This document shows positions 1-64,000 of a stretch of 64,000 nt of DNA, one piece after another (within the stretch, counting starts at the first letter, position 1; each line of letters opens with the position of its first letter). Made by a program: the position numbers and the translations under genes. Source of the stretch: Atopobium fossor DSM 15642 (GTDB taxonomy: Bacteria > Actinomycetota > Coriobacteriia > Coriobacteriales > Atopobiaceae). Under the pieces are notes generated by a model. The model did no database searches. It had not been told where the DNA came from and saw only the letters and a list, made by a program, of their open reading frames with translations. The stretch spans positions 779,124-843,123 of the forward strand of contig NZ_KI519553.1 in NCBI RefSeq assembly GCF_000483125.1, read 5' to 3'.

Positions 1-437
1 ACGCCCGCAGGACAACTTGACACACACGGCACCATCAGCGATTGAGAAAAACCACAGGCACGATGCTTCATGTGGTACTCAAAGTCCTCCCTAAAACTCG
101 TAATAGCCTTAAGTGCCATGTCACCAGCTTCGTAACCAATAGCGCAATCTGCAGACTCGTAAATGGTTCGTGCTGTCCTCTCGATAAGATCAAGCATATA
201 GGGTTCAGCAGTGCCATCAAGCACTGCTTCCATAAGCTCTTGCAGCTGAACTAAGCCCACTCTACAAGGTGTGCACTTGCCACAACTTTGCGTTGCGCAC
301 ATTTGCACAAAGGCTTTAGTAAATTCAACTGGACAAGGTGATTGAGAACTAGCCGAAAGCCTTCTTTCAATTGCATCGTGTAGGCTTTCCATTACGGTTT
401 GAGCTTCATTTTGCACCATAACGTGCAGACGAGCCAT
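1..437 (-). CDS. NuoF-type iron-sulfur / flavin oxidoreductase, N-terminal part (cut by window edge)
   Basis: Translating the minus strand from the ATG at 437 gives about 145 open residues running off the window. Near residue 53 is CGKCTPCRVG, followed about 45 residues later by ADCAIG, the [4Fe-4S] binding pattern of the C-terminal NuoF/HoxF domain. At the edge CVSSCPAG begins what looks like the ferredoxin-like segment of GltD-type FAD/NAD(P) oxidoreductases. I infer a multidomain electron-transfer enzyme whose NuoF-like module is N-terminal. Such proteins are often found with formate dehydrogenase or hydrogenase; partner and substrate cannot be seen here. Confidence 0.7.
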   Translation of the reverse strand, partial: MARLHVMVQNEAQTVMESLHDAIERRLSASSQSPCPVEFTKAFVQMCATQSCGKCTPCRVGLVQLQELMEAVLDGTAEPYMLDLIERTARTIYESADCAIGYEAGDMALKAITSFREDFEYHMKHRACGFSQSLMVPCVSSCPAG

Positions 438-647
438 AAATCGTATCCTCCCCTTTTATCAAAGTTCTCGTGCTTGTTCGTAGTCGTATCGTGGCGTGCG
501 TACAAAACACGTGTCTACTATCCACTACAAATTGCGATATATCAGTGGGGAGAAAAATTTTTTGACTGCTCGGTACAAATTGATAAGCGAACGTATAAAA
601 TAGTGCAGCTATTTGCATCAATTAAGGAGAAAGGGTGACTTACTTAT

Positions 648-1214
648 ATGGATATCACTTCTTTGGTATTTCAGTTTAACGCTAGCAAGCCACTTCCTCA
701 GGGGCTGAGTGTTGCAGTAGCACAGCCTACTGATGTAGATCAAATCATGGACACCATTAATGCTGCTCGCGCTATTATGCGAGCTAACAACAACTATAAG
801 CAGTGGATGACTGAGTATCCTTCTCGTGAGCTCATTACCCAAGATATTGCTGCTGGTCGTGGTGTTGTATGTATAGATGAAAATCATAACGTGATTGGCT
901 ATATGGTTTTATTCTTTACACCCGAGCCAACCTACGCCTCTTTGGATGGCAGCTGGCTCAATGATACGGATCCTTATGTGACCGTTCACCGAATTGCAGT
1001 ACGTAAATCTGGTCTAGGCGTTGGCTGCATGTTGATGCAACTTGCTATGAGTTGTGGTCTAAGTGTACGCGTAGATACCCATGAGGTTAATACGCCCATG
1101 CGCAATCTTTTGGTAAAGCTTGGCTATACGCAGTGTGGCATCATCATTATTGAAGATGGTACTCCTCGCATAGCATACCAATGGTTACCCAGCACTAAAG
1201 ATAACACGAAGTAA
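648..1214 (+). CDS. GNAT-family N-acetyltransferase
   Basis: A 188-residue protein with the GNAT layout: an N-terminal segment with an R-A-I-M-R-A-N-N helix, a central strand ending in VIGYMVLFF, then YVTVHRIAVRKSGLGVGCML, which corresponds to motif A where acetyl-CoA pyrophosphate binds. The C-terminal part, with NLLVKLGY, fits motif B. GNAT enzymes move an acetyl group from acetyl-CoA to an amine; the substrate cannot be predicted. It is a single gene, transcribed away from the oxidoreductase at the window edge and ending at a strong terminator shared with ackA. The start is the ATG behind an AAGGAGAAAGGGTGA purine stretch. Confidence 0.8.
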   Translation: MDITSLVFQFNASKPLPQGLSVAVAQPTDVDQIMDTINAARAIMRANNNYKQWMTEYPSRELITQDIAAGRGVVCIDENHNVIGYMVLFFTPEPTYASLDGSWLNDTDPYVTVHRIAVRKSGLGVGCMLMQLAMSCGLSVRVDTHEVNTPMRNLLVKLGYTQCGIIIIEDGTPRIAYQWLPSTKDNTK

Positions 1215-1234
1215 CACAATCAGATGATTTAAAT

Positions 1235-1274
1235 AAAACTCCCAGCAGCTCAGATGAACTGCTGGGAGTTTTTT
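1235..1274. terminator. Bidirectional Rho-independent terminator
   Basis: Inverted repeat ACTCCCAGCAG / CTGCTGGGAGT with a 10-nt loop, an A-run on the left and a T-run on the right. It lies between the convergent acetyltransferase and ackA genes, so it can end transcription from both sides. Confidence 0.9.
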
Positions 1275-1295
1275 CATATATAAAATTCTGTTAGA

Positions 1296-2474
1296 TTATT
1301 TGCCCAAGAGTGTCTCTACGTCCATAGCAATCATAAGCTCTTCGTTGGTGGGGATTACCAGTACCTTAATAGCAGAATCCTCGGTAGAAATAACACGAGG
1401 CTCACCAGAGCGAATCTTGTTAGCCTGATCATCCAGCTTAACACCCAACCACGCAAGCTCTTGAGCAACACCAAGACGCATGATGTCGGAGTTCTCACCA
1501 ATGCCAGCAGTGAATACCATAGTGTCAAAGCCATGCATGGACTGAGCCATCTCGGCAATAAGCTGAGAGGTGCGATAGTAGAACATGTCAAGCGCAAGTT
1601 GGCAGTTCTTATTACCCTGAGCCGCACCCTGTTCAATATCACGGGAGTCAGAAGAAACAGCAGAAAGAGCAGCTAAACCAGACTGCTTGTTCATCATGGT
1701 ATCTACCTCGTCTACGGTGTAACCACCAACACGCTGCAGATAAAATACGGTTGCAGGATCCACCGTACCTGTACGGGTGCCCATGATAAGACCATCAAGA
1801 GGAGTTAGACCCATGGTGGTATCCATGACCTGACCATCCTCAATGGCTGCCAAAGAAGCACCAGATCCAAGATGACAACTCACCAGCTTATGAACCTTAT
1901 CGCCCAAAACCTCGTGGGCGGTACGCCAAATAAAGCGATGAGAAGTGCCATGAGCGCCATACTTACGAATATGCAGCTTGTCTACTACATTGCGAGGAAG
2001 CGCATAACGCCAAGCCTTCTCAGGCATGTTGTAGTGAAATGAAGTATCCGCAACAATAACATTGCCAATTGAGGGGAACATCTCACGACAAATTTCAATT
2101 ACATCTGCTTCTGCATAATTGTGCAGAGGAGCTAAAGGAGCTACCTCACGAACCCAAGCTAAGGTCTCATCCGTTACCACCTTGGACTCAGGAAAATACC
2201 AACCACCCTGAACAACACGATGACCAATACCCTCGATCTTATTGGTATCAAAACCAGCCTGATCAAGAATCTCAAATACGTGCTGAATAGCCGTTTTATG
2301 GTCAGGCAGTGCCACTTCAAGCTTAGACTTAACACCATGCTCTTCGTGACCAATAAACGAATCGTTAATACCAATACGCTCACAGTTACCCTTTGCATAC
2401 ACCTCATGTGTAGTGGTGTCCAACAACTGGTACTTGAGTGATGAGCTACCTGCATTGATAACCAGGACGTTCAT
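1296..2474 (-). CDS. ackA: Acetate kinase
   Basis: This 392-residue protein matches acetate kinase along its length: NAGSSSLKYQLL at the N-terminus, GHRVVQGG, a central HGTSHRF, and TRTGTVDPATVFYL. It converts acetyl phosphate and ADP to acetate and ATP in the cytosol, giving substrate-level ATP during fermentation. The start is the ATG at 2474 behind AGGAGA; an in-frame upstream extension lacks conserved sequence. No phosphotransacetylase gene is adjacent. A perfect 16-bp palindrome lies about 90 bp upstream and could be an operator. Confidence 0.97.
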   Translation of the reverse strand: MNVLVINAGSSSLKYQLLDTTTHEVYAKGNCERIGINDSFIGHEEHGVKSKLEVALPDHKTAIQHVFEILDQAGFDTNKIEGIGHRVVQGGWYFPESKVVTDETLAWVREVAPLAPLHNYAEADVIEICREMFPSIGNVIVADTSFHYNMPEKAWRYALPRNVVDKLHIRKYGAHGTSHRFIWRTAHEVLGDKVHKLVSCHLGSGASLAAIEDGQVMDTTMGLTPLDGLIMGTRTGTVDPATVFYLQRVGGYTVDEVDTMMNKQSGLAALSAVSSDSRDIEQGAAQGNKNCQLALDMFYYRTSQLIAEMAQSMHGFDTMVFTAGIGENSDIMRLGVAQELAWLGVKLDDQANKIRSGEPRVISTEDSAIKVLVIPTNEELMIAMDVETLLGK

Positions 2475-2564
2475 GTATTCTCCTATACAATTAATGAATA
2501 GCCGTCTTACTATGTAACAGTACAACTCTTAAATAATACGACCAACCGTGCAAAATGCTACACG

Positions 2565-2580
2565 ATTGACCGAGGTCAAT
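2565..2580. promoter_or_regulatory. 16-bp perfect palindrome upstream of ackA
   Basis: ATTGACCGAGGTCAAT is a perfect inverted repeat between the HIT gene and ackA. On the minus strand it is preceded, not followed, by a T-run, so it does not look like the HIT gene's terminator. It may be an operator for ackA; no regulator is identified. Confidence 0.4.
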
Positions 2581-2590
2581 TAAAAAACCG

Positions 2591-2929
2591 TTAAGCGAGG
2601 CTATCTGATAAACGCTTACCGCCCAAAACATGCCAGTGAAGGTGATTGACCGTTTGACCGGCATCTGCACCTACATTAGTTAGCACACGAAAACCACTGT
2701 TTTGTATGCCCGTAAGTTCTACCACCTGCTCCACACAATCTACCATAGCCATAAATGTTTGAGCATCTACTCCATCCAACATGTTGTCATGGTGATTTTT
2801 GGGAACCACCAACACATGCACGGGAGCCAGAGGAGAAGCATCGTTAAAAGCTGCCGCAAACTCGTTTTGATACACCATTGTGGTTGGAATCTCACCATTA
2901 GCAAGTTTGCAAAAAATACAATCGCTCAT
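2591..2929 (-). CDS. HIT-family nucleotide hydrolase (HinT-like)
   Basis: The 112-residue length is usual for HinT-type proteins. It begins with CIFCKLANGEIPTTMVYQ, with a CxxC pair found in many bacterial members, and contains HVLVVPKNHH and the histidine triad HLHWHVLGG at residues about 98-106. The family cleaves adenosine phosphoramidates and related nucleotides. The start is the ATG behind AGGAAGG. It lies on the same strand as xseB and ackA with short gaps, so shared transcription is possible. Confidence 0.93.
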   Translation of the reverse strand: MSDCIFCKLANGEIPTTMVYQNEFAAAFNDASPLAPVHVLVVPKNHHDNMLDGVDAQTFMAMVDCVEQVVELTGIQNSGFRVLTNVGADAGQTVNHLHWHVLGGKRLSDSLA

Positions 2930-2981
2930 TGCACTACCTTCCTCATATGTAGCTTTATATGTTATACGTCAGTTTTGTTCA

Positions 2982-3248
2982 CTACTCATCGATAAAAGCT
3001 GTGGAGGGTGCTGCCGTAGTATCGGGTACAACTGCTGCAGAGGCATCCAACAAAACTTGTACGCGCTGCTCCGCCTGAGCAAGGCGCTCGCGCAAATCAT
3101 TAAGTAGCTCTACACCTCTGTTGTATTTCTCAAGCGCAATCTCAAGCTCAAGATCACCACTTTCCAGCGAACGTACAATTTGCTCAAGCTCAATGTTTTC
3201 CTCTTTAAAACTAAGATCCTTAAGAGGGGTTGGCACTGGTTGATCCAT
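2982..3248 (-). CDS. xseB: Exodeoxyribonuclease VII small subunit
   Basis: An 88-residue protein with the XseB core SFKEENIELEQIVRSLESGDLELEIALEKYNRGVE broken here only for length: helix one at about residues 13-26 and the GDLELE...ALEKY turn at 32-43, predicted to form a helical hairpin. It binds XseA to form exonuclease VII, which degrades single-stranded DNA from both ends to oligonucleotides. It follows xseA by 11 bp, the usual operon order. The extended C-terminal tail, rich in A, T and P, is poorly conserved in the family. Confidence 0.93.
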   Translation of the reverse strand: MDQPVPTPLKDLSFKEENIELEQIVRSLESGDLELEIALEKYNRGVELLNDLRERLAQAEQRVQVLLDASAAVVPDTTAAPSTAFIDE

Positions 3249-3259
3249 ACTTGGTGCTC

Positions 3260-4615
3260 CTATTCTGTGGAAGATTTGCCCTGAGTCTTGGTAACGGTTA
3301 CATCCAACTGGCCTGCATTCAGCATAACCGTTAGATTGTCATTAGGAGAAACTTGACTTGCATCACTTACTACAGACCCTGATGTCGTGCGAACAATAGC
3401 GTAGCCGCGAGAAAGTACATTAAGCGGAGAAAGTGCCTGCAAAAAAGCAGCTTGCCGATCAAGCGCGAGAACATATGGACGTGTCATGCGAGCACCCACA
3501 CTCGTAAGGCGTGTACTCAAATGAGAAACATCTCGCAAACGCTGTTCCACAACACGAGGTAATGCATCCATTAAGCGCTGCTCTGTTTGCAGAAGCGCAT
3601 TCACACGATCATCCACAATGGAGCTCGGATCAGTAAGGCAACGGTGCTTTGCTAGGGCATCGAGGTGTGTTTTCTCTACCGATAGACGACTTTGCATGGC
3701 AAGTGTTGTGCGATGAACACAAGCATCTACTGTTGTTTTTGCAGATATAACCATATTTGCCATAACGTTTGCAAGGCGGTCTTGCCTATTATTTATTGCC
3801 ACCACAATCTCTGAAATTGCAGGAGCCACACTTTCTGCAGCAGCGGTTGGTGTAGAGGTGCGCCGATCTGACACCATGTCACAAATAGTGACGTCTGGCT
3901 CATGTCCAATACCTGTAATAACGGGAATAGGACAGGCTGCAACAGCACGCGCTAAAGCCTCGTCATTAAAGCACATAAGGTCCTCATACGAACCTCCACC
4001 GCGAACCAATAAGATACAATCTGGCTGCGCTTGCGCAGCTATCTGTAACGCCTGTATGATTGTTGGCGCTGCTGTAGCACCTTGTACTGAACAACCAGCA
4101 CACAAAAGTTCAACTAAGGGATTACGGCGCTGCAACGTACGACGCACGTCTTCTATAACACTGCCCGAAAGTGAAGTTACTACCGCTACGCGTGTACAAA
4201 AGGCGGGAATCTTACGCTTACGCACAGAGTCCATAAGACCCTCTGCCTCTAGCTTTTTAGCCAAGGCGGCAACCTGCTGACGTAGTAAACCCTCGCCTGC
4301 TACCTCAAGTGTTTTTGCTTTAAAACTCAACTTACCAGAAGCTTCATACACATCAAAAGAACCTGTCATTTGGATTTTAAGGCCATCTTCCAAATGAACA
4401 TCCGAATTTCTATAGATGTCACGCCATACAATAACTTCCATAGTGGAAACGGCATCCTTGATTTGGAAATAGCAATGACCCGAACGGCTATTGGGTCCCC
4501 TAAAACCAGATACCTCACCCACAACGCTCAACAGAGGAATAGATCCCACAGCTTTGTTGGCTAAGTGTATGGCCTGAGAAACAGTAAGTGTGTTTTTGTT
4601 TTCCATTTCTACCAC
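3260..4615 (-). CDS. xseA: Exodeoxyribonuclease VII large subunit
   Basis: At 451 residues this is full length for XseA. Residues about 10-105 form the OB-fold DNA-binding domain (LTVSQAIHLANKAVG through GHCYFQIKD). The catalytic part holds VAVVTSLSGSVIEDVRRTL, then RGGGSYEDLMCFNDEALARA and PVITGIGHEPDVTICDMVSDRR, all family signatures. A coiled-coil stretch lies between about 285 and 400. The 4615 start is GTG behind AAGGGA; an ATG at 4606 is possible. It sits 3 bp after the zinc peptidase gene and 11 bp before xseB. Confidence 0.96.
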   Translation of the reverse strand: MVEMENKNTLTVSQAIHLANKAVGSIPLLSVVGEVSGFRGPNSRSGHCYFQIKDAVSTMEVIVWRDIYRNSDVHLEDGLKIQMTGSFDVYEASGKLSFKAKTLEVAGEGLLRQQVAALAKKLEAEGLMDSVRKRKIPAFCTRVAVVTSLSGSVIEDVRRTLQRRNPLVELLCAGCSVQGATAAPTIIQALQIAAQAQPDCILLVRGGGSYEDLMCFNDEALARAVAACPIPVITGIGHEPDVTICDMVSDRRTSTPTAAAESVAPAISEIVVAINNRQDRLANVMANMVISAKTTVDACVHRTTLAMQSRLSVEKTHLDALAKHRCLTDPSSIVDDRVNALLQTEQRLMDALPRVVEQRLRDVSHLSTRLTSVGARMTRPYVLALDRQAAFLQALSPLNVLSRGYAIVRTTSGSVVSDASQVSPNDNLTVMLNAGQLDVTVTKTQGKSSTE

Positions 4616-4618
4616 ACA

Positions 4619-5314
4619 CTAATCCCTTGAAGATCTTGAGAGCAGATACACTAGCTGCAAAATAGAAACAAGCGCAGCAGCAACGTAGGTAAGAGCAGCA
4701 GCAGTCAATACCTGTTTTGCGCCCTTCTCGGCCATCTCATCTAAACCAGAAGCGCCAGAAGAGATGTATTTGACGGCACGACGAGAAGCATCAATCTCTA
4801 CGGGAAGCGTTACCAAGTGGAACACTACCGATGCGGCAAACAATATAATTGCTAGCTGCATAAGGCCTACAAGGTTAAACATAATGCCCGCAAAAAACAG
4901 ATACATCCATGCGCCAGAAGCAAATTGCACAACTGGGACTAAAGCACTGCGGATCTTCATAGGTATGAAGCCTTTTGCAAATTGCACTGCATGACCCGCC
5001 TCATGGCATGCCACTGCAATAGAAGCAACCGAACCACCCATACGATTAGCATCCGAAAGATTAAGTACATTAGTGCGTGGATCAAAATTATCTGTAAGTT
5101 CCCCAGCGATGGACTGAATACCTACATTTGATGCGCCACCTGCTTGTAGCATATTGCGCGCAACCTCTGCACCTGTAAGTGCAGTATTAGCATCTACCTG
5201 CGACCAGCGGGCATAGGTCCTCTTAATATAAGCTTGAGTACCTAAACCCAAAATAGTGGATACAACTATCAACAGCACGTATGAAATATCGCCACCCATG
5301 AGGTAATATGGCAT
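4619..5314 (-). CDS. Membrane zinc metallopeptidase (Zn_peptidase_2 family)
   Basis: A 231-residue protein with an N-terminal membrane helix (about 10-28), the zinc site HEAGH at 104-108, and hydrophobic segments at about 130-165 and 205-225. Length and order fit family PF04298, uncharacterised membrane metallopeptidases common in Firmicutes and Actinobacteria. The two His and the Glu suit zinc binding and hydrolysis; the third ligand was not placed. It is first in a tight run with xseA and xseB, although no functional link is known. Confidence 0.85.
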   Translation of the reverse strand: MPYYLMGGDISYVLLIVVSTILGLGTQAYIKRTYARWSQVDANTALTGAEVARNMLQAGGASNVGIQSIAGELTDNFDPRTNVLNLSDANRMGGSVASIAVACHEAGHAVQFAKGFIPMKIRSALVPVVQFASGAWMYLFFAGIMFNLVGLMQLAIILFAASVVFHLVTLPVEIDASRRAVKYISSGASGLDEMAEKGAKQVLTAAALTYVAAALVSILQLVYLLSRSSRD

Positions 5315-5405
5315 CGCAAAATCCTTTCAAACCAAATGGTATATCCGTAAGTTTGTACGAATATATTGTTTGTACCCACATTAGAGCATAGTGCTCAGAC
5401 AGTAT

Positions 5406-6536
5406 TTACAGCAGCTCAATCCGACCATCTTTGACCGTTAATCCTGTTTGTCCATCTAGCAATGCTTGCAGCTGCTTACCCACCAAATCATAGCGCCAGC
5501 CCTGAGAAAGACTTGACTTCTGAGGATGAGTAGCAAACTCATACAAATCATCACGTGTCGAGATAAGCTGCGTAGCTACACCACTTTTCTCGGCAACCAC
5601 ACGAACCATGGCATACATCAAATCGAGCACACTTTCCATATTGGAAGACGGGCGTGGCTTACGTTGGATAGCAGGCATATCATGTGGCAAGCACTGCACA
5701 CCAATGGAAACTGCCTTACAGATCTCTTCGCAGTCAAGTGAACTGAGTTGCTCGGTACCACGAATACGTTGTAGCTTATGCATAGTGCTAGGAGCTGATT
5801 TGCAAATCTCCACAACTGTCTCGTCAGACAACACCCATTTACGTGGAATGTCTCGTGCATCGGCCATAGAATCACGCCAAGCACATACCTCACGCGCCAC
5901 AGAAAGCTGTTTGCGCGTAAGTGAATTGGAGCGCTTAAGACGCTTATATGCCTCACGCGGAGCCATGCGCCAATGTTGAGGATTACACAAAGATTCAATC
6001 TCTGGCATAACCCAACCCAAACGATTTTGGGCAATAAGCATTTTGGTCATTTCTTGGTAAATGCGAGGTAAATAACGTACGTCATCCTCTGCATACTCCA
6101 TCTGCTCACCATCTAAAGGCCGACGAGACCAATCTGTGAGCGACGCTGCTTTTGGTAGGTGAACATTCGTATATGCTTCCACCAACGCACCATAGCCCAT
6201 TTGCATGCGGTGACCTAAAAATGCTGCAGCAATCTGCGTATCAAAAATGGGATGCACCACCACACCAAGTGCATAATCAATAACTTCCAAATCTTGCCCG
6301 CAGGCATGAAAAATTTTAACCACAGATTCGTCCGCCAAAAGCTCTGCCACAGGCGTTAAATCCTCAATAAGCAAAGGATCAATGGCTGCAGTTTCCTGAG
6401 AAGTCCCAATTTGAATCAAACATAGGCGCGGATGAAAGGTTTTCTCGCGAATAAATTCCGTATCAACCGCTACAACCTTCTCGGCACGAGCACGAGCAAT
6501 AAATTCCTCCATCTGAGAGAATTCAGAGATATACAT
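5406..6536 (-). CDS. rnd: Ribonuclease D
   Basis: The 376-residue protein has the DEDDy exonuclease fold. VAVDTEFIREKTF carries the first Asp/Glu pair, HACGQDLEVIDY the second Asp, and YAEDDVRYL the Tyr/Asp end of the motif. After about residue 205 comes an HRDC-type domain (REVCAWRDSMADARDIPRKWVL). RNase D trims 3' ends of tRNA and other small RNAs. The ATG at 6536 follows GAAAGGAA; an in-frame ATG 57 bp upstream lacks a comparable binding site. It diverges from the lipid kinase gene. Confidence 0.93.
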   Translation of the reverse strand: MYISEFSQMEEFIARARAEKVVAVDTEFIREKTFHPRLCLIQIGTSQETAAIDPLLIEDLTPVAELLADESVVKIFHACGQDLEVIDYALGVVVHPIFDTQIAAAFLGHRMQMGYGALVEAYTNVHLPKAASLTDWSRRPLDGEQMEYAEDDVRYLPRIYQEMTKMLIAQNRLGWVMPEIESLCNPQHWRMAPREAYKRLKRSNSLTRKQLSVAREVCAWRDSMADARDIPRKWVLSDETVVEICKSAPSTMHKLQRIRGTEQLSSLDCEEICKAVSIGVQCLPHDMPAIQRKPRPSSNMESVLDLMYAMVRVVAEKSGVATQLISTRDDLYEFATHPQKSSLSQGWRYDLVGKQLQALLDGQTGLTVKDGRIELL

Positions 6537-6619
6537 TAATTCCTTTCGGCAATAAAAATACTTCGCTAGTATCATAGCTAAGGTATGTCGCATAGATATG
6601 TAGGCGTAGGAGGTTTTTA

Positions 6620-7597
6620 ATGCGTGCTCTTATCATTCACAATCAGATGTCTGGTTTTGGCTCGGATGCAATTTACGAGTTTGAACGTGCACTGGTTGAA
6701 CAGGGTGATGAGGCTGTTTTGCGCATCCCTACATCCGATTTTATCCCTGAAAATGTCTTATCAGATGCAAACGATTTTGACCTTATAGTGTTATCTGGTG
6801 GCGATGGCACCATGGCATCACTTTTATATTACTTGCGCAATAGCAAGATTCCTACCTGTGTATTTCCTTCTGGCACCTCTAATTTGTTGTTCCTCAATTT
6901 GGGTAATGCGCCCGACCCAGCCTCTATTGCACGGGCATGTCGCATTGGGAGAACCATTACCACAGACCTTGGTGAAATGTCATGGACTGACGAAGAAGGC
7001 CACAAGCATACTAAAGGATTTTGTCTCATGTCTGGCTTGGGCTATGACGGTGAGTTTATGAGCATGGCAGCGGAAAACAAGTCTACCTTAGGTGAAGCTG
7101 CCTACTTTGCTGCCGCAGTTCAAACGCTCAATCCACAGGTTTCTCATTTCATCATTACCGTTGATGATAAAACGTTTGAACGAGATGGCATTTCCTGCAT
7201 TGTAGCCAACAATGCCATGATTCAGGGTGATATTAACATTGTGCCAGAAAACACTATGACCGATGGTCTACTTGATCTCATTGTGCTTGAGGTAAATCAA
7301 ACTGTCGAGCTCTTACCTTCTGTTGTGGCATCCATTTTAGACAAGACGGGCAAGGTACTTGAGCGACCCATGATAGAAAGCTTTAAGGGCAAGTGTATTC
7401 AAGTCCAAGCAAGTAACCCTATGGCGCTACAAATCGATGGCGATCCCATGGCACATAACATTACTAGCTATAGTGTCCGTGTGCTTGAAAAAGCCAATCG
7501 CCTCATTGTAGATGAGGTAAGTTTTTATGCAGATCAGGCTGCACAACCCGACAAAAATCTTCCTGGTTCACGTATAGTTCCTAATCCATTTATCTAA
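6620..7597 (+). CDS. Diacylglycerol/lipid kinase family protein (YegS/DgkB-like)
   Basis: A 325-residue protein with the lipid-kinase catalytic domain: IVLSGGDGTMASLLY at about 57-71 supplies the nucleotide-binding GGDGT, followed by FPSGTSNLLFLNL, the G-T-x-N motif. GLGYDGEFM and the C-terminal QIDGDPM also match the family. It probably phosphorylates a lipid such as diacylglycerol, returning it to phosphatidate synthesis; that would suit the LTA-synthase-like enzymes elsewhere in the window, which may release diacylglycerol. A strong GTAGGAGG site precedes the ATG. Its end overlaps the convergent azlD by 4 bp. Confidence 0.88.
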   Translation: MRALIIHNQMSGFGSDAIYEFERALVEQGDEAVLRIPTSDFIPENVLSDANDFDLIVLSGGDGTMASLLYYLRNSKIPTCVFPSGTSNLLFLNLGNAPDPASIARACRIGRTITTDLGEMSWTDEEGHKHTKGFCLMSGLGYDGEFMSMAAENKSTLGEAAYFAAAVQTLNPQVSHFIITVDDKTFERDGISCIVANNAMIQGDINIVPENTMTDGLLDLIVLEVNQTVELLPSVVASILDKTGKVLERPMIESFKGKCIQVQASNPMALQIDGDPMAHNITSYSVRVLEKANRLIVDEVSFYADQAAQPDKNLPGSRIVPNPFI

Positions 7598-7923
7598 AAG
7601 TGGAAAATCAGCAAAAAAGCGTAGGCAATAACACCAACAACTGCACACCATACCAGTGAACGAGTCTTACGAGCCACTATAACTACCAAAGCAGAAGCAA
7701 TCAGTGGCGCTATGCCACTCCATAGACCCTTCTCGAACATATGAGGAGATAGCAAATCATTAGCAACGAGTGCTGCAAACGCAGCAGTAGGAATAAGCCC
7801 TAGTATCTCATTTATGCTTTCTGGCACCGCTTTGCCCTTAAGAATAAGCATAGGCATAACTCGAAACAAAAACATAGTGACGGCACAACAACCATACACT
7901 ATGAAAAAATCATTTACGCTCAT
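7594..7923 (-). CDS. azlD: AzlD-family branched-chain amino acid exporter subunit
   Basis: This 109-residue protein is almost wholly hydrophobic, with about four membrane helices. It contains CCAVTMFLFRVMPML and IPTAAFAALVAND, typical of AzlD. It is thought to pair with AzlC to export branched-chain amino acids and analogues. The start overlaps the end of azlC by 4 bp (ATGA), so the two are translationally coupled. The gene end overlaps the convergent lipid kinase gene. Confidence 0.9.
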   Translation of the reverse strand: MSVNDFFIVYGCCAVTMFLFRVMPMLILKGKAVPESINEILGLIPTAAFAALVANDLLSPHMFEKGLWSGIAPLIASALVVIVARKTRSLVWCAVVGVIAYAFLLIFHF

Positions 7924-8609
7924 TCTCCCAGCATCCTATCGTACAAAACACCAGAACAAACACCTAAAAGCGCGCCTAGTAAAATTGCAGGACCGGTCAA
8001 ACCAAGGCACTTGCACGCAAAAACACCAGCCATAGACACTGCCACGACAACTACTGCACGCTTATCTATGCGTTGCGTAAACAACAGACAGACAAAAATT
8101 GCAGTCATGGCAAACGACGCAATATTCATAGGGATGGAAATAACGTTGCCCACCAAACAGCCCATCATATTTGACGCAATCCATGAACAGTGACAAAACA
8201 CATTTACCAGCGTTGCTTTTTGTGGATTCCATGAGGGGTTATCAGTAAAATGCTCCAGATTTATACCAAAGCTCTCGTCCGTTACAGTAGACGCAAACAG
8301 CAGAGTTGTGAGCTTGCCTGCATGCTTTGTATGAGGAGCAAGGGCGGCAGAATACAGCATCTGACGTGTATTAACAAAAGAGATACTCATAATAATGGAC
8401 GCTATAGGTGAACCTGCCATAAGCATATTGGCAGCCATAAACTGCCCTGCACCAGAATAGAACAATAATGATGCAACTAAAATCACCCAAGGACCCAGTC
8501 CTGCGGCGCTTTCCAAAATGCCACAGGGAATACCAATAGACACATAGCCAATCATGACAGGAGCAGCGCACACTAATGCCTCGCGCATATCTTTGCTGGA
8601 AATGCTCAC
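7920..8609 (-). CDS. azlC: AzlC-family branched-chain amino acid exporter
   Basis: A membrane protein of 229 residues with several hydrophobic helices and the AzlC features PVMIGYVSIGIPCGIL, SLLFYSGAGQFMAA and FVNTRQMLYSAALAPH. It forms the larger part of the AzlCD exporter. I chose the GTG at 8609 because GAGGGG lies 6 bp before it; the longer reading adds 11 residues without family similarity. A TetR-family gene lies just upstream on the same strand and is a candidate regulator. Confidence 0.88.
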   Translation of the reverse strand: MSISSKDMREALVCAAPVMIGYVSIGIPCGILESAAGLGPWVILVASLLFYSGAGQFMAANMLMAGSPIASIIMSISFVNTRQMLYSAALAPHTKHAGKLTTLLFASTVTDESFGINLEHFTDNPSWNPQKATLVNVFCHCSWIASNMMGCLVGNVISIPMNIASFAMTAIFVCLLFTQRIDKRAVVVVAVSMAGVFACKCLGLTGPAILLGALLGVCSGVLYDRMLGE

Positions 8610-8704
8610 AACCCGCCCCTCATCCCAGGACTTTAGTAGCAAATATAGATACTACCGTCATATGCATACCTATGTAAGGCACTATCTTATTTCCACGAGT
8701 TTAT

Positions 8705-9292
8705 CTATTTAGTTGAAGTAGACGATTCTCCTAAAGAAGCCAAACCTGCGGCTGCCAAGGAATTTACCGTATTGGCAATTTCTTCTGCTGATTGTGTTTG
8801 CGTATCTGATCCTAACCACCGCTGCAAAATAGCAACTACGCCACCAGAAACAAATCCTGCAACCGAAACAATCCCTTTTTTAGCTTTGTTAGCATCCACA
8901 ATACGTGCTTCCAAAAACTCACGAATACGCTCCATAAGCTGGTCATGTACACGCGAATTGAGTAAACAGCCAAGCTCCGAAGTTTTATCGGTAGCCAAGA
9001 CACGAATCTGCATAAGCACATCCACAATATAATCTACCGAGAAATTTATAGCGTCTCCACCAAATGCATCCTTGATAGATGCAACCGCACAATCCTGTAG
9101 TTCATCCACAACAGCAAATACGTTGTTGTAATGCGCTAAAAAGGTCTTTTTAGAAATAAGAGCACGATCAGCAACATCTTTAATAGTAATTTGAGACAAA
9201 TCGCGTTCAGCCATAAGGGATACAACCGCATCTTTAATTGCACGACGTGTCTTAATAACACGCATATCCAACTGATTTTTGACCGACGCCAT
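8705..9292 (-). CDS. TetR/AcrR-family transcriptional regulator
   Basis: The 195-residue protein has an N-terminal helix-turn-helix at about residues 15-60 (TRRAIKDAVVSLMAERDLSQITIKDVADRALIS broken into helices), with the family pattern ITIKDVADRALISKKTF. The remainder is a helical ligand-binding part, possibly TetR_C-like as in DhaS relatives. It likely represses genes nearby: azlCD downstream, or the divergent HD-domain gene, where two inverted repeats lie between the starts. GGAGG precedes the ATG by 9 bp. Confidence 0.85.
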   Translation of the reverse strand: MASVKNQLDMRVIKTRRAIKDAVVSLMAERDLSQITIKDVADRALISKKTFLAHYNNVFAVVDELQDCAVASIKDAFGGDAINFSVDYIVDVLMQIRVLATDKTSELGCLLNSRVHDQLMERIREFLEARIVDANKAKKGIVSVAGFVSGGVVAILQRWLGSDTQTQSAEEIANTVNSLAAAGLASLGESSTSTK

Positions 9293-9377
9293 ATTGTTTT
9301 GCCTCCATCAAAACGTTCTTGCACAATTGTGCGCAACTTTTGTTTGTATATCTCACTATAGCAAGTTTTATTACATT

Positions 9378-9416
9378 TAAGTCACATTTTTTGACTTATT
9401 TCCATTTTAGGAAATA
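9378..9416. promoter_or_regulatory. Two adjoining operator-like inverted repeats
   Basis: TAAGTCA-7nt-TGACTTA (9378-9398) and TATTTCC-6nt-GGAAATA (9397-9416) are both perfect and share two bases. They lie between the divergent TetR gene and the HD-domain gene. One or both may bind the TetR regulator. Confidence 0.5.
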
Positions 9417-9487
9417 ATATTATGTAAAGAAATAAATTTATGTCATATACAACAGTACGTATGCAGGCAATGCAGCGAGGATATCAT

Positions 9488-9979
9488 ATGAAATTTGCAA
9501 ACATCACAAATGACTTTGCCCAGCTTGCGGCACCTGTATTGTCTCATCATCGCGTTCGCAGCATGGACCAATTTATTCAACATGGAGCCACAACCACCCT
9601 TGATCACTGTATGGCTGTTGCTTACTACTCATTGCTCTTTGTACGCACCTTAGGTATCACTTGTAACGAGAATGACCTGGTAACAGCAGCGCTGTTACAC
9701 GACTACTACCTTTACGATTGGCATGTCAAAGATGCCTGTCCCGAAGGTCTTCACGGCTTTTCTCATCCTCGTTTGGCATTGCGCAATGCCATGGCAGATT
9801 TTGATTTGTCTGAGCGCGCGCAAAACGCCATTAGACGCCACATGTTTCCACTCACGCCTATTCCTCCCAAATACCGTGAGGGTCTTATTATTTGTCTTAT
9901 TGATAAGGCTTGTTCAACCTACGAAATTTTTGTCAAAGATCCTTGGACTTGGCCGCTTTTGAGGGAACTGGAGGCATAA
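9488..9979 (+). CDS. HD-domain phosphohydrolase-like protein
   Basis: A 163-residue protein with an HD-type metal site. ATTTLDHCMAVAYYS supplies an early His, AALLHDYYLYDW the adjacent His-Asp, and a later helix holds AIRRHMFP. HD proteins hydrolyse phosphoesters, often of nucleotides, but no substrate can be named. The ATG at 9488 follows GAGGAT at good spacing; an upstream ATG at 9440 has no binding site. It ends 2 bp before the CmpB-like membrane gene and probably shares its transcript. Confidence 0.8.
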   Translation: MKFANITNDFAQLAAPVLSHHRVRSMDQFIQHGATTTLDHCMAVAYYSLLFVRTLGITCNENDLVTAALLHDYYLYDWHVKDACPEGLHGFSHPRLALRNAMADFDLSERAQNAIRRHMFPLTPIPPKYREGLIICLIDKACSTYEIFVKDPWTWPLLRELEA

Positions 9980-9981
9980 CT

Positions 9982-10557
9982 ATGATGAATCTAGTTTCTG
10001 TTGCTGTCATAAGCTTCTTTATCTATGCCTTTTGCGGCTGGATTTGGGAAACGGTTTATTGTTCGTTTATCGAGAAGCGCTTTGAGCGCCGCGGCTTTTT
10101 ATTTGGTCCCATCTGCCCTATCTATGGCGCTGGAGCTATGGGCAGTGTGCTGATCTTGGGATGGATTGAAAACCCTGTACTACTTTTTGTGGCAGGAGCA
10201 CTCTTGGCTACCTGTATTGAGTTTGCCACTGCACGAGCTCTTCTCATTGGCTTTGGTAAGCGTTGGTGGAATTACTCGCACATGCCTCTTAACTACAAAG
10301 GTTATATTTGCGCGCCAGCAACGCTTCTGTTTGGCGGTTTCTCCGTAGCTTGCGTACACCTCTTACAACCAGCACTTATACAATCGTTACATGTATTTGA
10401 ACCGCATACCTTAAGTCTTGTAGCAGCCACCCTACTTGTCTTGTCCTCCGTCGATTTTCTCTGCAGCGTAGAGCGCGAGCTCGGACTAGCTTTGTATTTT
10501 GGCTACGCCAAAAACCGCATTATGTACGAACTGCATAACTATATTTATTCGCGCTAG
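9982..10557 (+). CDS. CmpB-like membrane protein (putative ABC-transporter type IV family)
   Basis: The 191-residue protein has about four membrane segments and the family signature FCGWIWETVYCSF near the start, followed by RRGFLFGPICPIYGAGA. These match PF06541 (ABC_trans_CmpB), a membrane family whose function is not established despite its transporter name. It starts 2 bp after the HD-domain gene and precedes a large ABC transporter gene by about 70 bp; transport in common is possible but unproven. Confidence 0.82.
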   Translation: MMNLVSVAVISFFIYAFCGWIWETVYCSFIEKRFERRGFLFGPICPIYGAGAMGSVLILGWIENPVLLFVAGALLATCIEFATARALLIGFGKRWWNYSHMPLNYKGYICAPATLLFGGFSVACVHLLQPALIQSLHVFEPHTLSLVAATLLVLSSVDFLCSVERELGLALYFGYAKNRIMYELHNYIYSR

Positions 10558-10591
10558 AACTCGTCTAATTTGGTTTTCCGGGGGTAGGATT

Positions 10592-10633
10592 ATGACAACC
10601 ATACCTTTCGTGGAAATTGGATTACATGATTGA
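10592..10633 (+). CDS. Possible 13-residue leader peptide before the ABC transporter
   Basis: ATG at 10592 behind GGGGGTAGG opens a short frame, MTTIPFVEIGLHD, whose TGA lies 8 bp inside the ABC transporter gene. The transporter start at 10626 has only a weak ribosome binding site, so coupling to this leader is plausible. This is read from sequence only. Confidence 0.4.
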   Translation: MTTIPFVEIGLHD

Positions 10634-13600
10634 GTTAAAAGATATTCGCAAGGCCTACACCACAGGTTCTTTTGTACAAACCGCACTCGATGGCATTTCT
10701 GCCACTTTTAGAGATAACGAGTTTGTAGCCATTCTTGGTCAATCCGGCTCGGGCAAAACCACTATGCTCAATATTTTGGGTGGTCTTGACCATGCAAACA
10801 GTGGAGAGATTGTTATTAACGGTGTCTCCACCAAACAATATAAAGCTAAGGATTGGGATACCTACCGCAATCACCATGTAGGCTTTGTTTTCCAAAGTTA
10901 TAATCTGATTCCCCACCAGACCATCTTGTCAAACGTAGAACTTGCTCTTACGCTTTCTGGCGAGAAGGGTTCGCAAAAAAAGGAGCGTGCTCTTAACGCA
11001 CTGGATCGTGTGGGACTTAAAGAGCATGCCCACAAAAAGCCTAACCAGCTATCTGGCGGTCAAATGCAACGCGTTGCCATTGCTCGTGCTCTGGTAAATG
11101 ATCCAGACATTGTTTTGGCGGATGAGCCCACAGGTGCGTTGGATGGAAAAACCGGCATTCAGATTATGGACCTACTGCGCGAGGTTGCACATGATCGTCT
11201 GGTTATTATGGTTACTCATAATCCTGAGCTTGCTCAGGATTATGCAACACGCATCATTCGTTTGCAGGATGGTAAAATTGTTGATGACTCCATGCCTCCC
11301 ACTGTTGCCGAAATAAATAGTGTCGGCACACTACAGAGTATATCTCCAGTCCAGAAGCTTCAAAAAACAGGTAAAGCATCAATGTCTTTTTTGACGGCAC
11401 TGGGTTTATCGGCAAACAACCTTATGACTAAAAAGGGCCGTACTATTTTGACAGCATTTGCTGGCTCGATTGGCATTATTGGTATTGCAGCTATCCTGGC
11501 ACTATCCAATGGAGTAAATGATTACATTGCCAAAACAGAAGAAAATGCCATGTCCTCTTATCCGCTGACGATTAATGAGAACGCAGCGGATTTTACCAAA
11601 CTGCTTACCACAATGGCGCGAGCTAATTCCGAAGATAAGCAACAAAATGTTCAAGATAACCACATTGGCATTACTTCAGATGTTTCTTCCATGTTTGATA
11701 CTGTTAAGAAGAATGACTTACCTGGATTTAAAAAATATATCGAGTCCTCTGATAGCAACATTAAAAATAATTCCAATGCCATCCAATACAAGTACGGCAT
11801 TGCTCCCAAGTTTTACTTGTCTGCACCCGACGCAAGTACCTTGCCTTTAGGTAAAGTACTTGAATCTAATTCTGAAGGCAGCTCTATGATGGGTCTATCT
11901 GCCAGCTTTGGTAGTTCAAGTACTGACTCATTCCAAGAGCTGATTGATAACCAAGAAATGCTTGCTTCCCAATATGATGTTGTTGCTGGTGACTGGCCAA
12001 AAAAATATGATGAAGCCGTTTTGGTTTTAGATAATGATGGTCAGTTATCTGACTATACCCTCTACAACATTGGTGTTCTTGATCCTGACATCTTTCGTGA
12101 TCTTTTAAGCAATTTATCTAAAGACCAAAAATCTACGATAAGCGCTGCTAAAAACATTACATTTACGTATGACGATGCACTTAAACTCACGTATAAGGTG
12201 GTTGAGCAAACCAATTTATATCAATTTAATGCTTCTACTAATACCTGGTCTGACATGTCTCGCGATAAGACCTACATGCGCAAAGCTATTGATAATGGAA
12301 TTACCATTAAAGTTGTAGGTGTTATCCGACCTGCAGAAGGAGAATCTGTTGGCTCTTTATCTCAAGGTATTGCATACACCACAGCTTTAACGCACAAACT
12401 TATGGATGACAATGCACAAACAGATATTGTTAAACAGCAGATTGACCATCCCGAGATTGACGTTTTTACCGGTAAAACTTTTGAGGAACTTAAAAATAAT
12501 GCCAACAAGGGCTTTGATTTGAGCAAGTTATTCTCTGTTGATCAAAAGATGCTTGCTTCCGCATTCTCATTTGATACCTCTAAGCTCTCGAGCTTAAGCT
12601 CCACGCTTGATTTTTCCACTTTTGATACCACTACGATGAACTTTGATCCCTCTGCTTTAAACCTAGATACTAATGCGCTTACTCAATCTATTACACCTGA
12701 CATGCTCTTGAGTTTGTTACAAGGTGCTCCGCAGCCTGATTTTGAGAAGCTCGGTCAAGCGCTAGACACTCTCGATCCTCTACAGCAACAGCAAATTACC
12801 GATATGCTTCGACAGATTGCTAATGGCTTTTTGCCTTGGTGGTATACCCAACACCCTGGTGAATCTTTAACGCCACAAACAGATCTTTCTGCAGATCTTG
12901 CTGCCTACCTGCAATCCGCAGCAGTACAAGCTCAGTTAAGTCAGGTTTCTTCTCTTGTGGGTGATGCTCTTAAAACGAGCGTCCAACCTTTTGCAGAAGA
13001 ATACTTTAACAAGCAATTCATTCCTTACTTGCAGCAGCAGATGGGTGACCTTGCACAAAGAGCTGCTCAAAGCATGATGGAGCAAATGAGCTCTGCCTTG
13101 CAATCTCAAATGACGGTGGCTATGGGCGGCTTGGCTGAAGCTTTACAAAGCAACATGGCTAACAGTGCTCAAACGTTACAAAGCGCCTTTACTTTTAATC
13201 CTTCTGCTTTTGCCAATGCAATTCACTTTAATATGACACAAGAAGAGCTTATGGCTGTGTTTAACAGCCTTTCTTCCGCAAATCGCTATTCATATGATTC
13301 AAATCTCACTAAGCTTGGTTATCGCGCGCTCGATAAACCCACTACTATCGAAATCTTCCCTAAAGATTTTGAAGCAAAATCCAAGATTCTGTCTGAAATT
13401 GATTCGTATAATGAAAAACGCAACGCAGAAGGCAAATCAGATAGCAGCATTACCTACAGTGATCTTACCGGTACGCTCATGTCCTCGGTTACCAATATAG
13501 TTAACATGATTTCCTTAGTATTGATTGCCTTTGTCAGTATTTCTCTTGTAGTAAGTTCCATTATGATTGGCATCATTACTTACATTTCTGTACTAGAGCG

Positions 13601-13910
13601 TCGTAAAGAAATTGGTATCTTACGTGCTATGGGCGCATCAAAGCGCAATGTTGCCAATGTCTTTAACGCAGAAACCTTTATTGAAGGACTTATTTCTGGC
13701 GTATTTGCCATCTTGGTTGTTGTGGGACTCTCCATCCCTATCAACGCTCTTGTTGAGCACCTTAACGGCGTTCGTAACATCATGCAGCTTGCGCCAGCTT
13801 CTGCACTTATTCTTATCTTAATTTCTATTGTTTTAACCGTTATAGCTGGTATTATTCCATCTAGATCTGCCGCGGCAGCAGATCCCGTAGAAGCACTTCG
13901 GAGTGAATAA
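10626..13910 (+). CDS. Fused ABC transporter, ATPase plus MacB/FtsX-type permease
   Basis: At 1,094 residues this joins both transporter parts. The ATPase covers about 1-225, with GQSGSGKT (Walker A), LSGGQMQRVAIARAL (signature) and IVLADEPTGALD (Walker B). A first membrane helix follows at about 265-290 (RTILTAFAGSIGIIGIAAIL). A very large outer region of some 600 residues, rich in Q, S, D and with helical stretches, leads to an FtsX domain with three C-terminal helices and RRKEIGILRAMGASKRNV. MacB-like pumps use motions across the membrane to export peptides or lipoproteins, or to sense antibiotics. Cargo is unknown. A DNA-level 13-residue leader overlaps its start. Confidence 0.9.
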   Translation: MIELKDIRKAYTTGSFVQTALDGISATFRDNEFVAILGQSGSGKTTMLNILGGLDHANSGEIVINGVSTKQYKAKDWDTYRNHHVGFVFQSYNLIPHQTILSNVELALTLSGEKGSQKKERALNALDRVGLKEHAHKKPNQLSGGQMQRVAIARALVNDPDIVLADEPTGALDGKTGIQIMDLLREVAHDRLVIMVTHNPELAQDYATRIIRLQDGKIVDDSMPPTVAEINSVGTLQSISPVQKLQKTGKASMSFLTALGLSANNLMTKKGRTILTAFAGSIGIIGIAAILALSNGVNDYIAKTEENAMSSYPLTINENAADFTKLLTTMARANSEDKQQNVQDNHIGITSDVSSMFDTVKKNDLPGFKKYIESSDSNIKNNSNAIQYKYGIAPKFYLSAPDASTLPLGKVLESNSEGSSMMGLSASFGSSSTDSFQELIDNQEMLASQYDVVAGDWPKKYDEAVLVLDNDGQLSDYTLYNIGVLDPDIFRDLLSNLSKDQKSTISAAKNITFTYDDALKLTYKVVEQTNLYQFNASTNTWSDMSRDKTYMRKAIDNGITIKVVGVIRPAEGESVGSLSQGIAYTTALTHKLMDDNAQTDIVKQQIDHPEIDVFTGKTFEELKNNANKGFDLSKLFSVDQKMLASAFSFDTSKLSSLSSTLDFSTFDTTTMNFDPSALNLDTNALTQSITPDMLLSLLQGAPQPDFEKLGQALDTLDPLQQQQITDMLRQIANGFLPWWYTQHPGESLTPQTDLSADLAAYLQSAAVQAQLSQVSSLVGDALKTSVQPFAEEYFNKQFIPYLQQQMGDLAQRAAQSMMEQMSSALQSQMTVAMGGLAEALQSNMANSAQTLQSAFTFNPSAFANAIHFNMTQEELMAVFNSLSSANRYSYDSNLTKLGYRALDKPTTIEIFPKDFEAKSKILSEIDSYNEKRNAEGKSDSSITYSDLTGTLMSSVTNIVNMISLVLIAFVSISLVVSSIMIGIITYISVLERRKEIGILRAMGASKRNVANVFNAETFIEGLISGVFAILVVVGLSIPINALVEHLNGVRNIMQLAPASALILILISIVLTVIAGIIPSRSAAAADPVEALRSE

Positions 13911-13927
13911 GAAATAGAGGTTATAGC

Positions 13928-14653
13928 TTGTATTCATTTTCTTCCCGCATTCGTTACAGCGAAACTGATGAGCAAGGTAACTTGTCATTGGTTTCTCTTA
14001 TCAATTATCTGCAGGATTGTGCACTCTTCCAAACGGATGAGTTGGGAGTTGGTTTAGACCATCTAACCCAAAAGCAACTGGCATGGCTTATTGCTGGCTG
14101 GCAAATTCAAATTACTCAAATGCCCCAATACGGTCAGGATATTGTGGTGAGCACCTGGCCCACACAGATACAGGGCGTTTTTGCTCATCGCAACTTTACC
14201 ATTTGTTCACCCGATGGCTTTGAGTACATTCGCGCAGATTCACTATGGTTTATGTTTGACTTTGCCAAACAATCCCCTATCGTACCTCCTGAAGAGGAAT
14301 GGGGGCCCTACATTGCACAAGCAGAAACACCGCTGGATATGCCAAAGATGTCGCGTAAACTACGCATTGATACGCACTTGGAAGGGGTAGCTCAGCCATC
14401 ATTTGTGGTAAGCGCCCAACATTTGGACACCAACCACCATGTAAACAATGCACAATACGTTGAATTTGCTCGTGCTGCAGCTGGAGATTCTATTAAAGCT
14501 AAGCGCATATTAGTACAGTATGTCTCTGCTGCCATGCTAGGAGATACCATTGTTCCGGTAGTCTACACCAGCAAAGAAGACACAACGGTAAGTCTTAATG
14601 CTCCTAATGAGAAACCCTACGCTATAGTAAAGTTTCTTAACGCAATTAACTAA
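13928..14653 (+). CDS. Acyl-ACP thioesterase
   Basis: A 241-residue protein made of two hot-dog domains. The first has RIRYSETDEQGNLSLVSLINYLQDCA and IAGWQIQI; the second has VSAQHLDTNHHVNNAQYVEFA, whose N-x-H-V-N-N pattern is the catalytic region of the family (PF01643). It releases fatty acids from acyl carrier protein. The start is TTG at 13928, 6 bp after AGAGG; there is no ATG in a better place. It is 17 bp behind the ABC transporter gene and converges with the YolD-like gene. Confidence 0.88.
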   Translation: MYSFSSRIRYSETDEQGNLSLVSLINYLQDCALFQTDELGVGLDHLTQKQLAWLIAGWQIQITQMPQYGQDIVVSTWPTQIQGVFAHRNFTICSPDGFEYIRADSLWFMFDFAKQSPIVPPEEEWGPYIAQAETPLDMPKMSRKLRIDTHLEGVAQPSFVVSAQHLDTNHHVNNAQYVEFARAAAGDSIKAKRILVQYVSAAMLGDTIVPVVYTSKEDTTVSLNAPNEKPYAIVKFLNAIN

Positions 14654-14912
14654 GCCAACCGAGTTTTTCATCCCAAATAGGCTGCACCTCTATGAGGTCT
14701 TCTGACCTCATAGGATCATCCGATACTCGATGAACACCGTCTCCGACAAGCGCTTCAAACTCAGCTATTTGTTCTTGTTCACGCAATGCATCTGCAAAGC
14801 CCTTAAGCGGCTCAAAAGGCTGAAATATTTTTGCACGATCTGCTAAAGACATGGGTACATGTTGCGGCATGTCCTCTGCAAATGACTGGCATGTCCTATC
14901 CTTCTTCTCCAC
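14646..14912 (-). CDS. YolD-like protein, partner of the Y-family polymerase
   Basis: About 88 residues. The middle, RAKIFQPFEPLKGFADALREQE, resembles the YolD-like family (PF08863), small proteins usually encoded beside UmuC-type polymerases and thought to act with them after DNA damage. I chose the GTG at 14912 because GGAGG lies 8 bp before it, inside the last codons of the polymerase gene; the two genes overlap by 17 bp and are probably translationally coupled. An ATG at 14870 is an alternative giving a shorter form. Confidence 0.7.
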   Translation of the reverse strand: MEKKDRTCQSFAEDMPQHVPMSLADRAKIFQPFEPLKGFADALREQEQIAEFEALVGDGVHRVSDDPMRSEDLIEVQPIWDEKLGWLS

Positions 14913-16224
14913 TACGATGACCTCCAATCTGCAAGTTGCGCTCACGGGCAGTAGCTTGTGGCAATAAATCAATGCCACGGAGCAGAGCATTTTTACCAAA
15001 CTTCTTCTTTACATCATTAACAGTTTGGCTCATAGCATGTTCTTCAGATAATTGTTGTGTATCAGCCAATAAATCAAACTGTGTGCCCGATGCCTGCTCA
15101 TCAATGACATTACTGGCAGCAAGACCTATTCGATGTATCCTGCGATTTGTTAGGCATTTGTCTGCGAATAGACGGGTTACCATCTTACGAATGTGACTCG
15201 AAGAAGACGTAGGTACCACAAAGCTGTAACTGCCAGTAGATGAAGGTCCCAACCGCTGGTGCAAAGCAATAGACTTTTTAATAAGTTCGCGCTCATCTTT
15301 ACTGGCAGCATATCCAATATACAAAGAAATCCCCGACGCTTGCTTATGCTGCTCTACCAGCTGTAAAGCAAGCTGATCTGCCATCTCTTTACATACGATA
15401 AGTGCATCTTGTGGAGTGTAGTCATGGCTGAAAACCTGAGCTGTCGAAAAAGACTGTGTACGCGGCTTATAGTTCTTAATATGTGCCATAGTTGTAGGCT
15501 CTATACCCCAAGCATGATCAATAAGAATTTCTGCATCAATACCAAATTCTTGGTATAACGGCTCTGTTGGAGCTGCAGCTAATTGCCCCATGGTATGGAT
15601 TCCCATAGCAGCGAGCCTGCGAGAAATACCAGGTCCAATCCGCCAAAAGTCTGTAAGTGGCATATGATGCCATAAGGTTTCTCGATAGCTTTGCTCGGTA
15701 AGTTCACCAAAAAAATCAGGACGATGTTTGGCAGAGATATCTAAAGCAATTTTTGCTAGATATAAATTAGGGCCCATACCACAGGTAGCAGTAATACCTA
15801 AGGTATGTGCAACGTCTGCACGTATAGCCTCTCCCAACTCACGTGCTGTCATGCCATACATAGAAAGATAGCCTGTGATGTCAAAAAACGCCTCATCAAT
15901 TGAGTAGACAAAAATGTCTTCCTTGGCAATCCATTTGAGATATACACCATAAACTTCAGCCGAACGTTTAATGTATAAAGACATACGCGGCGGTGCCATG
16001 ATGTAGTGAATATGTTTTGGAATCTCAAACACACGACAACGACCGGGGACGCCTAGAGCTTTCATAGCAGGTGAAACAGCCAGACAAATAGTCTTTGCTG
16101 TACGTGTTGGGTCCGCCACCACCAAGTTAGTAGTAAATGGATCCAAACCGCGCTCAAGACACTCTACCGAGGCATAAAATGATTTGAGATCAATACACAG
16201 ATATGTTTTTTGAGGTTGTTCCAT
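14896..16224 (-). CDS. Y-family DNA polymerase (UmuC/DinB-like)
   Basis: The 442-residue protein opens with YLCIDLKSFYASVECLE, which holds the first catalytic Asp, and has YSIDEAFFDIT with the Asp-Glu pair near residue 108. A helix-hairpin-helix-like stretch (FWRIGPGISRRLAAMGI) and a little-finger domain follow, ending in a basic tail. These enzymes copy past DNA lesions with low accuracy. Length and the YolD-like partner point to the Gram-positive UvrX/UmuC group rather than DinB proper. No LexA box was identified upstream. Confidence 0.92.
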   Translation of the reverse strand: MEQPQKTYLCIDLKSFYASVECLERGLDPFTTNLVVADPTRTAKTICLAVSPAMKALGVPGRCRVFEIPKHIHYIMAPPRMSLYIKRSAEVYGVYLKWIAKEDIFVYSIDEAFFDITGYLSMYGMTARELGEAIRADVAHTLGITATCGMGPNLYLAKIALDISAKHRPDFFGELTEQSYRETLWHHMPLTDFWRIGPGISRRLAAMGIHTMGQLAAAPTEPLYQEFGIDAEILIDHAWGIEPTTMAHIKNYKPRTQSFSTAQVFSHDYTPQDALIVCKEMADQLALQLVEQHKQASGISLYIGYAASKDERELIKKSIALHQRLGPSSTGSYSFVVPTSSSSHIRKMVTRLFADKCLTNRRIHRIGLAASNVIDEQASGTQFDLLADTQQLSEEHAMSQTVNDVKKKFGKNALLRGIDLLPQATARERNLQIGGHRSGEEG

Positions 16225-16425
16225 AGGAGTATGACGAGTTGATGATAAACCCTAGAGCAGGCCTAATATCTGAGCAAAAAATACAGCTTCACGCTTATTA
16301 GTCTGAACTTCCACGGTTTGCCTCCCCATCCAAACAACTGTTCTATATTGTATACTACTCCTACGGTCAGACAGTGCACATGACAGAGGAATAAAAACTT
16401 AAAAATCTAAGCTGAGTTGAGTAAA

Positions 16426-16737
16426 ATGGGTCAATTTAACAAGCAAGTTTATGAAGTAGTTAAGCAAATACCAGCAGGTAGAGTGGCTAGTTATGGACAA
16501 ATAGCTCGTTTGGTTGGCAAACCACGTAATGCTCGTTTTGTTGGCTTTGCCCTACATGTTAATCCGCAACCTGGTATTATCCCCTGCCATCGCGTGGTAT
16601 TCAAAGATGGTTCTTTGGCTTCTGGCTTTGCTTTTGGAGGACCAGATGCCCAGCGCAACCTTTTAGAAGCGGAGGGAATTCAATTTTTAGATGATGGCCG
16701 CGTAGATATGGAACGTTGTGGCTGGGAAGTTCTCTAA
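16426..16737 (+). CDS. Methylated-DNA--cysteine alkyltransferase domain protein
   Basis: This 103-residue protein is the DNA-binding/catalytic domain of the Ogt/MGMT family without the N-terminal domain. VYEVVKQIPAGRVASYGQIA is the usual opening, and IIPCHRVV carries the acceptor Cys at residue 54. With the Cys present it may remove alkyl groups from O6-alkylguanine, although short forms often act only as damage sensors. ATG 16426 is preferred; a TTG three codons earlier is possible. Confidence 0.85.
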   Translation: MGQFNKQVYEVVKQIPAGRVASYGQIARLVGKPRNARFVGFALHVNPQPGIIPCHRVVFKDGSLASGFAFGGPDAQRNLLEAEGIQFLDDGRVDMERCGWEVL

Positions 16738-16754
16738 CGCCGCAGCCTTTCCAA

Positions 16755-17258
16755 CTAGCAAAAAGGTGTAAAACAAGCCCAATCAATGCTCTTCTCGATA
16801 GTTGCTACTAAGTTCTCCAACAGAGTTGCATCTTCTATCGAGAAACGCGATAAACTTGCAGAATCAATATCTAAAACTGCTACTACCTCACCAGCTCCAT
16901 TATGCATAGGCACGACCACTTCAGAATTTGAGGCGGAATCACAGGCAATGTGACCTGGAAATTCATGGACATTTGTAACAAGCTGTGTTGTGTTGGCTGC
17001 GGCTGCAGTACCACATACGCCCTTGCCCCATGCAATACGCGTGCACGCAATTTTTCCTTGGAAAGGTCCCAATACAAGTTCGGAAAGGCTACTTGATTCA
17101 GAAGTGATAGCAATACTGCGGCGCAGATAAAAGCCAACCCAACTGACATCATCCATAGATTCCCATAAAAGTGCAGCTACATTAGCTAGAGCAGGCAGCC
17201 AAGCACTCTCTGCATCTACTAATTCATACGCCTGCTTTATAAGTAATGACTGGGTCAT
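16755..17258 (-). CDS. msrC: Free methionine-(R)-sulfoxide reductase (GAF domain)
   Basis: The 167-residue protein is a single GAF domain. Cysteines fall at 72, 82 and 106, giving the same 10- and 24-residue spacings as Cys84, Cys94 and Cys118 of E. coli fRMsr, within KGVCGTAAAA and GHIACDSASNSEVVVP. It reduces free methionine-R-sulfoxide with thioredoxin. The ATG at 17258 is next to the stop of the U32 gene. The C-terminal end, ACFTPFC, adds two Cys not in the usual set. Confidence 0.92.
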   Translation of the reverse strand: MTQSLLIKQAYELVDAESAWLPALANVAALLWESMDDVSWVGFYLRRSIAITSESSSLSELVLGPFQGKIACTRIAWGKGVCGTAAAANTTQLVTNVHEFPGHIACDSASNSEVVVPMHNGAGEVVAVLDIDSASLSRFSIEDATLLENLVATIEKSIDWACFTPFC

Positions 17259-17259
17259 G

Positions 17260-18501
17260 TCACATTCCTCGCTGCTTAAGGCATAAAATATCAAGTGGAT
17301 CTACCACAAAGGGAAGCTTTATTTTATAGGTTCCCATAGCGCGCGACATTACCTGAGTTGGGATGTACGAATCATAGCCATTCCACTGCTCGGCTGTACC
17401 AAGTACGCATTCACGAATAGGATAGTTTGCCGATAAAACCTGGAGTTGATCGGACGCCTGCGCTTTATTACGACAGTGAACCTGAACCTCGTACATGCCC
17501 TGTTCATTGGGTTTATCGGCACAAGAAATCACCGTAGCAACCATAAGCCGATCGCGAACATAATCTATATGGCCAGGATTCTGTGTGGGGTTGCCATAGA
17601 AAAAACCTGTAGAGTATGGACGGTGACTTACAGCTTCCAGCTCACTCATCCACACCTCAGCTGGTTCACCATTCAAAACATGACGATAGGCATTGGTTAC
17701 GCAAGCCGTATAATAGGCACCTTTAGCGCGTCCTTCTATTTTAATAGCAGTAACACCTGCGGCAGCAATATCATCCAAATGATCGAGCATACACAGGTCA
17801 TTGGAAGACAGAATATAACTCCACTTGTCATCCTGTTCTAAATCCATACGGCGTGTATCTGGCTTAGATTCCTCCACCAACGTCCAGCCCCAGCGACACG
17901 GTTGCGTGCACGCACCTACGTTAGCACCACGTTCGCGCCCTACGAGCTCGCTTGACAAAAAACAACGACCCGATACCGCCATACACATGGAGCCATGAGC
18001 AAAGACTTCCAGCTCAAGTTCAGAACTTACACGACGGTGCAGCTCAGAGATTTCCTTTAAAGTCATTTCTCGAGCAAGTACGAGGCGTTTGGCACCCAAT
18101 CGCATGTATTGCTCTGCTGCTAATGCATTCATAACGGATGCCTGTGTAGACACGTGTAATTCAACCTTGGGAGCATATTTTTGTACTAAAGCCATGCCGC
18201 CTAAATCTGCCACAATAGCTGCATCAACACCAATTTGGTTGATAAAATCTAGGTAGTGAGGTAAATCATCTGTATCCCCATCGCGCATGATGGTGTTTAG
18301 CGTAAGATGAACGGTAGCGCCTTTACTATGCGCAAGCTGCACGGCCTCTTCAAGCTGCGTATTATCAAAGTTTTTACTGCGCGCACGCATCCCCCACTGC
18401 CTACCAGCCAAAAAAACTTCATTGGCACCAAAATGTAGTGCCATGTGTAGTTGTTCAGGACCACCGGCCGGGGCAAGCAATTGAAGAGGTAATACAGACA
18501 T
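17260..18501 (-). CDS. Peptidase U32-family protein (TrhP/YegQ-like)
   Basis: A 413-residue protein with PLQLLAPAGGPEQLHMALHF at the start and the U32 signature ELEVFAHGSMCMAVSGRCFL, then GACTQPCRWGW, giving the set of cysteines thought to hold an iron-sulfur centre. These cysteines match the tRNA hydroxylation branch (TrhP/RlhA) more than proteolysis. I infer tRNA uridine-34 hydroxylation, but sequence alone does not separate the branches. It is followed immediately by the msrC-like gene. Confidence 0.85.
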   Translation of the reverse strand: MSVLPLQLLAPAGGPEQLHMALHFGANEVFLAGRQWGMRARSKNFDNTQLEEAVQLAHSKGATVHLTLNTIMRDGDTDDLPHYLDFINQIGVDAAIVADLGGMALVQKYAPKVELHVSTQASVMNALAAEQYMRLGAKRLVLAREMTLKEISELHRRVSSELELEVFAHGSMCMAVSGRCFLSSELVGRERGANVGACTQPCRWGWTLVEESKPDTRRMDLEQDDKWSYILSSNDLCMLDHLDDIAAAGVTAIKIEGRAKGAYYTACVTNAYRHVLNGEPAEVWMSELEAVSHRPYSTGFFYGNPTQNPGHIDYVRDRLMVATVISCADKPNEQGMYEVQVHCRNKAQASDQLQVLSANYPIRECVLGTAEQWNGYDSYIPTQVMSRAMGTYKIKLPFVVDPLDILCLKQRGM

Positions 18502-18545
18502 AAAACTCCTTAAAAGACAACTTTGTAAGAGTAACGCAAAAGCCC

Positions 18546-19715
18546 CTACTCGTCGATGATGCGCGCGCGTATTACACCGCTCATCCGCATGATAACTCCT
18601 AACTGTGCACGCAAGTTGCCCTGTGCCTCTATAAGCACATATCCCGTCTGATTAAAACTTGCAGCAGTACGTCCTATTTGTACATCCGCATTACACAAGC
18701 ATTGAATAATTTTCTGGTCTTCACCCTGATTTGCATAAAATATACCCATACGAGAAGCCCCATTACGAGGGCCCAAATCAACCGTCCCAAAGTTAACTGA
18801 TTGTTCAATACAACCATTTAACAGATAGTTCTTCACACGTTGCACCGCTATATGTGCACATGCTGCTGTAGCTTCATACGTAGATGCACCCAAATGTGGC
18901 AGCAACAACGCGTTAGGCATCTGTATAGATGTTGCATTGGGAAAATCGCTCACGTAGGCACCTACCTGACCAGTTTTAAGTACCTGCGCAAGTACTCCTT
19001 CATCCACAAGCTCGGCACGAGCAAAGTTCACTATCGTACAGCCTGGCTTTAGGCATGCCATACGCTTTTTTGATAGCAGATGGTGGTTTGCTGGCGTGGC
19101 AGGAACATGCAAACTCAAAACATCAACATTAGCAAGCAGTTCATCGAGGTTAGTTATCACTTCCACACGACTGCTAAGGGTGGATGGTATATCACTATGT
19201 GTATAACCAAGCACTCTCATACCCAAAGCAACAGCTTTATTAGCGACTAGCACACCAATAGCACCCAAACCAACAACACCAAGTACCTGGCCAGTAATTT
19301 CGTGTCCAATAAAAGTACTTTTTGCTGATTCTATTACTTGTTCCAAGGACTTGTTTTCTGCTAAAGCATTAGATTCAGACACTATTTGTGTAACCCAAGT
19401 AGCTGCCGAGAAAAGATTCCTCTTAGACATGAGTAATCCTGCAATGACCAACTCGGCGACTGCATTGGCATTTGCTCCTGGAGCATTAAACACCACCACA
19501 CCCTGCTCACTGGCACGATTAATTGGAATATTGTTGGTCCCTACACCGGCGCGTGCAATACACAAAAGTGAGGGAGGAAGTACTGTCAAACCCATATCTG
19601 CACTGCGCACAAGCACAACATTGGCGTGACTAAGCTCGTCTGTAGGTACAAAGTTGGTACCCAGAGCCTCTAAAGCCGTTGGTTCAATGGTGTTAAGACA
19701 GAGGTAGGAATACAT
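18546..19715 (-). CDS. serA: D-3-phosphoglycerate dehydrogenase-like protein
   Basis: At 389 residues it has the D-2-hydroxyacid dehydrogenase fold: GVVGLGAIGVLVANKA is the NAD site, HVPATPANHHLLS and FARAELVDEGVL follow, and LLPHLGASTYEA carries the catalytic His. The C-terminal 70 residues resemble an ACT-like domain (YVLIEAQGNLRAQLGVIMR). It would oxidise 3-phosphoglycerate in serine synthesis; a neighbouring serC is absent, so another hydroxyacid is not excluded. Confidence 0.88.
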   Translation of the reverse strand: MYSYLCLNTIEPTALEALGTNFVPTDELSHANVVLVRSADMGLTVLPPSLLCIARAGVGTNNIPINRASEQGVVVFNAPGANANAVAELVIAGLLMSKRNLFSAATWVTQIVSESNALAENKSLEQVIESAKSTFIGHEITGQVLGVVGLGAIGVLVANKAVALGMRVLGYTHSDIPSTLSSRVEVITNLDELLANVDVLSLHVPATPANHHLLSKKRMACLKPGCTIVNFARAELVDEGVLAQVLKTGQVGAYVSDFPNATSIQMPNALLLPHLGASTYEATAACAHIAVQRVKNYLLNGCIEQSVNFGTVDLGPRNGASRMGIFYANQGEDQKIIQCLCNADVQIGRTAASFNQTGYVLIEAQGNLRAQLGVIMRMSGVIRARIIDE

Positions 19716-19742
19716 ATTTTACCTTCTAGGTGTGGATAGACA

Positions 19743-19776
19743 AAAGCTCCGAACACCCTGCGGTACCCGGAGCTTT
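19743..19776 (-). terminator. Terminator-like hairpin after the importer operon
   Basis: AAAGCTCCG / CGGAGCTTT stem with a 16-nt loop between the ATPase gene and serA. On the minus strand it is followed by a short T-run, so it may end the importer transcript. Confidence 0.6.
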
Positions 19777-19804
19777 ACCCTAACACGTCATGTAGAAACT
19801 ATGC

Positions 19805-20884
19805 TTACAAAACATGAACCTCATTTTTAGTGAAGTTTACAAAAGCCTCGTCACCGGCATTGTAAATCTTATGCGTACGAGGGTTAAAGTCCGTAATTTT
19901 TATAAGGGAATTACCCACCATAACCTGATAGTTCTGATAATGACCCATAAAGCGCGACAGAACTATCTTGCAAGGCAGTACTCCTTCATCTGCAAGCGTG
20001 GCAGACTCGGGACGCAAAACAATACAACATTCACTGCCCTTCTCAAGATGTATGCAACCCCCAACCTCAAGCATCTGGCCTTCAAAAGAACAAATGGCGG
20101 TGTCATCGGTGGGCTTATCGGCAACCGTTGCATGAAGGAAGTTTGACTCACCAATAAAGTCTGCTACAAACTCATCAACCGGATGATAATACACGGTCTG
20201 AGGATCACCAATCTGATCTACAAGGCCCTTCTTCATAACAATAATGTTGTCAGATAGAGCCATTGCCTCGGACTGATCATGGGTTACATAAATTGCAGTA
20301 ATACCCGCTTCCTGCTGAATACGGCGAATCTCATTACGCATATCTACACGCAGTTTGGCATCCAAATTGGACAGAGGCTCATCAAACAGAAGGACACTGG
20401 GCTCAATAACCAAGGCACGCGCCAAAGCAACACGCTGCTGTTGACCACCAGAAAGCTGATTGGTCATACGGTCTTCCATACCCTCAAGTCCAACAAGCTT
20501 AAGGATGTTTAAAACCTTTTCTCGAATCGTAGCTTTATCCATCTTGCGAAGCTTAAGACCATAAGCAACATTGTCAAAAATGTTGTAGTGAGGCAACAAT
20601 GCATAGCTCTGGAATACCATTGCGGTATCACGCTTGTTTGGTGTAATCTCATCGATTTGCTCGTCACCCAAGAAAATCTTGCCTTCATCCGGGGATTCAA
20701 AACCTGCAATCATACGCAAGATAGTAGTTTTGCCACAACCAGATGGACCAAGCAGCGTTACAAATTCACCGGGTTCGATTGTGATATTAGCATCGTGGAC
20801 AGCATAAAAATCTTTGCCTGTTTTGGGATCTTGATAAATTTTGGAAACATGCTCGAGGCGAATTCCTTTTTTTTGCTTAGTCAT
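19805..20884 (-). CDS. ABC importer ATPase, iron(III)/spermidine type
   Basis: The 359-residue ATPase has GPSGCGKT (Walker A), LSGGQQQRVALARAL (signature), VLLFDEPLSNLD (Walker B) and the switch His in YVTHDQ. Beyond about residue 240 lies a TOBE-like regulatory domain, usual in FbpC and PotA-type subunits. It powers the two-domain permease encoded 3 bp upstream. The substrate is inferred from the binding protein only. Confidence 0.93.
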   Translation of the reverse strand: MTKQKKGIRLEHVSKIYQDPKTGKDFYAVHDANITIEPGEFVTLLGPSGCGKTTILRMIAGFESPDEGKIFLGDEQIDEITPNKRDTAMVFQSYALLPHYNIFDNVAYGLKLRKMDKATIREKVLNILKLVGLEGMEDRMTNQLSGGQQQRVALARALVIEPSVLLFDEPLSNLDAKLRVDMRNEIRRIQQEAGITAIYVTHDQSEAMALSDNIIVMKKGLVDQIGDPQTVYYHPVDEFVADFIGESNFLHATVADKPTDDTAICSFEGQMLEVGGCIHLEKGSECCIVLRPESATLADEGVLPCKIVLSRFMGHYQNYQVMVGNSLIKITDFNPRTHKIYNAGDEAFVNFTKNEVHVL

Positions 20885-20887
20885 GAG

Positions 20888-22597
20888 TTACTCCTCCTTG
20901 AGTGCTTGACTGGTTCCAAAGTGCTTCATGACCCAGTTCATTAACAAAACCGAACCGTACGTAATTGCGATAAGAATAGTCGCAAATGAACAGGCCATAC
21001 CGTATGAGCCCTTGCCCGCAAACTCGTTAATTTGAACAGTGATAAGCAAGAACTGCGGTGTAACCAGCAAGATAACTGCAGAAATTGCAGTAATAGAACG
21101 AACAAACGCTGTAACTAAACCAGACAAGAACGAATCCTTAATAAGTGGCAGAGTAACTGTCATAAAGACCGTAAAACTATCTGCACCCATATCATAAGCA
21201 GATTCTTCAATGGACTTATCAATTTGACGCAGCGCGGAAATACCCGAACGCGTACCAGTGGGCAATGAACGCACCACAAACACAATAATCAAAATCAGGC
21301 CAGTGCCATACAAACCTTGCATAAATCCAGTATGCATAACACCACTGGAGAAACCACGAATATAACCAACGCCCAAAACAGTACCAGGTACTGCCATAGC
21401 CAACATGGAAACGGCTTCAATAAAACCACGGAACCTAAAGCGACGCTTTACCACCAGATAAGAAATAATCATAGAGAAAAGCGCTGTGATAGGCGCAGAG
21501 ATTAACGACAACATAAAGGAATCGCGGAAGGCTTGTAGTCCATGATACTTAGTAAATACCTGTGTAAACCATTTAGTGGTGAGCTCATAGTTTGAACCCC
21601 ATGAACGTACAAATGAACCGTAAGGAACCATCAGATACATACCAATAACAAAGATTGCTACACCGCCACATAAAATAGAAAGCGGAATTCGAACGGAATT
21701 ATCCGTAATAAGCATACGAGCACGTGTTGCTTTGCCAGAAAGCGTAGAGGTACTCTTTGCCTCAAGCACATACTTCTGAATCACAAACATAAGCAGTGTA
21801 ATTGCAAGTAAGACAACTGCCATCGCTGCAGCACCTTGCTTGTCGTACGCACCAGTAATTTGTAAATAGATGGATGTTGCGAGCGTGTCATACGAGCCAC
21901 CAACAATCATAGGATTAGCAAAGTCTGCAATAGACTCAATAAAAGAAACTAAGAATGCATTACCCAAACCAGGCAAAATCAAAGGAAGTGTAACGCTCGT
22001 AAATACCTTCCAACGGCTTGCTCCCATATCACGGGCAGCCTCTTCCAAAGAAGGATCGATGTTTTTAAGCAATCCTTTGAGCATCATGTAACACACAGGA
22101 AAAAACGTCATGGTTTGAACAATAAAGATGCCCCAGAAACCATAGATGTTATTATCGTAAATGCCCAGCAAACCACGGGTGATAAGACCCTTCTTTCCAA
22201 ACATCATGATCATGGAAAGAGACAATACAAAGGGAGGAGATACAACCGGAAGCATAGATACTACGCGAAACAAACCATCCATAAAGCGTGTACGCAACTT
22301 GACATATACCTCAACATACGCAAATAAAAGACCGATAAGCGCTGACAAAATACCAACCGCAAAGCCAACCGTTAAGGTATTAGAAATTGCCCGCGTAAAC
22401 GAAGGCAATGCCATGATACGGTGAAACACATCAAAGGTAATCCCTTGTTCCGATACAACGGAATCCACCATAAGAATGGCTAGGGGATACAAAATAAACA
22501 GGGTAAGAAACGCAATCAACACGATGATGGTAGTAACCAAAATCGGGTCGCCCAACAGCTTCTTTCGATCAAGCCGAGCGCTTTGGGTCTTTGCCAT
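20888..22597 (-). CDS. ABC importer permease, FbpB-type two-domain
   Basis: A 569-residue membrane protein holding two copies of the binding-protein-dependent permease domain, about 12 helices in all. Each half has an EAA-like loop: EEAARDMGASRWKVFTSVTLP and EESAYDMGADSFTVFMTVTLP (trimmed for length). This internal duplication is typical of FbpB. ATG 22597 is chosen because earlier residues are hydrophilic and unlike the family. A GC-rich hairpin separates it from the binding-protein gene. Confidence 0.92.
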   Translation of the reverse strand: MAKTQSARLDRKKLLGDPILVTTIIVLIAFLTLFILYPLAILMVDSVVSEQGITFDVFHRIMALPSFTRAISNTLTVGFAVGILSALIGLLFAYVEVYVKLRTRFMDGLFRVVSMLPVVSPPFVLSLSMIMMFGKKGLITRGLLGIYDNNIYGFWGIFIVQTMTFFPVCYMMLKGLLKNIDPSLEEAARDMGASRWKVFTSVTLPLILPGLGNAFLVSFIESIADFANPMIVGGSYDTLATSIYLQITGAYDKQGAAAMAVVLLAITLLMFVIQKYVLEAKSTSTLSGKATRARMLITDNSVRIPLSILCGGVAIFVIGMYLMVPYGSFVRSWGSNYELTTKWFTQVFTKYHGLQAFRDSFMLSLISAPITALFSMIISYLVVKRRFRFRGFIEAVSMLAMAVPGTVLGVGYIRGFSSGVMHTGFMQGLYGTGLILIIVFVVRSLPTGTRSGISALRQIDKSIEESAYDMGADSFTVFMTVTLPLIKDSFLSGLVTAFVRSITAISAVILLVTPQFLLITVQINEFAGKGSYGMACSFATILIAITYGSVLLMNWVMKHFGTSQALKEE

Positions 22598-22636
22598 ACT
22601 AATTCCTAACTCGCTGCATCTGTATTTGCAAGTCAA

Positions 22637-22668
22637 ACCGGGCAGACGGTCTTCCCCGCCCACCCGGT
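22637..22668 (-). promoter_or_regulatory. Intergenic GC-rich hairpin in the importer operon
   Basis: ACCGGG / CCCGGT ends with further pairing inside, between the binding-protein and permease genes. Such hairpins often stabilise the upstream message or partly stop transcription, giving more binding protein than permease. Confidence 0.55.
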
Positions 22669-22721
22669 CTTTAGAGTAGCAAACTTACAGAGGCGTTACT
22701 GCCATCAAAGTTGTGTAGGTG

Positions 22722-23861
22722 CTATTCCGTCTTGAAACGATCATCGCCGCCACCCAAAGCCTGCATTACATCCTTTACATACTGCTCGGTGTGCTGCTTG
22801 GCATCCTCGAAGTCGTAATCCATCACATTGTTTGGATCTAGGCCATATTCCTCGGCAACCTTGGGCTGCTGAGCATTATCAATTACCAAGAACTGATAAG
22901 CACCGTTCTCCTGAGCACGATTTACGCAAGCGGGAGACAAAGCATACTCAATCCAGAGCTTGGCGGCATTGGGATGAGATGCGCCCTTAAAAATAGCCGT
23001 AGCGCCAACCTCATAAGAAGCGCCAGAAGTTGGAATTTGTAAACCAATATTATCGTGCTCTTGGTCAACAATCTGATAAATACCGTCATGCAAAAAGCCA
23101 AGACCGATGGTGCACTCACCAGTACCGATAGCCTTGGAAGGACCAGAGCCGCTCTTGGTATACTGGGCAATATTCTTATCAAGATCTACAAGATACTGAA
23201 CGCCCTTGTCATGACCATACTTTTGAATAATGGTATTGATAATAAGCTTAGCGGTACCAGCAGTATTGTAGTTTGATGACCAAATCAAACCCTTGTACTT
23301 CTCGTCCGTAAGATCTGCATAGTCCTTAGGGGCATCAATTTTCTTGCGCTCAAGCTCTTCCTTATCGAACATAATGCCTAAGATGCCCTTATAAATACCA
23401 TACCAATCATTGTTGGTAGACTTAAACTTATCAGAGATAAGGTGAGAAGCATTCTTGGGCTCATACTGCTCAAGCAGACCCTTGGAAGACACAACATTGT
23501 AAGGATCGGTGGTGCCACCAAACCATACGTCTGCAGAGGGCTTGCCGTTTTCTTCCTCAATCTTTGCAGCTACCTCACCAGTAGACAAACGCTGAGCCTG
23601 CACATCAATGCCATAAAGTTTCTTGAAATTGTCGCAAACTGCTGTCATGTGCTCCTCTTCGCAGGAACCATAGACAATCAGTGTGCCCTCTTCCTTAGCA
23701 GCCTTGACAAGCTCTTCTGGAGCACCAACGGCCTCTACCGTATTAGTATCTGCAGCATCTGCGGGCTTAACATCATCGCCGCCCTTGCTACATGCAGCCA
23801 TACCAAGGCCAGCAACAACAGCACTAGCTCCCAAGAAGTTACGACGAGTAAGGTTGATCAT
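22722..23861 (-). CDS. ABC importer substrate-binding lipoprotein, FbpA-like
   Basis: The 379-residue protein starts MINLTRRNFLGASAVVAGLG followed by MAAC, a lipoprotein signal with twin arginines and a Cys at about residue 23, so it is probably exported and lipid-anchored. The mature part, with GTLIVYGSCEEEHMTAV and SADVWFGGTTDPYN, resembles family-1 binding proteins for iron(III) or similar ions. A linker rich in D, K and T follows the Cys. It leads the importer operon. The metal ligands were not confirmed, so the substrate is uncertain. Confidence 0.87.
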   Translation of the reverse strand: MINLTRRNFLGASAVVAGLGMAACSKGGDDVKPADAADTNTVEAVGAPEELVKAAKEEGTLIVYGSCEEEHMTAVCDNFKKLYGIDVQAQRLSTGEVAAKIEEENGKPSADVWFGGTTDPYNVVSSKGLLEQYEPKNASHLISDKFKSTNNDWYGIYKGILGIMFDKEELERKKIDAPKDYADLTDEKYKGLIWSSNYNTAGTAKLIINTIIQKYGHDKGVQYLVDLDKNIAQYTKSGSGPSKAIGTGECTIGLGFLHDGIYQIVDQEHDNIGLQIPTSGASYEVGATAIFKGASHPNAAKLWIEYALSPACVNRAQENGAYQFLVIDNAQQPKVAEEYGLDPNNVMDYDFEDAKQHTEQYVKDVMQALGGGDDRFKTE

Positions 23862-23985
23862 AAGAACTTCTTTCTCTTTTGTGGACATCCACCATGGATT
23901 CCACAGTTCCAATGAGAATAACTACCGTGCTTAGTTTTACGCACTTTTTAGGCAAGTGTACGTACTATTCGCCCAATGGACGATT

Positions 23986-25074
23986 TTAACGGTTCTCGAT
24001 ACTTCCAATGTTTTTTATCTCAATAAAAATCTTGCCATCATCACCGCGCTCAAAGGAGATAAATTCTGATGAACCCGCATATTCGGAAGGAAAACTAATC
24101 TCAATACCCGTATCCGTTCGGATGCGATGATTTTTAGCCAAGCGCTTGGCAGTAGACTTTGCCACACTTACACGCTCTGGAAGCAACTCCGTGGTTGCCT
24201 CGTGCTCATAGCGTTGTGCAGCATCGGGACTGGACTGAGCAAATACAGCCTGACCCACCTCTGCAGGCGTTACATCGCGCGCAGCACTTGCTTGCTCAAT
24301 AACATAAGATTTGGCCTTAGCCGCAGCAACAGCCGGTTCCAAACCGTATTCCTGCGCAACATCCTCCACCAGTTTAGTTACCGTAGTCACAACCTCTTTG
24401 CTAGAAGCAATGGAAGAACACTTAAGCAAAACCTCTGGAATGATATAAGATTTTTTGCCCATAACTACACGCTCAACATCATGAAAATCAATGTCTAAAT
24501 TGCTACCCTTAACCACAGCATAGGTATCGATCTTCTGGGATGGGTTAGGCAAGGTAGAATCGTGACGAACAATATCGTTATACGCCTGACCCTCCATATT
24601 GCGGACATCATGTATGAATGCTTGCCTGCGGGGCAGGAGTAGCAATGCAAAGCCACGGCTACCCTCACTATCGTAGGCATCTTCCGTCTTTGGCACTACA
24701 AGTGAATCTATATCATTACTAACTTGTTGTTTGATTTTCATATCACCCGTATCAACAAAATCAACCACTAGTAAATCGCAGGCGTCTAAGTCTTCACTCT
24801 TGTGTAGTACATCGTAAAAACTCAGTGCAATATCTGCGGAAACATCAAGAAATTCACGCTGTCCGGCAAAGTAGTGCACAAGTTCATCTTTAAATGACGA
24901 GCTTTCTGCAAATTGACCGTGTTTTGATTCTGCATTTGCCAAAATGCGACGGACACTTCGTGTCACGTAAGATTTAGTTTGCTTAACCTCAAGATCTATT
25001 TCACGCTGCGAGATATCACACTCGCCTATTTCTAATTCAAAACCGTGCAAAACTGCATGATTAATACGAAGCAC
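23986..25074 (-). CDS. Nucleoid-associated protein (NdpA/YejK family)
   Basis: A 362-residue soluble protein. The N-terminal INHAVLHGFELEIGE and the central FALLLLPRRQAFIHDV fit PF04245, the 37-kDa nucleoid-associated family found in E. coli as YejK. The role of the family is poorly known; it copurifies with DNA. No operon partner is seen: the importer lies downstream and an LTA-synthase-like gene diverges upstream. Confidence 0.75.
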   Translation of the reverse strand: MLRINHAVLHGFELEIGECDISQREIDLEVKQTKSYVTRSVRRILANAESKHGQFAESSSFKDELVHYFAGQREFLDVSADIALSFYDVLHKSEDLDACDLLVVDFVDTGDMKIKQQVSNDIDSLVVPKTEDAYDSEGSRGFALLLLPRRQAFIHDVRNMEGQAYNDIVRHDSTLPNPSQKIDTYAVVKGSNLDIDFHDVERVVMGKKSYIIPEVLLKCSSIASSKEVVTTVTKLVEDVAQEYGLEPAVAAAKAKSYVIEQASAARDVTPAEVGQAVFAQSSPDAAQRYEHEATTELLPERVSVAKSTAKRLAKNHRIRTDTGIEISFPSEYAGSSEFISFERGDDGKIFIEIKNIGSIENR

Positions 25075-25194
25075 AAAGTCCCCCTCAAAAAATTTTTTGC
25101 GTCAGACACATAAACGCCTGTAATAAAAGTCAAAATAGTTATACTAAAAGAACTTTGCTTTTTATAGTAAATCCTTCCTTGGAGTTGAAAAAAT

Positions 25195-27471
25195 ATGACT
25201 GATTTGACCATGCTTCATGCTCATTGGTCAATACTCCCTTTTGTGCTTTCGCTAACGCTTCTTGCACTTTCCTTGCTTATCTGCTGGCAGCGTAAGAAAT
25301 CACATAAACATATCTATCTAGGAACTTTTGCATGGCTCATCCCCATCATTGGTACGTTTAGTGCTATGGCTGTTATGCTTGTTCTAGAGCTCACATCTTT
25401 GACAGAAAGTGTATTCAAGCTAAGCAATCTTGCGATTTTCTCAGCAGGATTGCTGATAGTTTTTCGAACTTCAATACGCGAGGCTGCACAAAACCTTATT
25501 CAAAAATTTGCGCAAAGCAACTCTCATCCAAAACAGATTCTGGTTCGTATGTTGCTAGGGTTACGAACTACCCTACTCATTATTTGTATTGCTTCTCTTT
25601 CCTGCTTATCTTTGGAGTACGCTCAAAACCCTCAAATTTTTGAGACTGTTCAACTGCCGTTTGTATTTGCCGGCATTGCGCTTACGTCACTTTTTCTTGC
25701 CACGCTCTATTTTGTTGCCCAACGCCATGGCACGCTCATGCCACTACTGAGTTTTACCTTCTTTGGCTTTGGTCTTGGTTGTTACTTTCTTTTACGCTTT
25801 AAGTCCACGGTAGTAATTCCATCTGATTTTTTGGCATTAGAAACTGCTGCTTCTGTTGCCAATGGATTTGTGTATTACATTACGGAAGAAGTGTACTGGT
25901 CTGCAGTGTATATGTCCTGTGCATTTGCCCTATCTTCTTGGCTCTATCCTCTCCCCTTAACTTTTGCGACGCCCACAGCCAATACTCCTATCAATAAAGA
26001 TAACGCTTATAATTTTGCAGAGGCTCATAGTTCTGCTTCGACAACAGAGCCTCCAACAAATCACACACGCTTCCGTTTACCGCAACTTACTACTTTTTGG
26101 AAAAACACCATTACTGGAATAGCGCTTCTTATCCTCTGTATAGCCATAACAACAATTCCTGTGTATAGGGATTTAGGTGTTCAAACCTTTTATTGGTCAA
26201 CATGGATTTCCTATCAATCTCAAGGATCACTTCTTACCTTTATTTCTGAGTGCCAAGACCTCAAGATTAAAAAGCCTGCAGGCTACACCAAAAAGGATGC
26301 AAAAAAGCTTATTGACTCTTATGCATCAGCCTACAACAAATCCATCGGCGCCTCGAAAGAACGTAAATCTGCTCAGGCACAATTTGACAAGAATAATCCT
26401 ACTGTCATTGCCATAATGAACGAAGCATATACAAATCTTGCTCATTTTGATGGACTGCACTCAGGCTATACAGGCGAGGAATTTATTACCAATGGCATGA
26501 CCGATGCACTTCAATCTGGAGATTTACTCGTATCCACCTATGGCGGCGGAACATCTAATACTGAGTTTGAATTTTTAACCGGCGAGTCTTGCTATTTTGT
26601 TGGCGAAGGTAATGCTTACTCGCTTTATGATTTTACCGATGTTGATTCCCTGCCGCATATTTTTAATAAGTTGGGATATACCTCAACCGCAATTCATGCC
26701 TATAATCCAAACAATTGGAATCGTAAAAACGCCTATGAAACTCTTGGATTTAATTCATTTATCTCTGGGGATTCATTTAGTGATGCAGAAACCTGGCGAG
26801 AATGGCCATCTGACAAAGCAACCTATCAAAAAATTCTTGAGCTACTCTACGATAATCAGGATCCACAATTTATTTTGGACGTAACTCTCGCAAATCACTC
26901 AGGCTATTCTCAGCATTTAGTTGATGACTCGTATCGTCCTGGATATACACCTGATTTTGGCAATGAGGCTCTAACCGATGAACTCAACGAATACCTAGGT
27001 TCTATGAAGCGTACCGATGAAGATTTGCAATGGTTTGTAGAACAACTCAAGCAGCTTGATAGACCTGTTGTATTGGTATTTTTTGGTGACCATCAGCCTT
27101 CATTCACTACAGCATATAACGACGCCTGGTTTAAGAATGAACCACAAGCGGCGCATGTTGCTCGTCTCTATCAGACTCAGTATGTCATGTGGGCTAATTA
27201 TGATGTTGCTGGAAATACACAAGAAAATGATCAGAAATTTACTGCCGCATCAAGTCTTGCAAGTCATATGCTCAACGCCATAGGGGCTCCTCTTACAGAC
27301 TTCCAAAAGGCACAGATTGTTATTGGCGAGAAACTCCCCGGAGTTGGTCACTACACCACACTTGGCTCTGATGGTAATTGGTACTTCCCTGATGACAAGA
27401 GCGCTCCAAGTTATTCTCTGCAAACAACCTTGCAAAAAATGAGCTACTACAACTTTGCAGAACGCGTATAA
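25195..27471 (+). CDS. LTA synthase-family sulfatase (phosphoglycerol transferase-like), copy 1
   Basis: The 758-residue protein has about eight membrane helices in residues 1-320 and an extracellular sulfatase-fold domain after about 390. NPTVIAIMNEAY begins that domain, GGGTSNTEFEFLTG includes the likely nucleophile Thr, and LVFFGDHQPSF supplies the Asp-His metal site. Family members move glycerol phosphate from phosphatidylglycerol to a growing polymer. It resembles the second copy at 28,961 throughout the domain. GGAG precedes the ATG. Confidence 0.88.
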   Translation: MTDLTMLHAHWSILPFVLSLTLLALSLLICWQRKKSHKHIYLGTFAWLIPIIGTFSAMAVMLVLELTSLTESVFKLSNLAIFSAGLLIVFRTSIREAAQNLIQKFAQSNSHPKQILVRMLLGLRTTLLIICIASLSCLSLEYAQNPQIFETVQLPFVFAGIALTSLFLATLYFVAQRHGTLMPLLSFTFFGFGLGCYFLLRFKSTVVIPSDFLALETAASVANGFVYYITEEVYWSAVYMSCAFALSSWLYPLPLTFATPTANTPINKDNAYNFAEAHSSASTTEPPTNHTRFRLPQLTTFWKNTITGIALLILCIAITTIPVYRDLGVQTFYWSTWISYQSQGSLLTFISECQDLKIKKPAGYTKKDAKKLIDSYASAYNKSIGASKERKSAQAQFDKNNPTVIAIMNEAYTNLAHFDGLHSGYTGEEFITNGMTDALQSGDLLVSTYGGGTSNTEFEFLTGESCYFVGEGNAYSLYDFTDVDSLPHIFNKLGYTSTAIHAYNPNNWNRKNAYETLGFNSFISGDSFSDAETWREWPSDKATYQKILELLYDNQDPQFILDVTLANHSGYSQHLVDDSYRPGYTPDFGNEALTDELNEYLGSMKRTDEDLQWFVEQLKQLDRPVVLVFFGDHQPSFTTAYNDAWFKNEPQAAHVARLYQTQYVMWANYDVAGNTQENDQKFTAASSLASHMLNAIGAPLTDFQKAQIVIGEKLPGVGHYTTLGSDGNWYFPDDKSAPSYSLQTTLQKMSYYNFAERV

Positions 27472-27539
27472 CAAACGTATTCAACAAATGCTGGAGTAGC
27501 TCAAAGGACCTATTCTGCCTTGATATACGACGTATAAAG

Positions 27540-27573
27540 CTTGGCGTTATATCTCACTTGGCGCTATATCTCA
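27540..27573. repeat. 17-bp tandem direct repeat, two copies
   Basis: CTTGGCGTTATATCTCA and CTTGGCGCTATATCTCA lie end to end with one difference, between the convergent LTA-synthase-like and acyltransferase genes. The second copy reaches the acyltransferase stop codon. Confidence 0.8.
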
Positions 27574-28755
27574 GTTACGAGTCTTTGACTTTTGAGATGT
27601 GCAAAACATTTTACGCAGCAGATTAAAAATCGTCTGATAACACCAAACAAATACACCAACCATACCAAAGATTAAAAATCCTTTAATGATAGGATGTGTG
27701 CTCATAAGCAAAGACATGTGTGGATGTGTACCAAGTTTAGTGCCTAGCCAATTAATTGCAGGATAGTGGAACAAGTAGATACCAAATGTTACAGCCGCAA
27801 TCTGATTAATAAGAGACTGCAGCCAGCTGGGCAATTTTTGAAGCATGGGTTCAGAACAACGAACGGCATAAAAAAGCGCTATTGCCTGAATGACAGTAAG
27901 GAGGTTGCCGGGACTTGTCCAGAAATTATCGGTAGGCTTATCTGGAAAATACAGTCCTGCAGAAAAAACAGTGGCGGTATTAGCAATACGTGCCATAAAA
28001 TACATAGCCACCAAGGATGTCACTAAAGATGCAACAGCAATCAATGCACCTTTTTTAGATGGTTCTATATAGTTGGCTACAAAGTAACCCAATACATAAT
28101 AAAACACCCAATTATCTGTAAAAAGCGGCCAGGAAAACAGTTGGGAAATGCCTGCAAAGTCATGAAACCAATTAATAGTAGGCAGTACAAATCCAAGTAC
28201 ACACGAAATTAAAAGGAATAGCTTGAGGAGCTTCTCATCATCAACCAAATATGCTAACAGAGGTGTTAACACGTACAGATATATAAGAGAATACAAGAAC
28301 CAATACACATCGCAAATCTCATTCATGCAAAAGCGACGAATAAAGTCTTGTATACCAAAATTGTCCGCTAGCTCCTGGGCTCCATAAAAGTGAGTCGGAA
28401 ATAGACCATATACAAGATACGCAATAATGCTAGACACAATCAAAGGGATCACTACACGTTTGACTCGCTTTGTTAAAAACTGCTTAGTAGAGTACTTCTT
28501 GCGATACCCAAGGAGATTTGCTCCACTGAGCATGAAAAACACAGGGACAGAAAACTTGCCCAACACCTGCCAAAACAAAGATGCGTACCATACTTCATCA
28601 CGCACTGGTGAGAAGTACACCAATGTGACATGTAGCATGACCACTGCAAAACACGCCAAGCTGTTTAACACAGAATAGGACAGCAGTTTTTTGCGATAGG
28701 CAGGCATCTTTTCTTGTGAAACCATCGCTACATCTTGGCTTTGTTCTTCAGGCAC
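27571..28755 (-). CDS. Acyltransferase family 3 membrane protein
   Basis: About 394 residues with roughly ten membrane helices. SYSVLNSLACFAVVMLHVTL has the usual early helix with His, and FSVPVFFMLSGANLLGYR is the family signature. These enzymes O-acetylate or otherwise acylate surface sugars. I chose the GTG at 28755 because AGAGGAG lies 5 bp before it; the ATG codons further upstream have no such site. It lies between two LTA-synthase-like genes, so it may modify the same wall polymer. Confidence 0.85.
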   Translation of the reverse strand: MPEEQSQDVAMVSQEKMPAYRKKLLSYSVLNSLACFAVVMLHVTLVYFSPVRDEVWYASLFWQVLGKFSVPVFFMLSGANLLGYRKKYSTKQFLTKRVKRVVIPLIVSSIIAYLVYGLFPTHFYGAQELADNFGIQDFIRRFCMNEICDVYWFLYSLIYLYVLTPLLAYLVDDEKLLKLFLLISCVLGFVLPTINWFHDFAGISQLFSWPLFTDNWVFYYVLGYFVANYIEPSKKGALIAVASLVTSLVAMYFMARIANTATVFSAGLYFPDKPTDNFWTSPGNLLTVIQAIALFYAVRCSEPMLQKLPSWLQSLINQIAAVTFGIYLFHYPAINWLGTKLGTHPHMSLLMSTHPIIKGFLIFGMVGVFVWCYQTIFNLLRKMFCTSQKSKTRN

Positions 28756-28960
28756 GAATACTCCTCTATTGGCAATCATCAATTTGCTTCTCTAGTATAT
28801 GTAGTTTTTAATCTTGCCGCACTCAACCAACAAGGTATAACGGGTAAGCGGTTTGCCAAACTTTGCTTATGTTGTAAAAAGTTGGTTATGACAAACACTT
28901 AGTAATAAAATGTGGATGATAAATTTTGAGAAGCGTATCCGATTGATTTGAGACGAATCC

Positions 28961-31135
28961 ATGAACTTTATTCAGATGCTATTTGCAGGCACTTTGCCGT
29001 TTATTCCCATGGCGTTTATTTTGCTGCTTTTTATTTTTACTGCCGTAATTAAACTGCTCACCAATGCCGAAAAGCCCTTGCCACTACCCCTGCATATACT
29101 GGACAGTAATGCATATAGCTTCATCTTTGGCTGTGCTGGTCTCTCGGTATTTTTTGGTCTTGGTTGGTCTTCAATTTTAATGACAATCTTAAGCGCTACT
29201 GTACTATTTGGCTTTGCGTTTATTGCAAGCAAGCGCAAAACCTATAGCGCACAAATTGCCACAGCCTTACATACACTTCCGTATCGTGCGCAAATTGCGC
29301 TGGTAGACGTGATAGCTGTAGCTTTACTGCTTTTCTCGGCATTCTACGCTCTAGAAGCTCCTTATAATCCTGGCTTTGTAGCGGTAGAAATACCCTTCTT
29401 GTTTATGGACCTAGGTCTTATGCTTTTGGCAATACTGAGTGTCTATTTTATAAGCCATCGCAACGCAATAGCCAACATTGTCCTACAGGGATTTTTCTTC
29501 TTCTGGGGCATTGCTCAATATTATTTATGGCAATTTAAGAATACTGCTATTATGCCAGCAGACCTTTTTGCTTTAGGCACCGCAGCTGCTGTTTCTGCTA
29601 ACTACTCGTATGCCTGGAAAGATACCGCATTGGTAGGTGTCATGGCCTTTTGCTTTGGTCTGCTCGTTATTGCTTATCTTGGTAGCATACGTGCTGAACT
29701 CAAAAATCAAGCACAGATTACAGTTACAAGGCAGCTCACACTCAAGTCTATTGGTACCACCATGCTTATTGGCCTTGTAAGTGCTGGCTTATTGGCAAGC
29801 GCACTGATATTTCCCAACTATACCCAAATGGGTGCTGCTATTAATTATTTCTGGCCACTCTATGTATTCCGTCAGCATGGTGCTGTACTTACTTTTACGG
29901 CCGGAGTCCAAGACCTTATCATCAAAAAGCCTGCGGGATACAACGATGAAAATGCTCAGAAACTATTGGATAAATACGTAGCCCAATACGACACCACATT
30001 AGACAATACTGAGGGTCGTCAGGCAGCTGTTGCCCAATATAATAGTATAAAGCCCAATATCTTGGTTATCATGGACGAAACCTTTGCGGATTTATCCGTC
30101 TTTGACAATATGCATGACAACTACACCGGTCCTGAGTTTTTTAATCGTGGTCTTACAGACTCTCTGGCAGAAGGTAAACTGGCTGTTTCTGTTCTTGGTG
30201 GCGGTACGGCCAACTCAGAATTTGAGTTTCTCACAGGCAATAGCATGGCCTACATTGGATTGGGCAAGTACCCCTATTCCATTTATAGCTTCCCTAACTT
30301 TGAATCTTTACCAGCATTTCTCAAAAAGCAGGGCTATGGCACCTCGTCTATGCATCCCAATCTTGCAAGCAATTGGAATCGTGAGAAAACCTATGCAGAC
30401 ATGCAATTTGATCGCTTCTACAGCATTGATGACTTCCCTGATGCACCTGTATTCCATAATGGTGTTACCGATAAAGCCACTTTTGATAAGTGCTTAGATA
30501 TCATCAAAGCCGCTGATAATCCGCAGTTTGTATTTAATGTAACCATGCAAAATCATTCAGACTATACCAAGAACAATATTCCGGCAGATCGTCTTACCAG
30601 CGTACATCCTTCTGACTTATCCTCGCCCGAACAAGATGGCATTCTTAATGAATACCTCAGTTGCATTAAGGCTTCCGATGAAGACTTGGAAGATTTAATC
30701 AACCAGCTTAAGGAGCTAAAGGAGCCAACTATTTTGGTGTACTTTGGTGACCATCAACCCAACTTCACACCCACTTACAACGATGCATGGTTTAGTGAAG
30801 AATCTGATCTTATCCATACTCAACGTCTTTATCATACTTCCTACATTATGTGGGCAAACTACGACGTTGCTGGCGCGTCACAAACCACTCAAAACAGCTA
30901 CAGCAGCCCTAACTACTTGGCTGCACAAACGTTATATGCCATTGGCGCTCCTCTTACGGACTACCAAAAAGCACAGCTTGCCATTCGTACACAAGTCCCC
31001 GCCATTAATGCGTTTGGCCTTTTAGATGATAAGAACAGCTGGCATAGCCTTACTCAAACGGACGATTCTATGCATGCTACCTCAGAAGAATTCCGAACCA
31101 TTACATACTTTGAGTTTGCAACTAAAATTAAATAA
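28961..31135 (+). CDS. LTA synthase-family sulfatase (phosphoglycerol transferase-like), copy 2
   Basis: At 724 residues this has about eight membrane helices, then an extracellular sulfatase domain from about residue 365 (KPNILVIMDETFADLSVFD). GGGTANSEFEFLTG supplies the nucleophile Thr and LVYFGDHQPNFTPTYNDAWF the metal site and a shared stretch with copy 1. The two copies differ strongly in the membrane half. One may be a primase and one a polymerase, as in Listeria LtaP/LtaS, but this is only inference. It is followed by the LOG gene. Confidence 0.88.
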   Translation: MNFIQMLFAGTLPFIPMAFILLLFIFTAVIKLLTNAEKPLPLPLHILDSNAYSFIFGCAGLSVFFGLGWSSILMTILSATVLFGFAFIASKRKTYSAQIATALHTLPYRAQIALVDVIAVALLLFSAFYALEAPYNPGFVAVEIPFLFMDLGLMLLAILSVYFISHRNAIANIVLQGFFFFWGIAQYYLWQFKNTAIMPADLFALGTAAAVSANYSYAWKDTALVGVMAFCFGLLVIAYLGSIRAELKNQAQITVTRQLTLKSIGTTMLIGLVSAGLLASALIFPNYTQMGAAINYFWPLYVFRQHGAVLTFTAGVQDLIIKKPAGYNDENAQKLLDKYVAQYDTTLDNTEGRQAAVAQYNSIKPNILVIMDETFADLSVFDNMHDNYTGPEFFNRGLTDSLAEGKLAVSVLGGGTANSEFEFLTGNSMAYIGLGKYPYSIYSFPNFESLPAFLKKQGYGTSSMHPNLASNWNREKTYADMQFDRFYSIDDFPDAPVFHNGVTDKATFDKCLDIIKAADNPQFVFNVTMQNHSDYTKNNIPADRLTSVHPSDLSSPEQDGILNEYLSCIKASDEDLEDLINQLKELKEPTILVYFGDHQPNFTPTYNDAWFSEESDLIHTQRLYHTSYIMWANYDVAGASQTTQNSYSSPNYLAAQTLYAIGAPLTDYQKAQLAIRTQVPAINAFGLLDDKNSWHSLTQTDDSMHATSEEFRTITYFEFATKIK

Positions 31136-31159
31136 CACGCTAACCGAGGAGAACATACA

Positions 31160-31909
31160 ATGACCCCCGAAGATCACACAAGCCCTCTTGGCCCAAGCTA
31201 TCACCGCGGACCCGTAACATTACGTGGAAAAATGATTCCACAAAGCACATCCACCCAACATTTTTTATCATCAGACTATAACTCGGACTGGATTCACAGT
31301 GATCCGTGGCGTGTGTTACGCATTCAAGCGGAGTTTGTAGATGGTTTTGGAGCACTTACAGAGCTTGGCCCCGCTATCTCCATATTTGGATCTGCTCGCA
31401 CTGCAACAAACAATCCCTACTACCAAGCTGCTCAAACTATGGGCAAGCTCATAGTACAGAAAGGTTATGCGCTTATCACGGGTGGTGGTCCCGGCATTAT
31501 GGAGGCAGCAAATCGTGGTGCCACAGAAGCTGGTGGTGTATCTGTAGGTTTAGGTATCGAGCTTCCTCATGAACAAGGCATCAATGACTGGGTTAATGTA
31601 GGGATGAGTTTCCGCTACTTTTTTGTACGTAAAACTATGTTTATGAAGTACTCTTCAGGCGCAATTATTTGTCCCGGCGGTTTTGGCACCCTTGATGAAA
31701 CGTTTGAGTTTCTCACCCTTGTACAAACACATAAGGCACCTTCTATGCCTATAGTAATGTTTGGCACACAGTACTGGGCTGGCCTGTTTGAGTGGATTAC
31801 AACTACCATGCTAGCCGAAGGAACTATCTCTCAGTTTGATACATCACTTATTACGTTCACCGATAACCCCGAGGAGGCAGTTGCCCGCGCTTGTCCAAAC
31901 CTCTCTTAG
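31160..31909 (+). CDS. LOG-family nucleoside 5'-monophosphate phosphoribohydrolase
   Basis: A 249-residue cytosolic protein with the LOG signatures: SIFGSARTATNNPYYQAA, TGGGPGIMEAANRGA and CPGGFGTLDETFEFL (the P-G-G-x-G-T-x-x-E active-site motif). It splits nucleoside monophosphates, including cytokinin-type ones, to base and ribose phosphate. It begins 24 bp after the LTA-synthase-like gene behind GAGGAGA and ends at a terminator. Confidence 0.9.
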   Translation: MTPEDHTSPLGPSYHRGPVTLRGKMIPQSTSTQHFLSSDYNSDWIHSDPWRVLRIQAEFVDGFGALTELGPAISIFGSARTATNNPYYQAAQTMGKLIVQKGYALITGGGPGIMEAANRGATEAGGVSVGLGIELPHEQGINDWVNVGMSFRYFFVRKTMFMKYSSGAIICPGGFGTLDETFEFLTLVQTHKAPSMPIVMFGTQYWAGLFEWITTTMLAEGTISQFDTSLITFTDNPEEAVARACPNLS

Positions 31910-32054
31910 TTTTTCTGCCGAGAAGCGCGGTGTAACCAAGGATTTATTGTCCCTATAAGCAGTTGGTATATCCTTCAATCCTTGAACAAACAAAATAACT
32001 TTGTGATATCCACAAAGACATACGATACTTAAGTTTTTATTGCATACTAATCTA

Positions 32055-32086
32055 TCCTCAGCTATACAAAATAGTTGAGGATTTTT
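32055..32086 (+). terminator. Rho-independent terminator after the LOG gene
   Basis: CCTCAGCTAT / ATAGTTGAGG stem with a 6-nt loop and a T-run, about 145 bp after the LOG stop. The rest of the 31,910-32,222 gap shows no coding frame; a possible -35 (TTGCAC) lies near 32,143 before the next small gene. Confidence 0.8.
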
Positions 32087-32222
32087 ATATTATGTAGCTT
32101 ATTTGAGCTTATTACCTGCAAATACGTTTACCAAAAAATATCTTGCACAATTGTTTCTAACATGTTACAAGAATAGTGTAATGAATAACGTATCCTGTCT
32201 TTGATTGGAAAGGGAGTGTTTT

Positions 32223-32417
32223 ATGGGACCAATTTTTTCCTTTTTGCCCATGCCTCTTATGATTGCAGCACTCACCTTATGTGAAGTTGCTTCTCTTGCC
32301 GCTCTTTTGGGCATATGTACGTTGATTAAAAAGATTGTTGATAAGGTTACCGGTACGCCAACAGGTCATTACAATTCTATGACCTACCCCAGCGAAATGG
32401 AATTTCGCTGCATGTAG
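32223..32417 (+). CDS. Small hydrophobic protein, unknown
   Basis: This 64-residue protein starts at the ATG behind AAAGGGAG. The first 35 residues are hydrophobic (MGPIFSFLPMPLMIAALTLC onward) and likely cross the membrane once; the rest is short and polar, ending YPSEMEFRCM. I do not recognise it. It has its own terminator, so it is probably an independent gene. It is the last chromosomal gene before the tRNA-Cys fragment. Confidence 0.55.
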   Translation: MGPIFSFLPMPLMIAALTLCEVASLAALLGICTLIKKIVDKVTGTPTGHYNSMTYPSEMEFRCM

Positions 32418-32468
32418 AATCTTTACTCCGCTCATTTGCCAAGCATAGCAACAACTTGAGCAACATAA

Positions 32469-32508
32469 GACCTGCTTTGCATTCTTTGCAAAGCAGGTCG
32501 ATTTTTTA
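32469..32508 (+). terminator. Rho-independent terminator after the small hydrophobic gene
   Basis: GACCTGCTTTGCA / TGCAAAGCAGGTC, a perfect 13-bp stem with a 5-nt loop, followed by a T-run. Confidence 0.92.
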
Positions 32509-32532
32509 TTGGCAATGCAATTTTTCTTGAAC

Positions 32533-32560
32533 AAAAAGGGTTTCTTTAAAGAAGAAACCC
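32533..32560 (-). terminator. Terminator of the tRNA-Cys gene
   Basis: On the minus strand GGGTTTCTT...AAGAAACCC is followed by TTTTTGTTC, about 14 bp beyond the encoded CCA end of the tRNA fragment. It belonged to the tRNA before integration. Confidence 0.75.
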
Positions 32561-32574
32561 CAGGTAAAATACTA

Positions 32575-32618
32575 TGGAGGCGGCACCCCGATTCGAACGG
32601 GGGATCAGGGATTTGCAG
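32575..32618 (-). tRNA. tRNA-Cys 3' fragment = left attachment site (attL)
   Basis: The minus strand carries CTGCAAA (loop with anticodon GCA), the T arm CCCCG-TTCGAAT-CGGGG, the acceptor strand GCCGCC, discriminator T (U73, a Cys identity base) and CCA. The expected partner strand of the anticodon stem (AGGGA) is absent; instead AT-rich DNA follows. This is what remains when an element integrates at the anticodon loop, the whole tRNA being rebuilt at the far end. Confidence 0.85.
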
Positions 32619-32909
32619 CTAGAAAATATACATTTTTGATTCATTTTACAACCATGTTTACCAGCTATTTTACTAAATTTATATATCAAACCATTACCGA
32701 TTTTATACACTTTACAACACTTTATAACAACTTTAGCGTAAAGTTGCGTAATGAAATGCTGGCATTTGAACCTTAATTATAGGAACTTTCACTTATGCAC
32801 ATTATATGATGAATACACTATATATTGATTATATAATGGTTCCACCATATAATAGTAAATAACGAAAGACACAAGGTCTTTCCCGAGCACATAAAGAAAG
32901 GAGAAAGCC

Positions 32910-33044
32910 ATGAGCGTAACGTTAAGACTTGGCCGTTTCCACGTCACGTTCACCGTCAGGATTTACATCCTGTAAATGGTGAGCGTCCTCAACCAGCCCC
33001 TACGGGGGCTGGGGAAAGGAGGTACTCATGACTTTCTTAGATAG
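32910..33044 (+). CDS. Possible 44-residue protein, unknown
   Basis: ATG at 32910 behind AAAGGAGAAAGCC opens a frame of 44 residues beginning MSVTLRLGRF, rich in R, H and G. A 7-bp hairpin (CCAGCCC / GGGCTGG, 32994-33012) lies within it, just before the AAGGAGG site that could serve a start at 33,028 in another frame. It may be a true small protein or a leader controlling the next gene. Upstream, TATAAT-like boxes occur near 32,834 and 32,850; otherwise 32,619-32,909 holds no coding frame I can support. Confidence 0.4.
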
Positions 33045-33053
33045 GAGTATATC

Positions 33054-33224
33054 ATGGCAACACAAGCACAGCTCAAAGCTACAGAAGCCTACCGGAAGAA
33101 GAGTGTTAAGACATTTAGCCTGAAGTTCTTCCCGGCTGACCACGATTTGTACGAGCATTTGCAAAACCAGCCAAAGAAGGCGGAGTATTTGCGTGAGCTT
33201 ATCCGTAAAGACATGGATAAATAG
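33054..33224 (+). CDS. Small basic protein, possible ribbon-helix-helix type
   Basis: A 56-residue protein, MATQAQLKATEAYRKKSVKT then FSLKFFPADHDLYEHLQNQP and a helical C-terminus with EYLRELIRKDM. The sequence resembles small proteins frequently carried on phages and conjugative elements, with a strand followed by two helices as in Arc/MetJ repressors. I infer DNA binding. TAGGAG lies 7 bp before the ATG. It is on the plus strand, opposite to the lysis genes. Confidence 0.65.
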   Translation: MATQAQLKATEAYRKKSVKTFSLKFFPADHDLYEHLQNQPKKAEYLRELIRKDMDK

Positions 33225-33786
33225 TCGTAAAGCTACTTTTAGCGCCTTAAAACGCCTTACAACAAGCCGTTTGCCTGCACAAATATACCCGCTGGTTTCT
33301 GCCAATCCTAGCTGTTAAGGACGCGTACTCCCAGCGGGTTGCTATCAATACCCCGGATTTCGGCTCCGAGGCGTTGCCACATCCAAAGCTTTAAGCAAAG
33401 GACTCACTAAGAGTATACAAGACTCGTCGGACAAAATGGACATGTATGTCCAATAAAAAAGACCCCTCACCTACCATTTGGCAAGTGAGGGGTTCGGCTT
33501 GCAACCGCGAATTGCATTGCCTATACAGTAGCTTGTATTGGTTTTAAGGACGTGCCCTGTAAAACGCCCGTGGTATTCACTGGTCTTGCACTACCACAAT
33601 GCTACTGCCAGCTTGGGATATGGGGGCGTACCCGCCAATATCCGTCATCGTTAATATTGTACCAAAAGGCAAGGGGCGCCACTGTGACAGCGACGCCCCC
33701 GGGATCTCCTTCTACCGCTGGTAGATGAGAAAGCATGTGTGGGGATTTGCACATCATTGAGAGGTGTCCCCAGCTCTATTTACATA
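33225..33786. other. Gene-free region with many inverted repeats
   Basis: No convincing coding frame in 560 bp. It contains ACCCGCTGG/CCAGCGGGT (33287-33339), GGACAT/ATGTCC (33438-33451), the minus-strand terminator, GGATAT...GGCG-TACC-CGCC...ATATCC (33616-33643), GGGGCG/CGCCCC enclosing CTGT/CAG (33673-33699) and CTACC/GGTAG (33712-33724). The density suggests a structured RNA or a recombination region; the strand is unknown. Confidence 0.55.
33455..33492 (-). terminator. Terminator of the leftward late operon
   Basis: On the minus strand CCCCTCAC / GTGAGGGG with a 14-nt loop is followed by TCTTTTTT. It lies beyond the last leftward prophage gene. Confidence 0.88.
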
Positions 33787-33972
33787 CTACCCCTTTACAA
33801 TGACACTACACCGCTTCTCTTCATCAAACCACGTAACCTTTACGGCTAGATAGTGGTCTTTGATGAATCGCTCAACACCTTTGCGAGATGCAAAATACTC
33901 AGTGCGAATTTTTGAGTAGCGAAAGCCAAAGTTATCCGAGATAGTGCTCCACACCGTAAGTTTCCAATCCAT
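33787..33972 (-). CDS. Small phage protein, unknown
   Basis: A 61-residue protein from the ATG at 33972, 7 bp after the endolysin stop. It begins MDWKLTVWSTISDNFGFRYS and has mixed strands and charged helices (RKGVERFIKDHYLAVKV). I do not recognise the family. As the last gene of the late operon it may be a lysis accessory or an unrelated cargo gene. Confidence 0.55.
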   Translation of the reverse strand: MDWKLTVWSTISDNFGFRYSKIRTEYFASRKGVERFIKDHYLAVKVTWFDEEKRCSVIVKG

Positions 33973-33979
33973 GGCACAC

Positions 33980-34951
33980 CTACGGCTTAATATGCAGCAC
34001 GCCGTTTGCGTCAGCAGATGCCATGACATCACCTGTGGCCATAGAGCCATCTGGCATAAATGCATAGCTATTACCACCGGACACGGCAATGGTATCGGTC
34101 TTGATGGCACCAGAACCATCCGTGAGATACCACTTGCCATTATCCAGTATCCATCCCAGCTTCATGTCGCCGTTGGTATCGAGGTAATACCACTTGCCCT
34201 CATCACGCACCCAGCCTGTAGCCATATCACCGTTTTTGTTGAAGTAATACCACTTATCCCCTATGGCTTGCCAGCCAGTCACCATGGCTCCAGATGCGTC
34301 TAAGTAATACCAGTATCCATAGCGCTGTAGCCATCCGCGGCACATATAACCGTGTTCGTCAAAGAAGTACCATTTTCCATCGATAATTTGCCAGGCATCT
34401 TTTGCATAGCTGCCATCGGCGTTTTTATACCACCAACCGGTATTATCTTGTATCCAGCCGCCCTCTACGTAATTGGGACGGATTACACAATTGACACTCT
34501 TAAAGCTGCGGGTACGACGCGCTACCCTGCCGCCATTGGACTGTGAGCCACTAGAGCCAGCCGACGTATTGCCCTCAATAGTCTGTAAGTAGCTGCCGCA
34601 ATTCTTCTCAACGATGCCTACGTGGTCACACACGCCATCGCCGCCCCAGTCGAACAACACTACATCGCCAGGGCGTGCGGCGTATTTGTCTACAAGCATT
34701 CCAGCAGCTTTAGCCTTGTTCTTCATATACGGGCAATAGGCTTCTGGTACAAATGGCTCGTAGATGCCTAGCTTGTCGAAGAGGTAACTTGCAAACATTG
34801 CACAGTACGGCACGCCACTTGTGCCGTAATAAGGCTTGCCTACGAGCTGTGCGTAGTGTCTGCCGTACTTTGTGCCTGGAAGTGGGTCATCAAAGCGGTT
34901 GTAGCCAATTTCTGCTGCAGCTGCAGCTAAAAGCTCATTAGCTCTACTCAT
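33980..34951 (-). CDS. Endolysin: CHAP amidase/peptidase with choline-binding-type repeats
   Basis: The 323-residue protein begins at ATG 34951. Its N-terminal 150 residues form a CHAP domain, with the catalytic Cys in GVPYCAMFASYLF and His in VCDHVGIVE. Seven or so 20-residue repeats follow (WYYLDASGAMVTGWQ, WYYFNKNGDMATGWV, WYYLDTNGDMKLGWI), of the CW_binding_1 type that hold choline or similar wall decorations. It cuts peptidoglycan at the end of phage growth, reaching the wall through the holin. The gene overlaps a small acidic gene by 8 bp. Confidence 0.92.
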   Translation of the reverse strand: MSRANELLAAAAAEIGYNRFDDPLPGTKYGRHYAQLVGKPYYGTSGVPYCAMFASYLFDKLGIYEPFVPEAYCPYMKNKAKAAGMLVDKYAARPGDVVLFDWGGDGVCDHVGIVEKNCGSYLQTIEGNTSAGSSGSQSNGGRVARRTRSFKSVNCVIRPNYVEGGWIQDNTGWWYKNADGSYAKDAWQIIDGKWYFFDEHGYMCRGWLQRYGYWYYLDASGAMVTGWQAIGDKWYYFNKNGDMATGWVRDEGKWYYLDTNGDMKLGWILDNGKWYLTDGSGAIKTDTIAVSGGNSYAFMPDGSMATGDVMASADANGVLHIKP

Positions 34952-35060
34952 AGCTGATTTCCTCCACTTCTGCCACATCGTCTTCGTCATGGATATCTTG
35001 CGTGCTCATAAGCTCTTGAAGCTTCTTATCGTCAAGCTCATCTTTTGTCATATCGTCCAT
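34944..35060 (-). CDS. Small acidic protein, unknown
   Basis: A 38-residue frame from ATG 35060, 2 bp after the DUF4406 stop, ending 8 bp inside the endolysin gene. It starts MDDMTKDELDDKKLQELMST and is very acidic. The tight overlaps on both sides suggest it is translated and couples its neighbours. No family is recognised. Confidence 0.55.
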   Translation of the reverse strand: MDDMTKDELDDKKLQELMSTQDIHDEDDVAEVEEISYE

Positions 35061-35062
35061 CT

Positions 35063-35344
35063 CTACACCTCTACAATCGGCACGCCATACATCTCACAAG
35101 CCATATGCTCGATAATGCAGCTACGAGCAGTCTGCCAATCTTTGGAGAAGATGGCTTTATCGGCTATGTCTAAATCCTGCAATGCTCGGCCTAAATGCCA
35201 CAGCTGATGCTCGCCGTCATAAGCAATCGAGCAATTGATTACCATATCATCATGGTCGAGTGTGGCTTTGATGCGCTGACGTTCTGCTTTGATTTGGTCT
35301 TTAGAAAGACCACGCATAGGCTGCGAGATAAATACACTGGCCAT
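35063..35344 (-). CDS. DUF4406 protein (nucleoside deoxyribosyltransferase-like fold)
   Basis: The 93-residue protein begins MASVFISQPMRGLSKDQIKA, the DUF4406 signature, where the S-Q-P-M-R-G loop resembles the nucleotide-binding loop of deoxyribosyltransferases. Further on, WHLGRALQDLDIADKAIF corresponds to the second helix and strand. Many phages carry it, often in or near late genes; its reaction is unproven. It sits 3 bp after the holin gene. Confidence 0.8.
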   Translation of the reverse strand: MASVFISQPMRGLSKDQIKAERQRIKATLDHDDMVINCSIAYDGEHQLWHLGRALQDLDIADKAIFSKDWQTARSCIIEHMACEMYGVPIVEV

Positions 35345-35347
35345 GGC

Positions 35348-35770
35348 TTACTCGCTTTTTCCGCTGTCAGCACTTGCACTGTCCTGGACGGTCTTCAGTA
35401 GCTTAAAGACTGCATTATTAGCAAGCTCAGGATTTATCGTGCCAACAATCTCAAGAATTGATGCCACCTCAGCACAGATCAAGGCCACGCAGATACCAAG
35501 CAGCACAGGGGTTTGTGTGCCAAGGTTAAGACCTCCCGTAAGTGCTCCGTCTACCACTACGCCCAGCAGAATTAAGCAAAGCTCACTGCCTTTGTGCATA
35601 GCACCTTCGCGTGCCTTGTACGACGCGTAATTGTGGTTTGCAGCTGCGCAAATTGACCCCATGAGCACATCAATGACCATAAGCACCAGCACTGCCGTCA
35701 GTGCCACTTTGACCTGCTGAGAATCACGTACCTGCGCTAGGTATACGTCAATAAAATAAGGGATGTTCAT
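35348..35770 (-). CDS. Holin (toxin secretion/phage lysis holin family 4)
   Basis: A 140-residue membrane protein. Hydrophobic segments at about 20-40 (VALTAVLVLMVIDVLMGSIC) and 68-105, with SYKAREGAMHKGSELCLILL between, match the Cph1/family-4 holins. It would open the membrane at a set time to release the endolysin. AAGGAGA lies before the ATG and a terminator lies just upstream, so the lysis genes may have their own promoter or read-through control. Confidence 0.85.
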   Translation of the reverse strand: MNIPYFIDVYLAQVRDSQQVKVALTAVLVLMVIDVLMGSICAAANHNYASYKAREGAMHKGSELCLILLGVVVDGALTGGLNLGTQTPVLLGICVALICAEVASILEIVGTINPELANNAVFKLLKTVQDSASADSGKSE

Positions 35771-35784
35771 TTTGTCTCCTTAAT

Positions 35785-35806
35785 AAAAAACAGCCTTTCG
35801 GCTGCC
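35785..35806 (-). terminator. Terminator between tail and lysis genes
   Basis: On the minus strand GCAGCC-GAAA-GGCTG is followed by TTTTTTATT. It separates the last tail gene from the holin. Confidence 0.75.
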
Positions 35807-35831
35807 TTACAAACCTAATATTTTGTCGTGT

Positions 35832-37292
35832 TTAGAACTTGTATCCATATACTGCAATGATGCCAATAACGTTTACGGTTGAGGTGTAAATGCCAGCGTT
35901 GTCAGTGGTTGGAAATTTATGCTCTTTAGCCCACCAAGAAGAATTGGAGTCGTTTGGACGAGCTGCATTGATGGTTTTTCCATCACTTTGAATTTCGTAG
36001 GCTTTATTTTTAATAAAGACCATATTGTTAGAAGGCTCCATTGCCACAATGGAGAACTTCATTCCAGCGCGTGGACTATAAAGAGTAGCAGTGCCCACAT
36101 CGCCACCAGAGGTCTGATACACCACGTCTAGGCGGGAATAATTAGCAGCCACATCAGCAAGCTTAATTGCAGCAGACTTAGTATTGGCATACGTACCGCT
36201 AAAAAGCTTTTTTGGTATGGTAGCAACACCTTCTCCGTTATAGGTAAACTGCTCAGCGCTTGGCACGGTAAAGCTGATACCATGTTGAGCGGTCAGGCTG
36301 ACCGTAGGATCAATATCCATAGTGCATTGGTCGTTTTGTAACTTAATGGTGTTGCTTTGTGTGCCAAGCAACAAACTACCCTCACCATAGATAGACGTAC
36401 TGCCAGCAGAGACATGTGTTTCTGCTTGGCTGGTAAGCTCAATAGCAGACTGTGAGCTTATGGTAAGGCTTTCTTTATTAAGCTTTGGATTATCGATATA
36501 CTCAATCTTGCCAGCACCGTCAAGAAGACTAATAACACTTGATATAAGCTGTCTGCCCCTACGGCGTGCCTTTCCCAGCCTGATCGTATCTTTGCTAAAT
36601 TGCGCCACGATATTGTCCGCGTCATTACCAGCACCGTCATAAATAGACAGTCCTGAGCTTGTCAGCGCTAAGAGATTGTTGAGCCTTTTACGAATGAGTA
36701 GTCCCAAAGAGTTCCAAAGCGTATTGACTTCTCCATCTGGTGTTTGAGATTCGCTAGACACGTGTACACCGCCCTCGTCACTCCAAAAATGCTGTTGTGT
36801 CGCTTGCGCAATATCTTGAGCCTTTTTCGCCACATCCTTTACCTCTTGAGCCATTTGCTTAGCTTGTTGAGCCTGCTCGCGTGCTTTGTTTGCATCTTGA
36901 GATGCTTGATCTGCTTTTTCTTGTGCCTGAGAAGCTTTTGTTTGCGCAGATTGCGCGCTTTGTTGGGCGTCAGCTGCATCTGTTTTTGCTTGTGTCACTG
37001 CGGTTTTCGTGCGATCACCGCCACCGGCTACACCGGTTACCACACAAGTTGCACCACCGCCAACAACACCGGTCATAGTTACGTAGACAACATCATCTTT
37101 ACGCACGTCACAGGTCGTAGTTGCGCGCACATACTGCGAGTCATCATGAGAAACTACTACGCCGCCCATATTAATAAGCACAGTGCCATTTGAGCTATCG
37201 CTAACCGCTACCGCTTGCGTGGTGACATCTTTCACAGATTGGACTGTATGAGCGCCATCTTTAAAGACAGTAGATGCTTGAATAAGATCCAT
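35832..37292 (-). CDS. Tail fibre-like structural protein
   Basis: The 486-residue protein starts with a compact domain (1-95), then a coiled coil at about 95-170 built from A/Q/K heptads (TDAADAQQSAQSAQTKASQA). The remainder is strand-rich with LSIYDGAG and LLDGAG motifs as in phage fibre shafts, and a C-terminal domain ending VNVIGIIAVYGYKF. It probably forms a trimeric fibre at the baseplate. Its start overlaps the end of the gene upstream by one base. Confidence 0.75.
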   Translation of the reverse strand: MDLIQASTVFKDGAHTVQSVKDVTTQAVAVSDSSNGTVLINMGGVVVSHDDSQYVRATTTCDVRKDDVVYVTMTGVVGGGATCVVTGVAGGGDRTKTAVTQAKTDAADAQQSAQSAQTKASQAQEKADQASQDANKAREQAQQAKQMAQEVKDVAKKAQDIAQATQQHFWSDEGGVHVSSESQTPDGEVNTLWNSLGLLIRKRLNNLLALTSSGLSIYDGAGNDADNIVAQFSKDTIRLGKARRRGRQLISSVISLLDGAGKIEYIDNPKLNKESLTISSQSAIELTSQAETHVSAGSTSIYGEGSLLLGTQSNTIKLQNDQCTMDIDPTVSLTAQHGISFTVPSAEQFTYNGEGVATIPKKLFSGTYANTKSAAIKLADVAANYSRLDVVYQTSGGDVGTATLYSPRAGMKFSIVAMEPSNNMVFIKNKAYEIQSDGKTINAARPNDSNSSWWAKEHKFPTTDNAGIYTSTVNVIGIIAVYGYKF

Positions 37293-38359
37293 TACACAAC
37301 CTCCATTGTCAAAGCCTTAGTCCACTGTGCACAATTCAACTCGGCTGTGCGCACAAGTCGTTTTTCGCGTGCGCCATCCTTATAAATCCACTCAATCACA
37401 TCACCGGCAGCAATGGGGCACCACATAACCGTTGCTTGGCGCTCAAGGCCCAAATCACTGTCCTGTGTCGAGTATTGTTTTGCCAGCTGATAGGCTCGCT
37501 CTACGGTTTCTGGTGCCATATCAGATACTTCGTGTACTTTTGCTCTGGTATAGCCACGTTTTGCACTCGATGATGCATGGTTAGCAGCTGTATCATACGC
37601 ACCAATAATAGTCTGCTGATTGTTGCCATCACGTTTTGTATGGGTGACTACACTGCGGTTGAATGCTTCGCCTGTGGCATCCTCGCTTTTACGATTCGCT
37701 AAAAGCACCACAGAGTGCTCGTCACGCTCATCGACAATCCAGTTTGCTGCTCTTTGAGCTGGAGCTATATAGCTATCAAAAGTGAGCCTGCCATGGCCGT
37801 CCACGTCCAGACGAGCATGAGCGGTTTTAGCTGCATCAAACAAGAACTTGGCAAAAGACGCTTCTGATGGACTATACGCTATCGTTTGTCCGTACGCAGC
37901 ATCTCGAAAACCGGATAGTAACACATACGCGCGTCCACATTGCTCACATGCGGTTTTAATAGCCTTAGATACAGTGGTTCCTTGCCCCACCGTCCAAATG
38001 TTCCAAAACCTATCTTCTGAGATTGCCCAGATAGCCGAATGTAGCGTCAGAGTTGTAAGGCCTGTGTAATGATCAATCGTCTTATGAGAGACAACAAAAG
38101 TACCCAACTCTTCACGTGGCAGGGTGCCCACGTCCAAAGTCAAGCGTACCCAGGAGCCCTCCATCAGCTCAGACGCAATAGTAATCTCTGCACTTGTACG
38201 TGTGTCACTGCGATATCCATATGTGAGGCGTGTCTTAGATGGCTGTAGGCCATCTATTTCACGACGCACGTAGTCAAGATTGTGTGGGTCAACCTCCCAG
38301 GCACGCAGGGTAATAGTGGTGGAGGGACTACACCACAGCTCGGGTATCGTTTGTGCCAT
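37292..38359 (-). CDS. Phage tail protein, baseplate type (Gp37-like)
   Basis: About 355 residues from ATG 38359. The strand-rich protein has QTIPELWCSPSTTITLRAWE at the start, then RREIDGLQPSKTRLTYGYRS and a central FDAAKTAHARLDVDGHGRLT. Layout and position resemble Gp37/prophage tail-like proteins that join the distal tail to fibres. The longer open frame upstream lies within the lectin-bearing gene, whose stop TAA overlaps this ATG by one base. Confidence 0.65.
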   Translation of the reverse strand: MAQTIPELWCSPSTTITLRAWEVDPHNLDYVRREIDGLQPSKTRLTYGYRSDTRTSAEITIASELMEGSWVRLTLDVGTLPREELGTFVVSHKTIDHYTGLTTLTLHSAIWAISEDRFWNIWTVGQGTTVSKAIKTACEQCGRAYVLLSGFRDAAYGQTIAYSPSEASFAKFLFDAAKTAHARLDVDGHGRLTFDSYIAPAQRAANWIVDERDEHSVVLLANRKSEDATGEAFNRSVVTHTKRDGNNQQTIIGAYDTAANHASSSAKRGYTRAKVHEVSDMAPETVERAYQLAKQYSTQDSDLGLERQATVMWCPIAAGDVIEWIYKDGAREKRLVRTAELNCAQWTKALTMEVV

Positions 38360-40656
38360 TATCGACTCTCCTGATACTGTCGCACGCGCACAGCTCCATA
38401 AGAGCGCCATTGCGCAGGATGCTCCACAGCCACTACAGCAACTGGCAATACTTCTCCTCGCCAATTACGAAATGTCGCATGGCCAGCTTCCAGTAAGGCG
38501 TCAAGCTGCGCAATAGATCCACTAACCGGTACATCCTCAACATATGCACCTGTTACTGATACATCACGTTGACGGCCACCTACAAAACGATAGCTTCGAT
38601 ACTCACGACCTGTCGTAGCATACTCTGCATAGTCACGGGTAGTGCTATCCCCCATCTCAGCAGGAGCAGAAAGACCAAGATCAAGAATAGCGTGGCCACC
38701 GTCCCAGTCCCACACATACGAGTGGTCTGTAATGGCAGGCAAAACAATCTCGGTCACACCCCACGTACCATCTGCGCGACTAATAACAATGAGCGCACGC
38801 CCATCTTTATTAAGAGGCCCGTATGCGTCAAGCACTTGTGTATTGGCTGTCTGTGATACTGGCGTCATCTGCGCTGATGCAAAATCACCACGCGTCCAAG
38901 CAGAGAGCTTGTCAGATGCTGCAGAAGTTTTGACGTTAACCAAAACCGTTACATGATCGCTTTCAGAGGTTGTGCATACCGGATCTTTACGCGTACCAAT
39001 AGTAGTAGTAACTGCCGTTGCGACAGTATCTGTGCTGAGACCATCAGTCACAAGCTCAACGTCGGCAGTTATACTAGCACCTTGGCGAGGTGCATAATCG
39101 ATTTCAGACCATGGAACAAGAATTGTGCCGCTTTTACCATCTACACCCGTATTGGTAATAGCATGTAGCAAGAGTTCTTTGCCGTCACAGACAAGTGAGC
39201 GTACAGCTACGGTGCAGCCACCATGGCCCCAGTCGCTGGTGTAAGCAACGGTAATGCCATCTTTTGATATAACACATGGCTTGAGCTGTAAATTAGGCTT
39301 TGCAGATAGGCGAATAGTCTGTGAGCTTGCAGAGGCACCATGGGCATATAAACCCTTGTGCCCGTTGTAGGCATCGGCAAAACTGCGCACTTCAAGCTGT
39401 ATTTCTACGCTATCAATATCTGATGCTGATATCTCTGGTAGCTGTAGCTTTACTGTCGCTTTCTTATCAGTATCAGAGCTACTAAATACCATGTTGGCAT
39501 GGCCCGCTGCCCCAAATCCGTCATAGGAAGAGCTTGCGTCTGATACGCTTTTCCAAGGGCCAAAGCTGCCAAATGACTGCCCAGCGTGGCGCACACGATA
39601 CCTATAACGGCCGTTAAAAAGCTTGCCGGGACACACAAAGCACGGGTATGTGTCGGCGGCCAATATAGTACCCTCAGTCACTTTTTCGCCATGGACATAC
39701 AGACCAACACTGGCAGGTGTTGGCAGTTCTTGCACATACATCTCAGAAGGCATCAAGGCAAACAACTGTGCATCCGTATTGTTCATGGGGTACATCTGGA
39801 TAACCCCGCCAGCAACGGGATTGTTGCCTTGCACATCCATGCATAGTGTACCGCCCATATCAGTAGCATAATTGCGTACTTGATAGGTTGGCACCGTCAC
39901 GCCATTAATTTGAGCAGTGCCTTGTGGGACAAAAATCCATTGATTATCACGCCCACCTTCATGACCAATTGATCCATATTGCAAAACGCGCGCACCGTTT
40001 ACAGGATTGCCAGCGTTATCAACCGCAACATACTTCATAGAGTGGGCAAACATAAGCTTACAACGACCGTTACCCATATTCGTAAGCCACAAAACTTGGT
40101 TGTTGCCACCATGGCGGGGATATGTCTCTACAAACGCGCCATCGCTTAATGACGATGAATTTAAATCTACAGCATAATCCGGGTTAGTCTTCAAGCGAAG
40201 CTCATAGGTACCATCAGGAGCCGGGTCTTTTGCTTCAAACGTCCACATCTGTAAGGCAGTACCAAAAACGTGCGTGGCAAGTTGAATATTTCCGCTAAGA
40301 GATGTTGCAGCTAAGCATAAGGAAGCATCAGCTAAAGGACGAATTACATATTTATCACCAACCGACTCAATAACCCACTTCTGAGCTGATGTATTGTTCC
40401 AATCATATTGCCAGACATTAGTACCAGCTGCCATATTGGCATTGTGCACATCCAATGCTTTACCTGTAGCTACAAAGCTCAAGACAACAAAGGTATCGTA
40501 GTTGGTGACACGTACAAGCTGCGCGTCACCATAATTAGCTTTAAACAGACTTACATTGGTGCTGCTTTGATCCAATGCACCAGTTACATCTATAACATAC
40601 GATGCGTCGGCTGCACTATGAATAACATAAGTGCCATCTTTAATAGCCATAGCCAA
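38359..40656 (-). CDS. Tail protein with two ricin-type lectin domains
   Basis: A 765-residue protein. Residues about 5-130 form a ricin-type beta-trefoil (DGTYVIHSAADASYVIDVTG, QKWVIESVGDKYVIRPLADA); a second unit covers about 133-305 (DGTYELRLKTNPDYAVDLNS, NQWIFVPQG, TLCMDVQGNNPVAGG). The remaining 450 residues are strand-rich tail structure. Such lectins bind sugars, so this may be the host-surface adhesin. The start appears to be TTG at 40656, 8 bp behind GGAGG in the tape-measure gene; ATG 40650 is possible. Confidence 0.82.
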   Translation of the reverse strand: MAMAIKDGTYVIHSAADASYVIDVTGALDQSSTNVSLFKANYGDAQLVRVTNYDTFVVLSFVATGKALDVHNANMAAGTNVWQYDWNNTSAQKWVIESVGDKYVIRPLADASLCLAATSLSGNIQLATHVFGTALQMWTFEAKDPAPDGTYELRLKTNPDYAVDLNSSSLSDGAFVETYPRHGGNNQVLWLTNMGNGRCKLMFAHSMKYVAVDNAGNPVNGARVLQYGSIGHEGGRDNQWIFVPQGTAQINGVTVPTYQVRNYATDMGGTLCMDVQGNNPVAGGVIQMYPMNNTDAQLFALMPSEMYVQELPTPASVGLYVHGEKVTEGTILAADTYPCFVCPGKLFNGRYRYRVRHAGQSFGSFGPWKSVSDASSSYDGFGAAGHANMVFSSSDTDKKATVKLQLPEISASDIDSVEIQLEVRSFADAYNGHKGLYAHGASASSQTIRLSAKPNLQLKPCVISKDGITVAYTSDWGHGGCTVAVRSLVCDGKELLLHAITNTGVDGKSGTILVPWSEIDYAPRQGASITADVELVTDGLSTDTVATAVTTTIGTRKDPVCTTSESDHVTVLVNVKTSAASDKLSAWTRGDFASAQMTPVSQTANTQVLDAYGPLNKDGRALIVISRADGTWGVTEIVLPAITDHSYVWDWDGGHAILDLGLSAPAEMGDSTTRDYAEYATTGREYRSYRFVGGRQRDVSVTGAYVEDVPVSGSIAQLDALLEAGHATFRNWRGEVLPVAVVAVEHPAQWRSYGAVRVRQYQESR

Positions 40657-43600
40657 CGTTCATACCTCCCCTGCGATCAATAGCAGTTGCTAAAGCGCCA
40701 ATAGTCTGGTTGCCGTCAAGTGTTACTTGCATACCACTAAGCTGTTGTGCCAAAGCTGATGCAATCTCTTGTGCAGATGGACCGGTATAGCCAACATAGC
40801 CAAGCTGAGAAACAACGCCGCTGGCAATAAGATCTACAAATGGCTGTGAATAGCGCGTGTTAGTAAGAGGAACAATATTGCGGCCATCGTAATACTCAGC
40901 TCCGGCTTCACCAATAACGTCATAAGGCGTGATATAGGTAGGTGCAGTATAAATACCACCTTGGGCATGTAGACGAATGCCGCCTTGTGCGTGTGGAACG
41001 CTGCGTACCACATCAACGATGCGACTGCCGATACGGTTGAGCTTGGCAGAAATGCTGCTAATAGTGCTGCTCGCATTATCAAGAGCAGTAATGGTAAAAC
41101 TCTTGTTAGAGATAGACTTAGCATCTACATGGTCAATACCAGCTTCTGCTACCGAGATGGTCCCGTCATCGTTTACATCAAAGTGCTTTCCATTGATAGT
41201 TTGAGCGTCTAGGTCCCAGATATTGCCTTGGGCATCTGCAATTGTGCCGTCATCGCTTACCGTAAATGTCTTAGGGTCAAGACCAATCTGGTTAAGCTGT
41301 TTGAGACGCTGGATAAGCACGTCGGTGTTACCGCCAGCGCTTTTAGCCAACGCTGCAAAGTTTTGCTCTCCCATGGCCTGCAGTTGATCTACAGATACCC
41401 CAGCAGATACTGCAGCGCCAGCCAATTGCTCAAGAGAAAAGCCCGTATCGATTAAAGCAGCTGCAAACTGTTGGTTGTTGTTGACAAAGTCAAGCATAGC
41501 TTTACCAGCTTCAGTAGCAGCCACTTGAGCTGCCGTCATTTCATCAGCGTAAGCCTGTGTTTCTTTCTGTGCTGATTTCAAAGCTTCATTAGCTTTATTT
41601 AGGCTATCTCCATAGCCATTTGATGCAAGAGTGGCTTTTGCATATTCTTCGGCAGTTTTCCAATGTTCACGCACGTCTTTGTGCTCTTTGTAATACTTAA
41701 GCATCAGTGCGTATTGTTCGTTATAGGTCTTTTGCGCGTCAGACTGATTCTTCTTAAGCTTCATCTCATTCTTAAGAGCTTCACTATATAAGTCTTGCGC
41801 AGCGTTAATACGTGCTTCTTCTTGCTTTTTAGCAATGAGTTCATCTATGGCAGCAACGGTATTTCTAATCTCTCCTTGCTGGTCTTTATACTCACCGGTT
41901 AATACCTCAGCTGTACTAAAACTCGTTCCTAAAGCGTCATTTAAACCTCGTACCGCCCATTCAAGTTTGGCGGTATCCTCAGCAGTGGCAACACCTTGCC
42001 CACCCATGCTATCAATAACTGATTTGTATTCACCCAGCATCTTAATTGGCGTGGCGGCACTCTCTTTAATACCAGCAATTGCTTGGTTATGCTGCTTGAT
42101 AGCTTCTCTTAGCTCATCGGTACTCATCGCAGCGTCGTGTGCTTGTGCAGCATAATCACTTGCAGCGCGCGCACCAGGAGCAAGAGCAGCAGATATACCA
42201 TCAGCGGAGTTTGCCATCTGTGTCATCGCGTCATTAAATTCTTGCTGGCGCTTTACATCATCATAGATACCCTTGCCTAAAATAGCCAGTGCAGCTACCA
42301 CAACCATAACGCCACCAGTAGCAAGACCGCCGAGTGCAGGAGCAGCTACACCAGCTGCTTCTGCTACCTTACCAATGCCACCTGCTGCAGATACCGCAGG
42401 ATTGAGCACCGTGCCAAGCTTGCCCGCAAGGCCGCCCGTAGATGCCATAGCCAGCTGTGTGGCAGAATCTGTAGCGCTTAAAGCTGCGCCAAAGGTGCCC
42501 AATACATTGGCACCCTTAGAGATAACACCGGCGACATTGCCGGCCACACCCACCACTTGCCCTGCAATACTTAATGCCGGACCTGCTGCCGCAGTAAGAG
42601 CAAGCGTGTTGATAATCGCACTTTGCTCTTCTTTGCTCATAGAGCTAAAGGCTTTAGCTGCGTTTTCGATACCTGAGATAAGCGGTTGTGCTGCATCTAA
42701 AGCAGATAGAGCAGCGTCAGCTAAAGGACCGCCTACCTCAGTTGCAATGGCAACCAGCTTGTTTTTAATTGTTTCAAGCTTAGCTGCAATTGATTTATTG
42801 CGGTTGTCCACCTCAGCTTGAAGTGCGCTGTTTTCTTTCCAAGACTTATTGGAAAGGTCAATGGCTTGCGTAAGCAAGTCACTATTGCCAGCCAAACGAC
42901 GCATGAAGTCACTTTGGCGAAGCTCAGTAATGCCAAGGTCAGCAAGAGTTTTATTGAGGTCCCCGCCATTTTTCGATACATCAGACATACCTTGTATGAC
43001 ACGCTCGAACGTGCCTGTGACATCAGTTGACCAGGCATTTTTAAACTCGTCAACCGACATGTGGGCCAAAGATGCCCACTGCTGCAAAGTGCCGCTGTTT
43101 TGAGAGACGGCCAGAGAAATCTCGTTGAGCGTTTTAGAGAAGGCAGAGCCACCAGTTTGTGACTCAATGCCTAAAGATGCGGCCGCGGCAGCTACACCTA
43201 AAATATCGGCCTGAGACATGCCAGCTTGTGTGCCAGCAGATGCCATGCCCATAGCCATATCTGAGATCTTGCTTTCAGTAGTGGCCATGTGATTTCCTAG
43301 ACCGACAATGGCAGAGGCATATCTATCAGCATCTTTCTGTGCCATACGAGTGATATTTGCAAATTGGGCAAGATTGGTGGCCGCCGTTGACGCGTCCATA
43401 TCGGTTGCAATATCTAGACCTTCTACCGTCATAGCAAATGCCTGCAGCCTGTCATTCGACCAACCAAGCTGTGCGCCTAGCGCTTCCATATTCAAGATGG
43501 AATCAGCACTTACTGGCTGTGTCTTAGATAGCTCCAATGCACCATCTTTAAGCTTTTGATAGCCTTCTTCGGTCATATCCACCGTTTTACGCACACCAGT

Positions 43601-44134
43601 CAGCGCGGTATCAATGGTTTTCGCGCTCTTAATAGATGCAGTGGCAAATGCAACTAAGGGCACCGTTACACCCATAGTAAGCTTTGAGCCAACACCTTGT
43701 AGTGTGGTTGACATGGCAGCTGCTTTAGCAGCTACATTATCAAATACAGCAGCTGCCCTACCAAGTCCAGTGGTGGCTGTGGTAGCTGCTACTAGAGCTG
43801 CTTGGTCACGCTTAAGGTACGCTTCGGCCTTCGCAAGCTCCACACCAAGTTTTTGATAGGCTGCACTTGTCGTATCACCAGACTTAGCAAGCTCATCTTG
43901 TGCCTGACGCAGTGTTTTTACACGTTGTGTAGTTGCTTCTACTTTAGAGCGTGCAGCTTGCATAGCAGAGCTGAGCAAACCTACGTTACGTGGGTCAAAC
44001 TTCAGTGCATTTTGGACATTGCGCAGCTCACTTTGTGCTTTGCGAGAAGCAGAATTAATCTGTGAAAGTGCCGCTGTGAGCTTGGTAGAGTCACCTTCAA
44101 ACGAGACATACAGACCCTTATACTCGCTTGCCAC
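40640..44134 (-). CDS. Tail tape measure protein
   Basis: At 1,164 residues this is a typical tape measure protein. Coiled coil fills the N-terminal part (SQINSASRKAQSELRNVQNA), followed by the PhageMin_Tail region with TQPVSADSILNMEALGAQLG and GMSQADILGVAAAAASLGIE. Hydrophobic stretches occur at about 490-545 and 600-625. The C-terminus has GEAGAEYYDGRNIVPLTN, common in the family. Its length sets tail length. It directly follows the tail chaperone frames. Confidence 0.95.
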   Translation of the reverse strand: MASEYKGLYVSFEGDSTKLTAALSQINSASRKAQSELRNVQNALKFDPRNVGLLSSAMQAARSKVEATTQRVKTLRQAQDELAKSGDTTSAAYQKLGVELAKAEAYLKRDQAALVAATTATTGLGRAAAVFDNVAAKAAAMSTTLQGVGSKLTMGVTVPLVAFATASIKSAKTIDTALTGVRKTVDMTEEGYQKLKDGALELSKTQPVSADSILNMEALGAQLGWSNDRLQAFAMTVEGLDIATDMDASTAATNLAQFANITRMAQKDADRYASAIVGLGNHMATTESKISDMAMGMASAGTQAGMSQADILGVAAAAASLGIESQTGGSAFSKTLNEISLAVSQNSGTLQQWASLAHMSVDEFKNAWSTDVTGTFERVIQGMSDVSKNGGDLNKTLADLGITELRQSDFMRRLAGNSDLLTQAIDLSNKSWKENSALQAEVDNRNKSIAAKLETIKNKLVAIATEVGGPLADAALSALDAAQPLISGIENAAKAFSSMSKEEQSAIINTLALTAAAGPALSIAGQVVGVAGNVAGVISKGANVLGTFGAALSATDSATQLAMASTGGLAGKLGTVLNPAVSAAGGIGKVAEAAGVAAPALGGLATGGVMVVVAALAILGKGIYDDVKRQQEFNDAMTQMANSADGISAALAPGARAASDYAAQAHDAAMSTDELREAIKQHNQAIAGIKESAATPIKMLGEYKSVIDSMGGQGVATAEDTAKLEWAVRGLNDALGTSFSTAEVLTGEYKDQQGEIRNTVAAIDELIAKKQEEARINAAQDLYSEALKNEMKLKKNQSDAQKTYNEQYALMLKYYKEHKDVREHWKTAEEYAKATLASNGYGDSLNKANEALKSAQKETQAYADEMTAAQVAATEAGKAMLDFVNNNQQFAAALIDTGFSLEQLAGAAVSAGVSVDQLQAMGEQNFAALAKSAGGNTDVLIQRLKQLNQIGLDPKTFTVSDDGTIADAQGNIWDLDAQTINGKHFDVNDDGTISVAEAGIDHVDAKSISNKSFTITALDNASSTISSISAKLNRIGSRIVDVVRSVPHAQGGIRLHAQGGIYTAPTYITPYDVIGEAGAEYYDGRNIVPLTNTRYSQPFVDLIASGVVSQLGYVGYTGPSAQEIASALAQQLSGMQVTLDGNQTIGALATAIDRRGGMNVGYGY

Positions 44135-44138
44135 GCTG

Positions 44139-44823
44139 CTACCCCCTCAATGCTTGTAGAACTTGTTCACGTGAAGCCATCACAACGCCGCCTGTAATAC
44201 GGCGGTCTGCAGGAATTGACCACGCATTTCTAATTGATAGATAAATCTGTGTATCTATTGGACTTAAGCCGATGGCTTCTTCATACGAAAAACCAGCTGC
44301 AACCAACGTCAGCACTTTGGCGCGCGTCGGCCATGCAACTTCTTCATTAGTGGGAACGCTACTGCTGCTAGTCTGATTTTTGTCCTGCGTCGGATTTAAG
44401 AGAATCTTTGATAGACTTGGGGAGCCGAAAAAAGGTGCGCTCACCAAACTCACCAAAAATCGTATTGCACGCATATGCCGGTTCGTACATATTAGCTGGT
44501 GCATCTTCCATTTGGCTTTTGAATACAGACCATGACTTGCTTGTAGAGCCAGCAGCTGTTGCCATGGCCCAGATAGCGCGCAAAAGGCAAGGCATATCAT
44601 CCCAAGAGGGATACTGCTCGTCTTGTTGTAACAATGTATCGCGCTCGAGCAAAATATCTTTAATGAGCTTGCCCGTATATGGCTTAGTCATCGTGTCTAA
44701 AAATGTCTCCTCATACAAGGCAACAGCCTTATTAGTAGCAGCAATGTCTAGTGATTGTCCCGCAACTTCCACAGATGATACGTACAGCGGATCAATAGCG
44801 GGGCGAAGTGTGCGTTTTCCCAT
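44139..44823 (-). CDS. Long tail assembly chaperone (gpGT-like), by frameshift
   Basis: Two overlapping frames sit between the major tail protein and the tape measure, as in lambda G/GT. Reading frame 0 from ATG 44823 through ACC TTT TTT, then slipping +1 so Phe-tRNA re-pairs on TTC, continues as GGC TCC CCA to the stop at 44139. The product would have 132 plus 95 residues. The second frame has no start of its own in a suitable place. Known cases aid tape measure folding. A -2 slip would give the same frame. Confidence 0.65.
44368..44823 (-). CDS. Short tail assembly chaperone (gpG-like)
   Basis: The 151-residue frame-0 product starts at ATG 44823, 6 bp behind AAGGAG (MGKRTLRPAIDPLYVSSVEV). 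It is helical, with YEETFLDTMTKPYTGKLIKD, and ends shortly after the slip site. Position and size fit the short chaperone that coats the tape measure protein before the tail tube forms. Confidence 0.75.
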   Translation of the reverse strand: MGKRTLRPAIDPLYVSSVEVAGQSLDIAATNKAVALYEETFLDTMTKPYTGKLIKDILLERDTLLQQDEQYPSWDDMPCLLRAIWAMATAAGSTSKSWSVFKSQMEDAPANMYEPAYACNTIFGEFGERTFFRLPKSIKDSLKSDAGQKSD

Positions 44824-44919
44824 AAATATCTCCTTGTTTTTGGCTGTCAAAGAACAGGTACAATAACGAGCTTATTAGGCGCACACCGCAAAATGATGTG
44901 CGCCATGAAAGCCAGTTAC

Positions 44920-45489
44920 TTAATCAGCTTGGAAAGGTACCTTAGTAAATGCAGCATCGTATCCAGCATCGCCAGGCTCAAAGGTTGTACTTACGCGCGA
45001 CTTGCCATCACCACATTTGGTACTAACAGCAGTAAAGGTAGAGGTCTCAGCATCCTCATTAATAGAATCGGTATTTGTCTTAGCAGAATGTACAGGAGTA
45101 GTAGCTGTACATCCGTAGTACCACGTACGAATAGATCCTTGATCACCTGTGGTTTCAACACCAAACGCAAACTCCTTGGCACCGCCATTGCTTACTTCGG
45201 AAATACCACCAGTGGTCTCGGATTCGGCCATCTGACCACAACAAGCCTTGAGGAAGTCACGGCTAAACTTAGTCATTTGCACTTGAATTTCTTTCGAACC
45301 AACGCCACCGCGCTTATAGCGTGGTGCATCACCAGCATAAATCGTCTGGTCGTTGGAGCCACCATTAGAGATTGTGGCTTCCTCTGGCCACTCAAACTCA
45401 TGGGGAGCTTCGTATTTGCCATCTTGTGTCTTAAGTGCCCAAAACGCGCGAGCAAGACCAATGCGTACCTTATTTTCAGTTACTGACAT
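44920..45489 (-). CDS. Major tail tube protein
   Basis: A 189-residue protein beginning MSVTENKVRIGLARAFWALK, then EVATGSN-type strands and YKRGGVGSKEIQVQMTKFSR. The mid-size, strand-rich profile and place between the tail terminator and chaperone genes fit the tail tube protein. It has few Cys or hydrophobic helices, as expected for a tube building block. Confidence 0.8.
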   Translation of the reverse strand: MSVTENKVRIGLARAFWALKTQDGKYEAPHEFEWPEEATISNGGSNDQTIYAGDAPRYKRGGVGSKEIQVQMTKFSRDFLKACCGQMAESETTGGISEVSNGGAKEFAFGVETTGDQGSIRTWYYGCTATTPVHSAKTNTDSINEDAETSTFTAVSTKCGDGKSRVSTTFEPGDAGYDAAFTKVPFQAD

Positions 45490-45507
45490 GTATATATCCC
45501 ATCTCTT

Positions 45508-45843
45508 TTATCGACCGACAACAGTTAAGGTGTAGGTCATCTCAACTACGCCACCGCCTAGCGGGACGCACCTTCTTACATAAGTAAAGCCAGCACCAGA
45601 CAATGCTTTTTCTAGCTTTGATTCAAGCTGCATATCGCTACCACGCTCATAAAGCTCAACCGTATAGTGCGTAGCGGCAAAGACATTACTGTTGGCCGCC
45701 ATACGGTCAGAAGTAGCATTTGGCACCAGCAGGGCATACGGCAAAGGCGGAGGAGAAGAACCATCTGCCGTATCCCATGCAATACGTGCATACCTAATAC
45801 CACACGATTTAATCGCGCGACACAGCTCACGATAGCCAGGCAT
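45508..45843 (-). CDS. Probable tail terminator/completion protein
   Basis: The 111-residue protein starts at ATG 45843, 8 bp behind AAGGAG (MPGYRELCRAIKSCGIRYAR). It has the profile of HK97 gp10-neighbour proteins, with AATHYTVELYERGSDMQLES in the middle and a strand-rich end. Its place between the gp10-like and tube genes supports tail termination, but the similarity is weak. Confidence 0.6.
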   Translation of the reverse strand: MPGYRELCRAIKSCGIRYARIAWDTADGSSPPPLPYALLVPNATSDRMAANSNVFAATHYTVELYERGSDMQLESKLEKALSGAGFTYVRRCVPLGGGVVEMTYTLTVVGR

Positions 45844-45844
45844 G

Positions 45845-46231
45845 CTAGTCACTCCTTAGTTTTTCAGCACCAACTGCATATGCAGGCTCAATGTGTGGGT
45901 ATGCACGAACGCGTGTTCCCGTATCGCGTCCATGAATAAATTTCTCATGGCCTTTTTCAAGCAAGTGTGTAAGTCCTGGCTTTTTCTTGTTATGCACAAC
46001 AACTTTGATATGTCCGTCAACCTCTTCGGTTGTGGCTGACCAACCAGCAGCATACTTGCCTGTCATAGCAGGTGTGAGCGCGCCATTGCGCAACTCATCG
46101 GCAGTCGCACGCGCTGCCCTACGCACGTTTTTGCGCAGAGCATCTATATTTTGTTGTGCTGTATGTTCAACTTCTTGCATAAGCACATCAGCAAAGCCAT
46201 CAATGCTGATAGATACTCTACTGTCCGACAT
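45845..46231 (-). CDS. HK97 gp10-like head-tail protein
   Basis: A 128-residue protein with the family pattern: a helical start DVLMQEVEHTAQQNIDALRK, the turn TPAMTGKYAAGWS, then KKPGLTHLLEKGHEKFIHGR and PHIEPAYAVG. It belongs to the HK97_gp10 group used in the neck. ATG 46231 has GGAATTGGGG before it and overlaps the previous gene by 14 bp. It is followed by the terminator protein gene. Confidence 0.82.
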   Translation of the reverse strand: MSDSRVSISIDGFADVLMQEVEHTAQQNIDALRKNVRRAARATADELRNGALTPAMTGKYAAGWSATTEEVDGHIKVVVHNKKKPGLTHLLEKGHEKFIHGRDTGTRVRAYPHIEPAYAVGAEKLRSD

Positions 46232-46844
46232 CCCCAATTCCTTCCGCACATTCAAGAGTGGTCCACTCACCATCGCCAGTTACACGAGTAACACTGTGAC
46301 GCTTACCTCGCATCACAACTGCCCTCTCGCCTGCCCAATCATCAGCACGAATAGATATATGCAAGCTTGCTAATTGCCCAGCATCGGTACTATTACCGGA
46401 CCACTCAACCGAACGTACATACACAGACGTACGCTTTTCTGTGGCATGCGCGATGCCCAAATCGTCATATTCAGCCGATGTTGCAACAAGCTCGCAGGTA
46501 CCGACACTCTCAAAACGAGTAAGATAGAGCCACGCAAGCCTGCCATCTTCATCGGTCTTGGTGATGTCATACGCTTTTCCAGCAATGACTGCTGTATTGG
46601 CGACAGACAGATCTGGGGGACGACGGACACACACTTTAAGCGACAAAGAGGGTGCATCGCTGCCTAAAGCATCAATATCGACAGAGCGCACCTGAGACTT
46701 TCGATATGGTAGTAGACACAGCGTGCGCAGACCAGCTGCGCTAGTCCAGTTGACACCACGCGCACAGCGCGCAGCCGTAGGTTCACATAGCGCAAGCACA
46801 CCATCAATAGGTGCAAATACCTCACGCTTAGTCTTGAGCGCCAT
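46218..46844 (-). CDS. Probable head-closure/neck protein
   Basis: About 208 residues from ATG 46844 (MALKTKREVFAPIDGVLALC). It is strand-rich, with TEKRTSVYVRSVEWSGNSTD and a C-terminal VVMRGKRHSVTRV. I do not recognise the family. Its position between the connector and gp10-like genes points to a head-completion or stopper role. Starts and ends overlap both neighbours, showing a tight operon. Confidence 0.55.
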   Translation of the reverse strand: MALKTKREVFAPIDGVLALCEPTAARCARGVNWTSAAGLRTLCLLPYRKSQVRSVDIDALGSDAPSLSLKVCVRRPPDLSVANTAVIAGKAYDITKTDEDGRLAWLYLTRFESVGTCELVATSAEYDDLGIAHATEKRTSVYVRSVEWSGNSTDAGQLASLHISIRADDWAGERAVVMRGKRHSVTRVTGDGEWTTLECAEGIGDVGQ

Positions 46845-47148
46845 CGTTTGAGCCTTTCTTAGGCAAAGTGACAAGACTGCGACATGCACGAATATCTTCG
46901 GCGTAGTTTTTCCAGAAGTCATCAAGTGCATCACTAAACTCGTAAAGGCACGCGTTTAAAAATAAAGGCCACGCTTCCCCATCGTTGGATGAAAAAGCGT
47001 GGCTATTTGCATACCCCAATCGCTTAGCGAGCACAGGAGAAACTGAATCCACTACATCTTTTAGACGTTCGTCTGTCTCAGCTGCATCCCATGTGATATT
47101 CAGCTTTCGTCTGATGGCGGCCATGACCTCAGGTTTTATACCGGCCAT
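46828..47148 (-). CDS. Head-tail connector, gp6-like
   Basis: A 106-residue helical protein starting MAGIKPEVMAAIRRKLNITW, then DAAETDERLKDVVDSVSPVL and a helix LFLNACLYEFSDALDDFWKN. These helical features match the gp6-like connectors that extend the portal ring. GGAGGTAGTGC precedes the ATG. It comes right after the capsid gene, as is usual. Confidence 0.75.
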   Translation of the reverse strand: MAGIKPEVMAAIRRKLNITWDAAETDERLKDVVDSVSPVLAKRLGYANSHAFSSNDGEAWPLFLNACLYEFSDALDDFWKNYAEDIRACRSLVTLPKKGSNDGAQD

Positions 47149-47165
47149 GCACTACCTCCATTTGC

Positions 47166-48383
47166 TTAAGCAGACGTCTTAGTGTTGACAGTACCCTTCA
47201 CCGTAACATTGAGATAGGCGGGGTCGAGCTTAGAGATATCAAGAACAATGGCCGAAGTGTTATCAAAAGCACGCCCATAAGCATACATAACAGACTTGAA
47301 CGCGCGCTGATCCTCGATAAACTTCGCTTCATCGCTGTATTCAATACCACGGTTGCCACCTACGAACACATCGTATTCATCTGGCAAGAACAAGATGGCG
47401 GTACCATCAGTAAGTTCAGTGGTAGTAAATACCTCAGTGGGTACAGGGAACAGGTCATGGACATATTGACCAGTAGTGGGAAGTTGTACGGTAGTAGCAG
47501 GCATTACCTTAGTGAGATAGTCAGTAGTAGTGCAAACCAACGCTACGCCACCACTGCGAAAATCAATTGATTTATCCTTACCCTTCTCATCTTTTGCGAG
47601 CTGCGCGACAAGACCACCATAGGTAGCTGGTGTAAATTCAGTCACCTTAGTCTTGCTCTTCTCGGGATATCCAGTAGAGGTGCTATAAGAAACACCTTCA
47701 TGAATATCACGATTAAGACCTACAGGCTCGCCTTTTGCGCCCTTACCAGCAACAACGCCAGCTTCAAGGCCGCAGGCAATAGCTTCACCAAGTACGGTGC
47801 GGACGTAACCGTCCATCCACACAGGGCCAAGCTTGAGCATATCAATGGATACCAAAGCAAAAGCAGAAAGCTTACCCTGCTTAACATCGATAACTTCAAA
47901 TGCTGAGGTAATTTCTTTAGTAATGGCTTCGCCAACATTTCCCCAAGCAGCCAATTGTTTGGTGTGCTTGTTACGCAGCCATTCAGTGATAAAGCCAACA
48001 TTGACCATGTTCAGGCGAGCAAGCAAAGGATGCTTTGCCTGAATATCTTTAATAATCTCGTCAAAAATAGTCGAAGGCATCATCTTGTCAGGAACTGCCG
48101 AGAAATTGGCAAGCTCTTGACGAGGATTAGAGCTAGAAAGCGCATCAATGATGCGCTGGTAATACTTTGTCTCATCACTAGTAAGCTGACGAAAACCGCG
48201 CTGGGCCAAAACAGCAGCATCATTTGATGCAACCGCTTGATTGTACTGCTCGGTTACATCTTCCAAAATACCAGCACGTAAGGCATCAAACGCTCGTTCA
48301 AAGTCATTTTTATCTTCTGACTTCAAAGCCGCTGAAAACTGCTCGACAAGCTTTTTGGACGTGCCGTTAAGATTGATAGGCAT
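47166..48383 (-). CDS. Major capsid protein, HK97 fold
   Basis: The 405-residue protein has an N-terminal helical segment of about 100 residues that resembles the HK97 delta scaffold, then VPDKMMPSTIFDEIIKDIQA, the usual start of the mature fold. The conserved GLEAGVVAGKGAKGEPVGLN loop is present. It forms the head shell after the protease trims it. Gene order protease-capsid-connector fits HK97-type heads. Confidence 0.93.
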   Translation of the reverse strand: MPINLNGTSKKLVEQFSAALKSEDKNDFERAFDALRAGILEDVTEQYNQAVASNDAAVLAQRGFRQLTSDETKYYQRIIDALSSSNPRQELANFSAVPDKMMPSTIFDEIIKDIQAKHPLLARLNMVNVGFITEWLRNKHTKQLAAWGNVGEAITKEITSAFEVIDVKQGKLSAFALVSIDMLKLGPVWMDGYVRTVLGEAIACGLEAGVVAGKGAKGEPVGLNRDIHEGVSYSTSTGYPEKSKTKVTEFTPATYGGLVAQLAKDEKGKDKSIDFRSGGVALVCTTTDYLTKVMPATTVQLPTTGQYVHDLFPVPTEVFTTTELTDGTAILFLPDEYDVFVGGNRGIEYSDEAKFIEDQRAFKSVMYAYGRAFDNTSAIVLDISKLDPAYLNVTVKGTVNTKTSA

Positions 48384-48394
48384 ATTTATCTCCT

Positions 48395-49275
<881 letters not shown>

Positions 49276-49279
<4 letters not shown>

Positions 49280-51162
49280 TTTGTTTCACCTCCGCCCGCA
49301 TCCTCGTGATTTTTTGTTCTCTGGTATTCATCTGCCCAAGGCTTATTGATGCGGTCTTGGCCAGTAAATCCACGAATTTCATTGGGATTATCGATAGAGC
49401 TACCAACAAGCTTTTCGATCTTGTCGGCAACCTCAAATAAATCTACATGGCGTATGTGCGTTGTATCTACATGGACGCGCGCACCTGCTGCCCATTGAGA
49501 CTGGTTGTATGTCTTACGAGTAAGCTCAGTTTCCAGTGCACGCGCTACTGGATCTACAGCAAATGTAAGAAGTGAGCTTACCAATTCGGCAAAATTATTA
49601 GTGTTCCCGTACATCAGACTGGTAGGTATACGCATACATACCGCAGCCGTTTCAAACATATCTTTGCGAATAGCTGCCACAGCATCAGGCATAACAGGAT
49701 GGGCGTTGGCACCTTCCGACACTCGCTCCATCTTCTGCCCGCTAAAAAGTGGCATAACGGCCGGGCGAGAAGAAGAGATGAAGGATTTGAGATTGGTCTT
49801 GAGCCGTTGTTTATGCTCATCTTCCTGCTCTGGTGTGCCGTTGACTGGCTGAGCTAAGGTATAAATCCATTTCGGCGTTGCGTGGTCATGCATGGCCGCT
49901 ATAACCGCGTCTGCCAGCTGTTCATACTGCACATCAAGCTGGCGCATAAGAGAACCCCAGCCATCCTCACCGCCACCAACCGAAAAATAATAGACTGCGG
50001 AGCTTTTCAACACATCAGAAATAGTGCCGGCAGATCCTCTTAGCGCAATTGCGCCTACCATGTCGGTTGTCTTTGCATAGTCAATGCCAATAACGCAAGG
50101 CATTTTGCGTAAAGACGCAAGATCATAGCTGCGTGACGCAGCCATAAGGTTTTCCCAAGAAGTGACTGCAATATCGCTTCTGCCTTGTGGAATATTGAAA
50201 CGCTTAGTAGGCGTTGCTGGATGTCGTTGCGGATTGCGATTCCACGTACGATATTCATTGCGATACTCAAACAGTAGCGTCTCTGAGCGCGTAAGCCGAG
50301 GATTGGCTTTAGGCCACATAGCCTCATCGTGAATCTCGTCAAGAGAGTCAAGGTGACACATGAAGGGCAGCATACCGCCATCTTGCTCTTCGCCGCGCAA
50401 GATAGCACGCGCAAGTACTTTATCCTCGTCTAATGGTCCATCGCGCACATCACCGTCGGTAGTGGTCTTTAGCCTTCGAGGGTGGTCTTTCTTACCAAGT
50501 CCGCCCGTAAAGACTTCCATTGATGCTGCATCTTCGTAGGCGTGCTCTTCATCAAACCACACGCATCCGGAGCGCATGCCGTCTTTGCCACTGCTATTGC
50601 CGCTCCAATATTTGAAGCGGCTACCAGTTTCAAGGCTGCGCAGCTCGATTTTGTTCCAATCGAAACCTTGGGAAAATAAATCGCTCTTGCCCTCAAAGAT
50701 ACGCCACAGGTCGTCGTAGCCAATGCGTGACTGCTCTTCGACCGTAGCACAAACATCGACATCGTAGTCTTTTATTCCATTAGCAGGCGAAAGCATGCAA
50801 AACGTTGCAAATCCACCAAAGCCAGTTTTTCCCCAGCCACGACCGATATAGATAAACAAATCAGTCCAGCGCGGGAAAAAGCCTTCTCTAAAGGTGCAAA
50901 GCCACAACGCAATCATGAATTTCTCTTCAGGGGCGAGCCTGAAAGGAAAATACTTCTGATAGCTCATGTAGCGAGCTAAGCGATCTTTATCAACCCATAG
51001 CTTTTCGGTGGCAAATACATGGCGCACATATGCACACAACAGATGCATATCCTCACAGGCAACGATTTTGCCAGTTTCCACCATGCGCAGCCATTCAGTA
51101 ATCTCTGGAGCTGCAATGCGCTTGTGTGTTTGGTATCTGGCCCTCTTGCTTTTGACAACCAC
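49276..51162 (-). CDS. Chimera: large terminase N-part joined to portal C-part
   Basis: A 628-residue frame holding parts of two proteins. Residues 1-365 are large terminase: GRGWGKT at 107-113 (Walker A), CVWFDEEH at 200-207 (Walker B) and IGIDYAKTTD at 358-367, the first acidic residue of the nuclease domain. The remaining nuclease domain is missing. From about 385, MRIPTSLMYGNTNNFAELVS and FAVDPVARALETELTRKTYN are HK97-family portal C-terminal features, and the portal N-half is missing. The start is GTG 51162 overlapping the terS stop region. An in-frame deletion is the simplest cause. Confidence 0.85.
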
Positions 51163-51163
51163 A

Positions 51164-51520
51164 TTACAGATCCAATGATTCTGCTACCGCAGCTACTTCT
51201 GCTTTAGCGGCGCGCCTGCGCGACTTCACAGGGTCCATCCCAAGCTGTGCGCGTGACATTAAATCAAGTGCTTTCGCATTGCCTGCGTTGGCGGCCTGAA
51301 AAAGTGAGCGGCGAAGTTTTGCACGACCTTTTGCTGCGAAGCGTTCTTGAGTGTCGTCAAAGCAAAGACCGAAAGCATCCTTGCAAAGTGTATCCAAGGC
51401 TTTTTCGGCACAGCTAAGTACCGCAGCAACTTCAGTAGCATCGCTACCAGCTTCTAGCAGCTCAGCGACTTGTTTTTTATCTTCATCAGTCCATTTAACA
51501 CGCTTAGAAGACATAGCCAT
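51164..51520 (-). CDS. Terminase small subunit
   Basis: The 118-residue protein opens with a helix-turn-helix (VKWTDEDKKQVAELLEAGSD, ATEVAAVLSCAEKALDTLCK). KLRRSLFQAANAGNAKALDL corresponds to the oligomerisation helices seen in small terminases. It recognises phage DNA ends for packaging. It directly precedes the large terminase part with overlapping stop/start bases. Confidence 0.85.
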   Translation of the reverse strand: MAMSSKRVKWTDEDKKQVAELLEAGSDATEVAAVLSCAEKALDTLCKDAFGLCFDDTQERFAAKGRAKLRRSLFQAANAGNAKALDLMSRAQLGMDPVKSRRRAAKAEVAAVAESLDL

Positions 51521-51750
51521 CAGCTCCCCAGAAGTGAGAAAGAAAAAATATTTTTATGTGATTGAGTCGAAATCCTAAGTATGGACGCCGGTCTTAGCAT
51601 TTTTTGTAAAAAAGGGGGTTATGTATGTGGGGGTATAGGCTTTTGTGGTGCCGTGTGTGACACGATAACGCACTACATCACATCCATAATCATTTTGAGT
51701 TTGAAACTGTCTTAAACGCCGTTACAGCTGCTTTAAACGGCATATGATTT
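51521..51750. other. Gene-free gap beside terS, candidate cos region
   Basis: About 230 bp between the HNH nuclease and small terminase genes, with GGGGGTTATGTATGTGGGGG near 51,613 and no coding frame. In many cos-type phages HNH and terS flank the packaging site, so cos may lie here. No end sequence can be proved from this window. Confidence 0.4.
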
Positions 51751-52137
51751 TTACCATCTTTCAACCGTCAGTGGTGGTTTGCGCGTGCGCTGCGACTTAC
51801 CAAAGCGACCATGCGCAATATCATGGGCGCTGTGACTGAGCGGAACTAAATTGCGTATAACCTCACCATCTTTGACGGCAAACTCCGATAATGCCCAGCC
51901 TGGATAATCTTCCACATACATCACGTGATGAACCACGTTTGCCGGAACAAACAGTGATGGTGACTGCTCAAGTTCATATTGGCTCTCCCCGTGAAACTCA
52001 CGTAACACATGAGCGCGCAATTTAATCCATGCAGACAAGCAATAAAAATCATGATCGCTTTTCTTTTGCGAGCGGCGGTCCAATATCCACTGAGCCAGTG
52101 CATGGTTATACACTGGCTTTTGCGGCAAAATAATCAT
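51751..52137 (-). CDS. HNH-type endonuclease
   Basis: About 128 residues from ATG 52137. VPANVVHHVMYVEDYPGWAL carries the HH of the HNH motif, and LVPLSHSAHDIAHGRFG the Asn-less later part with His. The two Cys pairs of many relatives are lacking. In HK97-like phages such nucleases assist terminase in cutting at cos. A terminator ends the gene upstream, so this starts the packaging transcript. Confidence 0.8.
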   Translation of the reverse strand: MIILPQKPVYNHALAQWILDRRSQKKSDHDFYCLSAWIKLRAHVLREFHGESQYELEQSPSLFVPANVVHHVMYVEDYPGWALSEFAVKDGEVIRNLVPLSHSAHDIAHGRFGKSQRTRKPPLTVERW

Positions 52138-52167
52138 AATTATCCGAACAGGTATGTGCTTGCTAAA

Positions 52168-52202
52168 CAAAAAAGGCGCGGAGCATTTATGCCCTGCGCC
52201 TT
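52168..52202 (-). terminator. Terminator between early/middle and late genes
   Basis: On the minus strand AAGGCGC...GCGCCTT encloses GGGCAT/ATGCTC pairing and is followed by a T-run, just after the sigma-like regulator gene. Late expression may need its bypass. Confidence 0.85.
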
Positions 52203-52261
52203 ACCTCACAAATCAACACACTATCAATTTAGCGTAAAAGGTGGGAAATGCAAGCCTTCAT

Positions 52262-52702
52262 TTAACTTTCATAACTCCATCCTCTTATCATATGCACCAT
52301 TCCCACATCATCACAGAGCTGCAAAGCATCAGCCTTTATCTGGTTAACGCGGCGTCTTGTTAGGCATAGCCGCTCTGCAATCTGCCTGCTTTCTATGCCA
52401 TCGATGTAGTACAACCTCATTACGCAGGCGGTACGTGGCTCTGTCATATGTGACAAACGGTCAAGGGCGGTATGTGCATCATTAAGCACAGCAGAGCAAT
52501 ATCCTGCTGCAGCTTCAAGCTTAAGACGTGCATGATGAATCTCTAAAGCTTGAGAACAGGTTGGGTCACCAACACCGCCTTTACATCCACTACCACCACT
52601 AGAAGCCTTGCCATATTTTTCTAGCACATACAGCTCGGCACGTGCGGTCTGCAGCTCTTTAGCACATGAGCGCACATTGTCCCACCACTCAGCTGCATTC
52701 AT
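52262..52702 (-). CDS. Sigma-region-4-like late regulator
   Basis: A 146-residue protein with an N-terminal helical pair and a C-terminal helix-turn-helix: VMRLYYIDGIESRQIAERLC and LTRRRVNQIKADALQLC, which resembles sigma region 4. In many Gram-positive phages a protein of this type (ArpU/RinA-like) turns on late genes. A Cys/Gly loop (SGGSGCKGGVGDPTC) in the middle is unusual. It overlaps the dUTPase gene by 4 bp and is followed by a terminator. Confidence 0.75.
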   Translation of the reverse strand: MNAAEWWDNVRSCAKELQTARAELYVLEKYGKASSGGSGCKGGVGDPTCSQALEIHHARLKLEAAAGYCSAVLNDAHTALDRLSHMTEPRTACVMRLYYIDGIESRQIAERLCLTRRRVNQIKADALQLCDDVGMVHMIRGWSYES

Positions 52703-53139
52703 CGAGCGTCCCCCTGAATGCCTGTAGAGCCGTAGCCTTTATGCCCTCGCTCGGTATCTTCAAGCTCGTCTACTACGACAAAACTGCACTGCTCATGGGG
52801 CACAATAACCATTTGGCAGATGCGGTCACCAGCATAAACCTCAAATGGCTCGTCGGTGTCATTAGTGAGAGTAACTTTAATCTCACCACGGTACCCGCTG
52901 TCAATCACACCCACGCAATTACGAAGAGCAATACCATGCTTGCACCCCAAGCCACTACGTGGAAATACCAGGCCAACAAAGCCTTGTGGTATCTCAGCTG
53001 CAATCCCAGTGCCCACAGTGACATGACCATGAGCAGGCACGGCAACCGTAGATGCCGCACTTAAATCAAAGCCTGCATCTCCAGGGTGTGCGTAGCGCGG
53101 CACAGCACCTGTGATGCTTTTAATGCGTATCGTCTGCAT
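52699..53139 (-). CDS. dut: dUTP diphosphatase
   Basis: The 146-residue trimeric-type dUTPase shows all five motifs: HPGDAGFDLSAA, PRSGLGCKHGI, GVIDSGYRGEIKV, RICQMVIVP and RGHKGYGSTG. It hydrolyses dUTP to dUMP, keeping uracil out of phage DNA and feeding dTMP synthesis. It overlaps the regulator gene and follows a small DNA-binding protein by 4 bp. Confidence 0.96.
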   Translation of the reverse strand: MQTIRIKSITGAVPRYAHPGDAGFDLSAASTVAVPAHGHVTVGTGIAAEIPQGFVGLVFPRSGLGCKHGIALRNCVGVIDSGYRGEIKVTLTNDTDEPFEVYAGDRICQMVIVPHEQCSFVVVDELEDTERGHKGYGSTGIQGDAR

Positions 53140-53143
53140 GTCT

Positions 53144-53446
53144 TTAATCCTTCCTTCTGCTTTTCGACTGGTGAAGTGTTGCGATATGTCCCATGAGCTT
53201 GCGTGGTGTGGTACGTAGCTCTCTGGCTAGTGTGTCCATAACCGCGCCAATAAGTTCATCTTCTTCAGGTATCCAGTGCTTGTAGCTACGTGTGCTAAGT
53301 CCATATTTTTTTGCTTGGTAAGCAATAGCCGATGTACTACGCCCAGGAAGTAGCCTTTTCCAAACCTTGTGAGTCGAACCAAAACCCATCTCAAAGCCAC
53401 GCTGCAAAACCTGAATTTCTTTGGTAGTCCAAGCTTTCGTACTCAT
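53144..53446 (-). CDS. Myb/SANT-like small DNA-binding protein
   Basis: A 100-residue basic protein with two helix-rich units: WTTKEIQVLQRGFEMGFGST near the start and WIPEEDELIGAVMDTLAREL in the second half, each with the W-x-x-E-E spacing of Myb/SANT folds. A homeodomain-like R-S-T-S-A-I-A-Y-Q-A-K-K helix lies between. I infer DNA binding; its target is unknown. It overlaps the helicase loader gene by 4 bp. Confidence 0.65.
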   Translation of the reverse strand: MSTKAWTTKEIQVLQRGFEMGFGSTHKVWKRLLPGRSTSAIAYQAKKYGLSTRSYKHWIPEEDELIGAVMDTLARELRTTPRKLMGHIATLHQSKSRRKD

Positions 53447-54186
53447 AGGCTTTTCCTTGATTGTCTTTTGTCGGTCCCTCCTGCTTGCATTACGGCGCAG
53501 GTACCCAAAAGCCGAGATACGATAGCTCGTGCCATTTCGACATCGCCATTTCTCGACAGGCGTTTTGCCAGCTCATTGGGTGTGTGTTGGCCTGTGATAA
53601 TGGTTGGTAGACGTGCACCATATCTCGCATCGATAATCTCAAACAGCTTGGCGAGCGCCCAAGGCGTCGGTGCTTCTTTGCCAAGGTCATCCAGGACAAG
53701 TAGTGGCGTTTTAGCATAGACGGCGGTAGCTTGTGTCTCATTACTTGCACCCATAGCATCACGAAGACGTGCCAGCATGGCAGTCGTTTGTACAAAGACT
53801 GCAGAGCTGCTTGTGGAATAAAGCCATCCTTTGAGAATGGAACAAGCAAGATGTGTTTTTCCTGCTCCCACATTGCCGTAAATCCAAAAGCCACGTGAGG
53901 TATTAACAATTTCTTGTGCGCGTTTGGAGTCAATTGCACATCCGTCAAATGCTTTGGGCATCCCTGCGCGGTGGCACTTGTCCAAGAAAAGCTTACGGGC
54001 ACGTTGTTGTGCGTCTCCTGCAGCTTCATTGTTCGATTTCCTGCGGGCATCTTCTTGTGCGGTAAGCTCTGCTTGGAACTCTGCTGCCGTCATCACGTTG
54101 ATTTCCTGCACTTCATCTGCAGAAAAACCGCCTTGTGGCATAGCGTTGCCGTGGCGCTCAAAAAGATCATGCAGTGTCGTAGACAT
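53443..54186 (-). CDS. DnaC/IstB-like helicase loader ATPase
   Basis: The 247-residue AAA+ protein has GFWIYGNVGAGKTHLACSIL (Walker A), TPLLVLDDLGKEAPTPWALA (Walker B) and GQHTPNELAKRLSRNGDVEM (sensor region). Proteins like this place the host replicative helicase on the phage origin. It overlaps the initiator gene by one base, as in lambda O-P. The N-terminal 60 residues are helical and may contact the helicase. Confidence 0.88.
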   Translation of the reverse strand: MSTTLHDLFERHGNAMPQGGFSADEVQEINVMTAAEFQAELTAQEDARRKSNNEAAGDAQQRARKLFLDKCHRAGMPKAFDGCAIDSKRAQEIVNTSRGFWIYGNVGAGKTHLACSILKGWLYSTSSSAVFVQTTAMLARLRDAMGASNETQATAVYAKTPLLVLDDLGKEAPTPWALAKLFEIIDARYGARLPTIITGQHTPNELAKRLSRNGDVEMARAIVSRLLGTCAVMQAGGTDKRQSRKSL

Positions 54187-54833
54187 TAGAACACCTCATC
54201 TGGTGTTATGTTGTATTCGCTAAAGCTTTCTGTTATCTGAGGTTTTGCGCCAAAGCTACGCCGCGCCCAATTGCGTACAGCTGCTTTCCAGTCGCGCATC
54301 TTGTGCGAGCCTACGCGCCAGCCGTTAGCTTCGTAGTAGTCGTAAATCTGTTCAGCATCGATAGAGAGATTTTGAGAGACTGCGTAGTCCTTGATTTCTT
54401 GAATCGTCGGTTTAATAAAACGCGCTCTCTTATTATCTATATTATTATCTATATTATTATCTATATTATTGTTAGAAGTTTTTTCGTGGGGGGTAGAAGT
54501 TTTTTCCTTAGTTTTTGGGAAATTATTTCCACCCGTCTGGAAATTATTTCCACCCCATGGAAGTTTTATCAACCTTCGTGTTTGGCTTGTGTAATCATCC
54601 AGTGGCTCAAGTTTTACGTCAATCAAACCCTTGCGTTGCAAGCTTGATATAGCTGCTGTAACAGACCTATCAGTAGCAGATGTCGCAGAAGCCAGATATT
54701 TGTTTGTGCCAGAAAAAATATTGTCACCTTGGCAAAAACCGTAAATAATTGCATAAACACTTAGCTCGACGCCCTTAAGCTTAAGGTCATTGACCATCCA
54801 ACCCTGGACAACGTAGTAATTCTCGTTATTCAT
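54186..54833 (-). CDS. Phage replication initiator with N-terminal winged helix
   Basis: The 215-residue protein begins with a winged helix (MVNDLKLKGVELSVYAIIYG; TSATDRSVTAAISSLQRKGL) common to phage replication proteins. A low-complexity linker carries GGNNFQTGGNNFPKTKEKTS and NNNIDNNIDNNIDN, read from repeated DNA. The C-terminus, with YYEANGWRVGSHKMRDWKAA, matches the domain often found at the end of lambda O/DnaD-type initiators. I infer origin binding; the origin is probably in the gene itself. GGAG precedes ATG 54833. Confidence 0.82.
   Translation of the reverse strand: MNNENYYVVQGWMVNDLKLKGVELSVYAIIYGFCQGDNIFSGTNKYLASATSATDRSVTAAISSLQRKGLIDVKLEPLDDYTSQTRRLIKLPWGGNNFQTGGNNFPKTKEKTSTPHEKTSNNNIDNNIDNNIDNKRARFIKPTIQEIKDYAVSQNLSIDAEQIYDYYEANGWRVGSHKMRDWKAAVRNWARRSFGAKPQITESFSEYNITPDEVF
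54429..54572. other. Putative phage replication origin inside the initiator gene
   Basis: Three and a half 12-bp units ATTATTATCTAT form an AT-rich tract at 54429-54470. Next to it lie five related sites with GAA at 54475, 54496, 54519, 54540 and 54560: GAAGTTTTTTC twice, then the palindrome GGAAATTATTTCC twice, then GGAAGTTTTATC. Spacings of 20-23 bp put them on the same face of the helix. The layout resembles lambda ori within O. Confidence 0.7.
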
Positions 54834-54885
54834 TTTTCAACTCCAAAGAAAAAGAGATGCGCCCGTAACAGGGCGCATACAGTGA

Positions 54886-55284
54886 TTAAAACGGGATATC
54901 ATCGTCTACAAGCTCTTGTGCAGGTTCTTGTGGCTGCGGTGGCTGTGTAGCTTGTTGTTGTTGGCTCAAAAACTCGATGTTATCGACCACAACCTCAAGC
55001 TTGCTTCTGCGCTGACCGTCATACTCCCACGAGCTAAAGCGCAGTTTGCCCTCAATAGCTACCTTGCTTCCCTTGTGCAAATAGCGCGTAATGGCTTCTG
55101 CACGTGCTCCAAACATCACACAGTCAACGAAGTTGGGATAGTCTTCCCATTCGCCAGACTGAGGGTTTTTCCTACGATCATTGACAGCCACACCAAAGCT
55201 TGCAACTGGTGTGCCGCCCGCTGTGCTTTTAAGCTCAATGTCACGTGTAAGGTGACCGCTAATCAGTACGCGATTAATTGACAT
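54886..55284 (-). CDS. ssb: Single-stranded DNA-binding protein
   Basis: A 132-residue SSB: SINRVLISGHLTRDIELKST, then EDYPNFVDCVMFGARAEAIT and KGSKVAIEGKLRFSSWEYDG complete the OB fold. A Q/P-rich linker leads to the acidic tip DDDIPF, where partner proteins bind. The ATG at 55284 follows AAGGTAG. A small basic frame overlaps its start. It probably begins the replication transcript after an operator-like site at 55503. Confidence 0.96.
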   Translation of the reverse strand: MSINRVLISGHLTRDIELKSTAGGTPVASFGVAVNDRRKNPQSGEWEDYPNFVDCVMFGARAEAITRYLHKGSKVAIEGKLRFSSWEYDGQRRSKLEVVVDNIEFLSQQQQATQPPQPQEPAQELVDDDIPF

Positions 55285-55402
55285 TACTACCTTCTTTCTT
55301 TGCCATTTTCGTGGTCTCACGAAAATGGTTAGTTGATTTTTTAGAGTGTTTTTTTACTGCTTTTGCAAACAGCAAGCGCCATAAAACCATTGGTGTTTTC
55401 AT
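55274..55402 (-). CDS. Small basic protein overlapping ssb, unknown
   Basis: A 42-residue frame from ATG 55402 behind AGAGGT, starting MKTPMVLWRLLFAKAVKKHS and ending with lysine-rich sequence. It overlaps the ssb start by 11 bp, so translation could couple the two. Its basic nature suggests nucleic acid binding. No family was recognised. Confidence 0.45.
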   Translation of the reverse strand: MKTPMVLWRLLFAKAVKKHSKKSTNHFRETTKMAKKEGSNVN

Positions 55403-55502
55403 GGCTTGTAATACCTCTTTTTTAAGCTGAAAAGATAATTACTTCTTATCTGGGAAGTGAGTTGTAAAAACAACGTAAAAATGAATATTGACCTCGTGGT
55501 TT

Positions 55503-55519
55503 GATGAAATTAATTCAAG
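55503..55519. promoter_or_regulatory. Operator-like site before the ssb transcript
   Basis: GATGAAATTAATTCAAG matches 14 of 17 bases of the perfect palindrome at 62069-62085. It lies about 100 bp upstream of the small basic gene and ssb in a gene-free, AT-rich gap, so the phage repressors may act here. Confidence 0.5.
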
Positions 55520-55566
55520 GTCGTAAAAATGTGAATTGTCACAAAATTGTCAGTAAGATACTTCTT

Positions 55567-55752
55567 TTACTTCTGAAAAGATTGCAGCTGCTTTTCTGAT
55601 GCTGTGCAGCTTCCCCATTCGCGGCAATTAGTCCACAAGTCTCTTAAGGCGCAAAAGGTCTTTTCTCCACCGTAATCAATGACTTGACGCTCATAGGGGC
55701 AATGAAAAGGATCGGGCATCTCTGCTGTAAAAAGGCTTAGCTGGTCTTGCAT
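55567..55752 (-). CDS. Small Cys-containing phage protein, unknown
   Basis: About 61 residues from ATG 55752 (MQDQLSLFTAEMPDPFHCPY). It has four Cys, in HCPY, FCAL, NCRE and SCTA, arranged as a possible metal site. The opening QLSLF is a hydrophobic peptide of the kind that can bind a DNA clamp; this is speculation. It overlaps the methyltransferase stop region by one base. Confidence 0.6.
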   Translation of the reverse strand: MQDQLSLFTAEMPDPFHCPYERQVIDYGGEKTFCALRDLWTNCREWGSCTASEKQLQSFQK

Positions 55753-56183
55753 TATGCCCATCTCTCAAAAACTACTATCGCACTTGGAAAAGGTGCAGCG
55801 GTTTTGCTCTGGCTAAAATGCAGCCGTCCGCGTATAAACCTGATATCTGACGCATTGGGAAATACATAATCATGCCAGTATGACGTGTCTGTACGTGCTG
55901 GTATGAGCATTACGACAACCCCCCCTACAGCTTCGGAAGCTTTCTTTACCCACTGGGCAATCTGCCTGCCGTAGGGAGGATTACACCACACCCGCTCGCC
56001 ATCCCAGCATTGAGCAAGACCATCTTCTGCAAGTGTCCAATGCTTATCTACGAGGGCGTTTTCGTGTGTACTTGCTGCATCTACTGTGAATTTAAACTCG
56101 CGGTTTAGCTCGTCAAACAGGTCCTTAGGTGTAGTCCATTCATTACTTGCACTGGATCTTAAACCACTCGTGAAGGTGCTCAT
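55752..56183 (-). CDS. Phage DNA N6-adenine methyltransferase
   Basis: The 143-residue enzyme belongs to the Dam-like phage family (PF05869): SNEWTTPKDLFDELNREFKF at the start, DAASTHENALVDKHWTLAED, then VWCNPPYGRQIAQWV with the catalytic N-P-P-Y. VVMLIPARTDTSYWHDYVF is the next core strand. It would methylate adenine in phage or host DNA, possibly protecting against host restriction. GGGGGAG precedes the ATG. Confidence 0.93.
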   Translation of the reverse strand: MSTFTSGLRSSASNEWTTPKDLFDELNREFKFTVDAASTHENALVDKHWTLAEDGLAQCWDGERVWCNPPYGRQIAQWVKKASEAVGGVVVMLIPARTDTSYWHDYVFPNASDIRFIRGRLHFSQSKTAAPFPSAIVVFERWA

Positions 56184-56389
56184 TACTCCCCCTCATAAGG
56201 CTCTGGTAGCGGCATCCAGGCGCCAACAGTTCCGTCGACTGGTAAATTATTAGTAAAACGCCAACCAAAATCACAATCATAGAGTGCTGGACACGTGGCT
56301 GTATATGGGTCATCATCAGTAGCGATTGTAATAAGTACAATCTGCCATTCGTAAGGCAACCTCTCACTTACTGGTATCCATTTAGTCAT
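56183..56389 (-). CDS. DUF551 protein
   Basis: About 68 residues from ATG 56389 behind GGAGGGA. MTKWIPVSERLP is the DUF551 opening and GAWMPLPEPYEG its close, with a central CDFGWRFTNNLPVDG. The family is common in phages, often near replication or methylation genes; function unknown. The stop overlaps the methyltransferase ATG. Confidence 0.85.
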   Translation of the reverse strand: MTKWIPVSERLPYEWQIVLITIATDDDPYTATCPALYDCDFGWRFTNNLPVDGTVGAWMPLPEPYEGE

Positions 56390-56642
56390 TGGTTGTCCCT
56401 CCATCTTGGCAAATTCCTAAGGCTTCTTCTCGGTACATCTCAAGCCAACGGATATCACACTCGAACTGCTCTTTTATGACGTCAAGCCTTGTTCTCATGG
56501 TCATGATTTCTTTGCGGTTACTTGTCATTTCTTCTCCGCGCTCATCCCATGGTCTCCCGTATTCGTTGTCCCAGCTAGAATATGCGTCGCGTAGCTTTGA
56601 ATACATTTCTTCAGTTATCTCTATTAGGCTGTCACCAGTCAT
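56382..56642 (-). CDS. Helical phage protein, unknown
   Basis: The 86-residue protein from ATG 56642 (MTGDSLIEITEEMYSKLRDA) is mostly helical and charged, with RKEIMTMRTRLDVIKEQFEC in the middle, probably a short coiled coil. It overlaps DUF551 by 8 bp and the zinc-ribbon gene by 4 bp. I do not recognise it. Confidence 0.65.
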   Translation of the reverse strand: MTGDSLIEITEEMYSKLRDAYSSWDNEYGRPWDERGEEMTSNRKEIMTMRTRLDVIKEQFECDIRWLEMYREEALGICQDGGTTND

Positions 56643-56983
56643 TGCTGTACCACCCTTGCGCCACAGTTTGGACAATAATTAGGCTCGCACACATCACCGC
56701 ACCAGCCGCACGCGGAGCAGGCAAAGTCGTAGCCCTCGCCGTTGGTACCCTCCTCGCCTCCGAAGTCATTGCACGTAGGGTCTACCAGGTCGGCGAGCTT
56801 CTCGAGCGTCCTCTCGGCAAGCCTACGGTTGGCGGCTACGGTGAACGGGTTGCCTTCGCCCACGGTTGGCCCAACAACTCCAACCCAATGGCTTAGGTAC
56901 ATGGTGAAGTCATGCGTCCCGTTGGTTTCTCTGGTGCGTCTGCGCAATCTTTCCGCTACCTCACGTCGCTCATCGCTATTCAT
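56639..56983 (-). CDS. Zinc-ribbon protein, tandem paralogue 3
   Basis: About 114 residues. The N-terminal helix NSDERREVAERLRRRTRETN is followed by LEKLADLVDPTCND and a C-terminal zinc ribbon: ACSACGWCG then YCPNCGARVV. It shares the order helix, LADL-[VI]-DPTC, paired CxxC with its two neighbours. The third codon, ATG 56983, was used; a GTG two codons earlier is possible. The gene is visibly richer in G and C than its surroundings, especially over 56,690-56,830. Confidence 0.7.
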   Translation of the reverse strand: MNSDERREVAERLRRRTRETNGTHDFTMYLSHWVGVVGPTVGEGNPFTVAANRRLAERTLEKLADLVDPTCNDFGGEEGTNGEGYDFACSACGWCGDVCEPNYCPNCGARVVQQ

Positions 56984-57317
56984 CGTCACTCACCACCCTT
57001 GCGCCGCAGACAGGGCAGTAGCGATACAAAGGTTCAGATGGTTTGCCGTCAACAACAATTGCAAGAAAGCAACCACATTCTGAGCAAACAAGCTCATCAT
57101 CCATACCGTGGACATCGTCTACAACTGGCTTGCACGTCGGGTCTATCAGGTCTGCGAGGCGTGCCATCGCGTCTGTGTAGGTAGTCTCTGCTGGTAGCTG
57201 TGGCCTTATGCCGACGCACGAAAGGATGAGCGTATATGCTTCTTTCACATTCCGCGCAATCCCTCCATCCCTCAGCCTTGCCGCCACAGCGTTGCGCTCT
57301 TCGCTAGTCTGCGTCAT
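56976..57317 (-). CDS. Zinc-ribbon protein, tandem paralogue 2
   Basis: A 113-residue protein: SEERNAVAARLRDGGIARNV, then MARLADLIDPTCKPV and the ribbon LVCSECGCF with YCPVCGARVV. It aligns in order with both flanking genes, overlapping the next gene by 8 bp and the previous by 14 bp. The ribbon suggests nucleic acid or protein contact; function is unknown. Confidence 0.72.
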   Translation of the reverse strand: MTQTSEERNAVAARLRDGGIARNVKEAYTLILSCVGIRPQLPAETTYTDAMARLADLIDPTCKPVVDDVHGMDDELVCSECGCFLAIVVDGKPSEPLYRYCPVCGARVVSDDE

Positions 57318-57696
57318 CGCTGTTCACCACCCTCGCACCGCAGTTGGGGCAGTAATTTGGTGCGTTGAACAGGTTTCCGAGATTGTGGTAGGAGCCGCCG
57401 AACGGATACCCGCATTCGCTGCATCCGCCCATCACGTCGTTCAACGCTAAGCCTCCTGTGTAATACGGCGGGTTTCCTGCTGCGTCCATCGCCACCCGTT
57501 TGCACGTAGGGTCGATAAGCTCAGATAATGCAGCCATTACCTCGATAGGCTCGCCGTTTACATCGTCTAAGATGGTGAGCGCCAGAAACTCCAGTGGCGT
57601 ATACATCTGCTGTTCTGGTAGTATCTCAAAGCTAGATCCAATAGCAGCAAACCTATGTGCTACTGTTTGGCGAAACTGCGGTGTTGAGTAGATCAT
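57304..57696 (-). CDS. Zinc-ribbon protein, tandem paralogue 1
   Basis: The 130-residue protein from ATG 57696 (AAGGAGAATA before it) starts MIYSTPQFRQTVAHRFAAIG. The shared core follows: MAALSELIDPTCKRV, then GGCSECGYPFG and YCPNCGARVV. It is the first gene of this unit after a terminator. Compared with the other two copies it has a longer insertion before the ribbon. Confidence 0.72.
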   Translation of the reverse strand: MIYSTPQFRQTVAHRFAAIGSSFEILPEQQMYTPLEFLALTILDDVNGEPIEVMAALSELIDPTCKRVAMDAAGNPPYYTGGLALNDVMGGCSECGYPFGGSYHNLGNLFNAPNYCPNCGARVVNSDDAD

Positions 57697-57712
57697 TATT
57701 CTCCTTGTCAAT

Positions 57713-57737
57713 AAAAAAGACGGTATATCCGTCTTTT
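57713..57737 (-). terminator. Terminator after the integrase unit
   Basis: On the minus strand AAAGACGG / CCGTCTTT with a 5-nt loop is followed by a T-run, before the zinc-ribbon genes. Confidence 0.8.
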
Positions 57738-57765
57738 ACTGGTGTATTAAATTGTGATGTGTGTC

Positions 57766-57927
57766 TTAGCTGATTAAGATTTGTATAGCGTATAAAAACG
57801 CTTGGAAATAAAATAACGTGGCAGCGGTGGCGTATATTGCTTTGAGGACTTTATCATCCCACACAAAGAAACAAAACGTGTGTATAACAGCACACGTAAG
57901 ATAGATAAGTAGCTTCGGCGTTTCCAT
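57766..57927 (-). CDS. Small membrane protein after the integrase, unknown
   Basis: A 53-residue frame beginning at an ATG that directly abuts the integrase stop. METPKLLIYLTCAVIHTFCF forms one membrane segment; after a D-D-K turn, AIYATAATLFYFQAFLYAIQ forms a second. It thus looks like a helical hairpin in the membrane. The abutting start suggests translation coupled to integrase. No family is recognised. Confidence 0.6.
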   Translation of the reverse strand: METPKLLIYLTCAVIHTFCFFVWDDKVLKAIYATAATLFYFQAFLYAIQILIS

Positions 57928-59118
57928 TTATTCACTTCCTTCTTGTCTTGCGTCGTCTGCTGCTTGTGCAAAAGCGGCTGCTGCTGCCGTATCACGTCCA
58001 GGCATCACATGTGCGTAAATGCGCAAGGTGGTAGCTTCATCGGCGTGTCCTAAGCGCTCTGAGAGCGTCTTGAGATCCACCCCATGAGCCAAACACCACG
58101 TGGCGTGAGTGTGTCGCAGGCCGTGGAAGGTAAAGCGAGACGGTAGGCGCAAACGCTTACAGATGCGCTTAAACGCACGTGAAACCTGTGTGGGGCGCAT
58201 ATAGCTACCGTCTAGGGTAAGTAGTGGTGTTGGGCGTATATCATCGTCTAAAAAGCCATTACGCAAGCTGATATAGCCATCCAAGACGCGCATATCGCTT
58301 TGTGTGACGGCAATGTTTCTGTGCTTGCGCCCTTTGGTGACGTCTCGTCGATAAGGCGTCTCATGGGTCTTCTCTATGACCGTGCCACCAACGTGAATGT
58401 ATCGCTGTGTGCGGCGTATGTCTTTTAAGCGCAACGCGCACACTTCCCCTACGCGCATACCGGTATGCAGCGCTATCCAGGCAGCTGTGGCATAGGTAGC
58501 TTCCCGTATTGTGGCTTCTGTAAGTTCTTGTGGTTGCATGAGCTTTTCGAGCTCGGATGCAATAGTAGGAAAATCCCACTCACTTAAAGACACAGCTTCA
58601 TGGCGCTCTGGTGATGGTTTGGCCACGTAAAACAGCGGATTAGTCTCGCATATACCAGCGTCCACAAAGTAGTTGTACGCCCCTCGTAAGAAATGGTGTA
58701 TGGCCAACACAGAATTTCGAGCAAGACCAGCTCCACCATCAGCTTTTGGCTTACGCAAGCTTGTCTCAAAGCGGTTTAAATCCATCACGGTAAGCTTTGC
58801 AGCTTGGGCGGTGCCCAAAAACCGCCTGACGTAGTTATCTGTAAAAAGCTTATAGCTTCTCACGGAATTTGGGCTTGCGCCATTGCGCTCTTTAAGCTCT
58901 ATGTAGTCGTGTAAAAGATCTACGAGCAGAGAGCTCTTGACCTTTCCATCAGCCGTAAGATGTTTAAGCCACACATCGGCAAGTGCCTGTGCTTGCTCAC
59001 GCGTAGAAGCGTTAGGAAAGCTGTGATACGGCTTTATCTGCTTACCATGTGCGTCCACGCCTAAATATGGACGTACATACCACACACCATCGGTGCCCTG
59101 CTTAACCTCGGCTTTCAT
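57928..59118 (-). CDS. int: Tyrosine-family site-specific integrase
   Basis: The 396-residue recombinase has an AP2-like N-terminal arm domain, a SAM-like core-binding domain at about 60-165, and a catalytic domain with Arg222 (TGMRVGEVCAL), His332-x-x-Arg335 (HGLRHTHATW), His358 (LGHADEATT) and Tyr368 (RIYAHV). It should insert the element at tRNA-Cys. ATG 59118 follows AAGG; a longer frame overlaps DUF3310 further. It lies far from the visible att site. Confidence 0.95.
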   Translation of the reverse strand: MKAEVKQGTDGVWYVRPYLGVDAHGKQIKPYHSFPNASTREQAQALADVWLKHLTADGKVKSSLLVDLLHDYIELKERNGASPNSVRSYKLFTDNYVRRFLGTAQAAKLTVMDLNRFETSLRKPKADGGAGLARNSVLAIHHFLRGAYNYFVDAGICETNPLFYVAKPSPERHEAVSLSEWDFPTIASELEKLMQPQELTEATIREATYATAAWIALHTGMRVGEVCALRLKDIRRTQRYIHVGGTVIEKTHETPYRRDVTKGRKHRNIAVTQSDMRVLDGYISLRNGFLDDDIRPTPLLTLDGSYMRPTQVSRAFKRICKRLRLPSRFTFHGLRHTHATWCLAHGVDLKTLSERLGHADEATTLRIYAHVMPGRDTAAAAAFAQAADDARQEGSE

Positions 59119-59389
59119 GGTCTGCCTTAGATGTGTAGTCCTCAATCAGATAGTCAAGGCATTGACGTGCCTTGAGAAGATCCTCAAGGCCGTTTTTTAA
59201 ATACCACCGCCAAAGGTACTTAAAGGCACATCCCCACCAGTAAGCCACCGTACCAGACAGGTTGTCTTTGATGGGTGCCATCATGGAGCGAAGTGCATCC
59301 ATGCACTCCACCTTTCCGTCTCCTGCGTAATGAATGGGGTGTGATACACGAGATGGCTCATGTATCTCCTTATCTACTGATTGATCCAT
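59102..59389 (-). CDS. DUF3310 protein
   Basis: A 95-residue protein with the DUF3310 core SHPIHYAGDGKVECMDALRS, then GTVAYWWGCAFKYLWRWYLK and DLLKARQCLDYLI. The family is sometimes called a nucleotide kinase but has no proven activity. AGGAG precedes the ATG. It overlaps the integrase start by 17 bp. Confidence 0.88.
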   Translation of the reverse strand: MDQSVDKEIHEPSRVSHPIHYAGDGKVECMDALRSMMAPIKDNLSGTVAYWWGCAFKYLWRWYLKNGLEDLLKARQCLDYLIEDYTSKADHESRG

Positions 59390-59673
59390 TTCTCACTCCT
59401 AATACGTGCTTTGAAGATTTCAATGGCTTTGTCCTGATAGCTTTCATGGATGTAAAAGCTGCCGCTACGCTGGTGCTTGGCAAAAAAGCCAGACATGAAA
59501 GGCGACTTGTACAAGCACCATTCACCAATACATACAATCGGATCAGAAAATGCGTGTGGCTTGATCTTGTGTGGTGGGACTACCTCTGCCTTTTTATGTG
59601 CACCATCGGTGCATGCAAGTGCAGGATATGAGTGTCGAAAAGCCACCTCGTTGCACTCTTTCCAATTCGTCAT
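59374..59673 (-). CDS. Phage protein, unknown
   Basis: The 99-residue protein from ATG 59673 (MTNWKECNEVAFRHSYPALA) has a strand-rich middle, FSDPIVCIGEWCLYKSPFMS, and a helical end KAIEIFKARIRSEKWINQ. No family was recognised. Its ATG overlaps the stop of a 29-residue membrane frame, and its end overlaps DUF3310 by 16 bp. Confidence 0.6.
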   Translation of the reverse strand: MTNWKECNEVAFRHSYPALACTDGAHKKAEVVPPHKIKPHAFSDPIVCIGEWCLYKSPFMSGFFAKHQRSGSFYIHESYQDKAIEIFKARIRSEKWINQ

Positions 59674-59759
59674 AGACCGACCGCCCACATAAATATTGGG
59701 GCAAAGAACAGCGCAAAAAACATCACAGCCACAAGCTGCTCGCCAAACTCCTTATACAT
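59670..59759 (-). CDS. 29-residue membrane peptide, unknown
   Basis: ATG 59759 within the antirepressor's last codons opens MYKEFGEQLVAVMFFALFFA and a short tail ending MWAVGL: one membrane helix. Its TGA overlaps the next ATG. The overlap on both sides indicates translation. Confidence 0.5.
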   Translation of the reverse strand: MYKEFGEQLVAVMFFALFFAPIFMWAVGL

Positions 59760-60555
59760 GGCCAACCTCCGCATGAGCGTACTTGGCTAGAAAGTGACGC
59801 TGCCCTTTGCCAGTCACCTTGGCAGTACGTGAAAGCGTCACATGACCATCAGCGTGTGTAACTGCGGTTTCCTTGATGCGGAATAAGCCTTGTTCGATGT
59901 AACGTTGCTTGGGAACGTTGCGGTTACAGCCATGCTTGCCTAGGTAGCCATCGGCGCGAAGAAGCTTAAAGAGCCTGTTTTGCCCTACTGTAAAGCCTGC
60001 TTGCGTGAGCATCTTTGCAAGCTCACCTACAAGACAAGTACCATCAGATGCAGCCACGGCATCGGCAAACAGCGCTTTAGGTGTCATTTCCTCGATTTGT
60101 GCGCTTTGCTGGTTGATACGCGCTTTTTGGCGCTCGATAGTGCTTTGCGCGATGATAAAAGCGCGCGCCATGGTTTCTTCTGGTGTCTCGTCTTTAGCTA
60201 GCATATAGCCACCATCACGGCGGATGGCTGGCAAAATCTCATGATTGACTTGACGCTGGAAGGCTTTAACCCTTCCTCGCATCTGTTCGTCTTTAATAGA
60301 TCCTGTGCGACGAAGGTTTAACGCATGATACATGCCTGGCTCTGTGATGGTGGAAAGCCTTTGTTCACCACCAAGGGTACGCACATTGTGCGTCCCCTTT
60401 TCATCGTCATCTAGTAGACGCGTCAAATCATTGGTATGTGTGAAGCCAAGCGCAATTGATACATCCTTTGCGGCAAACCAGATTGAACCATCATCATTCA
60501 TGCCGCCGCGGAGTTCTCCACCAATACCGTTGTTGAAAACTTGCATGTCTTTCAT
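59752..60555 (-). CDS. Antirepressor with BRO-N and KilA-C domains
   Basis: The 267-residue protein has a BRO-N domain at about 10-115 (IWFAAKDVSIALGFTHTNDL; RLSTITEPGMYHALNLRRTG), a coiled linker at 125-155 and a KilA-C DNA-binding domain to the end (TCLVGELAKMLTQAGFTVGQ; RLFKLLRADGYLGKHG). Phage antirepressors of this kind overcome CI-type repression. It follows a second BRO-N-like gene by 3 bp. Confidence 0.88.
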   Translation of the reverse strand: MKDMQVFNNGIGGELRGGMNDDGSIWFAAKDVSIALGFTHTNDLTRLLDDDEKGTHNVRTLGGEQRLSTITEPGMYHALNLRRTGSIKDEQMRGRVKAFQRQVNHEILPAIRRDGGYMLAKDETPEETMARAFIIAQSTIERQKARINQQSAQIEEMTPKALFADAVAASDGTCLVGELAKMLTQAGFTVGQNRLFKLLRADGYLGKHGCNRNVPKQRYIEQGLFRIKETAVTHADGHVTLSRTAKVTGKGQRHFLAKYAHAEVGHV

Positions 60556-60558
60556 TGT

Positions 60559-60810
60559 CTATCCCTCCAGCTCTTTACAAAACTGCTCAAAGTCGCTTTC
60601 TGTAATTGCTGGAACTGACAGCGTCGAAAGCTCATTTTTGTTGAGAATGTCGGTGAGGTCATACGGTTCAAGGCCAAGGCAGCGAGCAACGTCATTGGCA
60701 TTAAATGCAATGTCACCTGTGCGCTTGTTTACATACACCCTAAGAACGCCAAACTCGGCTTTCTCAAATGCGCGTTCTTCCCATTCTTCGGGTACAATAG
60801 TGTGGTCCAT
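60559..60810 (-). CDS. Short BRO-N-like protein
   Basis: An 83-residue protein from the ATG at 60810 (MDHTIVPEEWEERAFEKAEF). The later part, GDIAFNANDVARCLGLEPYD, resembles the helix-strand core of BRO-N, and the end is NELSTLSVPAITESDFEQF. It looks like a shortened relative of the antirepressor downstream and may result from duplication and loss. It could modify antirepressor assembly, but that is conjecture. Confidence 0.6.
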   Translation of the reverse strand: MDHTIVPEEWEERAFEKAEFGVLRVYVNKRTGDIAFNANDVARCLGLEPYDLTDILNKNELSTLSVPAITESDFEQFCKELEG

Positions 60811-60881
60811 GGTTTGTGACCTTCTCTCTGGACGTGTCCGTAAAGAATGCCAGTTCTTTGCGGACTTTCTTTTAGATACGG

Positions 60882-61112
60882 TTAGCATGATGTTGACCAT
60901 GAGCGCACCCAATCGTCTAGGTCGCAAATGGCAATCTTGTAATAGATGTGTCGTTGTCCAACACGTAATTTCTCAGGACTAGTACGTGGCTTGATGTAGG
61001 CTAAAAGTTCTCCTGATTCAATAGCGCACTTGATAATTTCGGGATTAATGCCTACGTACTTGCCAGCTTCTGCAACAGAAAGCCAGCCACGCTCTTGTGT
61101 CTTAATAGACAC
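60882..61112 (-). CDS. Excisionase-family helix-turn-helix protein
   Basis: The 76-residue protein has the MerR-like/excisionase fold: GWLSVAEAGKYVGINPEIIK, CAIESGELLAYI, then a C-terminal IYYKIAICDLDDWVRS. I chose GTG 61112 because AGGAGG lies 8 bp before it; a GTG three codons upstream has poorer spacing. It may direct integrase to excise, or act as an early regulator. It diverges from the unknown plus-strand gene. Confidence 0.78.
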   Translation of the reverse strand: MSIKTQERGWLSVAEAGKYVGINPEIIKCAIESGELLAYIKPRTSPEKLRVGQRHIYYKIAICDLDDWVRSWSTSC

Positions 61113-61218
61113 TTCGCACACCTCCTATTCGATGATTAGATTCTCAGCTGTACAATTAAGTGCTTGTGTAATTGCCAGGACGCGATACAGCAACATACCA
61201 GCTATAGGAGCAGCACAG

Positions 61219-61752
61219 ATGAATTTGAAAATGCGCACATTCCATTGTGGTCTAATAGATATAAAGCCTGTAGAGCATGAGAACGATAGTAGGTTTCAAG
61301 ATTTTTCAGAATTGGCTCTCATGAGCTTTGACAAAAATAGGCTTACGCAATTTCAAACGAGAATTTTAGTGTGTGGTTGGTTTTTTGAGCAACGAGACAA
61401 TCGTAAATATGGGCAAGTTAATTTTTGTGATATTAGCTTTGACCCACATTCTGAAGCTCAAATGAACTCGTTTTATGAATTGGAAGACCAGGGATTTATC
61501 AAAGAAATCTGTGTTCCAGAAGAGCGCACCGGTTATCTGACATATCGCATGACTGATAAAGGACGAGAAGCTGCAGCAAAAATTGTTAAATTTGCAAGTC
61601 GTCCTAAATGGCAGCAGCGTGTAATTACCTTTACTACTTTTATGGATGCTCATGCATGGATACCTAGCATTGCATACGCGATGGCTGGCTCTATCGTTAC
61701 AATAGCTTTAATGCCAATTATCAACAAAATTGCTGAACTGATTGGTAGATAA
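61219..61752 (+). CDS. Winged-helix protein with C-terminal membrane anchor, unknown
   Basis: About 177 residues from ATG 61219 behind GGAG. The middle, FYELEDQGFIKEICVPEERT followed by YLTYRMTDKGREAAA, has the helix-strand-strand pattern of a winged helix. A single hydrophobic segment, IAYAMAGSIVTIALMPIINK, lies near the end. It runs on the plus strand with the lysogeny genes and converges with a small membrane gene. A superinfection or stress role is possible but unproven. Confidence 0.6.
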   Translation: MNLKMRTFHCGLIDIKPVEHENDSRFQDFSELALMSFDKNRLTQFQTRILVCGWFFEQRDNRKYGQVNFCDISFDPHSEAQMNSFYELEDQGFIKEICVPEERTGYLTYRMTDKGREAAAKIVKFASRPKWQQRVITFTTFMDAHAWIPSIAYAMAGSIVTIALMPIINKIAELIGR

Positions 61753-61758
61753 AAAGTC

Positions 61759-61917
61759 CTATTGAATGCCAAAGTATGCTTTAACAAAACAGTAGAAAAG
61801 ACCAAAAAGAACACCGACTAAAAACGCCTTCCAGTGACGTTTTGGAGAAATTGAGTCAAGCCAGCTAAGGTCAGAACTAAAGAAATCATAGGAATCCCTA
61901 TTAGTGTGATTGCTCAT
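61759..61917 (-). CDS. Small membrane protein, unknown
   Basis: A 52-residue frame from ATG 61917, 6 bp after GAGAGG. A polar N-terminus (MSNHTNRDSYDFFSSDLSWL) leads to one hydrophobic helix, AFLVGVLFGLFYCFVKAYFG. It converges with the winged-helix gene, ending 6 bp from its stop. It is probably the first gene downstream of cro. No family is recognised. Confidence 0.6.
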   Translation of the reverse strand: MSNHTNRDSYDFFSSDLSWLDSISPKRHWKAFLVGVLFGLFYCFVKAYFGIQ

Positions 61918-61981
61918 AATAGCCTCTCTTTATTTGGTTACTAAAAACTGACGGTTCTCCTCTACGAGGGCCGACAACATT

Positions 61982-62023
61982 CGATAGCGGGCGCTACAGG
62001 CTCCCCCTGCTTGCGTCATATCG
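61982..62023. other. GC-rich structured segment downstream of cro
   Basis: CGATA and TATCG bracket an inner CAGG/CCTG hairpin; just before it CCTC/GAGG forms another. The block is GC-rich within AT-rich DNA and has no coding frame, so it may form an RNA structure controlling the leftward early transcript. Confidence 0.35.
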
Positions 62024-62068
62024 GGTATTCGGTTGAGAAGGTACGGGTAGTGCAGTCACGTGAGGAAA

Positions 62069-62085
62069 CTTGAATTTAATTCAAG
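62069..62085. promoter_or_regulatory. 17-bp perfect palindrome at the end of cro
   Basis: CTTGAATTTAATTCAAG is fully symmetrical and covers the last codons of cro. Versions matching 14 of 17 bases occur between cro and cI and before ssb, so it is a likely phage operator. Confidence 0.6.
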
Positions 62086-62276
62086 TTATTAGGCAAAAAA
62101 ATATCGCCTATCGTGCAGTGCAAAAATTTACACACCTTTTCTAAGTCTCCAACACGCATTAAGCGTGGGTCAATCTCGTACCTCTGGTACGTTGGATATG
62201 ATACGCCTATACAGCTTGCAACAGCACTTTTCTTAACACCACGCTGTTCTCTTATATCAGCTAACGTACTCTTCAT
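62076..62276 (-). CDS. Cro-like helix-turn-helix repressor
   Basis: The 66-residue protein is a single XRE-type DNA-binding domain: ADIREQRGVKKSAVASCIGV and SYPTYQRYEIDPRLMRVGDL, with helix-turn-helix at about residues 15-35. It diverges from the CI-like gene and heads the leftward early operon, as Cro does. ATG 62276 follows GGAGGG. It probably binds operators in the shared gap. Confidence 0.87.
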   Translation of the reverse strand: MKSTLADIREQRGVKKSAVASCIGVSYPTYQRYEIDPRLMRVGDLEKVCKFLHCTIGDIFLPNNLN

Positions 62277-62386
62277 TTTGCCCTCCTCTCTATATGTAAT
62301 TATATTACAGTAAATTGTAATTAATTCAAGGCTAATTTGGAATAAAATTTTAGAAAACTTTAATTCATTTAAATTGAGGAGCAACC
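62277..62386. promoter_or_regulatory. Divergent immunity control region
   Basis: This 110-bp AT-rich gap between cro and the CI-like gene holds the perfect repeat TGTAATTATATTACA (62295-62309) and the operator-like ATTGTAATTAATTCAAG (62314-62330). Both promoters must lie here; their exact boxes are not clear. GAGGAGC serves the CI-like gene. Confidence 0.7.
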
Positions 62387-63025
62387 ATGAGCTTCCAAAA
62401 CACCGTTCGTGTAAACCGTGAAAAGCTCGGCTTAACACAAGATGAATTAGGAGCAAAGGTTGGTTTGACCGGTTCATCTGTCAGCCAGTGGGAAGCTGGG
62501 CGAGCAAAACCACGTATAGGCGTATTAAAACAACTTGCCGAATTATTCAATATGAGCACGTCTGAGCTGCTTGGAGAAGAATTACAGTACGCTAATAGAG
62601 CTATCCCCTTCCGTGGCACCTCCGCAATGGTGCCCATGCGCGTACTTGGCAAAACTCATGCAGGTGAGACAACAGAGCAGATAGAAGATATAAAGCTCGT
62701 AGAAGTCCCTGAAACCGTAGCGCGCAATCATCCAGACGCATTCATGTTGCAAGTTGAGGGCGATTGTATGAATCGTTCGTATCCAGATGGCTGTTTGGTC
62801 ATGGTAGATCCTCTCTTGCAGCCCTGGAACGGCTGTGCGGTCGTAGCAGAGCCTAGTGTAGGTGAATCAGTACTTAGGCGTTATATGCGTGGACAATCAT
62901 CCATGATGCTTGCAGCAGACAGCTTTAGCGCCTATGACGACATGGTGTTTAGCGGTGAGGATGAAGTGAAGCTTGTCGGTGTCGTTGTGTGGTATCAGGC
63001 GGCACAAGAAGAGTGCGAGAGGTAG
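62387..63025 (+). CDS. CI-like repressor with altered S24 catalytic residues
   Basis: A 212-residue protein with an XRE helix-turn-helix at about 7-62 (LGLTQDELGAKVGLTGSSVS) and an S24/LexA-type C-domain. In LexA, Ala84-Gly85 is cut by Ser119 and Lys156. Here Ala92-Gly93 is kept, but the residues at the same distances are Cys127 (VEGDCMNRS) and Arg164 (SVLRRYM). It should keep the prophage silent; self-cleavage after DNA damage may be lost or changed. Confidence 0.9.
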   Translation: MSFQNTVRVNREKLGLTQDELGAKVGLTGSSVSQWEAGRAKPRIGVLKQLAELFNMSTSELLGEELQYANRAIPFRGTSAMVPMRVLGKTHAGETTEQIEDIKLVEVPETVARNHPDAFMLQVEGDCMNRSYPDGCLVMVDPLLQPWNGCAVVAEPSVGESVLRRYMRGQSSMMLAADSFSAYDDMVFSGEDEVKLVGVVVWYQAAQEECER

Positions 63026-63054
63026 GGTTGGAATAATGGATGGAGAGGATAGAG

Positions 63055-64000
63055 ATGGGCAGTACGAAAGACTGGGACAAAGAACATAAACCATGGTCTG
63101 AAATTAAAGATTTCCTACTCAGCAACTATCTAAGTATTTTCTTTCAAAAAGTCATGTCTGTTCGTGAACATAAAATTTTATATTTTGATGGCTTTGCTGG
63201 TCCGGGCATCTATAACGATGGTACCGAAGGCTCGCCAATAATAGCAATCAAAAAAGCGGGTCGAGCTTTTATGAAAGCAAAGAATAAAAAATCTGTTTCA
63301 TTTATTTTTGCTGAGACAGCAAAAGCACGTGCCAATACATTGTCAGACACCGTAAGCAATAATTCTTTTATTAAAAACTTAAGTTTTAAATATGTTGTAT
63401 ATGATAAAGGCTTTCAGGCCGCTATACGGGAAGTTTTAGCTAATAAAGATAAATACGGTACCTATTTCTTTTACATAGACCCCTTTGGTATTTCATGTTT
63501 AGACTTTCAAATGTTCAAAAATATATCTCAGCTTAACGGTCTGCGTAATTGCGGTGTAGAAGTGCTTCTTAACTTCTCGACAGTTGGATTTTTGCGCGAA
63601 GCTTGCTGTGTATTGTCCAAGGAATTTATCGTTCCAAAAGAGGATATTACTTTAGTTGACGAAGGCTTTGACACACAAGCAAGCTTAGAAGAACGTCATG
63701 CACGCCTAACCCAGATTTTTGGTAATGAAGACTGGGTCGATATAGTTAGAAAAGCAAAGAATGGTGAATTTTGGCGTGCAGAACTTGAGCTAGTTGACAA
63801 TTTCTGTCATAGGCTCAAACAAGACGATGCTTTTAAATTCACAACACACATTCCCATTGTTGACACATCAAAAAACATCAAACGTGGTGGACTTATTAAA
63901 TATAGGTTGGTCCATATGTCTAATCATTGGCAAGGTTGTATTGCTATGAATAATACGATGATAAAAGCATTAAATATGGAACGGCAACCATCGTTATTTC
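63055..64000 (+). CDS. tcmP: Three-Cys-motif partner protein TcmP (cut by window edge)
   Basis: From ATG 63055, behind GGAGAGGA, about 315 residues are open to the window end. ILYFDGFAGPGIYNDGTEGS with P-I-I-A after it is the TcmP signature, and TYFFYIDPFGISCLDFQMF resembles the D-P-F-G core of a methyltransferase-like fold. TcmP proteins are normally encoded beside a three-Cys-motif partner (DUF5131/Gp37-Gp68 type); that gene would lie beyond the window. The function is not known. The gene starts 29 bp after the repressor and is likely transcribed in the lysogen. Confidence 0.82.
   Translation, partial: MGSTKDWDKEHKPWSEIKDFLLSNYLSIFFQKVMSVREHKILYFDGFAGPGIYNDGTEGSPIIAIKKAGRAFMKAKNKKSVSFIFAETAKARANTLSDTVSNNSFIKNLSFKYVVYDKGFQAAIREVLANKDKYGTYFFYIDPFGISCLDFQMFKNISQLNGLRNCGVEVLLNFSTVGFLREACCVLSKEFIVPKEDITLVDEGFDTQASLEERHARLTQIFGNEDWVDIVRKAKNGEFWRAELELVDNFCHRLKQDDAFKFTTHIPIVDTSKNIKRGGLIKYRLVHMSNHWQGCIAMNNTMIKALNMERQPSLF

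Follow-up and report, generated by a model that had tools for sequence, protein, structure and literature searches.

The window analysed here is a 64,000-nt stretch of the Atopobium fossor DSM 15642 genome (contig NZ_KI519553.1), and coordinates below are positions in it unless another contig or locus is named. On its reverse strand lies a single open reading frame of 628 aa (GTG start, no internal stops) in which the N-terminal part of a large terminase subunit (TerL) is joined to the C-terminal part of a portal protein. The features of this frame and of the prophage around it are the following:

32552–32618, no strand assigned: attL, a 67-bp repeat (partner attR at 66430–66496, beyond the window)
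33980–40656, reverse: tail tip / receptor-binding genes, holin and CHAP endolysin (profile matches)
40640–47148, reverse: head-tail connector, neck, tail terminator, major tail protein and tape measure genes, full length (profile matches and comparison with Lancefieldella rimae)
47166–48383, reverse: major capsid protein, HK97 type, full length (PF05065, phrog_10; 56% to L. rimae)
48395–49279, reverse: ClpP-type head maturation protease (PF00574, phrog_94)
49276–51162, reverse: fused ORF, TerL N-part and portal C-part, 628 aa (ORF listing, Pfam and PHROGs)
49276–50040, reverse: portal part, residues 375–628 (a 387-aa portal from about residue 143 onwards)
50041–51162, reverse: TerL part, residues 1–374 (ATPase domain, first nuclease strand and catalytic Asp D361)
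50043–50054, no strand assigned: palindrome GCGCAATTGCGC, within TerL codons next to the join
51164–51520, reverse: probable small terminase subunit, full length (44% to the L. rimae terL-adjacent gene; weak families only, role assigned by position)
51751–52170, reverse: HNH endonuclease (phrog_144; 57% to L. rimae)
57928–59145, reverse: tyrosine integrase (phrog_1; 56% to L. rimae)
62387–63025, forward: CI-type repressor (HTH and peptidase S24 domain matches)

Pfam and PHROGs profile matches split the fusion cleanly in two, which bears out the terminase and portal identities proposed by an earlier, sequence-only reading of this DNA; the frame and the motifs that it named also lie where it had placed them. 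In the PHROGs profile search, phrog_9 (terminase large subunit) matches residues 15–373 (2.9e-63), while in Pfam the terminase nuclease profile PF20441 is covered at positions 9–109 of 286 only, and PF04860 (Phage_portal) matches residues 415–598 (2.8e-11) with profile positions 145–318 of 321. The fusion carries the ASCE ATPase motifs of an HK97-type TerL, namely Walker A (GRGWGKT, 107–113) and Walker B (CVWFDEEH, 200–207), as well as IGIDYAKTTD at 358–367 and YGNTNN at 518–523. A single-sequence fold of the whole chain reached a mean pLDDT of 34 and was uninformative.

The prophage of Lancefieldella rimae ATCC 49626 (NZ_ACFE01000002.1; loci L045, L007 and G023:C8) is like the A. fossor element in its collinear structural module and its lysogeny genes, with identities of 68% for TerL, 63% for portal, 56% for capsid and 52% for tape measure, but differs in having separate, full-length genes for TerL (560 aa) and portal (387 aa), which a 275-aa gene sets apart. 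G023, the genome that matches L. rimae, belongs to the same family as the studied genome and to another genus. The TerL part of the fusion aligns with residues 3–370 of the L. rimae TerL, which runs on to residue 560, and the portal part with portal residues 143–387. The other relatives examined (further IMG/VR contigs, the best 60 of 823 phage records and genomes of the same order) likewise keep TerL (~560 aa) apart from portal (~390 aa): where both genes are present, either the two stand in separate frames, or the two pieces lie ~0.9–1.2 kb further apart than in the fusion. In several relatives a gene of 264–275 aa is placed between terL and portal (L007:6705–7532, L005:6895–7689); its product (FVDKFKPKKTTDDCYTP...NPPF) appears methyltransferase-like by eye, and the L007 copy had no Pfam match.

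When the halves were searched by tblastn, TerL homology stopped at residue 374 and portal homology started at 375–376 in all close relatives, and protein alignments of TerL and of portal place the join likewise, between L374 and R375 (window 50041/50040). The portal-like sequence had been read as starting at about residue 385; its portal identity stands, although by alignment to relatives the start is slightly earlier. At the DNA level, the TerL side of the join reads ...GTA GGC GCA ATT GCG CT, compared with ...GTG GGA GCC GTT GCG CTC in L. rimae, and the portal side starts AGA GGA TCT, compared with GAG GGC TCA in the relative L010; the nearest relative with intact genes is only ~70% alike, and the deletion end-points are thus placed only to within a few bases. 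The palindrome GCGCAATTGCGC, which had been pointed out at the probable join, is indeed exact and abuts the join from the TerL side, but it is ordinary TerL coding sequence, encoding (G)AIA(L), homologous to GA[VI]AL of intact TerL, with no sign of having caused the deletion. Because there are 26 perfect palindromes of at least 12 bp in the 64-kb window (0.41 per kb), its position near the join is a modest coincidence, and we rejected it both as an inserted element and as the cause of the deletion.

In 14 relatives, the DNA between the two homologous points gives the missing length, which amounts to 959–1334 bp by 11 of the 14 contigs and to 1832–2308 bp by the three (L007, L005, L019) with an extra gene between terL and portal. 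This agrees with the in-frame deletion of about 1 kb or more that had been suggested; its length would be about 0.96–1.3 kb if the ancestor had no intervening gene and 1.8–2.3 kb if it had one.

The catalytic residues of HK97 TerL are D302, D388 and D471 (PMC9410871). By alignment to 6z6d (chain numbering 10 ahead), D302 and D388 equal D357 and D440 of the L. rimae TerL, while the counterpart of D471, beyond the pairwise alignment, is presumably the invariant D529, judging by its invariance and its spacing from a conserved Lys. Of these three aspartates the fusion retains only D361 (equal to D302), the counterparts of D388 and D471 (D440 and D529, invariant in relatives) being deleted, as expected from the sequence-only reading, in which the first acidic motif of the nuclease alone was recognised. 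Instead of the full ~390-aa HK97-type portal fold only about residues 143–387 are present, and the first ~142 residues, including the invariant NVSPN motif, are gone. Compared with the HK97 packaging genes (TerL 6z6d; portal 8fql/8cez), the fusion therefore shares the TerL ATPase motifs, the first nuclease Asp and the portal C-part, but lacks the portal N-part and two of the catalytic Asp, the second and the third, and the remainder is joined in one chain. The intact L. rimae portal, modelled with AlphaFold, also had HK97 portals as its best PDB matches (mean pLDDT 61, which speaks for the fold family only). Since fitting in HK97 put the TerL nuclease domains immediately beneath the portal (PMC10359639), the deletion removes most of the nuclease domain expected to face the portal, together with the N-terminal third of the portal.

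When the C-part of TerL and the N-part of portal from L. rimae served as queries, no match was obtained anywhere in the assembly (1.65 Mb, 4 contigs, 97.6% complete), other contigs included; such an empty result is weak without a positive control, but the same approach with P0001 recovered the TerL of a second prophage at 26% identity. This second prophage, unrelated to the first at the terminase, (G000:C1, ~221.9–256.9 kb; L053–L055) is complete-looking, with full-length TerL and portal (C1:238–241 kb), the only other ones in the genome.

A terminase-portal fusion as a known protein type was not found in the literature. The fusion was not seen in 7 loci from GTDB genomes or in 21 further IMG/VR contigs, nor in the best 60 of 823 phage records or the best 10 of 196 plasmid records, nor in the loci examined among 395 same-order genomes, of which 37 have a TerL match (many of them at TerL only). 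Independent phages with the same fusion, which the sequence-only reading had named as evidence against itself, thus did not appear among the phage, plasmid, IMG/VR, GTDB and same-order matches examined, and we rejected a natural fusion protein type. The exact join sequence occurs in one IMG/VR contig, 2523231056_000002, 100% identical over the ORF, which is almost surely the same genome as the studied assembly. Two other candidates were set aside: a frame of ~1009 aa in G064 (L031) looks not like a portal fusion but like a TerL with an apparent intein inside the Walker A motif (GRKNGK followed by ALSLDTEIPT...), and a tandem terL in G189 (L063) adjoins N-runs and looks like a misassembly.

The prophage itself is a 33.9-kb element whose att repeat copies are 95.5% identical, attR overlapping tRNA-Cys (3' half). 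Integrase, repressor, capsid, tail and lysis genes are all present within intact att sites, as in a complete prophage, but the intact terminase and portal of a complete inducible siphovirus prophage are not. The L. rimae prophage carries the head, connector, tail and tape-measure genes in collinear arrangement (43–58% identity) and also has genes that match the endolysin, integrase, antirepressor and repressor. The tail-tip genes differ; the A. fossor element has tail-fibre-like proteins as well as the holin and the CHAP endolysin. The impression that the other structural genes are intact was well founded, as the head, connector and tail set is full-length through the tape measure and matches the L. 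rimae genes. The start of the protease gene overlaps the stop of the fusion by 4 nt, and as this overlap is kept, downstream translation need not be disturbed.

From these comparisons, we consider it likely that one deletion produced a packaging-dead but otherwise fresh prophage. The ancestor would have been a complete HK97-type siphovirus prophage, in which a single deletion that began at TerL codon 375 and reached about codon 142 of the portal gene stayed in frame by a one-in-three chance. As two of the three nuclease aspartates and the N-terminal ~142 portal residues are gone, the hybrid protein should act neither as motor and nuclease nor as a portal ring. Packaging, to judge from the sequence, probably fails and infectious particles are probably no longer made, and the prophage would replicate with its host; the earlier claim that it is unable to package its own DNA is directly implied by the comparison with intact relatives. 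The deletion is probably recent relative to general decay, because the lysis, tail and lysogeny genes look intact.

The same sequence would be obtained if terL and portal were both intact in the strain and ~1–2 kb between them had been lost during assembly. As the fusion is known from one assembly only, it might be a misassembly, and the broken, duplicated terL beside N-runs in the related genome G189 indicates that such errors can arise in this region; we nevertheless hold this explanation to be rather unlikely, since the window contains no N, the join lies deep inside a 1.08-Mb contig, the sole repeat seen at the join is the 12-bp palindrome, too short for the usual repeat collapse, and the dropped sequence is absent from all other contigs. 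We infer that the deletion is biological and not made by the assembly. If so, the hybrid could still have been kept for a role, e.g., the dominant-negative poisoning of the packaging motor of superinfecting relatives: it would be expressed and block these motors, and the deletion would mark an adaptive step by which a prophage turns into a phage-defence element. Such a role, which we find very improbable both for the retained hybrid and for the adaptive step, would suit a 628-aa open frame with Walker A and B and the portal C-part intact and with the protease overlap preserved, but one third of deletions keep the frame by chance, so the open frame says little about function, and a lysogen normally keeps its structural genes silent. 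There is also no sign of selection on the hybrid, because no second occurrence turned up among the 395 same-order genomes and the matches examined from phages, plasmids and IMG/VR. For the same reasons (frame retention in one of three deletions, and a fusion carried by one sequence only) the suggestion of a domesticated element whose open frame had been preserved is not supported. The element might also be satellite-like and take its terminase and portal from the second prophage (C1 ~222–257 kb), where both are full length. We give this next to no credence: the TerL of that prophage is only 26% identical, a foreign portal and terminase would have to fit the terS, capsid and tail that the element still carries, and we saw no helper-hijacking gene; to our knowledge, satellites do not normally retain a broken terL-portal hybrid.

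Terminase and portal are preferentially lost from incomplete prophages (PMC7744054). Like the incomplete or cryptic prophages of that study, the A. fossor prophage has lost terminase and portal and kept its lysogeny genes, but it differs in that this is a single deletion with an in-frame fusion, while all else looks intact. The single-deletion reading most likely describes an ordinary defective prophage on a common route of prophage decay, and offers a clean snapshot of the first step in prophage inactivation, in which the packaging motor and the portal are hit and the rest looks intact; it fits the known preferential loss and opens no new question.

Some further features of the element were observed. 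The head maturation protease has a long Glu-Pro repeat (EPEPEP...) near its C-terminus (48451–48530), likely a linker, whose length may vary, and a 765-aa protein of the tail region (38359–40656) has an N-terminal ricin-type beta-trefoil lectin domain (PF14200, PF00652) and is perhaps receptor-binding. Two tyrosine integrases are present, one mid-element (57928–59145) and one beside attR (L052:5226–6377); the mid-element integrase recurs in the L. rimae prophage, which carries another one farther on. At 56639–57711, three small paralogous ORFs stand in tandem and end in YCPxCGARVV cysteine motifs; two genes of this kind occur in L. rimae. A two-gene candidate phage-defence locus (window 63040–64000 and on; L052:3040–5105) is situated between the repressor and the integrase on the attR side; in this locus, by PADLOC, one protein matches PDC-M30A/M41A and a radical-SAM protein weakly matches PDC-M30B/M41B.
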